Source: Silvibacterium dinghuense
GTDB taxonomy: Bacteria > Acidobacteriota > Terriglobia > Terriglobales > Acidobacteriaceae
DNA length: 64,000 nucleotides
Direction of reading: 5' to 3'
NCBI RefSeq assembly: GCF_004123295.1
Contig: NZ_SDMK01000001.1
Location: 1,860,001 to 1,924,000 of the forward strand
A program made the translations under genes and the position numbers. Positions 1 to 64,000 of the stretch are shown in pieces; position 1 is the first letter of the stretch; every line of letters begins with the position of its first letter. The notes below the pieces were generated by a model, which did no database searches, had not been told where the DNA came from, and worked only from the letters and a program-made list of their open reading frames with translations.

Positions 1-222
1 TTGCGCCATGTCGAAAGCCTCCCGGGATCACGCGTCCCACAGCGAGAGATTGCTTAAGGAATGAAGGAAGGTCTGGCTTGGGGTCACAGTGGCGCGGCCG
101 CGCCGGAATTGCACCGGCTTCTTCACTTCATTTCAAAGACTGCATTAACCCTATGTCTCCCTATGATGAGTGTCAAGATGATGCGCATGCCACGCGCAGA
201 GCGTCGCACAGAGAAGGAATTT

Positions 223-807
223 ATGAGCACTCGATTCACCCTCATCGCGCATGCCGCCACGGAGTCGCAGCGGACGGCGGCCTTCCCATGGAATGAGCCG
301 ATCACCCAGCGCGAGCGGGAACGGCTCGCGACGCACGGCTGGCCTGCGCCCAAAGCCAGCCAGGTATGGGCAGCGCCCGAAGCGCGCACGCAGGAGACAG
401 CCCGGCTGCTGAGGCTCGAGCCCGCTATAGCGGAAGCGCTGCGCGACTGCGACTACGGGGAGTGGCGCGGCCGCACGATGGACGAGGTGCAATCGGCAGA
501 ACCCGAAGGGCTGATGGCCTGGCTTACCACTCCGGACGCCGCCCCACACGGCGGCGAATCCATCGAGCAGCTGATTCGCCGGGTCGGCGCGTGGCTGGAT
601 TCGGATTTAAAGCCGCAGCATATCGTCACCGTCACGCACCCGGCCTGCATCCGGGCCGCAATCGTCCACGCGCTGCGCCTGCCCGCGCTGCTCTTCTGGC
701 GCTTCGACATCGCGCCGCTCACCCTTACCGACCTGCGCCGGAGCGGCCCGACCTGGACCGTGCGCTGTGCGGGGTGTACGCTACTCCGGGCTGAACCGCT
801 GGAATAA
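223..807 (+). CDS. Histidine phosphatase superfamily protein lacking the RHG arginine
   Basis: A 194-residue member of the histidine phosphatase (phosphoglycerate mutase-like) superfamily. The usual RHG/RHA core reads IAHAATE, so the nucleophile His10 is present but the phosphate-binding Arg before it is Ala. The acid region (CDYGEWRG, Glu80) and second histidine (VTHP, His139) are kept. The ATG was chosen because GAGAAGGA lies just upstream and homology-like sequence begins there; the open frame extends further upstream without recognisable sequence. It ends about 30 bases before a cobalamin riboswitch and the wider region is B12 metabolism, so a corrinoid-linked phosphatase role is plausible but inferred. 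Activity without the arginine is uncertain. It lies upstream of the riboswitch and so is not itself controlled by it. Confidence 0.75.
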   Translation: MSTRFTLIAHAATESQRTAAFPWNEPITQRERERLATHGWPAPKASQVWAAPEARTQETARLLRLEPAIAEALRDCDYGEWRGRTMDEVQSAEPEGLMAWLTTPDAAPHGGESIEQLIRRVGAWLDSDLKPQHIVTVTHPACIRAAIVHALRLPALLFWRFDIAPLTLTDLRRSGPTWTVRCAGCTLLRAEPLE

Positions 808-840
808 GAGTGCGGTTATGCTATGGTGGCTTTCAGATAC

Positions 841-1008
841 TCCGGGTGCCCGCGAGGGCATAACAGGGAAGCCGGTGAGAAGTCCGGCACGGTCCCGCCA
901 CTGTAATCAGGACAATGGATCTTCCAAGAGCCACTCGGAAACGGGGAAGGCGGAGGATCTGAGCCGTCTCGTGACGGATCAACCTGTGAGTCAGGAGACC
1001 TACCCGGA
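841..1008 (+). ncRNA. Cobalamin riboswitch upstream of the Oar-type receptor
   Basis: The aptamer is recognisable from the B12-box core GCCACTG at 897-903 and the 3' landmark GAGTCAGGAGACC at 988-1000. The ends TCCGGGT (841-847) and ACCCGGA (1002-1008) pair as the closing P1 helix. About 90 bases separate it from the chosen receptor ATG, enough for an expression platform; the stretch 1034-1062 has G-rich and C-rich runs that could pair. Cobalamin riboswitches normally switch genes off when adenosylcobalamin is abundant, which implies that the following receptor handles corrinoids or a B12-sensitive function. Confidence 0.95.
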
Positions 1009-1098
1009 TCATTTTCGACTCTTCTCCGCGTGGAAACGGGGACGATCGCTCATCTCCCCCTGAGCCCTCGCGCCTTTTCATGCCCTGCGAGGTTACCG

Positions 1099-4000
1099 AT
1101 GGCCGGACAACGGCTCCGTGCTCTTTTATCTGCGGCTCTGCGAGCGTGTCTTCCCGCTCTTTCTGTCATTGCACTCCTTCTGAACTCGATTCCCGCACAC
1201 GCCGCCAGCGGAGGCAGCATCTCCGGCACAGTCACGGACTCCACCGGCGCCGTCATCGTGGGAGCCTCGCTCAAGCTCATCAACACCGCGCAGCAGACCG
1301 CTTGGCAGGCCTCGTCCGACAAGCAGGGACTCTACTCCTTCCCCGACCTTCCCGTAGGCCACTACGATCTCACCATCACCGCGGCCGGCTTTACCACGCA
1401 GAAAAAGACGGCCATCTCGGTCGATACCGATGCGGCTATCCGCCTCGATGTAGTGCTCGCCGTCGGCAGCCAGACTGACACCATCTCAGTCACCAGCGAT
1501 ACCGGCGCGCAGGTGGAAACAAGTTCGACGCATCTTGGCGAAGTCGTCTCTGGCGCACAGATGACGGCGCTGCCACTCAACGGCAGAAGTTATACTGACC
1601 TGCTCGCCATCCAGCCCGGCGTCGCGCCCATCTCCACGCTGCTTGCGAGCTCGGTCATCATGGCCGGCGTCACCGGCAGCCTCGACCCCTCCGGCGATCT
1701 GAATCCCGGCAACCTCTCGATCAATGGCCAGCGCGAGTCCTCGAACGGCTTTCTGGTGAACGGCATCGACGTGCAGGAGCACATGAACGGCGGCACGTCG
1801 ATCATTCCCAATCTCGATTCGATCGATGAATTTCGCGTGTTAACCAATAATTTCGATCCGGAATACGGCAACTATAACGGCGGCATGGTGACCGTCGTCA
1901 GCAAGTCCGGCGCCGGCCAGTTCCACGGCGAAGCCTTCGAATTCCTGCGCAACACCGATCTCGATGCGCGCGGCTACTTCGACCCCACGCGTCCCGCTTT
2001 CCGCCAGAATCAATTCGGTGGCACCTTCGGCGGACCGGTCATCCGGAATAAAGTCTTCTTCTTTGCCGACTACCAGGGCACGCGCACCACGCAGGGAATC
2101 TCGACAGGAAATATCTCTGTACCCACAACAGCGGAGCGCGGCGGCGATTTTCTCAACACTTCAACGCAGCAGAGCCTGTTGACCGGCAGCGTAAGCGGTT
2201 CCTATCTCGCGTCCCTGCTCAGCCAGGATCTCGGCTATACGGTGACCTCAGGCGAGGCCTACTCCTCGGTGTTCCCGAATGGCGTCATTCCAAAGAGCGC
2301 GTGGTCCGCACCAGCGAAGAACCTGCTGAAGTACATCCCGTCGCCCAATACCGGCTCCGACCAGTTCTCGACCTCGGCCTACGCCGAAACTGTCCGTGAC
2401 GACAAGGGCGCAATCCGCATCGACGCCAATAGTTGGATGGGCCAACTCTCCGGCTACTACTTCATCGACGACTACAACCTCGATAACCCTTATCCTGGCT
2501 CGGTCGCAGGCGCCACGATTCCGGGCTTCGACGCACTCACCATCGGGCGCGCGCAGCTCTTCTCCCTTGGAGACACGAAGGTCTTTGGCGCAACGACAGT
2601 GAATGAATTCCATCTCGGGTATCTGCGCAACGCCAACATCGTGGGACAGCCCAAGGGCGGCCTGGGCGTGACTCTAGCCTCGCAGGGCTTCGTCACCGGA
2701 GCCGATACGACTGGCATCTATGTGCAGGCGCCGCAGTATGAAGGCGTCGAGAACATGACCTTCCCGAGCTTCACCATGGGTGTGCCGATCACGAACATGA
2801 CACAGGTCAATAACACTATTTACCTCAGCGACGGCCTCTCCAAGGTGATGGGCTCGCACACGCTCAAAGCGGGCGGGCAGTTCCACGCCGATGAGGTGAA
2901 CGAGCATCCCAACGCGACCTTCAACGGCACCTTCAACCTGGATGGAACAGAAACCGGCTCCGCCTATGCCGATTTCCTCATCGGCGTGCCGAGCAACTTC
3001 ACGCAGTCTTCGGGCCAGCCCTTCTACCTGCGCAATCGCTACCTCGGCCTCTATGCGCAGGATAGCTGGCGCGCACGCAACAACCTCACCATCCATGCCG
3101 GTCTGCGCTGGGATATGATCATGCCCTTCTGGGAGAAGTACAACCAGATTCAGACCTACATCGCCGGAGAGCAATCCACGCTCTATCCCGGCGCGCCGTC
3201 AGGCCTTGTCGTCGCGGGCGACCCTGGAGTACCGAAGACGATTGCACCCACCGGCTACCGAAACTTCGCGCCGCGCCTGGGCATCGCCTACACACCGCAT
3301 CCCGAAAATGGCTTCCTGCAAACATTGCTGGGTAGCGGCGGCAAGAGCAGCATTCGCGCCAGCTACGGCCTCTTCTATACGCAGTTTCCCGGCCTGGCCG
3401 CAGGCATCATGTATGCCGTGCCACCCTTCGGCTACACCTACCTCAGCCCGGCTCCGCCACTGATGGCCACGCCGTTCATCACCGCGGCTACCGGCGTCGA
3501 TAACGGCCAGCGCTTTCCCTTCGACTTTCCCTCACATAGCATTTCGCGCTCAAACCCGGATACTTCTATCGATTGGGCAAACTTCATGCCTCTTTCGGCC
3601 GATCCGTTTTTCGATCATCGCAACCGCGCGCCATACATCAACAACTACATGCTCTCACTTCAGAGGCAACTCTTCCGCAATGCCATACTCACGGTGAGCT
3701 ATGTCGGGAACCAGGGACATCACATTCTCGCCGTCGTCTCCGCGAACCCCGGCAATTCTGCGCTATGCCTCAGCCTGAGCGGATGCGGGCCGTTTGGGGA
3801 AGACTCCAACTACACCGACAGCAGCGGAAACACCATCTACGGCACACGCTCGGGACAAACGGGTGGCTCACGCATCACCGACAGCGAGAACTACGGCGAG
3901 AACACGGCCGACAGCTCGATTGCAAACTCCAGCTACAACGCGCTCGAGACCACGTTGCGCTACCAGCACGCAGGCTCACAGTTCCTGCTCAGCTACGCCT

Positions 4001-4644
4001 ACGCAAAATCCATCGACCAAGGGTCGAACATCGGCGAACAACTGAATCCCATCAACCCGCGACAGAGCCGCGCCATCTCCGCATGGGATCAGAAGCACAG
4101 CTTCAAGGCGAGCTACACCTGGGCCTTACCCTTCGCTGCGCTGCTGCACAGAAACAATCGCATGACCAGCGACTGGAGCCTCTCCGGCAACACGCGCTTC
4201 GCCACAGGCTTCCCGGTGACACTTTACGACAACTCGGATAACTCACTACTCGGCACGCTCGGCAATGGCGTGAATAACTATCTGCTCGACACGCCGCAGT
4301 TCACTCCCGGCCCTCTGAAGATCAACACCAATGGCCGCAGCGGCAAAGCCGCCTTTAACACCGCGCTCTTCTCCGAGGAGACCGAAGGCATGCTCGGCAA
4401 CGCAAAGCGGCGCATGTTCTACGGCCCCGGCATCGAAAACTTCGATACGACGCTCGAGAAGGATGTACATTTCACCGATGCCCGCTCTCTCGCGCTTCGC
4501 CTTGAGTCCTTCAACGTCTTCAACCATGCCCAGTTCTACGGTCCAGCATCGGTAGATGGACAGATCGAGGACACGAACTTCGGCAAGATCGTCAGCGCAC
4601 AAGCGCCACGGCTTCTGCAGATAGCAGCAAAGTTCTCCTTCTGA
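1099..4644 (+). CDS. Oar-type TonB-dependent receptor under B12 riboswitch control
   Basis: A 1181-residue outer-membrane receptor. An N-terminal signal peptide ends near residue 35 (IPAHA). It is followed by a carboxypeptidase-regulatory-like Ig fold (GSISGTVTDSTGAVIVGASL), a TonB plug around the motif SINGQRESSNGFLVNGID, and a long beta-barrel ending in Phe (LQIAAKFSF), as outer-membrane proteins usually do. The ATG was chosen because GAGG lies 6 bases upstream and the signal peptide starts there; a GTG at 1030 is in frame but falls in the riboswitch expression platform. The size and layout match the Oar-like family that is expanded in Acidobacteria, whose ligands are mostly unknown, and not the shorter BtuB family. 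The riboswitch suggests corrinoid uptake. It converges with the minus-strand B12 operon, whose last stop is only 9 bases away. Confidence 0.92.
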   Translation: MAGQRLRALLSAALRACLPALSVIALLLNSIPAHAASGGSISGTVTDSTGAVIVGASLKLINTAQQTAWQASSDKQGLYSFPDLPVGHYDLTITAAGFTTQKKTAISVDTDAAIRLDVVLAVGSQTDTISVTSDTGAQVETSSTHLGEVVSGAQMTALPLNGRSYTDLLAIQPGVAPISTLLASSVIMAGVTGSLDPSGDLNPGNLSINGQRESSNGFLVNGIDVQEHMNGGTSIIPNLDSIDEFRVLTNNFDPEYGNYNGGMVTVVSKSGAGQFHGEAFEFLRNTDLDARGYFDPTRPAFRQNQFGGTFGGPVIRNKVFFFADYQGTRTTQGISTGNISVPTTAERGGDFLNTSTQQSLLTGSVSGSYLASLLSQDLGYTVTSGEAYSSVFPNGVIPKSAWSAPAKNLLKYIPSPNTGSDQFSTSAYAETVRDDKGAIRIDANSWMGQLSGYYFIDDYNLDNPYPGSVAGATIPGFDALTIGRAQLFSLGDTKVFGATTVNEFHLGYLRNANIVGQPKGGLGVTLASQGFVTGADTTGIYVQAPQYEGVENMTFPSFTMGVPITNMTQVNNTIYLSDGLSKVMGSHTLKAGGQFHADEVNEHPNATFNGTFNLDGTETGSAYADFLIGVPSNFTQSSGQPFYLRNRYLGLYAQDSWRARNNLTIHAGLRWDMIMPFWEKYNQIQTYIAGEQSTLYPGAPSGLVVAGDPGVPKTIAPTGYRNFAPRLGIAYTPHPENGFLQTLLGSGGKSSIRASYGLFYTQFPGLAAGIMYAVPPFGYTYLSPAPPLMATPFITAATGVDNGQRFPFDFPSHSISRSNPDTSIDWANFMPLSADPFFDHRNRAPYINNYMLSLQRQLFRNAILTVSYVGNQGHHILAVVSANPGNSALCLSLSGCGPFGEDSNYTDSSGNTIYGTRSGQTGGSRITDSENYGENTADSSIANSSYNALETTLRYQHAGSQFLLSYAYAKSIDQGSNIGEQLNPINPRQSRAISAWDQKHSFKASYTWALPFAALLHRNNRMTSDWSLSGNTRFATGFPVTLYDNSDNSLLGTLGNGVNNYLLDTPQFTPGPLKINTNGRSGKAAFNTALFSEETEGMLGNAKRRMFYGPGIENFDTTLEKDVHFTDARSLALRLESFNVFNHAQFYGPASVDGQIEDTNFGKIVSAQAPRLLQIAAKFSF

Positions 4645-4653
4645 GCGGTCTGG

Positions 4654-5739
4654 TCAAAGAAAGTTTGCCATCTCTCCCGTGAGCGCCTTCAGCAGACGCT
4701 CATTCTCCGCATCGGCGCGAACCGCAACTCTCAAATGCCCTGGGGGCAACGCCTCATAATTGGCACAGTTGCGAAGGACCATGCGGTGCTCGCAGATCAT
4801 GCGCTCCCAGAATGCGGAAGCATCCACTGAGCCATGCAGGCGCAGCAGCAGAAAGTTCGCTGCGGCAGGATAGAACAAGATCCGAAGCTCCTCGAGCCTC
4901 CGCTGCAATCGCTGCCGGCGCTCTGCGTTCCGGGCAAGCGTGCGCTGCACATACGCCTCGTCCTGTACCGCACAGGCCGCAGCCAGCGAAGCGAGCGTGG
5001 TGATAGACCAAGGTGCAATCGCTTCCTGCATCCGGCTGCTCACCTCTCGAGAAGCAAGCGCATAGGCAACGCGCAGCCCCGCCATGCCAAAGAATTTGGT
5101 GACCGAGCGAAAAACGATGAGATGAGAGAATCGCTCAACTTCGCCGGAGAGTGTTGCCTCGGGGGCGTAATCGATAAACGCCTCGTCGAGAAAAACGACG
5201 ATGTTGCGCCGCGCTGCCTCTTCCACAATCTGCAGCAATGCCTCGCGAGATAACAGCACACCGGAAGGATTCTGTGGATTCGCCAGCAGCATCGAGTCGC
5301 ACTTACGCCCGAAGAGCGCACCCGGATCGATGCGGAAGTTTTCGTCAGAACGCCCCCTGTGCGGCATCACGGCCACGCCCGCTCGCTCCAAGGTTCGGCG
5401 ATACTCCACAAACGCGGGCATCGACACCAGACAACGCCGGACAGGCAGCACACGCAGCGCAGCATCCAGCAGTGGCACAAAGCCGTTCGATACCACGACA
5501 TGTTCAGCGTGAACACCCGCATACCGCGCGAGCGACTTCCGCAACTCCACTTCTTCAAAATCCGGATAATCCATCAGGACCGATGGATCGGCAAAAGCCT
5601 CCCTGAGCGCAGCCTGCACCGCATGCGGGGGCCCGTCAGGATTGATATTGGCGCTGAAGTCGAGCAGCTCGGATACGGGGATTCCGAAGCGGGCAGAGAG
5701 CGCGCGGAGCTGGCCTCCATGCAAAGGACGGAATTCCAT
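4654..5739 (-). CDS. cobC: CobC/CobD-type PLP enzyme, threonine-phosphate decarboxylase
   Basis: A 361-residue fold-type I aminotransferase-like protein of the histidinol-phosphate aminotransferase group. FSANINPDGPP near residue 28 is typical of the cobalamin branch. NPQNPSG (residue 155), Asp185 in FLDEAFIDYAPE and the PLP lysine Lys215 in SVTKFFGMAGLR are all present. The expected reaction is decarboxylation of L-threonine O-3-phosphate to (R)-1-amino-2-propanol phosphate, the linker that CbiB attaches to cobyric acid. The ATG at 5739 shares a base with the cbiB stop (TGATG) and follows GGAG; a TTG one codon earlier is also open. It is last in the B12 operon. Confusion with HisC is possible on sequence alone, but the context favours the B12 role. 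The naming differs between pathways (CobC in Pseudomonas, CobD in Salmonella). Confidence 0.88.
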   Translation of the reverse strand: MEFRPLHGGQLRALSARFGIPVSELLDFSANINPDGPPHAVQAALREAFADPSVLMDYPDFEEVELRKSLARYAGVHAEHVVVSNGFVPLLDAALRVLPVRRCLVSMPAFVEYRRTLERAGVAVMPHRGRSDENFRIDPGALFGRKCDSMLLANPQNPSGVLLSREALLQIVEEAARRNIVVFLDEAFIDYAPEATLSGEVERFSHLIVFRSVTKFFGMAGLRVAYALASREVSSRMQEAIAPWSITTLASLAAACAVQDEAYVQRTLARNAERRQRLQRRLEELRILFYPAAANFLLLRLHGSVDASAFWERMICEHRMVLRNCANYEALPPGHLRVAVRADAENERLLKALTGEMANFL

Positions 5740-6707
5740 CAACGCTTTCTCCGTGAATGAAGCACGCAGCCAAGAAGCACCGCAGCTCCAAGGCCCAACA
5801 GGCCGACAGCAGAAACCACGCGCACCGCTTTTTGCGCATCATGTAACTCGGGCGCTCGAAATCCTGCGCCGATCGGCTCCGCGGAGATAAATTCACCTGC
5901 GTAGCAGTTCCCGCCACCCAGACGTACTCCCAGCGCCCCGGCGATCGCGCTCTCCGGCTGCCCGGCGTTCGGGCTCTTATGGCAGTTTCCATCGCGCAGC
6001 CAGAGCCTCCACGCCCCTGCCGCATCCGCTTTCATCAGCCAGGAAGCGGCCACCACGGCCAGCGCCGTCATCCTCGCCGGAATGAAGTTCGCCGCATCAT
6101 CGAGACGCGCTGCGGCCTTGCCAAAGTAAAGGTAGCGCTCGTCCGCGTGCCCGATCATGGAGTCGAGCGTATTCACCGCCTTGTATGCCATGGCCAGCGG
6201 CACTCCGCCCAGGGCCATGTAGAAGAGCGGAGCCATCACGCCGTCTGAAGCGCTCTCCGCCACGGTTTCGATGACCGCTCGACTGATCTCCTGCGCGTCG
6301 AGGCTCTCCGTGTCGCGCCCCACGATGCGCGCGAGACGTGTGCGCGCCAGCGGGAGGTCATCGCCATTCAGCGCGGCAAGCACCTGCGAGGCTTCCTGCT
6401 GGAGATTGCGTGCGGCGAGACAGGTCCATCCAAAGCCGATCTCGGCAAGCCGACCAAGATGCGGCGAACAGCGAGATGCGCAGGCGAGCATGAGCCGCGT
6501 AAGGAGATAGCTGGAACCCACCACCGTCGCAGTCAACATCGCGCCGGCAAGCAATTGCTCTTCTCTACTCTGGCCTGGCCGCCTCAGCAGGGACTCGCCT
6601 CGGACGACAGCCGATCCCATCAGGCGGACAGGATGAGGAAACCACTCTGGATCGCCCGCAGCCTGATCCGCAAGATACACAGCGGGCAGAAGCAGTTGCG
6701 GTCTCAC
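5739..6707 (-). CDS. cbiB: Adenosylcobinamide-phosphate synthase CbiB/CobD
   Basis: A 322-residue polytopic membrane protein. It attaches aminopropanol (phosphate) to adenosylcobyric acid to give adenosylcobinamide (phosphate). The N-terminus has the family motif GDPEWFPHPVRLMG, followed by hydrophobic segments and internal motifs such as SESASDGVMAPLFY and KAVNTLDSMIGH. The GTG start was chosen because GTGA overlaps the stop of cbiP by four bases, the coupling seen across this operon; the frame is open further upstream but would overlap cbiP by 61 bases. The C-terminus ends in a hydrophobic helix and a basic tail. The neighbouring PLP enzyme supplies the aminopropanol phosphate, and cbiP supplies cobyric acid. 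Confidence 0.95.
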   Translation of the reverse strand: MRPQLLLPAVYLADQAAGDPEWFPHPVRLMGSAVVRGESLLRRPGQSREEQLLAGAMLTATVVGSSYLLTRLMLACASRCSPHLGRLAEIGFGWTCLAARNLQQEASQVLAALNGDDLPLARTRLARIVGRDTESLDAQEISRAVIETVAESASDGVMAPLFYMALGGVPLAMAYKAVNTLDSMIGHADERYLYFGKAAARLDDAANFIPARMTALAVVAASWLMKADAAGAWRLWLRDGNCHKSPNAGQPESAIAGALGVRLGGGNCYAGEFISAEPIGAGFRAPELHDAQKAVRVVSAVGLLGLGAAVLLGCVLHSRRKR

Positions 6708-8293
6708 AGCGCGATCTCGCGATGCTGTTCGGCCCGCACTGGCGCATACGGGAGTCCGGCCCATGCGAAGATGCTTGCCATATCAAGCGATTTTTGAACC
6801 ACTTCCGCAAGCCGATCGAATGATTCCTGCCTCTTCAGGCCCCAGGCATGAAGCTCGCCCGCGGGCTCAAGCTGGAAATACGCGCGAGCAGCCGCAAGAA
6901 AAGCATGGCGAAAACCATCTTCGTCGAAGAGCCCATGAAGATACGTGCCAACGATCCGCCGATCCGCATTGACGCACCCGTCGAATATCGCCTCCTGCGA
7001 GCCGTGCGCATGGCGGATAAGCTGCGCAAAGGGTTCACCAGAGCCGATATACATGGTCTCGCCGACATGAATCTCGTAGCCGCGCAGAGGAACATCCTGC
7101 ACCGGCTGGCCGAAGAGTGAGCCGGACGCGAGTTTTCCCGTAGCATTGCGCGTGATCTTCGCCGAACGCATGGTTGTACGGATCGGCAAAAGGCATAGTC
7201 CGCGCAGTTCTCCGTGGCTCTCTACTCCCTCAGGGTCGCAAATCGCCTCACCCAGCATCTGCATGCCTCCACAGATCCCAAGAACGAGGCCGTGGGCTGC
7301 ATGTACGAGCACCGCCTGTTCCAGGCCCGTGTCGCGCATCCAGAGCAAGTCATCGGCGGTCTGCTTACTGCCCGGCAGGATGACCACATCGGCCCCGCGC
7401 AGATCTTCCGGCTTGCGACAGAAGCGAACGGCCACCGACGGCTCAGCCAGCAACGCATCGAAGTCCGTAAAGTTTGAGAGCGAAGGGAAGCCGACAACGG
7501 CCATGCGCAGCGGCCTCTGTGCTCCGGAGATGGCCCATCGCGCATGCTGCTCCGCATTTACCGCAGGCAGCCCAAGGCTGTCTTCCTCTTCAAGCGCAAG
7601 CGCATCGAGATACGGCACCACACCGAGACATGGCTTGCCAAGCCGCTCTTCGATCATGCGGATGCCCGGCATAAGCAGCGATACATCGCCACGGAATTTA
7701 TTGATAACGAATCCGCGTATGCGCTCCCGCTCGTGCGGTTCGAGCAGCTCTACCGTACCCAGCAACGAGGCGAAGACACCGCCGCGGTCGATATCGCCGA
7801 CAAGCAGGCACGCGGCATCCGCCATCTCTGCCATGCGCATGTTCACGATGTCGTGCTGCTTCAAGTTGATCTCGGCGGGCGAGCCAGCGCCTTCGAGCAC
7901 GAGGACATCATGCTCCGCCGCCAGCGTCTCATAACTCTCGCGCACCCTCGGCAGCAGCTCATCCACGCGGCGAAGATGATACTCCGCCGCTGAAAGCCTG
8001 CCCCATATCCTGCCATGCACGATCACCTGCGAGCTCATGTTACCCGCAGGCTTCAGCAGGATCGGATTCATGTGTACAGACGGCGCAATGCCCGCGGCCT
8101 CGGCCTGCAGCGCCTGCGCGCGCCCGATCTCCAGCCCTTCCGGAGTTGCCGCGGAATTCAGAGACATATTCTGTGACTTGAACGGAGCGACGCTGTAGCC
8201 CTGCTGCGCAAAGATACGGCAGAGCGCAGCCGCGAGCAGAGACTTGCCAACGTGCGAAGACGTGCCGAGCACCATCATGGCGCGTGCCGTCAT
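6704..8293 (-). CDS. cobQ: Cobyric acid synthase CbiP/CobQ
   Basis: A 529-residue amidotransferase that performs four ATP- and glutamine-dependent amidations on adenosylcobyrinic acid a,c-diamide. The N-terminal synthetase domain begins with the nucleotide-binding loop LGTSSHVGKSLLAAAL and has PFKSQNMSLNS near residue 37. The C-terminal class I-like glutaminase domain carries Cys341 (LGICGGMQMLG) and His453 (GTYLHGLFDE). The length is close to the family norm of about 490-510, with a short extra C-terminus. The ATG overlaps the bluB stop as ATGA, with GAGGAG upstream. It implies that the cell can accept corrinoid intermediates earlier than cobinamide, or that ring synthesis is encoded elsewhere. 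Confidence 0.96.
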   Translation of the reverse strand: MTARAMMVLGTSSHVGKSLLAAALCRIFAQQGYSVAPFKSQNMSLNSAATPEGLEIGRAQALQAEAAGIAPSVHMNPILLKPAGNMSSQVIVHGRIWGRLSAAEYHLRRVDELLPRVRESYETLAAEHDVLVLEGAGSPAEINLKQHDIVNMRMAEMADAACLLVGDIDRGGVFASLLGTVELLEPHERERIRGFVINKFRGDVSLLMPGIRMIEERLGKPCLGVVPYLDALALEEEDSLGLPAVNAEQHARWAISGAQRPLRMAVVGFPSLSNFTDFDALLAEPSVAVRFCRKPEDLRGADVVILPGSKQTADDLLWMRDTGLEQAVLVHAAHGLVLGICGGMQMLGEAICDPEGVESHGELRGLCLLPIRTTMRSAKITRNATGKLASGSLFGQPVQDVPLRGYEIHVGETMYIGSGEPFAQLIRHAHGSQEAIFDGCVNADRRIVGTYLHGLFDEDGFRHAFLAAARAYFQLEPAGELHAWGLKRQESFDRLAEVVQKSLDMASIFAWAGLPYAPVRAEQHREIAL

Positions 8294-8985
8294 CGCCCGG
8301 GCTCCTCTGCATAACGGTCATACGAGACGACGGACTTCAGTTCCATGCGCGTCTCCCATCCGAAGCGCTCGAGATCCGGCTCCGCGGCAAAGCTTTCGAC
8401 GTACCCAAGGCAGAGATACGCGACCAGCGTCAGATGATCGGGGATGCGTAGCAGTTCATAAAGCGGCGCAGGATCGAGAATGCTGACCCAGCCAACGCCT
8501 ACACCTTCACTGCGCGCCGCCAGCCACAGATTCTGGATCGCGCACACTGTGGAATAGAGTGCCGTCTCCGGCATGGTCTGGCGCCCCAGCCCGTGCCCAC
8601 GTCCGCTGCCCGCGTCGCACAATACGCAGAGGTTTTGCGGAGCTTCCAGAATGCCCTCGAGCTTCAGACCGGAATACAGATTTGCACGTTCGTCGCTGTA
8701 GCTCGCAGCCGCCTTGCGGTTTGCAGTTTCAAATACTTCATGCACTTTTTTACGGATATTGTAGTCGCGGACGACGATCAAACGCGAAGGCTGCATCAGG
8801 CCTACAGAAGGCGCGCTGTGCGCGGCCGCGAGCAGACGTCCCAGTAACTCTTCTTCGAGCGGACGATCGAGGAACCCTCTGCGCACATCGCGGCGCCCGG
8901 CAATGGCGCGATAGACGGCCAGGCGCTCAGCCTCGCTGAAGCGAGACGGCCTATCCAACTGCGAGTTCATCGACTGCGTCACCAT
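8290..8985 (-). CDS. bluB: 5,6-dimethylbenzimidazole synthase BluB
   Basis: A 231-residue nitroreductase-fold flavoprotein matching BluB, which cannibalises FMNH2 with O2 to form the B12 lower ligand DMB. Typical features are AGRRDVRRGF near residue 31, APSVGLMQPSRLIVVRD, GLGRQTMPETALYSTVCAIQNLWLAARSEG (quoted in part as QNLWLAARSEG) and VGVGWVSI. The start is not certain. The ATG used here overlaps the end of pduO by 7 bases; a second ATG five codons on (8970) would give a protein starting MNSQLDRP. DMB made here is the substrate of CobT in the same operon. An oxygen-dependent route fits an aerobic soil bacterium. Confidence 0.93.
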   Translation of the reverse strand: MVTQSMNSQLDRPSRFSEAERLAVYRAIAGRRDVRRGFLDRPLEEELLGRLLAAAHSAPSVGLMQPSRLIVVRDYNIRKKVHEVFETANRKAAASYSDERANLYSGLKLEGILEAPQNLCVLCDAGSGRGHGLGRQTMPETALYSTVCAIQNLWLAARSEGVGVGWVSILDPAPLYELLRIPDHLTLVAYLCLGYVESFAAEPDLERFGWETRMELKSVVSYDRYAEEPGR

Positions 8986-9557
8986 GCTCTCGAAAACTTT
9001 GGCCCGGCGTTGGTATCTTCGCGAAGCCGGCTGTTCACACCCGCGCTGTGTTCGATACGGCGGCCAAAGAGCCAGATCACATCCGAGAGACGATTGAGAT
9101 AGGCCAGGACCTCGGGCTGCACGGCTTCTCCGCTCTCCACAAATCTCACTGCGCAGCGCTCGGCGCGGCGGCAAACCGTGCGCGCCACCTCATACGCGGC
9201 CGACTCCGTATGACCTCCAGGCAGCGACCAGTCGGCGAGGATGCCTTCCGTCGCTTCGATGTTGTGAACCAGTTCCGTAAGCTTGTCCACATCTTCCGCG
9301 CTGATCACCGGCGGCTTTTTGCGGCTCTCAGGCGGCGTCGCGAGCGCGGAGCCCACGCGGAAAAGCGTCCGCTGGATCTCCTCGGTCCACGTTGCGATCT
9401 CCTTGTCCTGACAGATGCTTCGTGCAAAGCCGAGATGTGTGTTCAGCTCATCCACGGTACCGTACGCCTCGACGCGCAGATGCGCCTTCGAGACCTGGAT
9501 GCCACCGGCGAGACCTGTCTGTCCGCCATCTCCACGTTTGGTTGCGATGCTCATCAT
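8979..9557 (-). CDS. pduO: PduO-type ATP:cob(I)alamin adenosyltransferase
   Basis: A 192-residue adenosyltransferase that transfers the adenosyl group of ATP to cob(I)alamin or cobinamide to form the Co-C bond. The N-terminal ATP-binding signature TKRGDGGQTGL is followed by EAYGTVDELNTHLG, and near the C-terminus come CRRAERCAVRF and LNRLSDVIWLFGR, all conserved in the PduO/CobO-like family. The first ATG of an ATGATG pair overlaps the stop of the upstream unknown gene and has GGAGA ahead of it. Adenosylation is needed before CbiP, CbiB, CobU and CobS act, so it fits this operon. Confidence 0.95.
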   Translation of the reverse strand: MMSIATKRGDGGQTGLAGGIQVSKAHLRVEAYGTVDELNTHLGFARSICQDKEIATWTEEIQRTLFRVGSALATPPESRKKPPVISAEDVDKLTELVHNIEATEGILADWSLPGGHTESAAYEVARTVCRRAERCAVRFVESGEAVQPEVLAYLNRLSDVIWLFGRRIEHSAGVNSRLREDTNAGPKFSRAW

Positions 9558-10354
9558 GCTTCTCCTTCGAGGGTATAGGCTTCTTCCACGGTGATGCGAA
9601 TGGTCTTGATGAGAGGCAGTCGCGCATATTGAATCACCAGCGCGTCGTCGAGAAAGTCGATCACACGCGGCGGCGTCGCCGACAAAAGCACAGCTTCCGG
9701 AAAGAACCACGGATGCACCGCTCCCAGCTCTGCGAGCGTTCCTGCATGAACGATAACGGCCGGCAGATGAAAGACTCCATCCCGCAGGCAATGATAAGCG
9801 CGGTGATAGCCGTCGCGCAGGAACCAGCGGCCGCGATACTCCGCCACTTCGAAGAACGGACTGCCTGTATGCACCGAGACCAGGCTCGCGGCATTACCGG
9901 TGATGCGGGCTTGCAGATTTGGATTGCCGGAGCGCAGCACAAGGGAGCCGCTGGCATGCGTCACATCGCAGGCCACCACCTTCGGCTCAGCAAAGCACAG
10001 CTGCATCAGACTATCCCAGTCGTCCGCAGCAGGAAGCGAAGATTCACTGGCCGCAGGAACGAGTGTGATCCGGCGCTGAAAGGCGATGAGCTTCCGCAGA
10101 TCAACCACGCCAAGCGACCAGGCAAGTCCAGCCATCTCGGCACGAAGATCAGCCCGCAGCGCGTGCTCTGCGAAGCCGGTCTGCAACGTAGAACTCGCGC
10201 ACTCTACCATCGCTGACTCCGCATCGAATGAAGGCCGCCGTGACAGCAGCGCACGCGCTGTATCCACATCGCCGCAATATTTAGCCGGGCGATACTCATC
10301 CTCGTCGAGCCCCCACGCCGCCAGCTCTCGAACCCACGTCGACGCCTTGCTCAT
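9554..10354 (-). CDS. Unknown protein embedded in the B12 operon
   Basis: A 266-residue soluble protein that I do not recognise. There is no signal peptide or membrane segment. An N-terminal half (residues 1-125) with several acidic helices precedes a beta-rich half. The most distinctive motif is WFLRDGYHRAYHCL near residues 177-190, resembling the DGxHR motif of ParB/sulfiredoxin-like folds, but this is only a local likeness. The ATG overlaps the upstream phosphatase stop as ATGA, and its own stop overlaps the pduO start, so it is translationally coupled to B12 enzymes on both sides. That placement suggests a role in corrinoid metabolism or its control, or simple co-expression. An alternative start 19 codons upstream lies within the phosphatase gene and is less likely. 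Confidence 0.85.
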   Translation of the reverse strand: MSKASTWVRELAAWGLDEDEYRPAKYCGDVDTARALLSRRPSFDAESAMVECASSTLQTGFAEHALRADLRAEMAGLAWSLGVVDLRKLIAFQRRITLVPAASESSLPAADDWDSLMQLCFAEPKVVACDVTHASGSLVLRSGNPNLQARITGNAASLVSVHTGSPFFEVAEYRGRWFLRDGYHRAYHCLRDGVFHLPAVIVHAGTLAELGAVHPWFFPEAVLLSATPPRVIDFLDDALVIQYARLPLIKTIRITVEEAYTLEGEA

Positions 10355-10908
10355 ATCAGCTTTCCTGCCTGACAGCGAAAATAGCCGCAGTAACTCTGCG
10401 TACGCTTCCATGCATCCTGCGCTTCGAGTCCGCAGATCGCCTGCAGTACAACACGCATGACACCTGCATGCGTCACTACCGCAGCCATCCCGTGTTCATG
10501 CCATGAGAAGAGTTCCTTCACGCAGCGCAGAACACGTGACTGGAAATCCTCGAAGCGCTCGCCGCCCGGCGCCGGCAGATGCGGAAACTCCGCAGACCAT
10601 CGCTGCGCATAAACCGGATCGCGCAACTCGATCTCTGTCCAGCTCAACATCTCCCACTCTCCAAAGAACATCTCGCGCAGCTCCGGCATGATAACGGGCT
10701 TCACTCCGAAGGCCCTTCCGATGGCATCCGCCGTGGTCCGCGCGCGCACAAGATCGCTCGTATACACAGCGTCGATGCAATCACGCTCGAGCTCCTTTAG
10801 CATCTGCTCCATCTGCTTCAGGCCTTTCGTATTGAGCGGCGGATCGGAATGTCCACAGAATCGTCCGGCCAGATCTGTCTCGGCGTGGCGGATAAAAAGC
10901 AGCGTCAT
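10351..10908 (-). CDS. cobC: Alpha-ribazole phosphatase, histidine phosphatase family
   Basis: A 185-residue histidine phosphatase with a complete active site: FIRHAETD (His8), GEW acid region (Glu84) and VVTHAGV (His147). In nucleotide-loop assembly such enzymes remove the 5'-phosphate of alpha-ribazole-5'-phosphate or of cobalamin-5'-phosphate, the product of CobS encoded just upstream. The ATG lies two bases after the cobS stop; a GTG four codons earlier would overlap cobS. The symbol collides with that of the PLP enzyme later in this operon because two naming schemes exist. The intact arginine contrasts with the phosphatase-like protein at 223-807. Confidence 0.88.
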   Translation of the reverse strand: MTLLFIRHAETDLAGRFCGHSDPPLNTKGLKQMEQMLKELERDCIDAVYTSDLVRARTTADAIGRAFGVKPVIMPELREMFFGEWEMLSWTEIELRDPVYAQRWSAEFPHLPAPGGERFEDFQSRVLRCVKELFSWHEHGMAAVVTHAGVMRVVLQAICGLEAQDAWKRTQSYCGYFRCQAGKLI

Positions 10909-10910
10909 CG

Positions 10911-11702
10911 CTAAATCCACACCCCACAGAGATACACCGCGATCTCGGTGAGCTGGTTGGTCGCTCCGAAGCAGTCACCCGTAATGCCGCCGATACGGTA
11001 CCGATAATAAAGCGCGGTCACGAGCGTCATGACGAGACTCGCAAGCACCGGAGCCAGAGCATGAGAGCGTAACAACGCAATTGCCATCACGAGGCTGAGC
11101 ACGCTGCCGATCACAAGGCTACCGGATGTCGTAAGCCGGGCAATGCGCGCCCCTTGCCCGTCCACCTGGTCTGCGCTGCTGTTTCGAGCCGGGGGAAGAA
11201 TGAAGCTGAGCGGCAATGTCGTCCACCGGCTCAGCACCGGAGCTACCAGCAGATAGGCACTCACATGGGTCTGCGGCAGCGAAGCAATAAGAAGCACACG
11301 AGCCAGCACACTCAGCACCACCGCCACCGCACCATACGTGCCGATGCGGCTGTCGCGCATGATCGCCAACACCTTTTCGCGATCCCATCCGCCGCCGAAG
11401 CCATCGGCTGCGTCGGCAAGCCCGTCTTCATGCAGGCAACCAGTGATCGCGATCATGTACACGACCACAAGCAGTGCCACCACCAGCGCAGGCAGATGCG
11501 GTGTGAGCGCGCGATCAAGAGCTGCACTGCCCGATCCAATCAACAACCCCACCAGAGGAAAGAACTTCACGGCGCGCGCCAGCGAATCCTGCTCGTAGGG
11601 AGGCGTCGGCACCCTTAGCCGAGTAAGGAACTGCACGGCCGAGAGCAGATCGAACCATGTACGCCGAGGCTGCACGCGCCGCATCTGCGCCCGCGGATTC
11701 AC
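10911..11702 (-). CDS. cobS: Adenosylcobinamide-GDP ribazoletransferase CobS
   Basis: A 263-residue integral membrane enzyme that joins adenosylcobinamide-GDP with alpha-ribazole(-5'-phosphate) to complete the nucleotide loop. The start QFLTRLRVP is typical, and the metal-binding acidic motif HEDGLADAADGFGGGWD followed by MRDSRIGTYG is characteristic. Several hydrophobic segments follow, and the C-terminal GDCFGATNQLTEIAVYL is the family's conserved tail. The GTG start overlaps the cobT stop as GTGA, with GGAG 7 bases upstream. CobT gives its alpha-ribazole phosphate substrate and CobU its GDP-cobinamide substrate. Confidence 0.96.
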   Translation of the reverse strand: MNPRAQMRRVQPRRTWFDLLSAVQFLTRLRVPTPPYEQDSLARAVKFFPLVGLLIGSGSAALDRALTPHLPALVVALLVVVYMIAITGCLHEDGLADAADGFGGGWDREKVLAIMRDSRIGTYGAVAVVLSVLARVLLIASLPQTHVSAYLLVAPVLSRWTTLPLSFILPPARNSSADQVDGQGARIARLTTSGSLVIGSVLSLVMAIALLRSHALAPVLASLVMTLVTALYYRYRIGGITGDCFGATNQLTEIAVYLCGVWI

Positions 11703-12766
11703 GGGGTCGCTCCGCTGATCCCCGCCGAGGTAAACGTGGCCATCCGATGGTAGAGCGCAATCGCGGACTCAATGACCGGCATGGCAAGAACCGCTCCCGT
11801 TCCCTCGCCAAGACGCATACCCAGTGAGAGCACCGGAGCGAGGCCCAGATGTTCGAGGAGGATGCTGTGTCCTGGCTCCTCCGAACAGTGGCCTGCGATG
11901 AGATAGCCGAGAGCATCGGGAGCCATGCCGACAGCGACCGCGGCAGCAGCGGTCGAGATAAAGCCATCGAGCACCATGACCATGCGATGCTGCGCCGCAG
12001 CCAGCACCACGCCAGCCATGGCAGCGATTTCGAAGCCTCCCAGGCAGCGCAGGATTTCAAAAGACGAGACAGCTGCAGGCGCAGAGAAATGCTTCGCCAC
12101 CGCTGCCTCTACCACGCGCACCTTATTCGCATACGTCGCCGGATTCGCGCCTGTACCGCGGCCTGTCGCACGTGAGGCGGTAGCGCCGGTTAGCGCACAG
12201 GTGATAGCGCTGGCCGCTGTCGTGTTGCCGATGCCCATCTCGCCGGTCGCGATGATAGAACAGCCAGCGGCCGCAGCCTCACTCGCCAGGCGATACCCCG
12301 TGTGCAGCGCGGCGAGCGCCTCTTCCCGGCTCATCGCCGGCGCATGCAGCATGTTGCGCGTGCCACGCTTCACCTTGTGGTGCAGCAGGCCGGGGATTTC
12401 ACCGAAGTCCGTATCCACGCCTACATCCACTACGTGCAGCGCCACATCATGTTGCCGCGCAAGCACGTTGATGGCTGCGCCGCCGGAGAGAAAGTTGTGC
12501 ACCATCTGCACCGTGACTTCGCGTGGATAGGCGCTCACGCCTGACTCCGCCACCCCATGATCGGCGGCAAAGACGTAGACTGCCTTACGAGCCGGCTCGC
12601 TCATGCGTTCTCTGCGGATGGCTGCGATCTGCGCGGCCATATCTTCGAGACGCCCCAGGCTTCCCAGTGGCTTGGTCAGCGTGTCGAGATGCTGACGCGC
12701 CCTGCTGCGCCACTCCTCACTCGGCCGTTCTATGCCGGACAGAAGCGCGCTTACTTCAGGCTCCAT
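11699..12766 (-). CDS. cobT: Nicotinate-nucleotide--DMB phosphoribosyltransferase CobT
   Basis: A 355-residue enzyme that activates the lower ligand: DMB plus nicotinate mononucleotide gives alpha-ribazole-5'-phosphate. Diagnostic stretches are TKPLGSLGRLED near residue 31, FAADHGV, GEMGIGNTTAASA near residue 175, and the catalytic Glu321 in RLGEGTGAVLAMP. The length is normal for the family. The ATG has a strong GGAGG and lies 16 bases inside the end of the BtuB-like receptor gene, so translation is probably coupled to the receptor. DMB should come from BluB in the same operon. Confidence 0.97.
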   Translation of the reverse strand: MEPEVSALLSGIERPSEEWRSRARQHLDTLTKPLGSLGRLEDMAAQIAAIRRERMSEPARKAVYVFAADHGVAESGVSAYPREVTVQMVHNFLSGGAAINVLARQHDVALHVVDVGVDTDFGEIPGLLHHKVKRGTRNMLHAPAMSREEALAALHTGYRLASEAAAAGCSIIATGEMGIGNTTAASAITCALTGATASRATGRGTGANPATYANKVRVVEAAVAKHFSAPAAVSSFEILRCLGGFEIAAMAGVVLAAAQHRMVMVLDGFISTAAAAVAVGMAPDALGYLIAGHCSEEPGHSILLEHLGLAPVLSLGMRLGEGTGAVLAMPVIESAIALYHRMATFTSAGISGATP

Positions 12767-15213
12767 GAAGACCCTCCAAAGTTGAACTGAACACCCGACC
12801 GGAAGGTGAGCGGAAGCGCAGGATAACCGAATGCCTCAAAATAATGCTCGCTCAAAAGGTTCTGGATATTGGTGTACACATTCACCCGATGCGAAACCTG
12901 ATAACCGCCGCCGAGCTCCAGCCGCTGATACGCGCCCAGCAGATTGCGATTCGGAAGCAGCAGGCTGGTACCGAAGTTCGCATCATAGAGGAAGTCGCTG
13001 TCGTCGCGGCGGCCGACCAGCGTGCCGCTCAGCGTGGCATAGAATTTCTTCTGCGTATAGTTGAGCGCGAAGTAGCCGGTATGCGGAGCGATGCGAAAGG
13101 GCCGCGCGCCGACCAGCGGAGAGTCGGCGCCGATGGGGACATTGCTGAAGCTCGACGCAGTGTTGTAACTGGGCGAGAGGTTATCGCTCGAGAACGAATG
13201 CTGCACCACGGCATCGGTGTAGGTATATCCGCCGCGAGTGAAGAGATGCGTACCCAGCTGATACTGTAGCTCGACCTCGGCGCCCTGCGCGCGATACGCA
13301 AGCGAGTTGATGTAGGCTCCGCCGTATTCGAAGGGCGGCAGATCGGCAGCCGGAATGCCCAGCTCGATGAGGCCGGCCTGCGGCACGTATTCCACTCCAT
13401 TCGTAAATGCATTGTGGAAGTACGTGACACCCAGAAGCCCGCGTCCTTTGAAGATCTGCTGATCCACGCCAGCATCGTAGGTGCGCGAATCTTCCGCTCC
13501 AAGCGGCGTTACGTGATACTGCGAGATCAGCTGCGCGCCATCGGAGAGCGGCTCCAGCAACCCGTAAAGTGAGTTGGTCTGGTCATAGACACTCGGCTCC
13601 TTGATGCCCTTGCCGAAGCTCGCGTGCAGCTTGGTGCCGTTGAAGAAACTACGGTCCGAAGGACGCACGAGGTAGTACGCAAGCGACGCACGCGGAGTCG
13701 CCGCAAATCCGAAAAGGCCGTTGTCTTCAAGCCCTGTGCCCAGGTTCCAGAAGAGCCGGTTGCGGACATCGCCGGAGAGCTGCAGCGTGTAGCTGTAGTT
13801 ATCGCGGCTGATCGTGCTCGGTGTCTCGCCGGTGTATCCCGCCGCGCCATACTCGTGCTCGTACTTAAATGCGCCGAGCGCCAGGAAGTGCGGCGTCACG
13901 CTGTAATCGCTCTGCGCGTAGACAAAGTCGCGGCTCGATGGCGACAGGTACTGCGAATAGGTATCGCTGTACTGAAAGATGGCCTGTCCATGCACAGAGT
14001 AGCCGTTGGCGCCGGTGATTGTGACCGGCGCGCCGAGCCAGTACCCGATCTCGGGATCGTAAATACCGGTCGCGCCAAAGTCGTTGTATTCGGAGTTCAG
14101 CCGCAGACCTCCGTAGCGAACCATGTTATGCCACTTATCCGTAGCCTGGTTATTCCAGGTCACGCCGTAATAGTTATCCTGCTCCTTCTGCTGCCCGTCG
14201 TCGGGGATGCCGTAGAGCGCAATGGCGTTCGGCTGACCACCGGAGACGATGACATGGCGTACGGTAAAGCGAAGATCGTTGGCCCGGTTCGGCGTCCATC
14301 CGAAGTTACCGGCATAGGTAGCATTGTGGAACTCGCTGTTCGGGATGTTGTTGTCGGTGTCGATGCGCGCAAAGGCCGAGTAGAGATCGAAATGCTTATA
14401 TGCCATGCCCGCGGTCACGTTGTTGCGATAGGTGCGGAAGTTGCCCGCCTCGCCGGCATAGGTGATGTAGGGTAGCTCCGTCGATCCGCACGGCGTGGTA
14501 AGACTGACGACACCGGCCAGCGCATCGGAGCCATAGAGCGCACTGTTCGGTTCGCGCAGCACTTCGATCGACTGGATGCCCGTGCTCGCGAGGTTGGCAA
14601 ACTCCACCGCTCCACCGATAGCATCGGCCGGGATGCCGTCGATCAGCACCTTGTTCGCATCCGATGCGCCGCCGCGGATGTACAGCGCAGTCGTGCCGCC
14701 CATCTCGCCGGTCTGCGTCATCTGCAGTCCTGGCACCAGGCGAAGCGGGTCCTGCACCTCGGCAGCATAGCGAAAGTCCTCGGACGGCATCACCGTCACC
14801 GAGGTTCCGGTCTGCGCTTCCGGCGTCGGAGCACCCGTCGAAGTAACCGTCACCTGCTGCGTGAGCGTGGGCGTGGCGAGCGTAACGTTCAGCTCGCCGT
14901 CTCCGGACGCGGAGAGATATACGCTCTGACTGCCGGCAGCCTGAAAGGATGGAGCAGCGGCGCGAATGCTATAACGCCCCGCAGCCGGGATTGCGAAATG
15001 GTACGCGCCGGTGCGGTCACTGCGCGTGCTGGCGATCACATGCTCATTCTCGACGAGACTCACCGCGGCATCGGCAACCGCCGCGCCCAGCGGATCGACC
15101 ACCGTGCCATGAAGCTCACCGAACTTCTGCGCCTGCAGAGTGGGGAACCATGACGGAGACAGGAAAAGTGCGAGAAAGCCACAGGTAGACAATCGACGTA
15201 CAAAAACAGACAT
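12751..15213 (-). CDS. btuB: BtuB-like TonB-dependent receptor with N-terminal regulatory-like domain
   Basis: An 820-residue outer-membrane receptor. A signal peptide ends at TLQAQ near residue 29, then comes a carboxypeptidase-regulatory-like domain (FGELHGTVVDPLGAAVADAA), then a classical plug with TALYIRGGASDANKVLIDGIP, then a 22-strand-type barrel. The plug and overall size are closer to BtuB than to the Oar family, and the gene sits directly behind a cobalamin riboswitch and ahead of cobT. The ATG with GGGGG just upstream was chosen; the open frame continues upstream only through the riboswitch. The C-terminus runs a few residues past FNFGG, overlapping cobT. The role is import of cobalamin or cobinamide, powered by TonB; no periplasmic or inner-membrane BtuFCD genes are in the window. 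Confidence 0.92.
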   Translation of the reverse strand: MSVFVRRLSTCGFLALFLSPSWFPTLQAQKFGELHGTVVDPLGAAVADAAVSLVENEHVIASTRSDRTGAYHFAIPAAGRYSIRAAAPSFQAAGSQSVYLSASGDGELNVTLATPTLTQQVTVTSTGAPTPEAQTGTSVTVMPSEDFRYAAEVQDPLRLVPGLQMTQTGEMGGTTALYIRGGASDANKVLIDGIPADAIGGAVEFANLASTGIQSIEVLREPNSALYGSDALAGVVSLTTPCGSTELPYITYAGEAGNFRTYRNNVTAGMAYKHFDLYSAFARIDTDNNIPNSEFHNATYAGNFGWTPNRANDLRFTVRHVIVSGGQPNAIALYGIPDDGQQKEQDNYYGVTWNNQATDKWHNMVRYGGLRLNSEYNDFGATGIYDPEIGYWLGAPVTITGANGYSVHGQAIFQYSDTYSQYLSPSSRDFVYAQSDYSVTPHFLALGAFKYEHEYGAAGYTGETPSTISRDNYSYTLQLSGDVRNRLFWNLGTGLEDNGLFGFAATPRASLAYYLVRPSDRSFFNGTKLHASFGKGIKEPSVYDQTNSLYGLLEPLSDGAQLISQYHVTPLGAEDSRTYDAGVDQQIFKGRGLLGVTYFHNAFTNGVEYVPQAGLIELGIPAADLPPFEYGGAYINSLAYRAQGAEVELQYQLGTHLFTRGGYTYTDAVVQHSFSSDNLSPSYNTASSFSNVPIGADSPLVGARPFRIAPHTGYFALNYTQKKFYATLSGTLVGRRDDSDFLYDANFGTSLLLPNRNLLGAYQRLELGGGYQVSHRVNVYTNIQNLLSEHYFEAFGYPALPLTFRSGVQFNFGGSSWSLK

Positions 15214-15235
15214 GTTCCCCCTCGGGTTCGTGCTG

Positions 15236-15388
15236 CAGCCGGGCCGGTCTCCTGACTCGCGCGTCATCGAGCAAGTGCTGCCTTCCGGGAGCCAGGCTCC
15301 AGTGGCGTTAGAACTTCCTGCACTTCTCTCTGCGCTCACAGTTACGGGGTAGTGGCGGATTTGCACCGCGCTTCCCGACACCCTGCTG
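15236..15388 (-). ncRNA. Cobalamin riboswitch upstream of the btuB-like operon
   Basis: Read on the minus strand, the B12-box core GCCACTACCCCG is complementary to 15343-15354, and the 3' landmark GAGTCAGGAGACCGG lies just before the receptor. CAGC and GCTG at the ends (15385-15388 with 15236-15239) can close the P1 helix. Only about 22 bases separate the aptamer from the receptor ATG, and that stretch includes the GGGGG ribosome-binding site. Control by blocking ribosome access is therefore likelier than transcription termination. It should control all ten genes downstream. Confidence 0.95.
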
Positions 15389-15461
15389 GTGATGATGTTC
15401 CGTGAATACACTCCCTGCATCGAAACGGACCGCGACAGTCCATTTCGATCACAGGAAAACG

Positions 15462-16016
15462 CTAAGGCGCGGAAGCCGCCATACCCTTCAATGTGAGCGG
15501 CAGCCCCGCCACCATGAGGACCACATGATCAGCGAGGGCCGCGACACGCTGGTTGATCTCGCCCAGCAGATCGCGATAGCGCCGCCCCAGCTCGAAGGCC
15601 GGAACTACTCCGCTGCCCACTTCATTCGATACAAGGATCACAGAGCAGGGCGCTGCCTTCAATGCAGCACAAAGATCAGCAACAGCCTTCGACAGCCCGT
15701 CGGGATCGCCGCTGAAGGTGTCGAGCAGCTTGCCCGCATATAAGGTGAGGCAGTCGATAACCAGCAGATCACAATCCTGCACCGATCCAATCGTCTCAGC
15801 CAGCCGCAGCGGCTCTTCGATTGTCTTCCAGTGCCCGGGCCGCTCGGCTCGATGGCGTTCGATCTTGCGCCGCATCTCTTCGTCATCCCGCCGCTCGGCG
15901 GTGGCGAGAAACGTTACACGGTCAGCATGCGAGGCGAGTTCGAGCGCATAACGGCTCTTGCCGCTGCGCACCCCGCCCAGGACGAGGGTTACGCGCGAAG
16001 GTGCAGGTGTGAACAT
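15462..16016 (-). CDS. cobU: Adenosylcobinamide kinase/guanylyltransferase CobU
   Basis: A 184-residue bifunctional enzyme that phosphorylates adenosylcobinamide and then makes adenosylcobinamide-GDP, the substrate of CobS. The P-loop LGGVRSGKSRYA is at residues 13-24. The guanylylation region HRAERPGHWKTIEEP follows near residue 54, with the Walker B-like VIDCLTLYAGKLL and VSNEVGSGVVP further on. It has its own riboswitch about 140 bases upstream, and another lies between it and the receptor operon. This gives two B12-controlled transcription units on the same strand. Confidence 0.96.
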   Translation of the reverse strand: MFTPAPSRVTLVLGGVRSGKSRYALELASHADRVTFLATAERRDDEEMRRKIERHRAERPGHWKTIEEPLRLAETIGSVQDCDLLVIDCLTLYAGKLLDTFSGDPDGLSKAVADLCAALKAAPCSVILVSNEVGSGVVPAFELGRRYRDLLGEINQRVAALADHVVLMVAGLPLTLKGMAASAP

Positions 16017-16159
16017 GCTCGGCTTTCCGGCGCTCGCCAGGGCGAACGCACAAAGGCAAAGCGGGAAGGAACGAGAAATCCGCTGCCACGTGATCCGGAA
16101 GGTGATCCCGTGCTCATGCTCTTCAACTCTCCCATCGAAGTTGAATCAGCCCGGACTGG

Positions 16160-16305
16160 CATCTGGCCGGTCTCCTGACTCACGCCTCACTGAAATCGAG
16201 CGGCCTTCCCAGAACTTCAGTCCCAGTGGCGCAAAATGCCGATCTCTCCGCGTTCACAGTTACGGGGTAGTGGCGGATTCGCACCGCCTTCCCGAACACC
16301 AGATG
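16160..16305 (-). ncRNA. Cobalamin riboswitch upstream of cobU
   Basis: On the minus strand the aptamer begins CCAGATG (16299-16305) and ends CATCTGG (16160-16166 read on plus), a perfect 7-bp P1. Inside are the B12-box core GCCACTACCCCG (around 16263-16274) and the 3' landmark GAGTCAGGAGACCGG. A leader of about 143 bases follows before cobU, longer than in the btuB leader, so the expression platform may work differently. The core sequences of this and the btuB riboswitch are very alike, suggesting duplication. Confidence 0.95.
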
Positions 16306-16429
16306 TCTTGAAAGATACCGTCCGGCTGCCGGAAGGTCAACGCCTGCAGCCGATGCAGGGGAACGTCTTCCTCCGCATGCACAGGAACTCTGGATTTTGA
16401 GTGGAAAACTGCAGAAAAGGATTAAAAGC

Positions 16430-16519
16430 TGGCGGAGGGAGAGGGATTCGAACCCCCGTTACCCTTACGGGTAAAGCGGTTTTCAAGACCGCCTGTTTCA
16501 ACCACTCACACATCCCTCC
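16430..16519 (-). tRNA. tRNA-Ser(UGA)
   Basis: On the minus strand the acceptor arm GGAGGGA pairs with TCCCTCC, followed by discriminator G and an encoded CCA. The anticodon stem-loop GCGGT-CTTGAAA-ACCGC gives anticodon TGA (serine UCA codons). A long variable arm (TACCC-GTAA-GGGTA) and a T arm with GGTTCGAAT are present. The class II length of 90 bases including CCA is as expected for tRNA-Ser. Confidence 0.97.
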
Positions 16520-16588
16520 GCGACGGGCGCGGACACGCTGCACTTATTGTAATGCAGCGCGTCCGCTGGAGCCCGACTGGCCCAAAGC

Positions 16589-18892
16589 CTACTTTTGCAC
16601 CTCGAACTGCGCATGAAGAGCGGCCCGGGAGTCGTCTCCGGCCCACACATCGTAGATCGAGGGATCGAAGGTCCAGCCATGCGTGGCCGCACTCCAGTAG
16701 GCGAGCTGATCGCGGTCAAGGGCGAAGTGGACGGTCTTCGTCTCTCCGGGTTTGAGGCTCACACGCTCGAAGCCCTTCAGCTCCCGCACCGGACGCGAAG
16801 CAAGCCCATAGCGCTGATGCGTATAGAGCTGCACCACCTCGTCCCCGGCCACAGCGCCTGTATTTGTCACATCGACAGATACATTTACGGTATCGGCCGG
16901 GGTAACGGCAGAGCGATCGAGCTTCAGGTTGGAGAAGGCGAACGTCGTGTAGCTGAGGCCGTAGCCGAAAGGATAGAGCGGCGTGCTCTCCTCATCCCAG
17001 TAGCGGATACCGCTGTCTTCGGGGTCCTGCGTGGTGTTGTGAGCGTAGGGCTGAGGCACCTGCCCTACATCGCGCGGCCAGGTGATGGGCAGCTTGCCAC
17101 CCGGAACGGCATCGCCGAAGAGCAGGTCCGCAATGGCATTGCCGCCCTGCGTGCCCGGATACCAGGCCTCGAGAATCGCCGGCACGTGCGCGGAGGCCCA
17201 GCGCAGATCGAGCGGACGGCCATTGAGCATCACCAGAACGACGGGCTTACCAGCAGCCGCGACTGCTTCGAGCAACTGCTCTTCCTCGCCAGGCAGCGCC
17301 AGCGACTCGCGCGAAGCACGCTCACCGCTCATGTTCTGCGCCTCACCGAGCACCAGGACAACGATGTCCGACTCGCGGGCCGCGCGGACCGCGTTATCGA
17401 GATGCTGCTTTGCCTCGGAGGCCGGCCATTCTGGCTCCGGCTTGACACCGAAGAGGGCATCGAACATCGAAGGATACTTGCGGCGGATCTGAACGCCTTG
17501 CTCATAGAGAACATCCGCTCCGGGACCAAGCTTGTTCTTCAATCCTTCCAGAACCGTAACCGTCTCGGGCAGCTTCTCCTGAAAAGACCACGAGCCGAGC
17601 GTATCGAGCTTCGAGTCGGCGAGCGGACCGATCACGGCCACGCGGTGCAGGCTGCTCTGCTTCAGCGGCAGGAGCGAACCCTCGTTGCGCAGCAGCACCG
17701 CCGAGCGCTCGGCCGCGAGACGCGCCGCGGCACGATGCTCAGGGTCGGCAAGAATGCGCTCCGAGCGGGCTTCATCCACATACGGATGATCGAAGAGGCC
17801 CATGCGCAGCTTCATCTCGAGGATAGGCAGCACGGCCTCGTCGACCTGCCGTTCGGTGACAAGCCCCTGCTTCAGTGCTTCGGGCAGGCCCTTCGTGTAG
17901 GCATCATGGCCGAGGGCCATCTCCATGTTCACACCCGCGGTAACGGCACGCACTGCGGCATCCTGTTCGTCCTTTGCGAAGCCATGCGCGGCCAGGCTCT
18001 TGACCGCATCCGCATCGCTGACCACAAAACCCTGAAAGCCCCACGCATCGCGCAGCACATCATGCAGCAGCCAGCGATTGCCGGAGGCGGGCACATCGTT
18101 GAGATCCATGTAGGCGCTCATCAAGGTCCCGACACCGGCCTTCACCGCAGCGTGAAAGGGCTGCAGATAGATGTTCCAGAGCTGCGCATCCGAAATATAA
18201 GAGGCTTCGTAATCACGGCCTCCCTCGGCCGCACCATAGCCGGCAAAATGCTTGGCGGTGGCCAGCAGGTGATCGGACTCGCCGATCGCATCCCCCTGAA
18301 AACCGCGCACCTGCGCAGCAGCCATCGCCGAGCCGAGATATGGATCTTCCCCAGCACCCTCGACGATGCGTCCCCAGCGAGGATCGCGGGCGATATCGAC
18401 CATTGGCGCAAAGGCCCAGTCGATACCCACGGAACGGGCCTCCTGGGCGGCGATCGATTGCACACGTGTGACCATCGCCGGGTCCCACGAGGCAGCCATC
18501 GCCAGCGGCACCGGAAAGATGGTGCGGAAGCCGTGGATGACATCGAAGCCGAAGATAAGCGGAATATGATGCGGGGACTGCTCGACGGCGATGTGCTGCA
18601 GGCGGTTGATCGTGGCAGGATCGGTAACGAAGAGCAGCGAGCCGACATCGCCTTTGGCCACGGCATCTTCAATCGGCATGCCGGGTGAGAGCTCGGCCGG
18701 AGCCTTGGGGCCGAAATAGAAAAGCTGGCTGAGCTGACCGATCTTCTCCCCGGTGGAGAGCTGCGACAGAATCTGCTGCGCCTTGGCGGCAGCCTCCTGC
18801 TCACTCATCGCCTGCGCGGCAGCAAAGCGTGCCATGCCGAGGAAGGCAAGGAGCAGGAGAAGAATAGGTGCGTCATACTGTTTCTTTTGCAT
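16589..18892 (-). CDS. bglX: Secreted GH3 beta-glucosidase, BglX-like
   Basis: A 767-residue glycoside hydrolase family 3 protein. A signal peptide ends near residue 26 (ARFAAAQA). The GH3 N-terminal domain carries AKHFAGYGAAEGGRDYE and the nucleophile aspartate in GFVVSDADAV (about residue 295). The GH3 C-terminal domain follows (GEAQNMSGE), and a fibronectin-III-like domain ends the protein (YTHQRYGLASRPVRELKGF). The domain order and length match periplasmic BglX-type beta-D-glucosidases that release glucose from oligosaccharides. It is 27 bases downstream of the carboxylesterase gene on the same strand, so the two probably form one unit for breaking down plant-derived material. Confidence 0.95.
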   Translation of the reverse strand: MQKKQYDAPILLLLLAFLGMARFAAAQAMSEQEAAAKAQQILSQLSTGEKIGQLSQLFYFGPKAPAELSPGMPIEDAVAKGDVGSLLFVTDPATINRLQHIAVEQSPHHIPLIFGFDVIHGFRTIFPVPLAMAASWDPAMVTRVQSIAAQEARSVGIDWAFAPMVDIARDPRWGRIVEGAGEDPYLGSAMAAAQVRGFQGDAIGESDHLLATAKHFAGYGAAEGGRDYEASYISDAQLWNIYLQPFHAAVKAGVGTLMSAYMDLNDVPASGNRWLLHDVLRDAWGFQGFVVSDADAVKSLAAHGFAKDEQDAAVRAVTAGVNMEMALGHDAYTKGLPEALKQGLVTERQVDEAVLPILEMKLRMGLFDHPYVDEARSERILADPEHRAAARLAAERSAVLLRNEGSLLPLKQSSLHRVAVIGPLADSKLDTLGSWSFQEKLPETVTVLEGLKNKLGPGADVLYEQGVQIRRKYPSMFDALFGVKPEPEWPASEAKQHLDNAVRAARESDIVVLVLGEAQNMSGERASRESLALPGEEEQLLEAVAAAGKPVVLVMLNGRPLDLRWASAHVPAILEAWYPGTQGGNAIADLLFGDAVPGGKLPITWPRDVGQVPQPYAHNTTQDPEDSGIRYWDEESTPLYPFGYGLSYTTFAFSNLKLDRSAVTPADTVNVSVDVTNTGAVAGDEVVQLYTHQRYGLASRPVRELKGFERVSLKPGETKTVHFALDRDQLAYWSAATHGWTFDPSIYDVWAGDDSRAALHAQFEVQK

Positions 18893-18919
18893 CGTGCCTG
18901 TCTTTCTGGCTATAGCCGA

Positions 18920-20500
18920 TTAGAAAAGCGGTGCATGCTGGCTTTCAGAAGAGTGGAAGTAGCGGGTCCAGAAGTCGAGCTTCGCCTTGTCCGCAAGAGG
19001 CATCACACCGGTGCGCTCGCCGATCTCCATCGTCCGCGGCAGATCTTTGCCGACCGGAGACCATGTGGGCAGACCCTTCGCATCCGGAGTTCCGGACGAA
19101 GCAAACGCCTTGAGATACGCGGAGGCGAGATCGCTGACCTGGTGATCGATATTCTGCCAGGAACGGTCGAGCAGCTTGAGATTGCGAAAGAAGTAAGGAA
19201 TCTCGCCCGAATGGAAGGCTCCGTATTCGGGATGCTGCGGCCAGGGGATACCGCGGTCGAAGTAATAGGTGAAAACCGGGCTGTGCACGCTCTGGCCGCG
19301 GCTCACGGCCCACAGGTACATCGAGACACGATCGCGGTCGCGCGAGGCCTCGATGGCTGCCTTCACCATAGCCGCATCCGAAGCGGCTGGATAGAGACGC
19401 AGGTACTCCCCGGCAAAGCTGCCGTAGCGCTGGCGAGCCAGCGCCTCGTAGTCGGCGACGGAGTGCAGCGGCGGCATCGAAAGCAGGCCGTCATTCGCCT
19501 GGTATCCGGTAATGACGGGAACATCGCTGCCGGCGCGGCGGCGGGCAAGCTCCGGAGGCGCAGCAGGCAGAATCCAACCGTCAATATTCGGGGAAAAGCG
19601 GCCGCCCTGCTGCTGGGCCTTCAGCAGCTCTTCTGCGGACATAGCGCGTAGATCGTGCAACGACGCCGCATGGTGGTCCGACGCGAACTTCGTGCCATCC
19701 GCCTCTGCGGCAGCCAGATCTTTGATCGGCAGGCCACCGAGCGAGAGACCGCTGTCCGCCATGGCTCCGGTGAAAAGCCCCCTGGCCTCGGGCGATACCA
19801 GGAGTGCACCGACACTGAAGGCTCCGGCCGACTGGCCCCAGATAGTGACACGATCCGGATCGCCACCAAAGCTGCGGATATTGGCCTGCACCCAGCGCAG
19901 CGCGGCAATCTGATCCATCAGCCCATAGTTGCCGGCAGCATGATGCGGCGACTCGGCGGCCAGCTCGGGATGCGCGAAGAAGCCGAAAATCCCAAGACGG
20001 TAATTGATCGTTACCACCACCAGCCCGGTGCTCGCAAGATTCGTCCCGTCGTAGATCTGCACTGCGCCCGAGCCTTCGACGAAGCCGCCACCGTGGATAT
20101 AGACAACAACCGGCAAGTTCGCAGAAGACGAGAGCTGCGGTGTCCAGACATTCAGGTATAAGCAGTCTTCGCTCACCTGGTTGTGGACCAGGAATTCGTG
20201 CGTCCAAGGCAGACGTTCGTCGGCAGTCGTCTGCATGCAGCTCGCCCCGGGATGATCCGCAGCGCGGATGCCGCTCCATGGCGCAGGCGGTTGCGGCGCG
20301 CGCCAGCGGAGATCGCCTATCGGTGGCGCAGCAAAAGGAATGCCCTGGAAGGAGACAACCTGGGCCGAGGAGTCTTCCACCCCGAAAACCGCGCCAGCGG
20401 TAGTCTTCACGGTGGGTGCGGCATGAACCGGCAGGGTAAAGAGCAGAGCGACGAGACCGAAGAACAGCGGGCAGGGAGCAGCGAGAGCCTTCCGGATCAT
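18920..20500 (-). CDS. Secreted type B carboxylesterase
   Basis: A 526-residue alpha/beta hydrolase of the carboxylesterase type B family. A signal peptide ends near residue 27 (LPVHA). The oxyanion motif YIHGGGFVEGSG, the nucleophile elbow GQSAGAFS, and the catalytic His region GAFHSGEIPYFF are visible. EDCLYLNVWTP is the family's second signature. It hydrolyses ester bonds of uncertain substrates; next to a GH3 enzyme a role on acylated plant glycosides is possible. The ATG lies directly downstream of a non-coding repeat-rich stretch. Confidence 0.93.
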   Translation of the reverse strand: MIRKALAAPCPLFFGLVALLFTLPVHAAPTVKTTAGAVFGVEDSSAQVVSFQGIPFAAPPIGDLRWRAPQPPAPWSGIRAADHPGASCMQTTADERLPWTHEFLVHNQVSEDCLYLNVWTPQLSSSANLPVVVYIHGGGFVEGSGAVQIYDGTNLASTGLVVVTINYRLGIFGFFAHPELAAESPHHAAGNYGLMDQIAALRWVQANIRSFGGDPDRVTIWGQSAGAFSVGALLVSPEARGLFTGAMADSGLSLGGLPIKDLAAAEADGTKFASDHHAASLHDLRAMSAEELLKAQQQGGRFSPNIDGWILPAAPPELARRRAGSDVPVITGYQANDGLLSMPPLHSVADYEALARQRYGSFAGEYLRLYPAASDAAMVKAAIEASRDRDRVSMYLWAVSRGQSVHSPVFTYYFDRGIPWPQHPEYGAFHSGEIPYFFRNLKLLDRSWQNIDHQVSDLASAYLKAFASSGTPDAKGLPTWSPVGKDLPRTMEIGERTGVMPLADKAKLDFWTRYFHSSESQHAPLF

Positions 20501-20843
20501 GCGGGGCCGGTTCCTTGCGGGAAGATGACAGCGCGCAACCCAGCAAGATACTCCAGGACGACAGCAGTTGTATCGCAGACTTTCGCTGCTTCGCGCATCG
20601 GATCACTGACAACGACCACTCCCGATGATCGGGAGATGACCTGTTGTGCGTTCCTGCTCGCCATACCTGGATGGATCACGAGGTTCATGCCTCCCGTCCA
20701 AGCGAAGCTTGGACGGGGCACCCATTTCCTCGCAGGAGTAAAGGCGGATGGACGACTCAACGCTCAATCGCGACTAGCGGGAGCGGAGGCCGAAGGCGAA
20801 TCGCCCCGTGCGAAGCAGCCGAAGGACTGGACGGCCAGTCCTT
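20501..20843. other. Non-coding stretch upstream of the carboxylesterase
   Basis: About 340 bases with no convincing gene. It should hold the promoter of the esterase/GH3 unit, though I see no clear -35/-10 pair. The distal half is repeat DNA: a perfect 10-bp hairpin at 20694-20716 followed by GGGCACCCATTTCC, then a copy of the GGAGCGG...CCGTCCAG-type repeat (about 20776-20843) that recurs at 22489, 51523 and 54908. An 87-codon frame on the minus strand covers it but reads through these repeats and looks accidental. Confidence 0.6.
20694..20724. repeat. REP-like hairpin with GGGCACCC flank
   Basis: CCGTCCAAGC (20694-20703) and GCTTGGACGG (20707-20716) form a 10-bp stem with a GAA loop, followed by GGCACCCATTTCC. 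The same flank follows the hairpin at 40322-40343, although the stem sequence there is different. Confidence 0.7.
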
Positions 20844-20844
20844 G

Positions 20845-21105
20845 GGTGTATCCACATATAGCTGGTCTGAAAATAAAGAACGTACCCTTATCGTTGTCAT
20901 CCCGACCGGAGCATAGCGCAGTGGAGGGACCTGCGGTTTTGTTGAGCCCGCAACACTCCGGCTCGCGACCAACGGAAGCGAAGGCCGAAGGCACATTCGC
21001 CCTGCGCGCAGCAGAACCGCAGGTTTCTCCACTCCGCAGGACGATGAAACGGTCCTGCTCCGGTCGAAAGGACAGCCTTTTACGATCGCTCTATGGGGAT
21101 ACACC
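20845..21105 (+). mobile_element. 261-bp MITE-like element, copy 1
   Basis: A non-coding element with terminal inverted repeats GGGTGTATCC...GGATACACCC; allowing two mismatches they extend to about 18 bases. Inside, two related arms in inverted orientation (the first with GGAGGGACCTGCGG at about 20926-20939, the second with CCGCAGGTTTCTCCAC at about 21020-21035) would let the whole unit fold back. It is flanked by CTTG on the left and CTAG on the right, the latter containing the TAG stop of the LOG-family gene. A near-identical copy of the same length lies inverted at 44190-44450. No transposase is encoded, so it would depend on one elsewhere; the 4-base CTAG target recalls the YTAR preference of IS5-group elements, but that link is inferred. 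Confidence 0.85.
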
Positions 21106-22062
21106 CTAGCCCTTGGTCTTTGCGATCTCGGGCGAGACAGCGGCTTCGTCTTCCGCCTCGGCGGCGGCGCGCGCGGCTTCGGGCTCGAGATGGTTCCGCG
21201 TGAGACCATCGCGGAGCAACTCGAACGCAGCCTCCGGCGTATCGGCAAAGGTAAAGAGCTCGCGGTCGCGCGGCGAAATCGCTCCCTTGTCCACCAGTAC
21301 GTCGAGGTTGATCACGTCCTTCCAGTACGAAGACCCGTACATGATGACGGTGATCTTCTTGGCCAGCTTGCCGGTCTGCGCCAGCGTCAGCAGCTCGAAC
21401 ATCTCGTCGAGGGTGCCGAAGCCTCCGGGGAAGACCACCAGCGCTTTCGCAAGATAGGCGAACCAGTACTTGCGCATGAAGAAGTAGTGGAACTCGAAGT
21501 TGAGCTCGGGCGTGATATACGGGTTCGGAAACTGCTCGAAGGGCAGCCGGATGTTGAGGCCGATGCTCTTGCCGCCGGCTTCGTAGGCGCCGCGGTTCGC
21601 GGCTTCCATGATGCCAGGCCCACCGCCCGAGGTAACGACGAAGCGATGGCGGCGGAATTTGAGGCTGCCGGCCCAATCGGTGAGCAGATGCGCCAGGCGG
21701 CGCGCATCCTCATAGTAGTGAGCCATCTCGACGGCGGCCTCGGCCCGGCGGCGGCTGAGCTCGGTCGCGGTACCCTGCGTCAGCTCCGGCTCGGAGGCCG
21801 GCTGCTCTTCCTGCGGCGCGCGGGCCACGGAGCCGGTGTTTTCGAGCAGCTCGAGCTGGCGGCTGGCCTCATCGAGGGCGCGAAAGCGGGCCGAGCCGAA
21901 GAACACGACCGTGTCCTGAATGCGCTCATGACGGAAGCGCGCAAGCGGCTCGGAGTATTCCGAGAGGATGCGGATGATGCGGCCGTCCGCACTGTTTAAA
22001 AAACCAGGGTTTTCGTATGCAAGAGGTGCGGCTTCAAGCGGACTGGGAACTTTAGGGTCCAT
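21106..22062 (-). CDS. LOG-family nucleotide 5'-monophosphate phosphoribohydrolase
   Basis: A 318-residue protein of the LOG/TIGR00730 family, often mislabelled lysine decarboxylase. The two diagnostic motifs are SGGGPGIMEAANRGAYEAGG and PGGFGTLDEMFE, which form the Rossmann-like nucleotide site and active site. Family members cleave nucleoside monophosphates to base plus ribose 5-phosphate (for cytokinins in plants, AMP-like substrates in bacteria). An extra N-terminal region of about 120 residues, rich in Glu/Ala, precedes the core and is typical of the longer bacterial group. Its TAG stop forms the CTAG site at which the 261-bp element is inserted. Confidence 0.9.
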   Translation of the reverse strand: MDPKVPSPLEAAPLAYENPGFLNSADGRIIRILSEYSEPLARFRHERIQDTVVFFGSARFRALDEASRQLELLENTGSVARAPQEEQPASEPELTQGTATELSRRRAEAAVEMAHYYEDARRLAHLLTDWAGSLKFRRHRFVVTSGGGPGIMEAANRGAYEAGGKSIGLNIRLPFEQFPNPYITPELNFEFHYFFMRKYWFAYLAKALVVFPGGFGTLDEMFELLTLAQTGKLAKKITVIMYGSSYWKDVINLDVLVDKGAISPRDRELFTFADTPEAAFELLRDGLTRNHLEPEAARAAAEAEDEAAVSPEIAKTKG

Positions 22063-22096
22063 GATCTTCCCGTACAGCGGCGATCCGATGCTGCGG

Positions 22097-22423
22097 TCAG
22101 CCTTCGTTGTAATGGAGGGCGTCGTGAATGGCGATCCATATGTTGAGCAGGCCGAGGCCGGAGACCAGTCCGCGCGTGATGCCGCTGAGGGCTAAGTGCG
22201 AGAGGCTGGGAACCGCGGCGAGCAGGTGATTGTCGTCCCAGAGATGGAGCCAGGGCAGAACGACGAGAATGAGTCCGAGATAAAGCCGGACAATGACGCG
22301 GATGAAGAGGTCGAGCCGCTGCAGCCAGCGCGGGATGCGACGTGGGGCCGCCGGAGGTTCCATACGAGGTGGAAGCGGAGCGGTCGGCGGCTGCGGAGTA
22401 AACAGGTTCGGCTGGTGCGCCAT
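22097..22423 (-). CDS. Small membrane protein of unknown function
   Basis: A 108-residue protein. The first 30 residues are rich in Pro (FTPQPPTAPLPPR) and probably cytoplasmic; then come a hydrophobic segment (LYLGLILVVLPWLHLW) and a second weaker one (GLVSGLGLLNIWIAIHDAL). The ATG was chosen because AGGAG lies 5 bases upstream; the frame is open 12 codons further. It lies 34 bases upstream of the LOG-family gene on the same strand and may be co-transcribed. I do not recognise a family. Confidence 0.7.
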   Translation of the reverse strand: MAHQPNLFTPQPPTAPLPPRMEPPAAPRRIPRWLQRLDLFIRVIVRLYLGLILVVLPWLHLWDDNHLLAAVPSLSHLALSGITRGLVSGLGLLNIWIAIHDALHYNEG

Positions 22424-22488
22424 GCGATCTCCTGATTCTATCGAAAGAGGAAGAAGCACGCCGGGTGCGCGCTTTCCAGGAAGTCCGG

Positions 22489-22548
22489 AACGCAGCCAGC
22501 GGGAGCGGGGGACCGACGGCTCAGGCCTGGACAGCCAGTCCCGCTCTG
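22489..22548. repeat. Dispersed intergenic repeat, GGAGCGG/CCGTCCAG family
   Basis: The stretch with CAGCGGGAGCGG and CCTGGACAGCCAGTCC resembles sequences at about 20776-20843 (same orientation) and, inverted, at 51523-51595 and 54908-54960. All four copies are intergenic, roughly 55-75 bases, and diverged from one another. Confidence 0.6.
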
Positions 22549-22558
22549 AACGGAGCAG

Positions 22559-22589
22559 AAAAGGCGCCGGAGAGCATCCGGCGCCTTTT
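22559..22589. terminator. Rho-independent terminator after typA
   Basis: AAAAGGCGCCGG (22559-22570) and CCGGCGCCTTTT (22578-22589) form a perfect 12-bp stem with a 7-base loop. T runs occur on both strands, so it can act for typA on the minus strand and is potentially bidirectional. Confidence 0.9.
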
Positions 22590-22608
22590 CTTTTGTGTTC
22601 GGCAGAAT

Positions 22609-24417
<1,809 letters not shown>

Positions 24418-24493
24418 AGGGATTTCCTAATCTCTCTCTCTTGTTCGTTCGGGCTCCTGATCGCTCGGGGCCCGGGGTATGTTTGAAAAATCT

Positions 24494-25018
24494 TTATCGT
24501 GCGCGGTCTTCGTCGATGGCGGCGAAGATGGCATTCAGCTCGAGGTGTACGGGACCGGCATCGAAGACGCCTGTTTCCACCCACTCGCCACCCGAGCAGT
24601 CGAAGCCCTTGCGCGTGGCCGGGTCAACAACCCAGATATTTTCGACGCCCATGCGGCGATAGTCTTCCAGCCGCTCGGCATAGCGGGGAATCCGGTCTTC
24701 GGGGGAAAGAATCTCGATGACGGCCACCGGAGGCGTCTGGATCACCTGCTCACGCGGAGCCTGGCGCGAGACGAAGCAGAGATCGGCAATGCGAAAGCGG
24801 GTGCCCGAAACCTGGACACGAATCCCGGGAAATACGAGAACGCCCCAGGCCAGCTCATAGGCCATGCACCAGCGGATAAGCCAGCGTTGCAGCTCCGAGT
24901 GATCCAGTTCGCCCAAGTTCCGCTCCTCGACCACCCCGTCTACGTAGTCGCAGTCCGGCCTGTAGCTCGTATGCAGATACTCGCTCACGGAGATCGGAAG
25001 TGGGGTTGCGGCAGCCAT
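24494..25018 (-). CDS. Uma2-family (DUF820) protein
   Basis: A 174-residue protein of the Uma2/DUF820 family, which has a PD-(D/E)XK nuclease-like fold. Family landmarks are the start SVSEYLHTSYRPDCDYVDG, RIADLCFVSR (catalytic-type Asp), PPVAVIEILSPEDRI (Glu), and IWVVDPATRKG near the C-terminus. Such genes are numerous in Acidobacteria and cyanobacteria, and their function is not established. It ends 76 bases upstream of typA on the same strand. Confidence 0.88.
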   Translation of the reverse strand: MAAATPLPISVSEYLHTSYRPDCDYVDGVVEERNLGELDHSELQRWLIRWCMAYELAWGVLVFPGIRVQVSGTRFRIADLCFVSRQAPREQVIQTPPVAVIEILSPEDRIPRYAERLEDYRRMGVENIWVVDPATRKGFDCSGGEWVETGVFDAGPVHLELNAIFAAIDEDRAR

Positions 25019-25048
25019 CCTGTTTCCAGTTTACCAGCCGGGCTGAAA

Positions 25049-26344
25049 TTACTCGTATTTCAGCGATTCCACCGGGTCCATCTGGGCTGCGCGGTTGGCC
25101 GGCAGGGTTCCGAAGATGATGCCCACCGCCGTCGAGGTCACCAGCGCGATGACCACCGCCCAGATGCTGATCGGGATGCTGTAATCGGTGAAAATCCGGA
25201 TGGAAACCGGCAGCGCAAGGCCCAGCAGCGTGCCCACTACGCCGCCCGAGAGCGAGATGAAGATCGCCTCGATGAGGAACTGCAGCTTGATCTCCCGCGC
25301 CGTAGCGCCCAGCGCCTTGCGGATGCCGATCTCGCGGATACGCGAGCGCACCGTGGCCAGCATGATATTCATGATGCCCACGCCGCCCACGGCCAGCGTC
25401 ACCGCCGAAACCAGCACCAGCATCACCGTGAGTCCATTCGCGATCTTGGCCGCTGTAGTCAGCAACGAAGTCAGCGTCGTGGTCCTGTAGACCGAGCTCG
25501 GCATGTGCCGCGCATGGACCACGTCGACGATTTCCTTCGAGGCCTCTTCGACGTCATTGGGGTCGCGGATCGAGAAGAAAATCTGCTTTACGTTGTCCGT
25601 ACCGGTGAAGTAGCGACCAACGGAATACGGAATCAGGATGGTCTCGTCGGCGATCTCTGACTGGCCGAAGGTATCCACGCTCTCCTTGAAGGTTCCGACA
25701 ATCGTGAACGGGATGCCGGAGAGCTGGAAGGTCTGGTTGATCGCCGCGGCGTCGCTGCCGAACATCTCGCGGGCAAAGGGCTCCGTGACCACGGCGGCCT
25801 TGGTGTGCGTGGTCTCGTCCTCACCGTCAAAGAAGCGGCCGGTGAGCACGATCAGATTGCGGACATCGCGGTACTCCGGGCTCACGCCGAGCACCAGCAC
25901 GTCCTTGGCCACGCCGCCGGGGAAGCTCACCCGGTCGTGCATCTCGAGCATGGGCGAGGACTTGGCCACGTCGGTGACCTGCTCGTCAACGGCGCGCTCG
26001 TCGTCGAGCGTCAGGTAGTCGTTGCGGTATTCGTTGATGTTGCCAGCGCCGCCGCCCTCGTATTCGAGCATGACCATGTTGGTGCCGATCTTCTGCAGCA
26101 ACCCGAGAACGTATTCCTTGCCGGTACTGCCGATGGTGAAGACCAGGATGACCGAAGCCGAGCCGATGACCATGCCGAGCGCGGTCAGGGCAAAACGGAT
26201 CTTGCTGACCTTGAAGCTGTCGATGGCAAGCTTGACGATCTCGCTGAGGAGCATGGTCCGCTTGGCGCTGGCCAGGGTCTTCTCAAAGGATCGGCGGCTA
26301 CGGGAGCGCGCGGGAGGGCCGGGCTGGACTTCGGTCGTGGGCAT
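25049..26344 (-). CDS. MacB/FtsX-type ABC transporter permease
   Basis: A 431-residue permease. After a basic N-terminus (PPARSRSRRS) come a first membrane helix (ALTALGMVIGSASVILVFTI), a large extracytoplasmic MacB core domain (about residues 65-300) and three C-terminal helices of the FtsX domain, including VRSRIREIGIRKALGA, a conserved cytoplasmic loop. Such permeases pair with a MacB-like ATPase for export of lipoproteins, peptides or drugs, but none is adjacent, so the partner must be elsewhere. The N-terminal 30 residues may be an extension: a second ATG at 26254 starts MLLSEIVK. It is divergent from the ECF sigma gene. Confidence 0.88.
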   Translation of the reverse strand: MPTTEVQPGPPARSRSRRSFEKTLASAKRTMLLSEIVKLAIDSFKVSKIRFALTALGMVIGSASVILVFTIGSTGKEYVLGLLQKIGTNMVMLEYEGGGAGNINEYRNDYLTLDDERAVDEQVTDVAKSSPMLEMHDRVSFPGGVAKDVLVLGVSPEYRDVRNLIVLTGRFFDGEDETTHTKAAVVTEPFAREMFGSDAAAINQTFQLSGIPFTIVGTFKESVDTFGQSEIADETILIPYSVGRYFTGTDNVKQIFFSIRDPNDVEEASKEIVDVVHARHMPSSVYRTTTLTSLLTTAAKIANGLTVMLVLVSAVTLAVGGVGIMNIMLATVRSRIREIGIRKALGATAREIKLQFLIEAIFISLSGGVVGTLLGLALPVSIRIFTDYSIPISIWAVVIALVTSTAVGIIFGTLPANRAAQMDPVESLKYE

Positions 26345-26491
26345 ACGCTTCTACTCTATTGATCGTACTCGCGTGGCCGGAGATTCAGAAGGACAGCAGC
26401 CGTACCGGTTTCCGGGAGTATTTCTTCAAAAAACAGCGCACGGCGCGAACCTTTTGCCGCTTTGCCCCGAATATGGGAGCGGAGACAGCAC

Positions 26492-27046
26492 TTGGCTGAC
26501 GATCTCGAAACCTGGCAGCGGATCCTGGCGCGCGACGCCGACGCCTTCGACAGCTTCTATCGCGAGCATGCTCCGCGCCTCACTGCTTTCCTCCGCCAAG
26601 TCACCGGCAGCCGGCAGGCGGCCGAAGATGTGGCCCAGGAGACCTTCTCCCAGATGTGGAGCCGGCCGAACGGCTACCAGCCCGGCCGTGGGGCACTCAA
26701 GGCGTATCTTTTCGGCGCGGCCCGGAAACGAGCGTCGGAGTGGTGGCGCAGCCAGCGGCCCACGGAGCGGTTGGAGGAAGGGCTGCATGAAGGCGGTACA
26801 GGCCGGAGTTCCAGCGCGGAATCTCAGGCACAAATAAAAGATGCCCTGGAGCGCCTGTTACCAGAGCAGCGCGCGCTGCTCTGGCTGCGCGAGGTCGAAG
26901 GCCAGTCCTACGCCGAGCTGGCGGAAATTCTGGGCGTGCCCATAGGCACGGTGCGATCACGGCTGTTCGCCGCCCGTGAGGCTCTGCGGGAGACGTGGCA
27001 CGCGCAACGGCCGGGAACCACATCGGAGAAAGGCAGAAGGGTATGA
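26492..27046 (+). CDS. ECF RNA polymerase sigma factor
   Basis: A 184-residue sigma-70 family ECF factor. Region 2 spans about residues 12-80 (DAFDSFYREHAPRLTAFLRQ, then AAEDVAQETF). Region 4 covers about 125-170 (LPEQRALLWLREVEGQSYAE, then GVPIGTVRSRLFAAR, the DNA-recognition helix). The TTG start was chosen because GGAGA precedes it and similarity begins there; another TTG lies ten codons upstream. Its stop overlaps the next gene's ATG, and the product of that gene has an anti-sigma zinc motif, so the pair should be co-expressed and mutually regulated. Confidence 0.9.
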   Translation: MADDLETWQRILARDADAFDSFYREHAPRLTAFLRQVTGSRQAAEDVAQETFSQMWSRPNGYQPGRGALKAYLFGAARKRASEWWRSQRPTERLEEGLHEGGTGRSSSAESQAQIKDALERLLPEQRALLWLREVEGQSYAELAEILGVPIGTVRSRLFAAREALRETWHAQRPGTTSEKGRRV

Positions 27047-28134
27047 CGTGCGAAAAAGCAGCGGAGTTCGTCTCCGCCCTCTATGACGGCGAGACTGTAC
27101 CGCGCGAAGCGGCGGAACATATCGGCCAGTGCCCCGCCTGCCAGGAACAGTTGCGCACCTATATCGAGATGGGCGTCGCACTGCGGCGGATGGCGAGCCT
27201 GGAGATCCCGGAAACAGTTCCCGGTCAGGCATGGAAAGCGGAAGCAGCAGGGCAGGGAACGCTGAAGACAGCAATTGCAACAGGGTGGCGGAAAGGATGG
27301 GAGTCTATGCGGATACCAAGGTTCGCCTTCGCGGCGATGGTGGCGGGAATCCTGGTGCTGGCCTCCGGGTTGGCAATGACAAAAGTGCGGGCGCGGTCGG
27401 ATGGCTCGGTGGTGATGCTGAAGATTCTCCTGCCAGACGCAAACACCCCGATCGCTTGTCCGCTCTCGCTCGTAGACAAGCAAGAGCAAAGCTGCGACAT
27501 GTCTTCCAGCTTCGGCAAAGGACCGCGCTCTTACATGATCAAGCTGCTGGGGAAACAAGACGACCGACTCATACTCGGCATTCGCACAACGGCCGTGACT
27601 GCCGAGGAGGCCGCCGCTCACGGGAATCCACCGATTACGGGCGCCCCTCAGAATCAATATGTATTTACGCTTGGTGAAACTCTCCGCGTCGCGATGGGCA
27701 GCTTCGGCGACATGCAGATCACAGGCGAATGGACGGATCACATGCCTGCGTTTAACGGCGAGGTAGCGATGGACCCGGGCCTCGACGATCTGCGTATCGT
27801 CTCGCCCATGATCGTGGAGGGAGGACGCGTGCTCGCCGACTGGGAAGGCAACAGCGGTTTTGCCAAAGCAGCCAATGCGGAAGCCATGCTTTACTCGCCG
27901 GGTACCGGACGATTCCGCTTCTATACCTCTCCACATCCGAACACGACAGAAGGCACCGTCGATAAAAACCGGGTGAAGTTCGAGATCGATGGGAAAAAGT
28001 ATGAGCTCATCACTGGCATTCCCATCACCCGTGCCTCGAAACTCTGGGTCGGGCGGGATGCATCCTATCACCCATCAAGGCACGACTATGCAGTACTCGC
28101 CATCGGCGCAGCCGGCAAAGTCGACCAGGATTGA
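27043..28134 (+). CDS. Membrane-anchored anti-sigma factor with HxxxCxxC motif
   Basis: A 363-residue protein. The N-terminal cytoplasmic domain has Cys3 and the zinc-associated anti-sigma motif EHIGQCPACQ. One membrane segment (FAFAAMVAGILVLASGLAM, about residues 93-111) leads to an unrecognised extracytoplasmic domain of about 250 residues, much longer than in most zf-HC2 anti-sigma factors. The ATG overlaps the sigma stop (ATGA). The likely role is to hold the sigma factor at the membrane until an envelope signal is sensed by the large outer domain. Confidence 0.85.
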   Translation: MTCEKAAEFVSALYDGETVPREAAEHIGQCPACQEQLRTYIEMGVALRRMASLEIPETVPGQAWKAEAAGQGTLKTAIATGWRKGWESMRIPRFAFAAMVAGILVLASGLAMTKVRARSDGSVVMLKILLPDANTPIACPLSLVDKQEQSCDMSSSFGKGPRSYMIKLLGKQDDRLILGIRTTAVTAEEAAAHGNPPITGAPQNQYVFTLGETLRVAMGSFGDMQITGEWTDHMPAFNGEVAMDPGLDDLRIVSPMIVEGGRVLADWEGNSGFAKAANAEAMLYSPGTGRFRFYTSPHPNTTEGTVDKNRVKFEIDGKKYELITGIPITRASKLWVGRDASYHPSRHDYAVLAIGAAGKVDQD

Positions 28135-28151
28135 TCAGCGTTGTAAGCCTG

Positions 28152-28190
28152 AGCCGGCGGGGCAGCATGGCAACCGCCGGCTTTCTTTTT
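28152..28190 (+). terminator. Rho-independent terminator after the sigma/anti-sigma operon
   Basis: AGCCGGCGG and CCGCCGGCT (28152-28160 and 28174-28182) form a 9-bp stem, followed by TTCTTTTT. It isolates the sigma operon from the toxin-antitoxin operon. Confidence 0.85.
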
Positions 28191-28214
28191 CTGCCCGGGA
28201 GTACAATGTAGATA

Positions 28215-28224
28215 TGTAGCTACA
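28215..28224. promoter_or_regulatory. Palindromic operator candidate before the antitoxin gene
   Basis: TGTAGCTACA is a perfect 10-base palindrome, preceded by a second TGTA half-site at 28207-28210 and directly abutting the AGGAG ribosome-binding site (28225-28229). TACAAT at 28202-28207 could be the -10. Autorepression by the toxin-antitoxin complex at such sites is normal for this class. Confidence 0.5.
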
Positions 28225-28234
28225 AGGAGACCCG

Positions 28235-28489
28235 ATGGCCATCACTACACTCTCCAGCCGCGAGTTCAACCAGGACTCGAGCAAGGCGAAGAAAGCAGCG
28301 GAACGAGGGCCGGTCTTCATCACGGATCGCGGCCGTCCCGCGCATGTGCTACTCACCATCGAGGAATATCAGCGGATTACCGGCGCGCAGGCGAGCCTGC
28401 TCGATCTGCTGGCCATGCCCGAGGCCGCGGAAATCGACTTCGATCCTCCGAAGCTCAAAGGCACGTTGACGCGCGCGGTCGAGCTTTGA
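28235..28489 (+). CDS. Phd/YefM-type antitoxin
   Basis: An 84-residue antitoxin. The N-terminal dimerisation/DNA-binding half matches the Phd/YefM fold (TTLSSREFNQDSSKAKKAA, then GPVFITDRGRPAHVLLTIEE). The C-terminal part (IDFDPPKL) should wrap the toxin. AGGAG lies 5 bases before the ATG. Its stop shares a base with the toxin ATG (TGATG), coupling translation so that antitoxin is made first. Confidence 0.9.
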   Translation: MAITTLSSREFNQDSSKAKKAAERGPVFITDRGRPAHVLLTIEEYQRITGAQASLLDLLAMPEAAEIDFDPPKLKGTLTRAVEL

Positions 28490-28920
28490 TGTACCTGCTC
28501 GACACCAACGTCGTCTCCGAGTTACGCAAGGCCGCAACTCCACGCATCGATCGCCACGTTCGGGCGTGGGCCAAGCAGGCAGACCGTGGACGCCTGTATC
28601 TCTCGGTGATTTCCATCCTCGAGCTCGAGATCGGAATCCGCCAGCTAGAACGGCGCGATCGCGAACAGGCAGCGGTGCTGCGCCATTGGCTGGAGCAGCA
28701 CGTACTGACTGCCTTTGCAGGCCGCATTCTGCCGGTCGACCTCGCGGTCGCGCAGCGCTGTGCGGCGCTACATGTGCCCGATCCGAGCTCGGAGCGGGAT
28801 GCCCTGATCGCGGCGACGGCGCTGGTACATGGGATGACCATAGTGACGCGCCACGAAGAGGATTTCCGCCGAACCGGCGTCGTGATGCTGAATCCGTGGC
28901 ACTCATTGCCTCCTGGATAA
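28489..28920 (+). CDS. vapC: PIN-domain toxin, VapC/FitB-like
   Basis: A 143-residue PIN-domain ribonuclease toxin. The acidic residues expected in the metal site are visible: Asp in YLLDTNVVSEL, Glu in ILELEIG, Asp in SSERDALIAATALVHG, and a late acidic cluster near RHEEDF. Substrates of VapC toxins are usually tRNAs or rRNA; the target here is unknown. It is downstream of, and coupled to, the antitoxin gene. Confidence 0.93.
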   Translation: MYLLDTNVVSELRKAATPRIDRHVRAWAKQADRGRLYLSVISILELEIGIRQLERRDREQAAVLRHWLEQHVLTAFAGRILPVDLAVAQRCAALHVPDPSSERDALIAATALVHGMTIVTRHEEDFRRTGVVMLNPWHSLPPG

Positions 28921-28976
28921 GGCGAATGCCCGACCCATGACCTGGCTCTGCTCATGGGCCGGAAAGTAAAGACCTC

Positions 28977-29882
28977 CTACTGCTTCACCGCCCCGATCTC
29001 ATCCAGCTTCTCGAGCGCCTCTGCCGGCAGCGCCAGGCTGGCGGCGGCCAAGTTTTCGCGCAGATGCCCGACCGACGAGGTTCCCGGGATCAGCAGGATG
29101 TTCGGCGAGCGGTGCAGCAGCCACGCCAGGGCCACCTGCATGGGCGTCGCTCCGAGCGAGGCCGCGACTTCGTTCAGCTCGCCCGCCTGCAACGGCGTGA
29201 AGCCACCGAGCGGGAAGTACGGGACGTAGGCCACGCCGTCCTTCGCCAGGCGGTCGACGAAGGCGTCGTCCTCACGATGCGCGACGTTATACAGGTTCTG
29301 GATGCAGACGATGGGCGCGATGGCGCGCGCCTCCTCGTATTGCTTCTCGCTCACCGTGCTCAATCCGATATGGCGCACGAGACCCTTCTGCTGCAGTTCG
29401 GCCAGCGCGGTCAGCGGCGCCTCGAGTGAGTCCTCGTTCGGTCCATGCGCAGCGCCAAGGCGCAGGTTTACGACATCGAGGGCGCCCGTGCTCTGGTCGA
29501 GGCCAAGGTTGCGCAGGTTGCTCTCTACGGCCGCGGTCAGCTCAGCCGCCGATTGCGCCGGGTACCATGACCCGTCCTCGCCGCGCAGGAAGCCGATCTT
29601 GGTCACCAGCGTCAATCCGGCGGGATAAGGATGGAGCGCCTCACGAAGAATTTTGTTGACGACATACGGCCCATAGAAGTCCGAGGTATCGATGTGGTTG
29701 ACGCCCGCAGCTACGGCTTCGCGCAGCACGGCAAGGGCGGCGGCGCGGTCGCGGGGCGGACCCCAGACAAGCTTGCCCGGCTCACTGCCGGCAAGCTGCA
29801 TCGCGCCATAGCCCATGCGGTGGAGCGTGATGTTCGTGCCAGGCAGGGTAAAGGTTCCGCCGAGTTTTGTGGAGTCGGTCAT
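28977..29882 (-). CDS. Aldo/keto reductase
   Basis: A 301-residue NAD(P)H-dependent oxidoreductase with the (alpha/beta)8 fold. HIDTSDFYGPYVVNKILREA contains the catalytic Asp and Tyr, TLVTKIGF holds the lysine, and LLHRSPNILLIPGTSSVGHL is the cofactor-binding signature at the C-terminus. The ATG was chosen because similarity begins there (MTDSTKLGG); the frame is open far upstream into the divergent tetR gene. The substrate is unknown. Divergent arrangement with a TetR regulator suggests that this is its target. Confidence 0.93.
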   Translation of the reverse strand: MTDSTKLGGTFTLPGTNITLHRMGYGAMQLAGSEPGKLVWGPPRDRAAALAVLREAVAAGVNHIDTSDFYGPYVVNKILREALHPYPAGLTLVTKIGFLRGEDGSWYPAQSAAELTAAVESNLRNLGLDQSTGALDVVNLRLGAAHGPNEDSLEAPLTALAELQQKGLVRHIGLSTVSEKQYEEARAIAPIVCIQNLYNVAHREDDAFVDRLAKDGVAYVPYFPLGGFTPLQAGELNEVAASLGATPMQVALAWLLHRSPNILLIPGTSSVGHLRENLAAASLALPAEALEKLDEIGAVKQ

Positions 29883-29988
29883 CTCTGGAGTTCTCCATTT
29901 GCGTAAGAATGTCTTGAGCAGACCGGATTGGGCCCATCCTGTCTGCACGGGAATTGGATGAACCAGGACCTCCAGGAGGAGTTCGCAT

Positions 29989-30621
29989 TTGCCCACCCTG
30001 ACCAGACCGCCCCTGAAGCCGCGTAAATCGCCGGTGCAGGCCCGTTCGACCGCAAGCGTAGAGGCAATTCTCGAAGCCACCATTCAGGTTTTGCTGCGCG
30101 AGGGCAAAGAGAACCTCACCACGACCAAGGTGGCGATGCGGGCCGGCGTCTCCGTAGGAAGCCTCTACCAGTACTTTCCGAACAAGAGCTCTCTGCTGCA
30201 GGCAGCGCTGCGCGCACATCTCGAGCGGACCTATGGCGCAACAGTGACAGCATGCGTGAAATATCACGGTCAACCGCTACGGACGATGGCCGACGGGCTG
30301 GTATCGGATTTCCTCGCGGCGAAATTCGAGCACATCGAGACGAGTCTTGCGCTCTACCGTGTCAGCGACGATGTGGAAGGCGCGGCCATCGCGCGGGCCA
30401 TGGCACGGCAGTCGACGGAGGCGATCGCATCCATGCTGCGCAGCTCCTGCGAGCAGCTCACCACCGATGCAGACTCCGTGGCCGCGATGATCCTGGCGGC
30501 AATCGCCGGCGGAAGCCGCCGCATGCTCGAATCGGAAAATCCGCACACCGCAAGGCTCACACTCGAACGCGAATTGCGGGTGATGGTGGTCTCTTACCTG
30601 GAAGCGTTGAAATCTGCCTGA
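29989..30621 (+). CDS. TetR-family transcriptional regulator
   Basis: A 210-residue repressor. The N-terminal helix-turn-helix is clear (ASVEAILEATIQVLLREG, then TTTKVAMRAGVSVGSLYQYF at about residues 39-58). The C-terminal ligand domain is alpha-helical and unclassified. The TTG start was chosen because AGGAGGAG lies 7-14 bases upstream and no in-frame ATG fits. It is divergent from the aldo/keto reductase gene with 106 bases between, a typical regulator-target layout. Confidence 0.92.
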   Translation: MPTLTRPPLKPRKSPVQARSTASVEAILEATIQVLLREGKENLTTTKVAMRAGVSVGSLYQYFPNKSSLLQAALRAHLERTYGATVTACVKYHGQPLRTMADGLVSDFLAAKFEHIETSLALYRVSDDVEGAAIARAMARQSTEAIASMLRSSCEQLTTDADSVAAMILAAIAGGSRRMLESENPHTARLTLERELRVMVVSYLEALKSA

Positions 30622-30915
30622 TTACAAGCTGTCGGCATCTTCAAGCCGGAGAAAGCCAGGCAATTCCCTGCTTCCCAGGCGTTCGCGAAGATGCTGATTC
30701 TTCGTCATGAGTTCCGCAACGAGCAGATGCAGGCGTTCGACCTGCACCTCGAGCAGGCTGATTTCTGCTTTCAGAACCTCTATCTCCGAACTGGCTGAAG
30801 GTATCATCTGGATGCAGTTATGCATGGGGTGATCACACATGACCTCGCATTTGCCTGGAGTGGCAGAACCCGCTGCGCCATTCCATGCTGCAATATACGA
30901 CTTCTTTGGTCTCAT
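30622..30915 (-). CDS. Small coiled-coil protein, doubtful
   Basis: A possible 97-residue protein, or 61 residues from the ATG at 30807. The second half has heptad-spaced leucines typical of a coiled coil (EIEVLKAEISLLEVQVERLH). It converges tail to tail with the tetR gene without a gap. I find no good ribosome-binding site and no family, so it may not be real. Confidence 0.4.
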   Translation of the reverse strand: MRPKKSYIAAWNGAAGSATPGKCEVMCDHPMHNCIQMIPSASSEIEVLKAEISLLEVQVERLHLLVAELMTKNQHLRERLGSRELPGFLRLEDADSL

Positions 30916-30976
30916 TTAGGAGAGGCTCTTCTCAGAAGAGACCGCTCTACCGGAAACGCCATAAAGTATTCCGAAA

Positions 30977-31753
30977 ATGCCAAACGTAAAATCGCCCAGG
31001 ACTCCGGTCGAGACAGAAACAGAAGATGCCATCGTGCTCCGGATGGATCACGCAGATGCCAGTGCGATACAGATGCATGCCCATGCACAAGGGCAGCTGT
31101 TCTCACTGGAAAGCGGCCTCTGCAGCATCGAGACCGCAGCCGGATCGTGGCTTTTTCCGCCCCGGCGATGCGGCTGGATTCCCGCCGGCCATCTGCATTC
31201 CATGCGCTCCGGAGGAGAAGTCAGCGGCTGGTCTCTGTATCTCGCTGCACCCCTCTGCGCATCGCTCCCGCAAAAGCCGATGGTCCTTTCGCTCTCTCCC
31301 CTTCTTGAACACCTGGTGATGCGTATTGCCACATGGCGGCAATCTCCCCCTCCGGAACGCTCGAGGAAGAGCTTTCTTGAGGTCCTGGTGGACGAGATAC
31401 AGATGGCACAGGAACAGCCGCTTCATCTCCCCATGCCCCAGGATCAGCGCCTGAACCGCCTCGTGGAGGAGATGAGCCGGCATCCGGATACGGATCGCCC
31501 TCTGGACGAATGGGCGCGGCAATTAGGCATGTCCGAGCGGTCCCTGTAGCGGGAGTTTCAACGGCAAACGGGCATCCCTATCGGGCAATGGAGGCAGCAG
31601 CTCCGAATCCTGGTCGCGCTTGAAAAGCTGTCGGATGGGTTATCGGTAACGGAGACGTGTTTCGCCGTCGGCTATAACAGCGTGAGCGCGTTTATCCGGG
31701 CTTTCAAACGCATCGTCGGCGTCACGCCGCTGGAATACGCGAAGAATCTTTAG
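30977..31753 (+). pseudogene. AraC-family regulator interrupted by one in-frame TAG
   Basis: The frame codes for a cupin-like sensor domain (MHAHAQGQLFSLESG, then WIPAGHLHSM) and enters the AraC helix-turn-helix domain (LDEWARQLGMSERSL). A TAG at 31547-31549 then interrupts it. Translation in the same frame continues REFQRQTGIPIGQW and, further on, CFAVGYNSVSAFIRAFKR, the second HTH with its normal spacing, to a stop at 31751. The expected residue at the TAG is often Gln, so a single CAG-to-TAG change would explain it. No frameshift is needed and the downstream half is undecayed, so the lesion is recent or a sequencing error, or the codon is read through. Full length would be 258 codons plus stop. 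Confidence 0.85.
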
Positions 31754-31834
31754 AGCTTTTCGTCTCGCGCATGAGAGGGGACAGCAACCCCTCCCGTGTA
31801 CAGACCTTTTCCCTTCAGAAGGCGCGAGCCTGGC

Positions 31835-33658
31835 CTACTCCACCTGCCCGATATACACGCCATAAGGCGGCAGCTGCACGGCATCCAGCGATGCCGGATC
31901 GCTCGCGCCCGGAGTCTTCATCAACGTCTTTGCCTTGCGGCTGGTGATGCCCTTGCCGTTCACTTCCTGCCCGGAGAGATCGAAGCTCACTGTCTGCGGC
32001 CGGGCCGTGAAGTTGCAGGCCACCACGACCGGCGGCTGAGCTGGATCGGATGAGGGTGCTTTGCGCAGCCACATCAGTACATCGTTGTTCTCCGTATTCA
32101 GCATGACGTGATCGCCGTCGCGCAACGCCGGATTCGCGCGCCGCAGCTCGATGAGCTGCTTGTACCAGTTCAGCATCGAGTCGAAGTCCGAAACTTCGCT
32201 CTTCACATTGATGGTCTTGTAGCTCGCAGGAATCGGCAGCCACGTCTTCACGCCGTCCTTTGAGAATCCGGCATTCGGACCCTCGCTCCACTGCATGGGT
32301 GTACGTTCGCCGTCGCGGCCTTTCTCCTTCGGCCATCCGGTAATGCCGATCGGGTCCTTCACCTGGTCCTTGCTGGTAGGCGGCGTGGTCACCATGCCGA
32401 TCTCGTCGCCGTAGTACATCATCGCGGTATCGCGCGAAGCGAAGAGGATGGTTGCGAGCATGCGCCCGATATCGGCGTTATGCGTGCCGTCGCCATAGCG
32501 GTCCCAGCGCGGGTTGTCGTGATTGTCGAAGACGAAGAGCGGCTCATTGCCGTTCAGACCTGTCTCCGCGTCGTTGATGTTCCTGCGAAACTCCGACACA
32601 TCGAGCCTGTTGATGAAGCCCACCTGCATGTCCATGGGTAGATCGAGAGCGTCGTTGTTCTCGCCGTAGAGGCGGCGCAGGTCGGCAATGGAATCGACAT
32701 AGGTTTCGCCGATCAGCACCACCTTGCGGCCTTTCGTCTCATCGGCCGTCTTGCGCAACTCTTTCAGGACGTCGTTCACCCTGGGCAGGTTGTCGGTCTT
32801 GTCGGTCTTTACTTCCTTGTCGCCGTAGGCATTGATCTTGATGCTGCCGTCCGGATTCTTGACGTAGTCCTCGTCGGAGAAGGTGGGATCTTCGAAGAGC
32901 GAGGTGATGGCGTCGAGGCGGAAGCCGACCACGCCCTTCGCGATCCAGAAGCGCTCCACGTCATACATCGCCTTGCGCACCGCGGGATTATTCCAGTTCA
33001 GGTCCGGCTGCTGGATGTAGAAGCGGTGATAGTAGTACTGCTGCGTCTTCGCGTCCCACTCCCATGCCGAGTGGCCGAAGACCGACTCCCAGTTGTTCGG
33101 CACATTCGCGGGCGGCGTCCCGCCGGCCTTGCCGTCCTTCCACACATACCAGTCGCGTTTCGGGTCGGTCTTCGAGCTCCGTGAGGCGAGGAACCACGGA
33201 TGCTTGTCCGAGGTATGGTTCAGGACCAGGTCCATGATGATGCCGATGTTGCGCTTCTTCGCCTCGGCCACCAGGCGGTCGAAGTCCGCCATGGTGCCGT
33301 ACTGCGGATCGATGCCCTCGTAGTTCGAAATGTCGTAGCCGAAATCGACCTGCGGCGAGGGATAGATCGGCGTCAGCCAGATGGCATCGACGCCCAGCGC
33401 CTTCAGGTAATCGAGCCGCGAGGTGATGCCGTTCAGGTCGCCGATGCCGTCGCCGTTCGAGTCCTGGAAGCTGCGCGGATAGATTTCGTAGATGAGCGCG
33501 TCCTTGTACCAGCCGGATTTGGCGGTGAAGACTGGAGCCTTGCCAGAGGCATCGGCAGACTGAGCGAGCAGCGATACCGGTGAAATGGCGGCTATCGCCA
33601 GGCCCGCGGCTGCGGCGGCAATGCGGGAAACGCGGCGAATGGACCTGTGACCGGGCAT
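31835..33658 (-). CDS. Secreted GH13 alpha-glucosidase/oligo-1,6-glucosidase
   Basis: A 607-residue alpha-amylase family enzyme. A signal peptide ends near residue 30 (SPVSLLAQ). The barrel carries the conserved regions LVLNHTSDKHPWF, GFRLDAI (nucleophile Asp), LIGETYVDS (acid/base Glu) and VFDNHDNPRWDR (third Asp). QPDLNWNNPAVRKAMYDVE is typical of the oligo-1,6-glucosidase/alpha-glucosidase subgroup. A C-terminal beta domain follows. The ATG was chosen at the signal peptide start, with GGGGAGG upstream. Secretion is notable because many members are cytoplasmic. It lies downstream of the AsmA-like gene on the same strand. Confidence 0.93.
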   Translation of the reverse strand: MPGHRSIRRVSRIAAAAAGLAIAAISPVSLLAQSADASGKAPVFTAKSGWYKDALIYEIYPRSFQDSNGDGIGDLNGITSRLDYLKALGVDAIWLTPIYPSPQVDFGYDISNYEGIDPQYGTMADFDRLVAEAKKRNIGIIMDLVLNHTSDKHPWFLASRSSKTDPKRDWYVWKDGKAGGTPPANVPNNWESVFGHSAWEWDAKTQQYYYHRFYIQQPDLNWNNPAVRKAMYDVERFWIAKGVVGFRLDAITSLFEDPTFSDEDYVKNPDGSIKINAYGDKEVKTDKTDNLPRVNDVLKELRKTADETKGRKVVLIGETYVDSIADLRRLYGENNDALDLPMDMQVGFINRLDVSEFRRNINDAETGLNGNEPLFVFDNHDNPRWDRYGDGTHNADIGRMLATILFASRDTAMMYYGDEIGMVTTPPTSKDQVKDPIGITGWPKEKGRDGERTPMQWSEGPNAGFSKDGVKTWLPIPASYKTINVKSEVSDFDSMLNWYKQLIELRRANPALRDGDHVMLNTENNDVLMWLRKAPSSDPAQPPVVVACNFTARPQTVSFDLSGQEVNGKGITSRKAKTLMKTPGASDPASLDAVQLPPYGVYIGQVE

Positions 33659-33752
33659 GACTCGTTGAACCTCCCCGGGGACAAGCCAGGCCACGCAGAC
33701 CGTCAGCATTCCCCGGAGCAAGGTAACACACGGGCAGCGCCGCCCGTGCGGC

Positions 33753-35465
33753 TCAGCGCTGCGGCGGCGTAGCCGGAGCCGGGAGCGGAGCTGGCTTGCT
33801 CCTGACCGGCTTCTGGTCACTGTCCTTGCGGCCGAAGTCGAGACCGAAGTGCGGATCGGAGTTGGTTCCGGTTACCGAGATCGGTATCTCCGTGCCCGCG
33901 CCATTCTTGGCGAAGAAGGGATCGGCTAATTTCAGCAGAGCCGACTTCCAGCCGGTGACCATCTGCGAGATATGGGCATCGAGGCGCGCCTTGCCATGGA
34001 AGTCGAACTGCTTGCCGTCAAGCGAGTACACGCCGTCCATATCGATATTCGCGCCGGGCACGGTGTACACCAGGTTTGCGATGGTGAGTTTGCTGCCGCC
34101 AAGGGTGAAATCTCCCTGCATGGTGGAGGCGGCATTGGCCGCATCGCCGCCGTGCATCTCCTGGTTCGCCTCGTCCGGCTTTCCCTGTCCGCGCAGGCTG
34201 AGCTGGTCCACCTTCGCCTGAATCTTGGGATTGGTGAAGTGGGCATTCATGATCTGGAAATGCCCCTGCAACTGCAGCTTGTCGGTGACGCGCACCTTCC
34301 CAGGCGGTAGGTAGAAGCTGGAGTGCAGAGTCAGTGCGCCGGTCATCAGCGGCGGCGTGGTTTTGACGCCGAGCTGCAGCATGTCGTCAATGCGCGCATG
34401 ATCCACAGTGACGTCGAGACGGATGTCGTGGCCGTGTCCTCCCTCCGCACGCACAACGTCTCCACGGGCGAGGATATGCGAATGGCCGAGCGTGGCGTCG
34501 ACAGGCTGGAGATAGGTGTCGCCGTTCGTGCCATCGACAATGGCGTGGAATTTCGTATGCAGCGGCATCGGGTGGTTTGCGGTATCGAGACTGAAGTTCG
34601 GCGTATCCGTCTGGCCATCGACCACGATGTTGTTGAGCGTGCCCTGGTATTTGCCCGTAGAGGAGAGCGTGCCACCAATGCCCTTGAGCGAACCCAGATC
34701 GGCATGGGAGAACTGGTAGACGCCGGCCACCGGCGTGCTTCCGGGGTTCGCTGTCAGGTAAGGACCGAAAGTACCGGTGGAGTCGATATTGCCGACCGGC
34801 CTGGGGTTGGTCAGGACCGCATGGAACTGCATCGGCTGGCCCGCGCCGACAGAGGTCATGCGCAGACTGGCAATATCGAATTCCAGAGGAATTTTGCCGG
34901 GTTTATCGGTGCCAAGGACGAGCTTGGCATTATCGATGAGCAGCTCATCGACCAGAACTTCGATCTTGCGCTTCGTCGCCTCCTGCCCCGGCTCCTGCCC
35001 AGCCTGCGGATTGGCCTGCTGAAGCCGGGGCATATCCTTGCGCTGATCCTTGGGAGGCATGTTGATGTCCAGACCGGAGATCCTGACCAGCCCGATGTGC
35101 GTCGGCGACTGGAAAAGCCCCTGCCATCCGGTGTGGAAGGAAAAGCTGTCCACCGAAAAGAGTGGCTTCTCCATATCCAGATTGTTGGGGTAGATTTTGA
35201 GACCGCCGCCGGAGACCTCGAAGCCGCGCAGCACCGAGACGTCGAAACGACCGAGCTCGACACGGCTGTCAAAGCGCGTCGCAAGCGTGTTGATGATGCG
35301 TGTGCGCAGGATCGGCGCGGCGCGATGGAGGTAGATATCCGCGGCAATAAAGGCGCCGGCCGCCACGAATACCAGAAAAACGGCAAACCAGACGAGGATG
35401 CGGCGGCCACGGTGACGAGACGGCGGGGGAGCGGCAGGGGATGTGGCTTCCGATCTTTCTTCCAC
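33753..35465 (-). CDS. AsmA-like protein with an N-terminal membrane anchor
   Basis: A 570-residue protein with a basic N-terminus, one membrane helix (ILVWFAVFLVFVAAGAFIAA, about residues 22-41) and a long periplasmic beta-rich region. The start INTLATRFDSRVELGRFDVS and the late segment ANIDMDGVYSLDGKQFDFHG match AsmA/DUF748-type proteins, thought to help move lipids between membranes. The end is Pro/Lys-rich. GTG was preferred because AGAGG precedes it at good spacing; a TTG nine codons upstream is also open. Confidence 0.8.
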   Translation of the reverse strand: MEERSEATSPAAPPPSRHRGRRILVWFAVFLVFVAAGAFIAADIYLHRAAPILRTRIINTLATRFDSRVELGRFDVSVLRGFEVSGGGLKIYPNNLDMEKPLFSVDSFSFHTGWQGLFQSPTHIGLVRISGLDINMPPKDQRKDMPRLQQANPQAGQEPGQEATKRKIEVLVDELLIDNAKLVLGTDKPGKIPLEFDIASLRMTSVGAGQPMQFHAVLTNPRPVGNIDSTGTFGPYLTANPGSTPVAGVYQFSHADLGSLKGIGGTLSSTGKYQGTLNNIVVDGQTDTPNFSLDTANHPMPLHTKFHAIVDGTNGDTYLQPVDATLGHSHILARGDVVRAEGGHGHDIRLDVTVDHARIDDMLQLGVKTTPPLMTGALTLHSSFYLPPGKVRVTDKLQLQGHFQIMNAHFTNPKIQAKVDQLSLRGQGKPDEANQEMHGGDAANAASTMQGDFTLGGSKLTIANLVYTVPGANIDMDGVYSLDGKQFDFHGKARLDAHISQMVTGWKSALLKLADPFFAKNGAGTEIPISVTGTNSDPHFGLDFGRKDSDQKPVRSKPAPLPAPATPPQR

Positions 35466-35628
35466 GGGACAACCTCTTTCTGGCAACTGCAACTCTTTGG
35501 ATGGATGCGGAGCGCTTCCAGTTAGAGGCGCAAAATAGAAAGATCGTTGGATTCAGGCATCATGCCAGAAGACCCGGCGGAGAACCAGGGCCAGGAAACA
35601 GAGCTGGAAAACGGAGAAAGATGCACGC

Positions 35629-36579
35629 ATGAACGTAGTCGTAGGACTGGGTGAGCTGTTGTGGGATCTGCTGCCGGAGGGTGCCCGGCTGGGTGGCGCG
35701 CCGGCCAACTTTACCGTGATGGCAGCACGTCTGGGCCATCGCGGCGTCGTCGCCAGCCGCCTGGGAGCCCAGGAAACAGACATGGACGACTGGGGTTCAC
35801 GTGCCCGCACCGTGCTCTCCGGCTTCCCCGTCGATGCCAGCCTGATCCAATCCGATACCGACCACCCCACCGGCACGGTGGATGTAGAGTTCCGCAACGG
35901 CGAGCCGCACTACGTCATCCACGAGCCGGTGGCCTGGGACTTCCTGGCCTGGACGCCGGAGTGGCAGCAGCTCGCCCAGCAGGCCGATGCCGTCTGCTTC
36001 GGCTCCCTAGCGCAGCGCTCGCAGGCCTCGCGGAAAACCATCCACCGTTTCCTCGCTGCCACGCGGCCGGAGTGTGTGCGGGTCTTCGATGTGAATCTGC
36101 GCGCGCCCTATTTTTCAGCGGAGATTGTGACGGAATCGCTCGAGCGGGCGACAATCTTCAAGCTCAACGAGAGCGAAGTGCCGCAGGTGCTGGCGATGCT
36201 GGGCGGCACGGCCCCGGTTTCAAATGCGGGGACCGATATCGACGAGACCGCGCTCCACGCAGCGGCCGATTGGCTGCTCGAACGTTTTCCACTCAAGCTG
36301 GTAGCGATCACGCTGGGCGGCGAGGGCAGCCTGCTGGTCTCGCGTGAAGGCGCACATCGCCGCCAGGGTATCCGCGGCCCCGTTGCCGACACCGTAGGCG
36401 CGGGCGATGCCTTCACCGCTGCCATGGTCGATGCATACCTGCGCGGAGCTGGCCTCGCACGCATGAACGAGGCTGGCAACCGCTGGGGCGGATGGGTCGC
36501 CTCGCAGCACGGCGCAATGCCCGCGCTCTCCGCGGAGACGTATACCGAAATTCAGAACAACATTGCAGAGGTGGAGTAA
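35629..36579 (+). CDS. PfkB-family sugar kinase, fructokinase-like
   Basis: A 316-residue ribokinase/PfkB-family kinase. GLGELLWDLLPEGARLGGAP opens the protein and includes the substrate-binding GGAPANF. The C-terminal signature DTVGAGDAFTAAM holds the catalytic Asp and the anion hole. The start is typical of fructokinases, but the sugar cannot be proven from sequence. It directly precedes the DUF2252 gene (2 bases between stop and ATG), suggesting an operon. It could act on monosaccharides released by the nearby GH13 enzyme. Confidence 0.9.
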   Translation: MNVVVGLGELLWDLLPEGARLGGAPANFTVMAARLGHRGVVASRLGAQETDMDDWGSRARTVLSGFPVDASLIQSDTDHPTGTVDVEFRNGEPHYVIHEPVAWDFLAWTPEWQQLAQQADAVCFGSLAQRSQASRKTIHRFLAATRPECVRVFDVNLRAPYFSAEIVTESLERATIFKLNESEVPQVLAMLGGTAPVSNAGTDIDETALHAAADWLLERFPLKLVAITLGGEGSLLVSREGAHRRQGIRGPVADTVGAGDAFTAAMVDAYLRGAGLARMNEAGNRWGGWVASQHGAMPALSAETYTEIQNNIAEVE

Positions 36580-36581
36580 GC

Positions 36582-37886
36582 ATGGCACACGTTCCAACCC
36601 CGGAAGAACGGCGCGAGCTGGGACGCGCACGACGGAAGCAGCTGGCCCGCCAGGACCATGCACAGTGGAAGCCAGAGGCTCGCCGCAAAAAGCCGATTGT
36701 GCTGATGGAGGAGTCGATGCGCGGCCGCGTTCCCGCGCTGGTGTCGCTCAAGTGGGAGCGCATGGTGGAGTCGCCCTTCGGCTACTTCCGCGGCGCGGTG
36801 CCGGTGATGGCCGCCGACCTCGCAACGCTCGCCAACACCGGTATCGTCAACCAGATCTGCGGCGACGCCCACGTGCGCAACCTTGGCGCCTTCGCCGGGC
36901 CGGATGGGCGACTGGTCTTCGACATCAATGACTTCGACGAGACCATCCGTGCTCCCTTCGAATGGGATCTCAAGCGCCTCTCGACCAGCCTGGTACTGGT
37001 CGGGCGCGGGCTGGGCATGAAAGGCGGCGCGTGTGATGACGCCGTGCAGACCATGATCGCCCGCTATCGCAAGTTCGTCGACATGTTCGCCCGCATGCCG
37101 GTAACCGAGGTAGCCCGCTACCAGGTGCACCGCCTGCAGCGGATTACCCCGGTCGGCAAGGCGCTGCTGAAGGCCGAACGCGCGACACCGCTGCATACCG
37201 TCGAGCAACTGACCGTGGAAGAAAAGGACCGGCGGAGATTCCGGGAAGAGAAGCCGCTGCTCACCCCGGTCAGCGCCGCGGTGCGCCGCGCCGTGCTCGC
37301 CTCGCTGGTCGAGTACACCGAAACGCTGCAGCCCGAGCGCCGCCATTTCTTCGCGCAGTACCATGCGCTCGACGTCGCCTTCAAAGTCGTCGGCACCGGT
37401 TCGGTGGGCTTGCGCGACTATGTGATCTATATGGAGGGCAACGGCCCCGGCGATCCGCTCTTCCTGCAGATCAAGGAGCAGCCCGGCTCGGCCTACGCGG
37501 GCTATGTCGACAGCGAAGGCATCGCGCCGCGCGCACCGCAGCATGAGGGCCGTCGTGTCGTGAACGGCCAGCGCGCCATGCAGTTCCAGTCCGACCCCTT
37601 CCTGGGCTGGACGACCATCGACAGCCGCCACTACCAGGTACGGCAGCTCAACGACCACAAGGCCAGCATCGAGATCGAGGACCTGGCCGGCGATGGCCTG
37701 GGCGAATACGCCGAGATGTGCGGCGAGCTGCTGGCCCGCGGCCACGCCCGCTCCGGCGATGCCTGCGTCCTCGCCGGCTACGTGGGCAACGGCAAACGCA
37801 TGAGTGAAGCACTGGCCGCCTTCGCCCACGCCTACGCCGACCAGACGGTCGAAGATTGGGAAGAGCTGAAGAAGGCGCGGCAATAG
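36582..37886 (+). CDS. DUF2252 family protein
   Basis: A 434-residue member of DUF2252. Family-typical sequence includes RGAVPVMAADLA, CGDAHVRNLGAF and FDINDFDETIRAPFEWDLKR, which resemble the catalytic and metal-binding loops of aminoglycoside phosphotransferase-like kinases (HxD-like AHVRN and the later D-containing motif). No activity is established for the family. The ATG was chosen because GGAG precedes it and similarity starts there. It is co-oriented with, and 2 bases from, the PfkB gene. Confidence 0.88.
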   Translation: MAHVPTPEERRELGRARRKQLARQDHAQWKPEARRKKPIVLMEESMRGRVPALVSLKWERMVESPFGYFRGAVPVMAADLATLANTGIVNQICGDAHVRNLGAFAGPDGRLVFDINDFDETIRAPFEWDLKRLSTSLVLVGRGLGMKGGACDDAVQTMIARYRKFVDMFARMPVTEVARYQVHRLQRITPVGKALLKAERATPLHTVEQLTVEEKDRRRFREEKPLLTPVSAAVRRAVLASLVEYTETLQPERRHFFAQYHALDVAFKVVGTGSVGLRDYVIYMEGNGPGDPLFLQIKEQPGSAYAGYVDSEGIAPRAPQHEGRRVVNGQRAMQFQSDPFLGWTTIDSRHYQVRQLNDHKASIEIEDLAGDGLGEYAEMCGELLARGHARSGDACVLAGYVGNGKRMSEALAAFAHAYADQTVEDWEELKKARQ

Positions 37887-38264
37887 GGGATCAGGAACAG
37901 CAGGGTGTAGGGGATCGGGTATAGGAAAAACGTTCCCGAAAGCCTCGACTGTGGCTCACTCAAGCCTCTTTTGCCTGGGTGGGGGACATATGAAGGCGGA
38001 TGCCGCTTAATCCCGGCCATAGGATCCTTAAGTAGGAGCGAGGTGACCTGTGGCCGCGACAACGTCTGTACGTCATGTATGCCTTTTCAAAAACAGCCGC
38101 CTGACTGAAGTCGCTCGTCCCCACGCGGCTCGTCGACAGGCTCTCTGTGTGGGAGCCGCAGGATGCCATGCCCGCTATCGAAGACCTGCCTGCCGATCCC
38201 GTGAAGCTGTAACCACAAGGAAGACGAGCGGATGGCTCCATGCAATGGCCATTAAAATAGGGAC
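37887..38264. other. Repeat-rich non-coding stretch before the ABC-F gene
   Basis: About 380 bases without a credible gene. It begins with a GGGTGTAGGGGATCGGGTATAGG-like tract, given here as GGGTGTAGGGG (37904-37914) and GGGTATAGG (37917-37925), followed by an imperfect hairpin at 37957-37983 (CTCACTCAAGC...GCCTGGGTGGG). The remainder (38000-38250) has no recognised content apart from the ribosome-binding site AGGGA just before the ABC-F start. Confidence 0.6.
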
Positions 38265-40214
38265 ATGCTGCAACTTTCCGGTGCGGGCAAGCGCTTTGGC
38301 ACCAAGCTCCTTTTTGAAGAGGCCGACTGGCTGATCACGGCCAACGAGCGCACCGCGCTGGTGGGCGCCAATGGCACGGGCAAGTCCACACTGATGAAGG
38401 TCCTGGCCGGTGTCGAATCGGTCGGCGGACTCGACTACGGCACGCTCCAGCGCACCCGCGGCATGACCATCGGCTACCTGCCACAGGATGGCCTCGCGCT
38501 CTCCGGCCGCTCGGTCTTCGACGAGTGTCTCTCGGTCTTCGACGGGCTGATCGCCATGGAGAAGGAGATGGAGACCCTCACCGTGGCGCTCTCCGAGCTC
38601 GACCACACCAGTTCCGAGTACGCCGCCGCAGCCGATCGCTACTCGCACATCGACGCGCAATTTCGTGCCCATGACGGTTACGCATTAGACGCGCAGGTGG
38701 GCACGGTGCTCACGGGCCTCGGCTTCTCGAAGACCGACTGGACGCGGCAGACCGAAGAGTTCTCCGGTGGCTGGCAGATGCGCATCGCGCTGGCCAAACT
38801 TCTTCTTCAGAAGCCCAGCCTGCTCTTGCTCGACGAGCCGACCAACCATCTCGACATCGAAGCGCGCGACTGGCTCGAGGGCTACCTCAAGACCTATCCC
38901 AACGGCTACATCCTCATCTCGCACGACCGCTATTTCCTCGACGTGACCGTGGATAAGATCGTCGAGCTGTGGAACAAGCGCATCAACGTCTACCACGGCA
39001 ACTACGAGAAATACCTTTCGCAGAAGGCCGAGCGCATGGCGCAGCTGCAGGCTGCGTACAAGAACCAGAAGGAACACATCGAGCATCTCGAGGCCTTCAT
39101 CTCGCGCTTCCGCTACCAGGCCACCAAAGCCAAGCAGGTGCAGAGCCGCATCAAGGAACTTGAGAAGATCGAGCGCATCGAGATTCCCGAAGAAGAGCCG
39201 GTCATCCACTTCACCTTCCCGCAGCCGCCGCCTTCGGGCCGCACGGTGGTCGAGGTGTCGGGGCTTTCGAAGAGCTTTGGACCGAAGCAGGTTCTCAATG
39301 ACGTCAGCTTCACCATCGACCGCGGCGACCGCATCGCGCTCGTCGGCGTGAACGGCGCAGGCAAATCGACGCTGGTGAAGCTGCTCTCGGGCGACGATAC
39401 GCCGACCAGCGGCGTGCTGAAGCTGGGGCACAACGTGCTCGCCGACTATTTCGCGCAGGACCAGTACAAGGTGCTCGATCCAGATGCGCGCATGCTCGAC
39501 GACATCAGCAAGACCGCGCTGAAAGTGCCAGAAGCCGAGCTGCGCGGGCTGCTTGGCTGCTTCCTTTTCTCCGGCGATGACGTCTTCAAGCGGCTCGGCG
39601 TGCTCTCCGGCGGCGAGCGCAATCGCTACGCCCTGGCGAAGATCCTCGTCAGCCCGGCCAACTTCCTGCTGCTCGATGAGCCGACGAACCACCTCGACCT
39701 GCGGGCCAAGGATGTGCTGCTCGAGGCCATCCAGAACTTCACCGGCACGGTCATCTTCGTCTCGCACGACCGCTACTTCATCGACCGCATTGCCACGCGC
39801 GTCTTCGAGGTGGCCGACGGCAAGGTGCATGTCTTCCCCGGCGGCTATGAGGACTATCTCTGGCGCAAGGAAGGCGGCGCAGCCGAACTGGCTGCTGCCA
39901 CCGCAGCCGCTGCGAAGGTTCCGGTGGTTGTCGCCGCGCCGGTCGTAGTGCCCGAGCCTGTGGCCACGCCCGAGCCTGCGAAGAAGCGCGTGAATCCCAT
40001 CAAGCTGAAGCAGATGCAGGAGCGGCTCGCGGCGGTGGAAGAAGAGATGCCGCAGCTCGAAGCTGCCATCTCCGAGACGGAGACGGCGCTTGGCAACTTC
40101 GTCAGCGCCGAAGAGACGACTCGGCTCTCCGGGGTACTCGAGGGCCTGCGCCAGATGCAGTCCTCACTCACCGAGGAGTGGGAAGGGCTGATGCTGGAGC
40201 TGGAAGAAGCGTAA
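38265..40214 (+). CDS. ABC-F family ATPase
   Basis: A 649-residue soluble protein with two ABC domains and no membrane segments. Domain 1: GANGTGKST, EEFSGGWQMRIALAKL, LLLLDEPTNHLD. Domain 2 (from about residue 325): GVNGAGKST, VLSGGERNRYALAKIL, FLLLDEPTNHLD. The linker between them (NYEKYLSQKAERMAQLQAAY) is charged and helical as in ABC-F proteins, which act on the ribosome as translation factors or antibiotic-protection factors. An Ala/Pro/Val-rich hinge and a C-terminal coiled coil follow, Uup-like. Resistance cannot be judged from sequence. Confidence 0.93.
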   Translation: MLQLSGAGKRFGTKLLFEEADWLITANERTALVGANGTGKSTLMKVLAGVESVGGLDYGTLQRTRGMTIGYLPQDGLALSGRSVFDECLSVFDGLIAMEKEMETLTVALSELDHTSSEYAAAADRYSHIDAQFRAHDGYALDAQVGTVLTGLGFSKTDWTRQTEEFSGGWQMRIALAKLLLQKPSLLLLDEPTNHLDIEARDWLEGYLKTYPNGYILISHDRYFLDVTVDKIVELWNKRINVYHGNYEKYLSQKAERMAQLQAAYKNQKEHIEHLEAFISRFRYQATKAKQVQSRIKELEKIERIEIPEEEPVIHFTFPQPPPSGRTVVEVSGLSKSFGPKQVLNDVSFTIDRGDRIALVGVNGAGKSTLVKLLSGDDTPTSGVLKLGHNVLADYFAQDQYKVLDPDARMLDDISKTALKVPEAELRGLLGCFLFSGDDVFKRLGVLSGGERNRYALAKILVSPANFLLLDEPTNHLDLRAKDVLLEAIQNFTGTVIFVSHDRYFIDRIATRVFEVADGKVHVFPGGYEDYLWRKEGGAAELAAATAAAAKVPVVVAAPVVVPEPVATPEPAKKRVNPIKLKQMQERLAAVEEEMPQLEAAISETETALGNFVSAEETTRLSGVLEGLRQMQSSLTEEWEGLMLELEEA

Positions 40215-40251
40215 AGATAGGGGATAGGGTGTAGGGCATAGCGAAATTGCG

Positions 40252-40352
40252 GGTGCCCCACATCTCGTTCCGTTCGAGATGTGGGTTCGCAGGATTTCGG
40301 GGTTCGGAGTTCGTACCTTCCCACATCTCAAAATCGAGATGTGAGGCACCCA
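40252..40352. repeat. Inverted pair of REP-like hairpins
   Basis: CCACATCTCG (40258-40267) pairs with CGAGATGTGG (40275-40284), and CACATCTC (40322-40329) with GAGATGTG (40336-40343). The pair is bounded by GGGTGCCCC on the left and GGCACCC on the right, so the two units face each other. GATAGGGTGTAGGG tracts lie on both outer sides (40217-40236, and inverted at 40377-40406). Confidence 0.7.
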
Positions 40353-40447
40353 TTTCCTTGTCCAACGCAGAGAGACTACACCCTACACCTTATCCCCTAC
40401 ACCCTATTCATTCGCCTTGCGCGCAGCAGCTGTAATAATCAAAGGCG

Positions 40448-43264
<2,817 letters not shown>

Positions 43265-43325
43265 TCCCTGCACCATTCCGGAACAGGCGAAAATTCTGGC
43301 CTGATCCGGGACAATCAGCAAAGAA

Positions 43326-43362
43326 AGACGACCTCGCGGCCTCAGCCGGCGGGGTCTTCTTG
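43326..43362 (+). terminator. Probable terminator after ppc
   Basis: AAGACGACCTCGC (43326-43338) can pair with GCGGGGTCTTCTT (43350-43362) with one mismatch and one G-T pair, loop of 11 bases. The 3' arm is pyrimidine-rich, but no long T run follows. Confidence 0.5.
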
Positions 43363-43391
43363 CATATGCTCGGCTCACGGAGGGATCGGAA

Positions 43392-44189
43392 ATGCCGGGA
43401 CACGCGATGCAGGCAGAGCGCGAAGCGAACGAGGAGATCGAAGCCATCCTCGGCCGCTTCCAGAAATGGACCTCGGGCAAAGCCGAGAACATGCCCAGGG
43501 GGGTCCGCGAGCTGAGCTACGAAGAGGCCCTGGCCTCGAGCCGCTCGCGCTGGTCGCAGCATGGGACGCGGCAGGACGCCCCAGCGAAAACAGCAGAAAC
43601 GATCGGAGCCCCAATCGAAGAACCGGCGGAACCGCACCGGGAAGCGGAACCGCACCGGGAATCTGCACCCATCGAAAACCCGCTGCGGGCTGAACCGGGG
43701 GTAATCCCGGCGGCATGGCCTATGCCCGGTCCGGTTTCCGTTCCCACCTCGAGGCCTTCCCCAAGACTCCCGGTGGACGGGAAGAGCGCGAAAAACATCT
43801 CGGCACTGGCGGAGACAAACGCTGAGGCAGGGACAGGCGACGGAGCCTTCCGCGCAGTCATGGCCGAGACAGTGCGGCCGCGCAGCCTGGTGCTCGCAAA
43901 AAGCCGCGCGGCGCAGGAGCGGCAGACCTCCATGACGGTGCGGATGGGCAGCTCGGAGCAGGCCTTCATCCGCATACGGGCAGCGGAAGCCGGCACCTCC
44001 GCCTCAGCATACCTGCGGCAGTGCGCAATGGAGGTCGAGGTGCTGCGGGCCCAGGTGGATCAGCTGATGGCGGCGGCCACGCGCAGCCGCCTGGCCGAGC
44101 TGGCTGGCCCTTCCGCCGCGCGAGAAGGCTGGTGGACGCGCTGGAAGCGGGCGCTGAGCGGCGGATCGAACTCCCTATCCCTGCGCTAG
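43392..44189 (+). CDS. Unknown protein with C-terminal ribbon-helix-helix-like domain
   Basis: A 265-residue protein. The middle (about residues 60-140) is Pro/Glu-rich and probably disordered, with a tandem EPHREAEPHRES. The C-terminal domain, QTSMTVRMGSSEQAFIRIRA followed by GTSASAYLRQCA, resembles the ribbon-helix-helix fold of MobC-like relaxosome proteins and small regulators, and then a short coiled coil (EVEVLRAQVDQLM). GGAGGG lies upstream of the ATG. No relaxase or other mobilisation gene is near, so a plasmid role is doubtful; a chromosomal DNA-binding role is possible. Its TAG stop is part of the CTAG where the second 261-bp element is inserted. Confidence 0.75.
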   Translation: MPGHAMQAEREANEEIEAILGRFQKWTSGKAENMPRGVRELSYEEALASSRSRWSQHGTRQDAPAKTAETIGAPIEEPAEPHREAEPHRESAPIENPLRAEPGVIPAAWPMPGPVSVPTSRPSPRLPVDGKSAKNISALAETNAEAGTGDGAFRAVMAETVRPRSLVLAKSRAAQERQTSMTVRMGSSEQAFIRIRAAEAGTSASAYLRQCAMEVEVLRAQVDQLMAAATRSRLAELAGPSAAREGWWTRWKRALSGGSNSLSLR

Positions 44190-44450
44190 GGCGTATCCAC
44201 ATATAGCGATCGTAAAAGGCTGTCATTTCGATCGGAGCAGGACCGTTTTGTGGTCCTGCGGAGTGGAGAAACCTGCGGTTCTGCTGCGCGCAGGGCGAAT
44301 GTGCCTTCGGCCTCCGCTTCCGTTGGTCGCATGTTGGAGTGTTGCGGGCTAAACAAAACCGCAGGTCCCTCCACTGCGCTACGCTCTGGTCGGGATAACA
44401 ACGATAAGGGTAGGTTCTTTATTTTCAGACCATCTATATGTGGATACAAC
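44190..44450 (-). mobile_element. 261-bp MITE-like element, copy 2
   Basis: Near-identical to the element at 20845-21105 but inverted. The termini read GGCGTATCCACATATAG on the left and CTATATGTGGATACAAC on the right. It is flanked by CTAG on both sides (44186-44189 and 44451-44454), consistent with a 4-base target duplication. The left CTAG contains the stop codon of the ribbon-helix-helix gene. It is non-coding; short frames inside it are chance. Confidence 0.88.
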
Positions 44451-44522
44451 CTAGGACTACGCGCAGTGCGAGTCGCCTTCGGCACGCGCTCCCGATCGTG
44501 GCAGCATGGATATAGCTACCCC

Positions 44523-45719
44523 TTACACCCTGCCAACAGCCGGCTCCGGCAGAGCAGCAGGAGAACAAAGCACGTCGCGGTATCCCTGATACACGGCGTC
44601 GAAGACCGAGTCCCACGAAGCCCGGCCAGCCGCGATGCGGGCCTCTTCGCGCATGGCAGCGTGGCAGGCGAGGTCGGCAATCAGCGAGGCTACGGCGGCG
44701 GGGAATGCTTCATCGGGAGCGACGAGGCCGGTTACGCCCGGCTGGATGATCGAAGCCGGACCGCCGTCCGGAGTGACTACGGCGGGTACGCCCGAGGCCA
44801 GCGCCTCGAGCACCACATTTCCGAAGGTATCGGTATGCGAGGGGAAGACGAAGAGGTCCATGTTGGCGTAGGCGCGGGACAAGGCCTCGCCGCGCAGGAC
44901 TCCGGTAAATTCGGCGCCCGGCAGGTTCTCCCGCAGCCACGCCTCCTCGGCGCCCTGGCCGACCACACAGAAGCGGAAGTTCGTAATACCGCGCGCAGCG
45001 AGCCCCTTCTGCACCTCGGCCAGCAGGGCAACATTCTTCTCGATCGACAACCGCCCTACGAAGCCCAGCACAAAAGCCGTGTCATCAGCCCGGCGATCAC
45101 GGTGCGCAGGTGAGAAAAGCTGCGTATCGACGCCCCTCTGCATCAGGCGGCAGGGACGGTGGGTGTGTTTCTCGAGCAGCGCGCAAAGGCCTGGATTCGG
45201 CGCGAAGAGCACCTTGGCCAGCGAGTAGAACTTCGCGCTCGCCAGCAGCGCCAGATGCTCGATGCGGGCGGCGGCAGGCTCGCGCTTCGCCTTCGGCAGC
45301 ATGCGCAAAAACCAACCCGAGCGCCGCGCCGCATACTCGTGCACGTTGGTATGCCAGGAGGCGGCCAGCGGCAGTCCGAGATGGTGGGCCAGCGCGGCCC
45401 CCAGCAACCCGTTCTCGCTAGGGCCGGTGATGTGGATCAGATCGGGACGGAATTCGCGCAGCGCAGTCGTGATCAGCGGCAGGTGGCGGACATACGCGGG
45501 ATCGAAGCTGAGCCCCTTGTCCAGCGGAAATGAGAGCAGACCGCGATGGAGGTCGAGAGCCACGAACTCCCCTTCCCGCGTCTGCCGGGTAGGCAATTCT
45601 CCGGCCCGGATGCAGAGGAACGGAAGATTGCGCCGCCGGGCGTACTCGGCGAAGTGGCGGCTCGTGTGGGCGACGCCATTGATCTCATGAAAGGAGTCCG
45701 GGAAGTAGGCGACCCGCAT
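44523..45719 (-). CDS. Glycosyltransferase family 4 (GT-B) enzyme
   Basis: A 398-residue GT4-type glycosyltransferase. The start RVAYFPDSFHEINGVAHTSR is typical of mannosyltransferases acting on GDP-mannose or UDP-sugars. Mid-protein LGFVGRLSIEKN opens the donor-binding domain, and the EX7E-like region reads VFPSHTDTFGNVVLEALASG. No membrane segment is seen. The ATG was chosen at the family start; a second ATG 30 codons upstream (45809) is open and has a weak ribosome-binding site. It lies downstream of the PHP gene on the same strand. Confidence 0.9.
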   Translation of the reverse strand: MRVAYFPDSFHEINGVAHTSRHFAEYARRRNLPFLCIRAGELPTRQTREGEFVALDLHRGLLSFPLDKGLSFDPAYVRHLPLITTALREFRPDLIHITGPSENGLLGAALAHHLGLPLAASWHTNVHEYAARRSGWFLRMLPKAKREPAAARIEHLALLASAKFYSLAKVLFAPNPGLCALLEKHTHRPCRLMQRGVDTQLFSPAHRDRRADDTAFVLGFVGRLSIEKNVALLAEVQKGLAARGITNFRFCVVGQGAEEAWLRENLPGAEFTGVLRGEALSRAYANMDLFVFPSHTDTFGNVVLEALASGVPAVVTPDGGPASIIQPGVTGLVAPDEAFPAAVASLIADLACHAAMREEARIAAGRASWDSVFDAVYQGYRDVLCSPAALPEPAVGRV

Positions 45720-45830
45720 GCGAAGTAGAGTATCGAGGGAATTCCAGCCGGGGAAGGGGTGGCCGGGTTTCCGGTACCACGGTTCAGGTTGAGGCGGGGC
45801 GGTAAGCATGGCTCACCGCCCCGCTGGAAG

Positions 45831-47012
45831 TTAGAAGGCCTCTTCGCCGAGCGCGAGGTTGAGCTGGCGGGACTCGCTCCAGGCCATGCGCAGACCGCCG
45901 GAGACAGGAGCCTGGCCCATCATGCGGACAGCGCTGAGGATGTAGCGGAAGTACCAGGGAGCACGGCCGTCGCCGGGCCACAGCTCGCTGAGCGGACGCA
46001 CCGTGCCGGTCGAGTCAGGATGATAGACGCGCTCATCCCACTGCTGCGAGCCCTGCGGGAACTCAGGGTAGTTGCGGATGGCGTCGAGCGTGGACTGCAG
46101 GATGCGGTGCTTCCAGGGCTCGGCATACTGCGGCATGAAGAGGACGTGGCTGCGGTCCTCGTAGCGGATCTCGTGGACAAACTCGGTAAAGGAGGTCGCG
46201 CGGGTCAGGTTGATGTTCGCGTTGGGCTCCATGCCGTGGCGGTCGCCGCCGGAGATCAGCAGCTTATTCCACTCGCGAGCCATCGCCTTCACCTGGCGGT
46301 TTTCATCCCAGCTGCGCAGGCCGTTGAGCTCGAGCGCATGGATGAACTCCTTGTTCTCGGTCATGAACTTCTGCACATACTGCAGGTGCTTTTCACGGCC
46401 GATGATGTACAGGTCCCACAGCGGGTGGTTGAAGACGATGAGGACATTGGGCAGAGCATGCAGCGCGGCGAGGATCTCGGTGAGCCGCTTCGACTGCTGC
46501 TCCGGAGTCCCAGGATTGGCCGTGTACTCCTCGAAGGTCTTCATCCATTCCACGCCGGACTCGCTGGGCAGGTTATGGATGCCGAGGTGGAAGGACTGGT
46601 CGCCGCCATACGGAGCGCTCCACTCGACCGATACCGGGATGTGGCGGGCCGAAGCCACAGTGCGCAGCAGCATCGGCGCGGCGATGGTGTCGTGATCGGT
46701 GATCGAGACCAGCGGGGAGAGCCCGATCTTCTCGATCTGCTTGCTCTCGAGATCGAAGGCCAGGCGCGGCGTGAGTGGCGGCGTCCAGTAGCTGGCGGAG
46801 TAGTTGATCCCGACGCCGTGGTTGGCGCGGGCACGGGATTCCGCCCCCTGGATGAGGCTGCGGACCCAGCCATACTTGGCTCCGAAGTTGGCCAGGAAGT
46901 CGAGGGTTTCCTTGGACTGGTTCGTGTGGCTGTGCAGCGACACACCCGTGGTGTAATCGCGGGCGCTGTCAGCGTCCTTCCAGAGATAGGAGATACGGCG
47001 GAAACCGGTCAT
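45831..47012 (-). CDS. PHP-domain protein, putative phosphoesterase
   Basis: A 393-residue protein with PHP-type metal motifs: SLHSHTNQSKETLDF near residue 27, LVSITDHDTIAAP, and NHPLWD. These resemble the metal-ligand motifs of the polymerase/histidinol phosphatase fold, with ISGGDRHGMEPN near the C-terminal half as a possible last ligand set. The substrate is unknown. The ATG has GGGGAGG upstream. A likely promoter lies 80 bases upstream. It probably forms an operon with the GT4 gene (111 bases apart). Confidence 0.8.
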   Translation of the reverse strand: MTGFRRISYLWKDADSARDYTTGVSLHSHTNQSKETLDFLANFGAKYGWVRSLIQGAESRARANHGVGINYSASYWTPPLTPRLAFDLESKQIEKIGLSPLVSITDHDTIAAPMLLRTVASARHIPVSVEWSAPYGGDQSFHLGIHNLPSESGVEWMKTFEEYTANPGTPEQQSKRLTEILAALHALPNVLIVFNHPLWDLYIIGREKHLQYVQKFMTENKEFIHALELNGLRSWDENRQVKAMAREWNKLLISGGDRHGMEPNANINLTRATSFTEFVHEIRYEDRSHVLFMPQYAEPWKHRILQSTLDAIRNYPEFPQGSQQWDERVYHPDSTGTVRPLSELWPGDGRAPWYFRYILSAVRMMGQAPVSGGLRMAWSESRQLNLALGEEAF

Positions 47013-47091
47013 AGGATTGGACCTCCCCGACATCAATAAACAACTTTTTAGGAGCTTCTTGCGCAAAGTATCGGTCGCCAGGATGAAAACG

Positions 47092-47120
47092 GCATTACGA
47101 AAACAAGAAAGAAAGTTCAA
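47092..47120 (-). promoter_or_regulatory. Putative sigma-70-type promoter for the PHP/GT4 unit
   Basis: On the minus strand TTGAAC (47115-47120) and TAATGC (47092-47097) are separated by exactly 17 bases in an AT-richer stretch than the surroundings. The leader to the PHP ATG would be about 75-80 bases. Confidence 0.5.
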
Positions 47121-47216
47121 TAAATCGCGGGTATCAAATGGGATAACGCTAACCCGAAAAACGGAGTGACCGACTGATCATTGAACGCGGCCTGGAGCGC
47201 CGATAGACTAAGCGTA

Positions 47217-48203
47217 ATGCATGTCCACGTGAGCTCGACAGGCAAGATGCAGCGGATTCTGCGCATTTCGCTCGCCGCAACGCTCGGTTATGTGGCGCTC
47301 ACGCTGCTGGCCGGACTGCGAGCGCACTCCCTGGCCCTGGTCTCCGAGGCCGGACATAATGCCTCCGATGCCCTGGCGCTGCTGCTGTCCTTCGTCGCCG
47401 TGCATTTCCAGTCCCGTCCGGCCACTGACGAGAAGACCTTCGGCTACCAGCGGGCCGGCGTGCTCGCCGCTTTCCTGAATGCACTAACGTTGATTCTGCT
47501 GAGCTTATGGATCACGTTCGAGGCCATCCATCGCTTCACCGAGCCGGCACCGGTACAGCCGCGCATCATGATGCTGGTGGCCGCAGCCGGCGTGCTCATG
47601 AACGGCGTCGTCGCGCTGATGCTGTGGAAGGTCAGCCACGATGTGAACATGCGCTCAGTCTTCGTCCACATGCTAGGCGACACGCTCTCGACCGCCGCGG
47701 TCATTGTGGGCGGAGTGGTGATCTGGTTCACCGGCAGAAGCGGGCACGCCGCCGTCTGGATCGATCCCGCGCTGTCGCTGGGTATCGCCGCGCTCATCCT
47801 GTGGTCCTCGATCGGGATCGTCCGGGAAACGCTGAACATCCTGCTCGAAGGCACGCCGCGCGGCGTCTCGCTGATGGAAATCCGTACTCGCCTCGTCTCC
47901 ATCGAAGGGGTGCAGGATGTACACGATCTCCACGTCTGGAGCCTGGGCTCACAGACCAGCGCGCTGGCCAGCCATGTGACCATCGCCGACATCCCGCCGT
48001 CGGAGAGCGCGCTGATCCTCGAACAGATCAACGGCACGCTGAAGCGCTACTTCCGCATCCACCACACGACCATCCAGTTCGAACACACCAACTGCCCGGT
48101 CGCCCATGGCTGCGTGATGCCGGTCGATGAGGTAAGCGCCCACTCCCATCATCATGGGCACAGCCATGACGGCCACAACCATGATCATGAGCACAGCCAT
48201 TAA
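47217..48203 (+). CDS. Cation diffusion facilitator metal exporter
   Basis: A 328-residue CDF-family transporter that exchanges protons for divalent metals such as zinc, cobalt or cadmium. The His-Asp pairs of the transport site are in TM2 (His47, Asp51 in GHNASDA) and TM5 (His151, Asp155 in HMLGDTLS), the HD-HD pattern common in Zn/Cd/Co exporters. The cytoplasmic C-terminal domain has VQDVHDLHVWSLGSQTSALA. The last 20 residues are His-rich (HSHHHGHSHDG), a probable metal sensor or buffer. The frame extends 12 codons further upstream, but this ATG starts at the conserved region. It is divergent from the PHP gene. Confidence 0.94.
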   Translation: MHVHVSSTGKMQRILRISLAATLGYVALTLLAGLRAHSLALVSEAGHNASDALALLLSFVAVHFQSRPATDEKTFGYQRAGVLAAFLNALTLILLSLWITFEAIHRFTEPAPVQPRIMMLVAAAGVLMNGVVALMLWKVSHDVNMRSVFVHMLGDTLSTAAVIVGGVVIWFTGRSGHAAVWIDPALSLGIAALILWSSIGIVRETLNILLEGTPRGVSLMEIRTRLVSIEGVQDVHDLHVWSLGSQTSALASHVTIADIPPSESALILEQINGTLKRYFRIHHTTIQFEHTNCPVAHGCVMPVDEVSAHSHHHGHSHDGHNHDHEHSH

Positions 48204-48421
48204 ATCCAACCATTAGCTGCTAGCTCTTAGCTTCTAGCTAAAACAAGAGCACTGTCATCCCGACCGAAGTGGAGGGACCCGCAGTTGCGCTCGCACAAGT
48301 GAGGAACCGGGTGCCCCATCCAAGCTCTGCTTGGGTGGGAAGGTATCGCCCCCGAACCTGAATCTGCGCCGACCCCATGCCTTTCGCGCGAAATATGAGG
48401 CACCTGGGTTTTACTACCCCC
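48204..48421. repeat. Intergenic mosaic of short repeats
   Basis: It contains TTAGCTTCTAGCTAAAA (48228-48244; also inverted at 63296-63312), a partial GTCATCCCGACCGAAGTGGAGGGACC-type unit, given here as GAAGTGGAGGGACC (48265-48278), a perfect-arm hairpin CCATCCAAGC/GCTTGGGTGG (48316-48338) preceded by GGGTGCCC, and a CCCCTACACCC tract next to the ligase stop. All types recur elsewhere in the window. Confidence 0.65.
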
Positions 48422-50215
48422 CTACACCCCATCCCCTACACCCTGTTCCATAGGCTTATCTGGCTGTGAGGCATAAATCTCCTCCACCCGCGCGAGGGTA
48501 TCGATCTCTTCGACCGGCTTGTCCTCTCTTATCCGCAGAATACGGGGAAAACGCAGAGCGAAGCCGCTGCTATGACGATCGGAGCGCATGACGTTGTTGA
48601 AGGCGACTTCGAGCACCTTGAGCGGTTCCACGGTGCGGAAATGACCGTTGTCCTCGAGCGTGTGGGCCTGGAAAAAGGCGGTCAGCTCGTCGATTTCGGC
48701 GTCCGTCAGACCGGAGTAGGCCTTCCCTACATTCAGCAGCCGGTCTCCATCCTGCACGGCGAAGGTATAGTCGCTGAGGACTCCGGCGCGCCGTCCATGG
48801 CCGAACTCGGCGCCCGTCACCACCACGTCCAGCGTCGCCAGTTCGCGTTTCAGCTTCAACCAGGCGAGCCCACGACGTCCCGGCTGATAGACGCTGCGCA
48901 GCGATTTCAGCATCACTCCCTCGTTGCCCCGTGCCCGGGCCTCGGCGTAGGCGCGGTCCAGATGCTCCGCACTCTCGAGTGGCACCTGCGGGGCGACGAT
49001 CAACCGCGGAAAGCCGGGTGAAGCCGCGGCAAACAGGTTCTGCTGTTCGCGGCCGATCGCTTCCGCCGTGGCGGGTGCGTGCCGCGCGATAAAACCCTCC
49101 AGCCGGACGCGGCGCTCTCCGAGTGGCCACTCCAGCAGCAGGGCTTCCCCCAGATAGAGCGCATCGAAGGCCATGAAGACGACCGGTATCCGCTCCCGCA
49201 TTTCGGCGGTCACGCGCTTGCGGCCGATGCGTTGCTGGAGAATGCTGAACGGCAGGGCGCGGCCAGTATCCGGCTGCCAGGCAAGGATTTCGCCATCCAG
49301 GATTGCAGGCTCGCGCAACCCGGCAAAGGCCTCCATCAGCTCGGGAAAGGATGCGCCAAGGTCCTCACGGCTGCGTGAAAACAACTCGACGCGGCCGGGC
49401 TGGGAACGGTCGCCGCAATGCAGCTGTGCGCGGATACCGTCGTATTTGTCTTCGAGCACGCCGTGGATGGCGGACGCGGTTTCACCCTCCGCAGCCAACT
49501 CCTTCGTAAAGCGCTCGACCGCCTCCTCGACCGTCGCTACGGGACTGGCCAGCATGAAACTCAGCGGATGGAAGAGCCGCATCCGGGCCTGTTCAAGCCT
49601 ACCTGCGACAGCCAGCCGGACCACTTCCGGCAGGTCGCCCAGCAGCATCCCGGCGCGGCGAACGGCAGCAGGCTCGGCCCCCCAGGCGGCGGCAATCGCT
49701 TCCTCGACCAGGCTCTCCTTTACCCCGGTGCGCATGTCGCCAAGGATGAGTTTGAGCAGGTAGCGGGCCTCAACAGGCGTGGCCACTTCGAGGAGCGCCG
49801 TGACCAGCGGCAGCTTTGCGCCCGGGCCACGGGCGGCGGCGATACGGGTGAAGGCTTCCGCGACGATCCCCAGCGTAAGCCCTCCGGCCTGAGGCCGTTC
49901 GCGGGCATTGAACAGCTCTTCCGCTGCATCGCCCAGGTCGCCATAACGCCGGTAGGCCGCGCTCAGGATGGCAGGCGTTACCCCGGCGACCTTCTGGAGC
50001 GCTTTGGTCAGCAGCGATCCTCCCACATTCAGCTTCCGCCGGTCGGTCTCAGCAAACGGTGTTCCCGCAAAGTACAGCGCAGCCCGAGCCGCATCCTCGA
50101 CAGCCAGGCTCCGCAGATATGCAGCCAGCAGCGCCCGTTTTTCGAGCTTCTTCGTGGTCGCGGTCAGTGCGGCATTTTCCTGCGCGAATTCGAGAAAGCT
50201 GGCGGACATGATCAT
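48422..50215 (-). CDS. ATP-dependent DNA ligase
   Basis: A 597-residue ligase of the LigB/archaeal DNA ligase I type. The N-terminal helical DNA-binding domain is followed by the adenylation domain with the nucleophile Lys in LEDKYDGIRAQLHC (motif I), FSRSREDLGASFPEL (motif III region), ILDGEILAW and EGVMLKSL (motif IV/V), then AWLKLKREL. The C-terminal OB domain ends with ALRFPRILRIREDKPVEEID. It probably works alongside the essential NAD-dependent LigA, in repair. The start is uncertain between two ATGs two codons apart (50215 or 50209). No Ku or LigD gene is near. Confidence 0.92.
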   Translation of the reverse strand: MIMSASFLEFAQENAALTATTKKLEKRALLAAYLRSLAVEDAARAALYFAGTPFAETDRRKLNVGGSLLTKALQKVAGVTPAILSAAYRRYGDLGDAAEELFNARERPQAGGLTLGIVAEAFTRIAAARGPGAKLPLVTALLEVATPVEARYLLKLILGDMRTGVKESLVEEAIAAAWGAEPAAVRRAGMLLGDLPEVVRLAVAGRLEQARMRLFHPLSFMLASPVATVEEAVERFTKELAAEGETASAIHGVLEDKYDGIRAQLHCGDRSQPGRVELFSRSREDLGASFPELMEAFAGLREPAILDGEILAWQPDTGRALPFSILQQRIGRKRVTAEMRERIPVVFMAFDALYLGEALLLEWPLGERRVRLEGFIARHAPATAEAIGREQQNLFAAASPGFPRLIVAPQVPLESAEHLDRAYAEARARGNEGVMLKSLRSVYQPGRRGLAWLKLKRELATLDVVVTGAEFGHGRRAGVLSDYTFAVQDGDRLLNVGKAYSGLTDAEIDELTAFFQAHTLEDNGHFRTVEPLKVLEVAFNNVMRSDRHSSGFALRFPRILRIREDKPVEEIDTLARVEEIYASQPDKPMEQGVGDGV

Positions 50216-50444
50216 CCCGATAGATGCGCAGGATACGACTCGCTGCGTCATTTCCCGCTCTCCGACATCTAAAACAGCGGTAAACTATCCATGATGCAGC
50301 ACCGCACCATCCCCGGCGTCCTCCTTTAGCGGCCCCCAGCCGATTGCGCCGCGTTGTGCCCTTTTTTCCTGACATTTCAGATTCCGCGCCTGACCAGGAC
50401 CCGTTTGACAGGCCCGTTTCAGCCGATCCCAGAGAGACACCACC

Positions 50445-51521
50445 ATGTTTGAACGCTTAGAACAGATCGAAACCCGCTACGAGGATCTTGGCCGGCAGAT
50501 GTCCGAGCCGGAGATCATCTCCGACCAGCAGAAGTACCAGAAGATCGCCAAGCAGCACCGCGACCTGGAAGCGCTGGTGGACAAGTTCCGCGAATACCGC
50601 ACCGTCACCACCGGCATCACCGACGCCAAGGCGATGGCCAACGAAGACGACGCCGATATCCGCGCCATGGCCGAGGAAGAACTTGCCGGGCTCGAAGAGC
50701 GGCTGCCGGGCATCGAGGAAGAGCTGAAGATCCTGCTTCTGCCCAAGGACCCCAACGACGAGAAGAACGTGATCGTCGAAATCCGCGCCGGCACCGGCGG
50801 CGACGAGGCCTCGCTCTTCGCCGCGGAGATGTTCCGCATGTACGCCCGCTACGCCGAGCAGCGCCGCTGGAAAGTCGACATCCTCTCCTCGTCCGAGTCC
50901 TCGGTGGGCGGCCTGAAGGAAATTACCGCCAGCTTCGAGGGCGACAAGGTGTACTCGCAGCTCAAGTATGAGAGCGGCGTGCACCGTGTGCAGCGTGTGC
51001 CGGCCACCGAGACGCAGGGCCGCGTGCACACCTCGGCCATTACCGTGGCCGTGCTGCCCGAAGCCGAGGAAGTCGACGTCAAGATCGAGCAGAAAGATCT
51101 GCGCATCGATACCTTCTGCTCGTCCGGCCCCGGCGGCCAGTCGGTGAACACGACCTACTCGGCGATCCGCATCACGCACCTGCCAACCAATACCGTGGTC
51201 AGCTGCCAGGACGAAAAGTCGCAGATCAAGAACCGTGAAAAAGCGATGCGCGTCCTCCGCACCCGCCTCTATGAGGTCGAGATGGAGCGCCAGCACGAGG
51301 CCATGGCCAAGGAACGCAAGCAGCAGGTCGGTTCTGGCGATCGCAGCGAGAAGATCCGCACCTATAACTTCCCGCAGAACCGCCTCACCGACCACCGCAT
51401 CGGGCTGACCATCCACCAGCTCGGAATTACGATGGAAGGCCACCTGCAGCCGGTGATCGATGCAACGATTTCGTACTTCAACGCCGAACGTCTGAAGGCG
51501 GAAGGCGAAAACGCAGCCTAA
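50445..51521 (+). CDS. prfA: Peptide chain release factor 1
   Basis: A 358-residue class I release factor that terminates translation at UAA and UAG. GGQ is at residues 230-232 ([12 protein letters not shown]) and the codon-recognition PAT motif at 186-188 (VPATETQGR). The length is standard. It is followed after 326 bases of repeats by prmC, whose product methylates the GGQ glutamine. UAG-reading RF1 is relevant here because an AraC gene in the window carries an internal TAG. Confidence 0.97.
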
Positions 51522-51847
51522 GGACTGGCCGTCCAGGCGTTCGCGGCTTCGGCGCATCCCTGCGGAGGCACTCCGACTGAGCGCTCCCGCTGGGCGCGAA
51601 TGTGGGGTGCGAATAAATCCGAGGTGGAATACACCTCTCTTATAGAGGCATTGCAGATAAAATTCCCCCCTGCATTGTCATCCTGAGCGGAGCGAGCCAA
51701 AGGCGAGCGAAGTGGAGGGGCCTGCGGTTTGTCTGCGCAGGCACGAACCCGACAGTGGCCCACCCAAGCCGGTTTTGCCTGGGTGGGGTACACCGCAGGT
51801 TTCTGTTTGAGTTACAGGTGGATGCGACCTGGAGCCTCGATGCATTC
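51522..51847. repeat. Repeat mosaic between prfA and prmC
   Basis: A 326-base spacer with no gene. It begins with an inverted CCGTCCAGG/GCTCCCGCTGG repeat (51523-51595), then a small hairpin CCTCT...AGAGG near 51634-51646, then a GTCATCCTGAGCGGAGCG unit (51679-51696) running into GAAGTGGAGGGGCCTGCGG (51710-51728), and the hairpin CCACCCAAGC/GCCTGGGTGG (51760-51786). The repeats interrupt what is an operon in many bacteria. Confidence 0.65.
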
Positions 51848-52687
51848 ATGGAAAATTCCGCTACAGTTCGAAACCTCCTGAAGCAGGCCGCAGAGCAACT
51901 GCGGCCTGCGCCGACTGCGGCACGCGATGCCGAGCTCCTGCTGCTACACACGTTAAAGAAAGACCGCGTCTGGCTGCTCATGCATCCCGATGCGGGAATC
52001 AGTGCCGAAGCGCAGGCCGCGTTTTTCGAGAAGATCGCCCGCCGCGCGAAGCTCGAGCCTATCCAATACATCACCGGTGAGCAGGAATTCTACGGATTCA
52101 CCTTCCGCGTCACCCCGGCAACGCTCATCCCACGCCCGGAGACCGAACATCTTGTCGAGGCTGCTCTTGAGCATGGATCGCGAGACTCTTCGGCGCGCAT
52201 CCTGGACATAGGTACAGGCTCCGGAGCCATCGCCATCGTGCTCGCACACCTGCTGCCGCAGGCCGAGGTGACGGCGGTGGACCTGTCGCCCGCTGCGCTC
52301 GCTATCGCGCAGGAGAATGCAGCGCGATATGGAGTCGAGCAGCGCATCCGCTTTCTGGAGTCCGATCTGCTGACGGCTGTCGCAGGCGAACAGTTCGACA
52401 TGATCGTCTCGAATCCGCCCTACGTTCCTTCCACCGATATTCTGGAGCCGCAGGTGCGCGATTATGAACCCGCCTCGGCACTGTATGCCGGTGAAGACGG
52501 ACTCGACATCTATCGCCGCCTTATCCCCCAGGCTCACGCCGCGCTCAAGCCTGGCGGCTGGCTGCTGATGGAGATCGGCTACGGGCAGCGCGAGGTGCTC
52601 ACCACGCTGTTGAGCGGCTGGGAAGAGATTGGCTTTGTCGATGACCTGCAAGGGATTCCGAGGGTAGCAATGGCGCGGAGAGGCTGA
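51848..52687 (+). CDS. prmC: Release factor glutamine methyltransferase PrmC/HemK
   Basis: A 279-residue S-adenosylmethionine-dependent methyltransferase that modifies the GGQ glutamine of RF1 and RF2. It has the N-terminal helical domain, YITGEQEFYGFTFRVTPATL with LIPRPETE, SAM motif I LDIGTGSGAIAIVLA, and the catalytic NPPY in IVSNPPYVPS. The ATG was chosen where homology begins; the frame stays open upstream through repeats. It lies downstream of prfA on the same strand. Confidence 0.95.
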   Translation: MENSATVRNLLKQAAEQLRPAPTAARDAELLLLHTLKKDRVWLLMHPDAGISAEAQAAFFEKIARRAKLEPIQYITGEQEFYGFTFRVTPATLIPRPETEHLVEAALEHGSRDSSARILDIGTGSGAIAIVLAHLLPQAEVTAVDLSPAALAIAQENAARYGVEQRIRFLESDLLTAVAGEQFDMIVSNPPYVPSTDILEPQVRDYEPASALYAGEDGLDIYRRLIPQAHAALKPGGWLLMEIGYGQREVLTTLLSGWEEIGFVDDLQGIPRVAMARRG

Positions 52688-52770
52688 AGAAACCGCAGGT
52701 TTCTCCGCTACGCGGGATGATATTGCTATTGTGTCCCGCTCCGATCGAGATGACAGCGATATTGGTTTGC

Positions 52771-52800
52771 CCCTTCAAGCCATCATCGGACTTGAATGGG
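52771..52800. repeat. Hairpin downstream of rsmI and prmC
   Basis: CCCCTTCAAG-type arm (52770-52779) and CTTGAATGGG (52791-52800) can form a stem with one mismatch. It sits between the convergent prmC and rsmI and could terminate either, though no T run follows. A diverged CCGCAGGTTTCTCCGC unit (52692-52707) precedes it. Confidence 0.5.
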
Positions 52801-52804
52801 CCCC

Positions 52805-53698
52805 TTACTTCCTGTTCCGCGCGCGCTGCAGCTCGCGGTAGAGCTCGCTCTTCGAGACGCCGCGTTCCTTCGCAATCCTCTTGAGCGCCGCCATCTCGTC
52901 GAGTCCTTCGCTCTTCGCCAGCTCTGCGATGCGCTCCAGCAGCGATACTGTTCCCGCAGCTTCACCTGCAGTTGCGGGCTGCACCTCGACCAGCAGCACC
53001 ATCTCGCCGCGCACGCGGTCGCGCTCGGCCAGCAGCGACTCCACCTCGGTCACCGTGCCACGTAGGAACTCCTCATGCAGCTTGGTCAGCTCACGGGCGA
53101 GCGCGATGCGGCAATCCGCGCCGTACACCACAGCAATATCTGCGAGCGTTTCGAGAATCCGGTGCGGCGCCTCATACAGCACCACGGTCAGCGGACCTGC
53201 GGCATCTTCCGGCAGCGATGCACGCAGTGCCGTCAGCCGGGCCTGCCGCGCGCCCTGCCTGGGCGGCAGAAAGCCCTCGAAGAGAAAGCGCTCGGTGTCG
53301 AGCCCGGAGGCGATCAGCGCCGTCAGTGCGGCATTCGCACCCGGCACCGGGATCACGTTCAGCCCGGCCTCGATGACGGCGCGCGCCAGGTGCATTCCCG
53401 GGTCAGAGATGCCGGGCATGCCCGCGTCGGTGACCACGGCAATGCGCACGCCGCTGCGAATCTCTTCCACCAGCCCAGCGGCGCGGCCGGCCTCGTTGTG
53501 CTCGTGCACACTGGTGGTCTTCGTCTCGATGACAAAATGATTCAGCAGCTTCTGCGTCTGCCGCGTGTCCTCGCAGGCGATGCGATCGACGGACCTGAGC
53601 ACCCGCAGCGCGCGCAGTGTGATGTCCTCAAGGTTGCCGATGGGCGTCGCGACCAGATAAAGCCCGGGCGCCAGCGGCGCAGTGTTTTGGTCAGACAT
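52805..53698 (-). CDS. rsmI: 16S rRNA 2'-O-ribose C1402 methyltransferase RsmI
   Basis: A 297-residue SAM-dependent methyltransferase of the tetrapyrrole-methylase fold. Family landmarks are YLVATPIGNLEDITLRAL, ACEDTRQTQKLLNHF, SVHEHNE, and VTDAGMPGISDPG. The C-terminal extension ends in a helical domain (KRIAKERGVSKSELYRELQR). The ATG follows immediately after the stop of the S2P-like gene, with no spacer, so they are co-transcribed. Confidence 0.96.
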   Translation of the reverse strand: MSDQNTAPLAPGLYLVATPIGNLEDITLRALRVLRSVDRIACEDTRQTQKLLNHFVIETKTTSVHEHNEAGRAAGLVEEIRSGVRIAVVTDAGMPGISDPGMHLARAVIEAGLNVIPVPGANAALTALIASGLDTERFLFEGFLPPRQGARQARLTALRASLPEDAAGPLTVVLYEAPHRILETLADIAVVYGADCRIALARELTKLHEEFLRGTVTEVESLLAERDRVRGEMVLLVEVQPATAGEAAGTVSLLERIAELAKSEGLDEMAALKRIAKERGVSKSELYRELQRARNRK

Positions 53699-54835
53699 TC
53701 AGCCTTCGCGTTCGAAGCGGCGATGCTCGGCCAGCAGGCCCATGCTGTTGCTCAGGTTCTGCCAGGTCACGATGCCGACAATCCTGCCGGCTTCCGCAAT
53801 GGGCACGAGCGACATGCGACCGCCAGCGATGCGGCGGATCATCAGGCCGAGGGAATCTTCAGGCGCAGCCACCTGGAAGCTGCGCGACATAATGGACTGC
53901 ACGTAGCCGTTGCCGTCGGTGCGCAGCGCGGAGAGAATGCCCTGCCGCGAGACCACGCCGACAAGGTTCGGTCCGCGCACCACCGGGAACTCATCCTGCA
54001 GGCTGTGGACGGCCTTGAAGAGCGCGTCAGCCAGCGTGTCCGAGGGCGACATGGTCGAGAACTCGGTCAGCATCACGTCCTTCATCCGCACCGTCTCGAC
54101 CACGGACTGAAACATCACGCCCTGGTCCTCGAGCTGCGCGCCGATGAAGACGAAGAATCCGCCCATGATGAGCCACGGACTGATACCCGCCGCCGCGCCC
54201 GTATTCGGCATAGCCAGCAGCGCCAGACCAGCGATCATGGTGAGCATGCCGAAGGCCTGTCCCAGGCCCGAGGCTGCCTTGGTCGCCCGCGCATGGCCTC
54301 GTGAATCGGCCATGATGCCGCGCAGTACGCGCCCCGCATCGAGCGGATAGGCCGGAACACAATGCAGCGCCGCGAGGCCCAGGCTGAGCCACACGGCAGA
54401 GCGCATCAGGTGAGAGGCGGTAATCCAGGGACGGACCAGCAGCGGCACCCCGGTCGTCGATCCAAGGATGAGGCCGGCGATGATCCCCGCCAGCAGCAGG
54501 CTGGCCAGGGGGCCGGCAATCGCCAGCTGGAACTGGATGCGCGGGTCCTGCGCACGCTCGGCACTCTCCGGGTTCGTATAAGAGAAAAGCCCGCCGATAG
54601 GCAGCAGCAGCACGCTGCGCAGCTGCAGGCCATGGTAGGCAGCAACCAGCAGGCGCGCGAGCTCACGGATAAGCACGGCAAAAAAGAGCGTTCCCCAGAG
54701 GAAGAAGCCGCGCCACCCGCTGACACCGGCCACGCCCGTCGACAGCAGGCAGAAGCCGAGCAGCAGCAGGAAGAAGGTATGGATGCGAAGATCCACACCG
54801 AACCATCGACCCAGGGGGAATGACCATCCACGCAT
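53699..54835 (-). CDS. S2P-like membrane protein with CBS pair, zinc histidines missing
   Basis: A 378-residue polytopic protein with the architecture of site-2 protease (M50) family members having a C-terminal CBS pair. The start WSFPLGRWFGVDLRIH and YPLDAGRVLRGIMA (where active enzymes have PLDGG) match the family. At the position of the catalytic HExxH the sequence is RELAR (residues 57-61, coded at 54653-54667), so both zinc-ligand histidines are Arg. The CBS domains follow (SVVETVRMKDVMLTEF; LVGVVSRQGILSAL). It is probably not a protease; a regulatory or scaffold role is inferred. The sequence shows no decay and is directly coupled to rsmI. Confidence 0.88.
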   Translation of the reverse strand: MRGWSFPLGRWFGVDLRIHTFFLLLLGFCLLSTGVAGVSGWRGFFLWGTLFFAVLIRELARLLVAAYHGLQLRSVLLLPIGGLFSYTNPESAERAQDPRIQFQLAIAGPLASLLLAGIIAGLILGSTTGVPLLVRPWITASHLMRSAVWLSLGLAALHCVPAYPLDAGRVLRGIMADSRGHARATKAASGLGQAFGMLTMIAGLALLAMPNTGAAAGISPWLIMGGFFVFIGAQLEDQGVMFQSVVETVRMKDVMLTEFSTMSPSDTLADALFKAVHSLQDEFPVVRGPNLVGVVSRQGILSALRTDGNGYVQSIMSRSFQVAAPEDSLGLMIRRIAGGRMSLVPIAEAGRIVGIVTWQNLSNSMGLLAEHRRFEREG

Positions 54836-54907
54836 GGTTGTTGCCAGCCTCGCAGTCCGGCGGAAGCCGGGCTGTCCCCTATTGTAGAGGGAGGACTGCT
54901 TCGCGCA

Positions 54908-54990
54908 GGACGGGACTGACCGTCCAGGCCTTTTGCGCTTCGCGCCTCCGCTCCCGTTGGTCCATCCAAGCCGGTGTTGCCTGGGTGGGG
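54908..54990. repeat. Dispersed repeat plus REP-like hairpin upstream of the S2P-like gene
   Basis: A CGGGACTGACCGTCCAGG...GCTCCCGTTGG repeat (54911-54960) is joined to CCATCCAAGC/GCCTGGGTGG (54962-54988). The same two units occur in the prfA-prmC spacer in the same order but separated by other repeats. Confidence 0.65.
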
Positions 54991-55105
54991 ACAAGGGTCT
55001 CACACGAATCTGAAACGTAAGAAGAGAATCCGGGGCAATGCAAGATTTCCTGCACCCCACCCCTATCACCTGCCCCCTGCACAGCCATTAGGATCGAAAG
55101 AATAG

Positions 55106-55720
55106 ATGCGAGTCATTGCAGGAACCTATCGATCGCGGCCGCTGACGGCACCGCGCGGCATGGACACGCGGCCCACCAGCGACCGTCTTCGCGAGACGCT
55201 CTTCAACGTGCTGGCGCCGCGCATCGAGGGCGCGGTCTTCATCGATCTATTCGCGGGTTCAGGCGCAGTGGGCATCGAAGCGCTGAGCCGGGGCGCGGTG
55301 GAAACAGTCTTCGTCGAGAAGGCCGAGCCTGCGGTGCAGGCGATTCGCAAAAATCTGGCCACGCTGGGTATCAGGAGCAGCTATGTGCTCGAGACCCGGA
55401 GCGTGGCAGCGTCGTTGAAGCGGATTGCCGGAGCAGGCAGGCAGGCCGATATCGTCTTTCTCGATCCGCCCTATGCCGCCCAGGAAGAATATGAGCGGAC
55501 GCTGGGGCTGCTCGGCGGCGAGTGCGCGGGACTGTTATCGACAGACGCCATCGTGATCGCGGAGCACGAGAAAAAACATGCCCTCGCAGAAAGCTATGAC
55601 CTGCTGCGAGCCTACCGGGTATTGCGGCAGGGCGACGCGGCGCTGAGCTTCTTCCGGCTGGAGAACACCGCAAACAAAAATCCAGGCGCGACAGAATCAG
55701 ATACGGAGACCGGTCTTTAG
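55106..55720 (+). CDS. rsmD: 16S rRNA m2G966 methyltransferase RsmD
   Basis: A 204-residue SAM-dependent methyltransferase. MRVIAGTYRSRPL and DTRPTSDRLRETLFNVL are the family start, FIDLFAGSGAVGIEALSRGA is the SAM-binding motif, and IVFLDPPYA is the catalytic DPPY. AGGA lies upstream of the ATG. The C-terminal residues after FFRLENT extend beyond the usual end and overlap the convergent unknown gene by 24 bases. Confidence 0.95.
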   Translation: MRVIAGTYRSRPLTAPRGMDTRPTSDRLRETLFNVLAPRIEGAVFIDLFAGSGAVGIEALSRGAVETVFVEKAEPAVQAIRKNLATLGIRSSYVLETRSVAASLKRIAGAGRQADIVFLDPPYAAQEEYERTLGLLGGECAGLLSTDAIVIAEHEKKHALAESYDLLRAYRVLRQGDAALSFFRLENTANKNPGATESDTETGL

Positions 55721-56260
55721 ATCGAGGGTAAAAGGCACGTCCGCATCCGCCATCAGGTCCCATCCTGCGCCGTGCAGGATACCGCCCTCGATGCGGTCGA
55801 TGCGGATACCCTCCGCCGACAGGCGCGGACTTTGCCATGCTTCGCCATTCCGTCCCCAGGCCAGCAGCGCATGGTGTCCGGTGAAGAGCAGCAGTCCCTG
55901 CTCCGGCAGACTGCGGATGCCCAGCACGGGCCGCCATGGAATCTGCAGGAATCGGTTAGGCTCCGCTGTATCGAGGAGATAGGCATAACCACCCGAGACC
56001 GCGCACAGCCAATCGGGATCGGGGCAGCTCCACAGGCCGGATGGCACGGCCGGATCGTCGAACCCCAGCGCACAGGTAGCGAGAAACGGCTCACCCTCCG
56101 CGGGACGCACCAGCAGCTCGAGCGCACCCTCTTCCACCTCTTCCGCCGCGGCAGGATAGGTGAAACGGCGCGCAGGCAAAATCAGCGGACGGCGCGGAAG
56201 GATTTCGGCTGTCCAGGGATGGGGGAAGGTGAGGTCTACCGTGGGTGTCGGGCTCGCCAT
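55697..56260 (-). CDS. Unknown soluble protein
   Basis: A 187-residue protein that I do not recognise. It is rich in Pro, Trp and hydrophobic beta-type segments (FLATCALGFDDPAVPSGLW, then GIRSLPEQGLLLFTGHHALL), suggesting a beta-propeller-like or beta-sandwich fragment. There is no signal peptide. The ATG was chosen over an upstream frame start because GGAGA lies nearby. Its 3' end overlaps rsmD tail to tail. Confidence 0.6.
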   Translation of the reverse strand: MASPTPTVDLTFPHPWTAEILPRRPLILPARRFTYPAAAEEVEEGALELLVRPAEGEPFLATCALGFDDPAVPSGLWSCPDPDWLCAVSGGYAYLLDTAEPNRFLQIPWRPVLGIRSLPEQGLLLFTGHHALLAWGRNGEAWQSPRLSAEGIRIDRIEGGILHGAGWDLMADADVPFTLDLKTGLRI

Positions 56261-56369
56261 GATCGCTCGATCTCCATTATCGAGCAGCCCTCTCGCGACC
56301 AGCAGGAGCGCCAAAACCGCGTGTTCCCGCAAGGACGCGCACAGAGCGCGCCCTTGCCTCTATAGCTAG

Positions 56370-56635
56370 AGCCTGTTATGAACTTTCCCGCGGCGGACAC
56401 TGGGAGCCAATTTTTTCGAGATCGAGGAGCGAGTTGCGACGGATATCGGGTTATCTCCGAGCAGCGAGCGACGAGGAGATCGGGAAAATTGGCCCCAGCC
56501 CTGAAGGGTTGCGGGGAAAATCGGCCCATACTTCGTTGTCGGCCTCGCCTTGGAATCGCCAATGTCTTCGTCCTCCGCCTCGTCTGGGCCGATTTTCCCC
56601 AGCAACGCCGCTCGCGCGAAAGTTCATAACAGGCT
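56370..56635. mobile_element. 266-bp MITE-like element, second family
   Basis: AGCCTGTTATGAACTTTC (56370-56387) and GAAAGTTCATAACAGGCT (56618-56635) are perfect 18-bp terminal inverted repeats. CTAG flanks both ends (56366-56369 and 56636-56639), consistent with a 4-base target duplication. The interior is GC-rich and non-coding. It is unrelated in sequence to the 261-bp elements but shares size, structure and target. The right-hand CTAG contains the TAG stop codon of thiL. Confidence 0.85.
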
Positions 56636-57829
56636 CTAGTCCCCGCGAAAGTGTTCCCATCCGCCTGAATCCAGCGGGGTCTGGCTGCCGTCCGATTCGC
56701 GGAGGATCACGGAAGGCCGGTTACGCCGCGGCTTCACGATCTCGCCGATCGGATGCAGGGAGACGCCGGCGATGGTGCGCGGGATCTTCGTCCAGCGTGG
56801 CGCGGTAAAGAGCAGCTCATAGTCTTCGCCACCATGCAGTGCGAGGCTGAGCGCCGAGGGTACCCATCCGTCCTGCTGAGCGTCGCGGGCGAGCTTATGA
56901 ATAGGAATCGCCGAAGTATCGAGCTCGGCGGCAACGCCGGACTCCTCGCAGATGTGGGCCAGATCGGTGGAGAGACCGTCGCTCAGGTCGATTCCGGCAT
57001 GAAGACGGCGGCCTGCGACCAGGCGGCGGGCGGCCGCGAGACGTGGCTGCGGATAAAGATGCGGATGATGCGCGGCGGCAAGGGTGCGGGCGGCAAAGTC
57101 CTGCGGCGAGCGGCCCAGGGCAAGCAACTCGGCTGCCGAGCCTCCGAGAGCGCCGGTTACATAAATCACATCGCCGGGCCGGGCCGCGGAACGAAGCAGG
57201 GCATGTCCGCGAGGCACGGCTCCGACCAGGGTGATATCGGCAGCGGCCAGACCCGACTGCTTGTGCCCGGAGAAATCGAAGCTCGGAGACTGGGCCGTAT
57301 CTCCGCCGGCAAGGGGCACATGCTCCTTTTCGGCCAGGGCGAGGAAACCGGCGAGAAAGCGATCGAACCAGGATTCCGGCTTGAGGGACCCGGGTAAAGA
57401 AGCAGCACGAGCCCCGGAAGCCTTCCGTCTTGCAGCTTTAGGCATCGTCTCCGCTGCCGCGACCGCCAGCTCGGGCGGGAGCGCGATGGAGAGAAAGGCT
57501 CCGAGCGGCGTCGCGCCCATGGCAGCGAGATCGCTGAGGCCCCGAGCCAGGCAGCGGTGGCCGACCGATTCGGGCGGGTGCCAGTCGCGGCGGAAATGGA
57601 CCTGCTCGAGCGAGAAATCGGTGGTGACGACCACATCGTGTCCCGCAGGGGGGCGCAGGATAGCGCAATCGTCGCCGATGCCCAGCCGAAGCCCCGCATG
57701 GCGGCCACGGTGAGCCTCAGCCTCAGCGCGCAGCCGGGCGATAAAGGCTCGCTCTCCGCCAGGAGCCGGAGGAGGCACGGAGACAGACAAAGCGGAGCGC
57801 GATTTGCGTGTGGCTGCCATAAACCTCAT
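56636..57829 (-). CDS. thiL: Thiamine-monophosphate kinase ThiL
   Basis: A 397-residue kinase that makes thiamine diphosphate from the monophosphate. The start RLGIGDDCAIL, VVTTDFSLEQVHF, CLARGLSDLAAMGA and LAGGDTAQSPS are the PurM-like family's metal and ATP sites. Later come AGIDLSDGLSTDL and HGGEDYELLFTA. It is somewhat longer than the usual 320-340 residues because of a linker around residues 150-190. Either of two ATGs (57829 or 57820) may be used. No other thiamine gene is nearby. Confidence 0.94.
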   Translation of the reverse strand: MRFMAATRKSRSALSVSVPPPAPGGERAFIARLRAEAEAHRGRHAGLRLGIGDDCAILRPPAGHDVVVTTDFSLEQVHFRRDWHPPESVGHRCLARGLSDLAAMGATPLGAFLSIALPPELAVAAAETMPKAARRKASGARAASLPGSLKPESWFDRFLAGFLALAEKEHVPLAGGDTAQSPSFDFSGHKQSGLAAADITLVGAVPRGHALLRSAARPGDVIYVTGALGGSAAELLALGRSPQDFAARTLAAAHHPHLYPQPRLAAARRLVAGRRLHAGIDLSDGLSTDLAHICEESGVAAELDTSAIPIHKLARDAQQDGWVPSALSLALHGGEDYELLFTAPRWTKIPRTIAGVSLHPIGEIVKPRRNRPSVILRESDGSQTPLDSGGWEHFRGD

Positions 57830-58172
57830 CAGGGTAGCGTAAGAGCGGCAGTTCGGTGCGCAAAGCTACTGCGGAAGAGAAATTCGCAAACGCAAATGCC
57901 GATTCGCTCATTTGATTCGATCACCGCGGAACAGCCTGAAAAATGAAGCGCTTAGGCAAATCCAGAGGTACCGTCCTGGATTACCGGACGCAATATCGTA
58001 TCCATCTTGCGGTTGACCCGGCGGGAGGGGGCTGTTAGCGTCAAAAATGGATCAGGGACCGGACGCAGGTTTGCGTCTTCACGGCCGGATGGCCGTCTTT
58101 ACACTTAGAGACTTTTCGAGTGGCGGAAGTTTCCTGAACGTGACGTAAATTTCCTTTTTTGCGAGAAGCGGA
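57830..58172. other. Intergenic region before the M23 peptidase gene
   Basis: About 340 bases between divergent genes, without a credible gene. TTGACC at 58013-58018 followed by TTAGCG at 58035-58040 is a possible promoter for the peptidase gene. A short hairpin ACGGCC-GGAT-GGCCGT lies at 58079-58094. The remainder shows nothing that I recognise. Confidence 0.5.
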
Positions 58173-59138
58173 TTGCGCAAGCGTTATTACATTATTTTTG
58201 TCGCGGCCGAGGAGAACGGCAAGCTTCGCAAAATCCCGGTGCCTCTCCACTACGCGTATGTCTTCGCGGCCGCTGCGGTGATTGGTCTCTTCACCATTAC
58301 CGGGATGGCAGGCTCCTACTCCCGCATGCTGATCAAGACAGCAAGCTTCAACCAGATCCGTTCACAGCAGGATGCACTGCGCAAGAACTACCAGCAGCTG
58401 GAAGAAGTCGCCAAGCAAAAGGAAGTCCAGGCCGCATCGCTGGGAGCGCTGGCCAATGAAGTGAGCGCGCTCTACGGCCTGAAGCAGAGCAAGCTCTCGC
58501 ACAGCGCCGGAGCCGCGGCGACCGCTCCTGCCGTCGTCGACAACCCGGACGACTTTACCGACGCGAATTATTCGGCCAGCCTCGACCAGCTGAGCTCGCT
58601 GCGCTCGACGGCACTCTCCGGCCGGCTCTCGCGGGCCTTCGAGATTGGGCTTTCCCCTTCGACCTCCGGCACGGGCGACAACTGGCTGAATATGGCGGAT
58701 GCTCCCGCGCTTTGGCCGGTGACCGGCCCCATCACCAGCTCCTTCGGCGAGCGTGAAGACCCGTTCAACGGCGAAGGTGCCTTCCATAAAGGCATCGATA
58801 TCTCGGCCCACTATGGAGACCCGGTGCGCGCCACCGCCGATGGCGTGATCGTCACAGCGGGCATGGGCAACGGCTATGGACGCGAAATCCTGGTCGACCA
58901 CGGCAACGGCATTGCGACGCTCTATGGACATCTCTCCGGCTTTGCCTGCACCGCAGGGGAGCAGGTGAAGATGGGCCAGATCATCGGGTACGTAGGCACC
59001 AGCGGCCGCAGCACCGGCCCACACCTCCACTATGAGGTGCACATCCGCAACACTCCGGTGAACCCGCACAAGTACCTCCGCGAGACCATGGAGCAGCTGG
59101 CCAGCACGCAAGGCTCCTCCTCCGGCATCGGGAACTAG
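58173..59138 (+). CDS. M23 family metallopeptidase (LytM domain)
   Basis: A 321-residue protein with a basic N-terminus, one membrane anchor (YAYVFAAAAVIGLFTITG, about residues 28-45), a coiled coil (IRSQQDALRKNYQQLEEVAK) and a C-terminal LytM domain. Zinc and catalytic residues are in FHKGIDISAHYG and GPHLHYEVHI (HxH). It probably cleaves peptidoglycan peptide bonds or, as some anchored members do, regulates other hydrolases. The start is TTG, with GAGAAGCGGA upstream. A strong terminator follows. Confidence 0.93.
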   Translation: MRKRYYIIFVAAEENGKLRKIPVPLHYAYVFAAAAVIGLFTITGMAGSYSRMLIKTASFNQIRSQQDALRKNYQQLEEVAKQKEVQAASLGALANEVSALYGLKQSKLSHSAGAAATAPAVVDNPDDFTDANYSASLDQLSSLRSTALSGRLSRAFEIGLSPSTSGTGDNWLNMADAPALWPVTGPITSSFGEREDPFNGEGAFHKGIDISAHYGDPVRATADGVIVTAGMGNGYGREILVDHGNGIATLYGHLSGFACTAGEQVKMGQIIGYVGTSGRSTGPHLHYEVHIRNTPVNPHKYLRETMEQLASTQGSSSGIGN

Positions 59139-59170
59139 CCATTCCAGCAACCGCGCGCTTCGCGCGCAAA

Positions 59171-59201
59171 CACAAAGGCCGCCCGTTGGGCGGCCTTTGT
59201 G
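59171..59201 (+). terminator. Rho-independent terminator after the M23 gene
   Basis: CACAAAGGCCGCC (59171-59183) and GGCGGCCTTTGTG (59189-59201) form a 13-bp stem with a 5-base loop, followed by TTT. Confidence 0.9.
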
Positions 59202-59374
59202 TTTATAGGAACAAAAAATGCGTGCCGGCCCCGAATAGGGAATGCCTCGCCGTTCTCCCATTACTTCGGATTTCCTTCTGTCCCAAACCGTGGCATTTCC
59301 ACGCCTCATCCGTGGTGAGATGCCGCTGTTGGCTGGCCGCAGGCTTCGCAATGCAGGGCAGAAGGAGAAAAATT

Positions 59375-60247
59375 ATGGCGTTCGACGTGAACTTCGCAAT
59401 CGATGAGATGTACCCGGCGGCCAGCGCGGCCTACCTGGCGATGACCACTCCGCAACCACCCCTCCCGGCCGGATACACGCTGGTGGGCACCATTACCGCC
59501 AATCCCCAGGCTGCGGCAGCCGCGGTGGCCGCCGCACCAGCCGCAGCCCAGGCGCTCCCTCACCTGCTGGTAAGCGAAAGCAGCATCTTCGGCCTGGTCT
59601 GCTGGAACGCCGATGAAAAATCGCTGATCGTCGCCATCCGCGGCACCAAGACGCCGATCGAGTGGATTGCCGATCTCGACGCGGTGCCGGCGATCTGGCC
59701 CCGCTACCCCGCCGCCGGGCTGGTGCACATGGGATTCCAGCTGGTGTATGAGCACATCGCCGCGAGCATCAAGGACCTGGTCGCGCCCTATGTCGCGCAG
59801 GCCGATGAGATCTGGGTGACCGGGCACAGCCTTGGAGGCGCCCTGGCCATCCTCACTGCCTACGACCTGGCCAAGAGCAATCCCACAGCCAAGGTGCCGG
59901 AGCTCTACACCTTTGCCGGCCCCCGCGTCGGCAATCCTATTTTTGCCGCGGATTTCGACACGCTGATCCCGCAGTGCCAGCGGATCGTGAACTTCATGGA
60001 CGTGGTGCCGCAGCTGCCGCTGCCTCCGGCCTACGAGCACGTAGGCACGGGCACGCTGGTCTTCGGCGGCTTCAAGCTCGACCCAGCCTACGCCCATGCC
60101 CTGACCACCTACCTGAACGGCTTGCAGAAGCTGCAGGGCGCGGCGGGTACGAATGCCGCGACCGGCCATGCCGCGACGCTCCACGCCGCGGCCACCCTGG
60201 CCTACGACGTCAGCCTGGCCGAGCAGCAGGCCGCGCTGGCGCGGTAG
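59375..60247 (+). CDS. Class 3 lipase family protein
   Basis: A 290-residue alpha/beta hydrolase of the lipase class 3 family. The nucleophile elbow is VTGHSLGGALA, with VAIRGTKTPIEWIADLDAVP upstream (oxyanion region) and LYTFAGPRVGNPIFAADFD downstream (Asp region), as in fungal-type lipases. There is no signal peptide, so it is cytoplasmic or exported by another route. An Ala-rich linker (residues about 45-60) and an Ala-rich tail flank the domain. GAAGGAGA precedes the ATG; the frame is open upstream but without similarity. Confidence 0.88.
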   Translation: MAFDVNFAIDEMYPAASAAYLAMTTPQPPLPAGYTLVGTITANPQAAAAAVAAAPAAAQALPHLLVSESSIFGLVCWNADEKSLIVAIRGTKTPIEWIADLDAVPAIWPRYPAAGLVHMGFQLVYEHIAASIKDLVAPYVAQADEIWVTGHSLGGALAILTAYDLAKSNPTAKVPELYTFAGPRVGNPIFAADFDTLIPQCQRIVNFMDVVPQLPLPPAYEHVGTGTLVFGGFKLDPAYAHALTTYLNGLQKLQGAAGTNAATGHAATLHAAATLAYDVSLAEQQAALAR

Positions 60248-60542
60248 AACCCCCAGTCCGCCGGAGAGCGGCGATGCGGCCGTGATTCGGGGACCAACCT
60301 GCTTCACTCACCATGAGTGGACGGAGTTCCACTCATGGACCTTTATGGCGTGAGCGGAAACAGCCCCAGCAGCGCTCAAGCACCCCACACAAGCCAGATG
60401 CTGGCTTGTGTGGGCTACCCAGATATCCGAAAACAAGCGTAGTGAGCGAAGTATATTGGGCCCCAAAAGCGAGACATGGGGCACCCGGTAGCGTTGTTTT
60501 GCTGGCCGGTTTTGTGACTGGCCGCTGGCGACTGACTCACCG
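60248..60542. repeat. Intergenic hairpins after the lipase gene
   Basis: Two strong palindromes: CCATGAGTGGA/TCCACTCATGG (60311-60338) and CCCACACAAGCCAG-ATG-CTGGCTTGTGTGGG (60384-60414, 14-bp perfect stem). Further on, GGGGCACCCGGTAGC (60478-60492) carries the flank seen beside other hairpins. Either palindrome could act as a terminator for the convergent genes. Confidence 0.65.
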
Positions 60543-61856
60543 CTACTTGCCCGTGTGCTCCACATGCCAGATGGAGCCTGAGCCGTCGTCGGTGACGAAG
60601 AGCGAGCCGTCAGCGGCGAAGGCTACGCCTACCGGGCGACCCCACACGTGGCCATCCTCGGTGGTGAAGCCGGTGAGGAAGTCCTGGTATTCGCCGGTCG
60701 CCTTGCCATCCTTCATCGGCACGCGGATGACTTCATACCCGGCGCGCTGGGCCTTGTTCCAGGAGCCGTGCTCGGCGGCGAAGGCGTCGCCCTTCCATGC
60801 TGCCGGGAACTGGGAGCTCTCGTCGAAGGTCATCTCGAGCGAGGCGAAGTGCGGCTGGAGCAGCACATCCGGCGTAAGCACCTTGTCCTTCAGCTCGGGA
60901 TGCTTGCCCGCATGGCGAGGATCCTGGGTGCCGCCCATGTAGTACCAGGGCCAGCCGTAGAAGCCATCCTCCTGGACATGAGTGATGTAGTCCGGCACCA
61001 GGTTGTCGCCGAGCATGTCGCGCTCGTTGGTCGAGCACCAGAGCTGCCCGGTCGTCGGATTGATGGCCTCACCCACACAGTTGCGGATGCCTGAGGCATA
61101 GATCTTCACAAACTTGCCGGCAGGGGTGAACTCCAGCACATCGGCGCGGTGGAACTCCTCCGGATGCGTGTCGGAATCATCGACATTCGAGTGCGAACCG
61201 ACGGAGACGAACATCCGCTTGCCGTCCTTCGAGAAGGCGATATCGCGCGTCCAGTGGCCACCGCCGCGCAGCTTGCCACCGCCCGGCAGTTCGGCGAGTT
61301 GCTCGGCCGCGCCGGTCGCCTTCAGATCGCCGCTCTTATAAGGAAAGCGGACGACTCCGTCCGTGTTACCGACGTAGACCCACTTCGGGTGAGGACCGGC
61401 GGGATAGAAGGCGATGCCGAAGGGCAGATTGAGATTGTCGGCGAAGGTCGAGACCTCTTTCGGCTTGCCGTCGGCGCCGACGCCGCGGAAGACCATTACC
61501 TTGTTCTCATAGCTGAGGGCGACAAAGAGATCGCCGTTCGGCGCCTTGCGAATCAGGCGCGGCTGGTTGAGTCCGGTGTAGTACAGGCTGACCTTGAAGC
61601 CGTCCGGCGCGATCGGCATGGCGCCTTCCGGCCTTTGGACCATCTGCGCTCCGTTATCGACACCCTTGGTGGCATAGGGAGCGGGCAGATCGGCGACGGT
61701 GAGCTTGCGGGTCACGCCCGGCTTCTCTTTCTGATAGTTGGTAAAGGCATCCTGGCCGGTGAGAACCTGACCGGAATCCTGAGCAAAAGCAGCGCAGCCC
61801 AAAAGGCCACAGACGGCAGGGGCAAGGGCGAGACGGAGCAGATGAGTGCTCAACAT
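60543..61856 (-). CDS. Secreted PQQ-type sorbosone dehydrogenase-like protein
   Basis: A 437-residue protein. A signal sequence ends at AAFAQ, with LLGC just before it as a possible lipobox, so it may be a lipoprotein. The rest is a six-bladed propeller of the glucose/sorbosone dehydrogenase type: APDGFKVSLYYTGLNQPRLI, PFGIAFYPAG, HWTRDIAFSKDGKRMFVSVG, and the typical ending FVTDDGSGSIWHV. It may oxidise sugars with PQQ in the periplasm; the exact substrate is unknown. The ATG has AGGAGGA upstream. Confidence 0.88.
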   Translation of the reverse strand: MLSTHLLRLALAPAVCGLLGCAAFAQDSGQVLTGQDAFTNYQKEKPGVTRKLTVADLPAPYATKGVDNGAQMVQRPEGAMPIAPDGFKVSLYYTGLNQPRLIRKAPNGDLFVALSYENKVMVFRGVGADGKPKEVSTFADNLNLPFGIAFYPAGPHPKWVYVGNTDGVVRFPYKSGDLKATGAAEQLAELPGGGKLRGGGHWTRDIAFSKDGKRMFVSVGSHSNVDDSDTHPEEFHRADVLEFTPAGKFVKIYASGIRNCVGEAINPTTGQLWCSTNERDMLGDNLVPDYITHVQEDGFYGWPWYYMGGTQDPRHAGKHPELKDKVLTPDVLLQPHFASLEMTFDESSQFPAAWKGDAFAAEHGSWNKAQRAGYEVIRVPMKDGKATGEYQDFLTGFTTEDGHVWGRPVGVAFAADGSLFVTDDGSGSIWHVEHTGK

Positions 61857-62083
61857 TCGTTCCTCCTGAAGCGGTGAGCGAAAGCAGTGAATGGCGTCAA
61901 TAGACGAGCCAGGTATGCAAAAAAGCGAACGGCGCCCAAACGAACGAGAGTTTAGACAGGTTTGAAACAACCACGGAAAGCAAATGGATGGTTACGCTTC
62001 CCCGGAAAGCAGTGTACTCGTTTCAGCACTCAACCGTCCGGATCGTGCAGGGAACCATGCCGCTCATGCAGGGAACGAAAACC

Positions 62084-63097
62084 TCAGTGTGATGCGGATG
62101 TACGGCCAAGCGTAGCGGGCACGGCAACCAGGCGCTGCAGCAGATCGTCCGGAATCGCCGCCGTCAGTACGGCCCGGTTGTGATGCTGATCAATACGGGC
62201 ACTGTCCAGCAGGGTGCGGGTATCGCTGGCGACAGCCGCTTCAGCCGGATCGGTCGAGATACCGGGCTGGTCGGCGGCGGCACGGGCCAGGCTGAGCAGG
62301 GTGCCCAGGGAGTCCACGGCCGCCTTGGCATCGGCGTCGCTGGAGGCAATCTCTTCCACGCGAAGATGCGTCTTTCCGGCCCAGCTGAGCGAGGCGACAA
62401 AGGTCGCGTCCTGCGCGAGAGGCAGCGACAGTCCCATGACGCTGAGGCGCCCGTCGTTATCTCCGAGCGGCAGACCGATCTGGCCAATGCCCCAGGCAAG
62501 CGAGAGCAGCGGCACGTCTACATAATGCTTCGCCAGCAGCGTGGAGCCGGTGAACGGCAATGCGGCGGTGCGATAGCGATCGAGAATGGAGTGAATCTGC
62601 TCCGCCGAAGGAGTATTGCTGACGGCGATCATGTCATAGCTGAGAAGAGCCACGCGCACGGTGCGGCCGTCATTGGTGATGCTGTAAATATCGTGACCGG
62701 CGTAGGACTCGGTCGAAGCGGACTCTCCCTGCAGCCACGCGGCAACGCGGCGTCCATCGAAGTGACCAACAAACACCTCGGAGAAGGCCACCGGGCCATT
62801 CGGCCCCTTGGGGTCGCTCATGCGATGGAGCGCGAAGGCAGCTTCGTCGAGATCGCGCTCGGGCTGGATGCCGGTAGCATCGATGAACTTCTGGTAGTCA
62901 GGATCGTGCGCCACGGGATGACGGTCAAAGTGCGTGGCAGCGCGCAGGGGGCGCAGGTCCACGTAGACGATGCCGTCGGATTCGGGCAGCAGCCGCGCCG
63001 CTTCCGGCGGCGCTTTCTTGCGAAGGTAGATGGCAGCGCCAACGAGCAGCAGGAAGAGAACAACGATCGCGATGGTAAGCCGGGTGCGGCGACGCAT
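62084..63097 (-). CDS. Unknown membrane-anchored periplasmic protein
   Basis: A 337-residue protein with an N-terminal anchor (RRRTRLTIAIVVLFLLLVGA), followed by an extracytoplasmic domain starting LLPESDGIVYVDLRPLRAA. The layout resembles DUF3352-like surface proteins, but I cannot assign it with confidence. It has no neighbour on the same strand close enough to define an operon. No good ribosome-binding site is visible. Confidence 0.7.
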   Translation of the reverse strand: MRRRTRLTIAIVVLFLLLVGAAIYLRKKAPPEAARLLPESDGIVYVDLRPLRAATHFDRHPVAHDPDYQKFIDATGIQPERDLDEAAFALHRMSDPKGPNGPVAFSEVFVGHFDGRRVAAWLQGESASTESYAGHDIYSITNDGRTVRVALLSYDMIAVSNTPSAEQIHSILDRYRTAALPFTGSTLLAKHYVDVPLLSLAWGIGQIGLPLGDNDGRLSVMGLSLPLAQDATFVASLSWAGKTHLRVEEIASSDADAKAAVDSLGTLLSLARAAADQPGISTDPAEAAVASDTRTLLDSARIDQHHNRAVLTAAIPDDLLQRLVAVPATLGRTSASH

Positions 63098-63111
63098 AGG
63101 TGAGGAGTGAC

Positions 63112-63203
63112 CCTGTGAGCAGTGTAGCTCACAGGGCTCAGGGCTCAGGGCTCAGGGCTCAGGGCTCAGGGCTCAGGGCTCAGGGCTCAGGGCTCAGGGC
63201 TCA
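63112..63203. repeat. Hairpin and ten-copy GGGCTCA tandem array
   Basis: A 9-bp hairpin (CCTGTGAGC/GCTCACAGG, 63112-63135) leads into ten perfect tandem copies of GGGCTCA at 63134-63203. The array lies between the unknown gene's start and the receptor gene's stop. The 7-base period makes slippage likely. Confidence 0.9.
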
Positions 63204-63325
63204 GATGAGAGTGTCGAGGATGTGGGTACCCTTTGTGTTTCGCAGCCAAAAGAAAATGCGGGCTCAGGCAAGAATGCCGGAGCCCGCAGAAAACAGCTTT
63301 TAGCTAGAAGCCAAGAGCTAAGCCA

Positions 63326-64000
63326 CTACCAGCTGATCTTCGCAGAGAAGGTCGCCTGGCGAGGATTCGAGGTCGTTACCTTCGGATTGCCAAAGCCGGT
63401 GTACGAGGCATAGAGGCCGGCATCGTCGAGGTAAGGATCGACGCTCGAGTAATTGGGGTGGTTGAAGACGTTGGAGAAGTTGGCGCGGACCAGGGCATTC
63501 ATCTTTTCGTTCAGCTTGAAGTTCTTGGTCACGGTGAGGTTGGCGGTGTTGGTCCAGAAGTCGCGGGCATCGTTGCGGGCGACATTGCCCCACGGTGAGT
63601 TGAAGGCCTTCTGGGCGTAGGTGCTGTTCATGATGTAGCGGACGTCGGACTTCGAAACCGTCTGCACGCTCGCATCGTCGGTCTTGTTGGCATTGTTCCA
63701 GCTGATCAGCGTGGTGGCCGAGGCGTTGCAGGAAGCTCCGCCGTAGTAGGCGCAGACGTCGCCGGCATAGGCGCCCACTTGCTGCACATTCGCCTTGCGG
63801 CTGCCCAGGAAGGGACGGAGGTTATCCGGACCCGCGCCGTAGGAGCCATTGAAGGTGTAGTCGGAGACGCCCGAGTGGCTGCCGTAGTCGTCGAAGCCGT
63901 ACTGGATCGGGGTGTAGGTCTGGCCGGAAGCGATGAAGTAGTTTCCGGAAAGGCCCCAGCCGCCGAGCACGTGACCCTCAAGGCCATGCTGCTCCTTGAA
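63326..64000 (-). CDS. Oar-type TonB-dependent receptor, 3' part
   Basis: The C-terminal 224 residues of a receptor whose 5' end lies beyond the window; the frame is open through position 64000 (KEQHGLEGHVLGG). Features are barrel strands such as WGLSGNYFIASGQTYTPIQY, the Oar-like LTVTKNFKLNEKMNALVRAN with FSNVFNHPNY, and a final aromatic residue (ATFSAKISW). It is unrelated at close range to the B12-regulated receptor but of the same family. It is transcribed toward the unknown membrane-anchored gene. Confidence 0.9.
   Translation of the reverse strand, partial: FKEQHGLEGHVLGGWGLSGNYFIASGQTYTPIQYGFDDYGSHSGVSDYTFNGSYGAGPDNLRPFLGSRKANVQQVGAYAGDVCAYYGGASCNASATTLISWNNANKTDDASVQTVSKSDVRYIMNSTYAQKAFNSPWGNVARNDARDFWTNTANLTVTKNFKLNEKMNALVRANFSNVFNHPNYSSVDPYLDDAGLYASYTGFGNPKVTTSNPRQATFSAKISW

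Follow-up and report, generated by a model that had tools for sequence, protein, structure and literature searches.

Within the 64,000 nucleotides of the Silvibacterium dinghuense genome analysed here (the window), a cobalamin (B12) operon contains one gene without an assigned function, and the question raised by this locus is what this gene, referred to as UNK, contributes to the pathway. The frame was read as 266 amino acids plus a stop codon. At the junction with the preceding gene (GCTGATATGAGC), the TGA stop codon of cobC shares four nucleotides with the UNK start codon (ATGA), and at the junction with the following gene (GGAGAAGCATGATGAGC), the TGA of UNK overlaps the first of two tandem pduO ATGs (ATGA). 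When the junctions were surveyed in 28 loci, including the window's own locus, the exact 4-nt overlap between the upstream gene and UNK was present in 24 and that between UNK and pduO in 18; other spacings towards pduO occurred in five loci, and for five the pduO start pattern gave no start. An earlier description made from the letters alone (the sequence-only reading), of an unrecognised 266-residue gene whose start and stop overlap its neighbours, was thereby confirmed. Since frame, place and overlap are conserved over 27 other copies of UNK, a chance reading frame can be excluded.

Sequence comparison did not assign UNK to a family: nothing above cut-off was found in Pfam, NCBIfam, PHROGs and PDB sequence searches. 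The best E-value in the PDB searches, performed with the UNK protein and two profiles, was 0.19, matches which we took for chance, and the serine kinases SerK and SbnI were not retrieved from the PDB by the UNK sequence profiles. The VapB-like family PF23719 matched 23 of the 28 UNK members weakly at E-values up to 0.5 (best E 2.3e-5), and the scores inspected (12.1-24.5 bits) do not reach the curated cut-off of 27 bits. At the same permissive limit PF02195 (ParB) matched none of the 28 members, and no helix-turn-helix was listed for UNK in the Pfam scans.

The operon is read from the minus strand behind a cobalamin riboswitch, in the order btuB-like-cobT-cobS-cobC-UNK-pduO-bluB-cobQ-cbiB-cobD (Table 1). 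For the receptor gene at its head we propose the ATG after the riboswitch as the start, and its place in the operon points to B12 as the substrate. Among seven relative loci scanned, six contained cobalamin riboswitches and none was found in the stretch covered of the seventh (L054). The statement of the sequence-only reading that all neighbours act on corrinoids proved slightly too wide, in that bluB, cobT and cobC serve the lower ligand and cobD acts on threonine phosphate. A third cobalamin riboswitch of the window (827-1021) precedes a large gene of the TonB-dependent-receptor type (1030-4644, plus strand).

Table 1 Features of the B12 operon, sites within UNK and loci of plasmid relatives. 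Positions refer to the window unless a locus is named.
Feature	Position	Strand	Basis
Cobalamin riboswitch ahead of cobU	16148..16318	-	RF00174, 99.8 bits
cobU, adenosylcobinamide kinase/guanylyltransferase	15462..16016	-	model match
Cobalamin riboswitch heading the operon	15225..15400	-	RF00174, 90.2 bits
TonB-dependent receptor, btuB-like, at the head of the operon	12751..15213	-	Plug PF07715, 68.4 bits
cobT, nicotinate-nucleotide--DMB phosphoribosyltransferase	11699..12766	-	model match
cobS, adenosylcobinamide-GDP ribazoletransferase	10911..11702	-	model match
cobC, alpha-ribazole phosphatase	10351..10920	-	156.8 bits, below cut-off 162.9
UNK, predicted ParB/sulfiredoxin-type fold, candidate L-threonine kinase	9554..10354	-	ORF, homologues, structure model
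UNK part matched by sulfiredoxin/ParB/SerK structures, about residues 67-242	9629..10156	-	crop residues 8-183
UNK Q93-R94-R95, invariant in 29/29 rows	10070..10078	-	alignment
UNK Box II, D181-G-Y-H-R185, invariant in 29/29 rows	9800..9814	-	alignment
pduO-type corrinoid adenosyltransferase	8979..9557	-	model match
bluB, 5,6-dimethylbenzimidazole synthase, start approximate	8290..8985	-	TIGR02476, 278.8 bits
cobQ, cobyric acid synthase	6704..8293	-	model match
cbiB, adenosylcobinamide-phosphate synthase	5739..6764	-	model match
cobD-type threonine-phosphate decarboxylase	4654..5742	-	best model TIGR01140, 282 bits, below cut-off 290.55
Plasmid relatives of UNK	L196:5799-6951, L197:5689-6906, L082:about 7430-8666, L083:1334-2593		

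A family survey of 200 genomes returned 23 matches at an E-value of 0.001 or better, which comprised strong UNK copies in 15 genomes (own genome included), one distant relative (in genome G063) and seven sequences (L017-L023, E 1e-4 to 7e-4) that were dropped, as they align with each other and not with the UNK motifs; L017, the only one of these that was scanned, is a periplasmic binding protein (PF01497). In a survey of the phylum (396 genomes), 16 genomes matched. The 15 strong ones all belong to the family already surveyed, and the remaining one (G372), from a different family, carries two distant copies. Five more loci came from a collection scan, where one (L072) is the contig of L025/L066 with an identical protein and was counted once. 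Altogether, 27 distinct strong copies were obtained beyond the window's own; the strong copies apparently belong to the Acidobacteriaceae, a family name taken from the L025/L066 contig, which is that of a named strain, Granulicella rosea; one locus (L071) is labelled Rhodanobacteraceae.

All of these 27 copies lie immediately before pduO, so that the tie to B12 genes suggested for the unnamed gene holds in every close relative seen. The upstream gene is cobC, except in G174, which gave no match to cobC and has cobS in this position. Each of 25 UNK loci seen at 15-21 kb contains cobT, cobS, pduO, cobQ, cbiB and cobD, and cobC (24/25), cobU (24/25) and bluB (23/25) are nearly as constant, counts that refer to the locus only. 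Compared with the window, UNK has a median identity of 44 per cent, and cobC and cobD have 51 per cent each.

Counting CbiB by PF03186 in apparently the same 200 genomes, we found strong UNK in 15 of the 22 genomes with cbiB and in none of the 178 without it (Fisher p 1e-17, not corrected for phylogeny). A profile search revealed no strong UNK elsewhere in the seven cbiB genomes that lack it, G063 having its distant copy only. In two of the seven (G111, G199) the contigs end inside cobQ and the place of UNK falls outside them; in G071 the contig breaks off within cbiB (44 per cent), and G063 and G100 show a divergent cbiB (34 per cent) and other gene arrangements. The last two, G137 and G142, both drafts of 77 per cent completeness, contain the series cobU-cobT-cobS-cobC-pduO-cobQ-cbiB (L117, L118), in which cobC is directly followed by pduO with no UNK between them and bluB is missing between pduO and cobQ; in G142, bluB, cobD and a corrin-ring gene are located on another contig. 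As these two drafts keep the operon without UNK, the gene is typical of the operon without being indispensable to it. The corrin-ring gene PF02570 was detected in seven of the 15 genomes with UNK, the window's genome being among those that lack a match, and UNK therefore tracks the late pathway rather than ring synthesis.

Which step of the late pathway is vacant? According to profile models, the window encodes PduO, CobQ, CobD, CbiB, CobU, BluB, CobT, CobS and CobC. Absent from these is an L-threonine kinase, the enzyme that feeds CobD according to PMC6249242, PMC8123684 and PMC7242693, and no gene of the operon other than UNK lacks an assignment. A second function is vacant as well, because a cobalt reductase for PduO is likewise not encoded in the operon. 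Such a reductase prepares adenosylation; the adenosyltransferase needs reduced cobalt. In addition, a step without an annotated gene need not be missing from the cell, since a survey finds pduX missing from most verified B12 producers and the cobD annotation missing along with it.

The known L-threonine kinases are PduX, a member of the GHMP family, and the non-orthologous BluE of Rhodobacterales. An annotated PduX-type L-threonine kinase used as a control scores 46 bits with PF00288 (GHMP kinase; cut-off 22.3), and UNK itself does not match this family. Five members above cut-off are present in the window's genome, which is 99.9 per cent complete; three of them pass their NCBIfam cut-offs as GalK, ThrB and IspE, and the GalK-like and HddA-like ones do not. 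The PduX control aligned with these five proteins over short stretches only (best E 0.001), and by both comparisons the genome yielded no GHMP kinase resembling PduX. A similar picture was obtained for two further UNK genomes (G130, G174), each with three PF00288 matches, whose closest counterparts in the window's genome are GalK, ThrB and IspE. Among the genomes without strong UNK, the PF00288 proteins of G137 resemble GalK, IspE and ThrB and those of G142 ThrB and an HddA-like protein, with no PduX in either; two GHMP proteins of G063 and G071 (L128, L131) are candidate PduX copies for which NCBIfam gave HddA/mevalonate-kinase-like matches below the cut-offs. G063 has a corrin-ring gene and cobD, but only the distant UNK relative. 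Its locus L175 (6081-8702) also holds an 873-residue frame with similarity to CobD (35 per cent) as well as to CobQ (44 per cent), which looks like a fusion of the two.

Structure prediction, which the sequence-only reading had suggested as a check, returned the ParB/sulfiredoxin superfamily with a model of middling confidence. For a first AlphaFold2 model from six sequences (pLDDT 60.3), the structural matches already included sulfiredoxin, SerK and SbnI as well as ParB and Noc. The second model, a crop from residue 60 to which one distant relative from a viral contig was added, reached a pLDDT of 72.8 and a pTM of 0.70. Ranks 1-32 of the VIA-align comparison were all occupied by sulfiredoxin, ParB, Noc, KorB, PadC, SerK and SbnI structures or by Atu1540, a solved protein of no stated function (Z 3.8-6.8); the first unrelated chain, a small heat-shock protein, followed at Z 2.4, and one ParB (1vz0) was found down at 2.1. 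The top match was sulfiredoxin 6ky4 (Z 6.8, rmsd 2.5 over 85 residues), and the list further contained Atu1540 2hwj (Z 6.7, rmsd 3.6, 105 residues), Noc 7ng0 (Z 5.8, rmsd 2.8, 82 residues), SerK 5x0g (Z 4.8, rmsd 3.4, 73 residues) and SbnI 5uje (Z 4.4, rmsd 4.5, 98 residues). Foldseek gave no E-value below 0.05 in the PDB, and none passes 0.001; in a viral structure library, the named matches among the best 50 listed were mostly ParB/sulfiredoxin proteins. In single hhalign comparisons, UNK matched untrimmed ParB domains weakly (E 0.036 and 0.0098) and trimmed ParB domains and a SerK segment at E 1e-4 to 3e-4, with probabilities of 38-56 per cent. Based on these models, UNK appears to have a fold of the ParB/sulfiredoxin type, a call we make despite the modest Z and E-values because the list of matches is homogeneous and covers one domain.

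The conserved residues agree with this assignment. In an alignment of 29 rows (28 distinct sequences), the invariant positions include E10, W14, D17, E73, D85, Q93-R94-R95, P145, G164, E169, R176, R180-D-G-Y-H-R185, P228-P229 and D233. The sequence GxxR, by which Box II of the fold is recognised, is present as G182-Y-H-R185 in all rows, and the motif FLRDGYHRAYH, which had been noted earlier as loosely similar to ParB and sulfiredoxin folds, falls at this box of the predicted fold. Box II reads VDGHHR in SerK and IDGVHR in SbnI, both sharing the aspartate of the UNK motif, and GERR in 11 ParB domains from related genomes. The distant UNK relatives outside B12 operons show NGSHR or NGYHR, the exception being the DGYHR of G063; as the latter protein is encoded in a flagellar locus, DGYHR alone does not mean threonine. 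Further upstream, Q93 and R95 line up with the Q-x-R of ParB in one alignment, at a place where its confidence is zero. Glu30 of SerK, the residue mutated in the trapped structures 5x0e and 5x0j, faces either Q93 (by eye) or I96 (combined alignments) of UNK, neither of them acidic and in a region where the register is unreliable; the pairing with Q93 was abandoned, its register being unsupported by later alignments.

On this basis, we tentatively propose that UNK could be a ParB-fold L-threonine kinase of B12 linker supply, a reading to which we give somewhat less than an even chance. UNK would bind an NTP and convert free L-threonine into L-threonine O-3-phosphate. CobD, whose gene closes the operon, would decarboxylate this product to the aminopropanol phosphate used by CbiB, and UNK would thus stand in for PduX and BluE without being orthologous to either. 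The proposal takes up the operon place, the riboswitch, the predicted fold, the DGxHR motif and the lack of a PduX-type candidate in the genome, all of which were computed. Fold, motif and the hole in the pathway suggest, rather than prove, nucleotide binding, kinase chemistry and substrate. PMC12704722 and PMC5120207 describe two kinases of free serine, SerK and SbnI, that have this fold; against a threonine substrate, PMC5120207 states that SerK does not use threonine. The G137 and G142 operons, without UNK and without PduX (G142 with cobD), also argue against the threonine kinase, as do the non-acidic residues opposite SerK Glu30 in both registers and the failure of sequence profiles to find SerK or SbnI.

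The sequence-only reading had expected a step or regulator in cobinamide salvage or lower-ligand handling. Its B12 link stands, and gene content moves the role to the aminopropanol linker, which we favour because UNK is kept without bluB in two and without cobC in one of the 25 loci, and cobD and cbiB are present in all. A role linked to BluB and the lower ligand was for this reason set aside as first choice, with bluB counted in the locus only. A literature search with most subscription papers outside it retrieved neither a ParB-fold threonine kinase nor the UNK gene in Acidobacteria. For the threonine kinase step of B12 synthesis, UNK offers a candidate whose reaction can be tested and which also occurs in Granulicella rosea. 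If the proposal is true, a fold known mainly from chromosome segregation would gain a further kinase of free amino acids.

Other functions of the same fold have to be weighed against the threonine kinase. A DNA clamp of the ParB type was rejected, since neither a helix-turn-helix nor PF02195 is listed for UNK. The fold serves ParB as a nucleotide switch, as described in PMC12704722, and UNK might accordingly be an NTP-dependent switch or partner that tunes the pathway, for example via PduO or CobQ, instead of a catalyst. The frequent translational coupling to pduO (18/28) would suit such a role, as would the invariant Q93-R94-R95, which is nearer to the ParB Q-P-R than to SerK in the zero-confidence region of the alignment. 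However, the Pfam scans list no feature of a ParB family protein, Box II carries the aspartate of the amino-acid kinases and not GERR, and the threonine kinase step would stay empty, so that we regard a switch as unlikely.

Phosphotransfer to a different B12 precursor, such as alpha-ribazole or a lower-ligand derivative, is also supported by the fold of SerK and SbnI and by the position of UNK behind cobC, whose product removes the phosphate from alpha-ribazole phosphate. This kinase or transferase is still less probable than the switch in our view, given that UNK persists in loci lacking bluB or cobC and always occurs with cobD and cbiB, and that with BluB and CobT present an alpha-ribazole kinase would presumably not be needed. 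A sulfiredoxin-like redox enzyme, for instance a corrinoid reductase serving PduO, would explain why the best structural matches are sulfiredoxins and would supply the cobalt reductase that the operon does not name next to its adenosyltransferase. The catalytic cysteine of sulfiredoxin lies in a GCHR motif, and what we take to be its position is occupied by Tyr183 in all 29 rows of the UNK alignment, where no cysteine is among the invariant residues; sulfiredoxins may, moreover, rank high as small single domains. Because of this replacement of cysteine by tyrosine, we rank sulfiredoxin chemistry low and consider it very improbable.

Outside the B12 operons, distant relatives of UNK (20-24 per cent identity) are located in peptide-export and flagellar loci. 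A position of homologues mostly away from cobalamin genes, named by the sequence-only reading as speaking against its view, is thus found for the distant relatives but not for the close homologues. Plasmid relatives were identified in Paracoccus, Rhodobacter, Methylobacterium and Blastomonas, and all four follow an ORF of 47-60 residues with an MRDL or MREL start, a GAG and a tail rich in serine and in lysine or arginine (23-31 per cent serine after the GAG). In three of the four loci, genes for HlyD and a peptidase-domain ABC transporter, whose peptidase domain we assume to be of the C39 type, come directly after; in Blastomonas, a 2OG-Fe(II) oxygenase gene follows the UNK relative, with exporter genes nearby. 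The Blastomonas locus also contains, behind the oxygenase gene, a second small ORF of the GAG type without serine repeats (L083:3516-3698). Both distant copies in G372 (L042:5536-8959, L041:3503-6723) lie behind a gene with HlyD domains, in one case together with an M50 peptidase match, and the relative in G063 (L062:9946-10860) is placed between motA/motB and fliC-fliD-fliS. A search of viral contigs yielded one distant relative (L177:4449-5378 on IMGVR_UViG_3300037104_001062) near a terminase gene; the same contig carries a frame read as an integrase. A motif screen revealed no similar small ORF near the G372 copies or the viral-contig copy.

The small MRDL/MREL-GAG ORFs, the UNK relatives and the exporters possibly form an undescribed modified-peptide system, and the serine-rich neighbours are compatible with hydroxyl chemistry across the superfamily without being proof of it; a literature search of the scope given above found nothing on ParB-like proteins in RiPP clusters. 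Taken further, UNK would found an unnamed superfamily of hydroxyl kinases with the ParB/Srx fold, in which the B12 member phosphorylates free L-threonine, adding an independent third solution to those of PduX and BluE, and the NGxHR cousins phosphorylate Ser-repeat peptides of an undescribed class that bear a leader of the double-glycine type and leave through the peptidase-domain ABC exporter. We regard this joint reading as rather doubtful.

In comparison with known systems, the Paracoccus and Blastomonas relatives (24 and 22 per cent identity to UNK) belong to the same superfamily and share its Q93, H184, R185, P228-P229 and D233, but have NGYHR in place of DGYHR. The ParB and Noc CTP switches are like UNK in fold and in the GxxR of Box II, whereas UNK differs from canonical ParB/Noc proteins by its place in a B12 operon and by the lack of GERR and of a listed PF02195 or helix-turn-helix. 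PduX has the same proposed reaction and pathway place as UNK and comes from a different family, GHMP; for BluE, the reaction is, by description, the one proposed for UNK. SerK (Thermococcus TK0378) and SbnI differ from UNK in that no sequence-level match was obtained by profile search, UNK is extended by about 60 residues at the N terminus and has more sequence between the first strand and Box II, and SerK Glu30 could not be paired with an acidic residue. They resemble UNK in fold and in the D-G-x-H-R of Box II, and the reaction proposed for UNK would be the same as theirs, carried out on the methyl homologue of serine.
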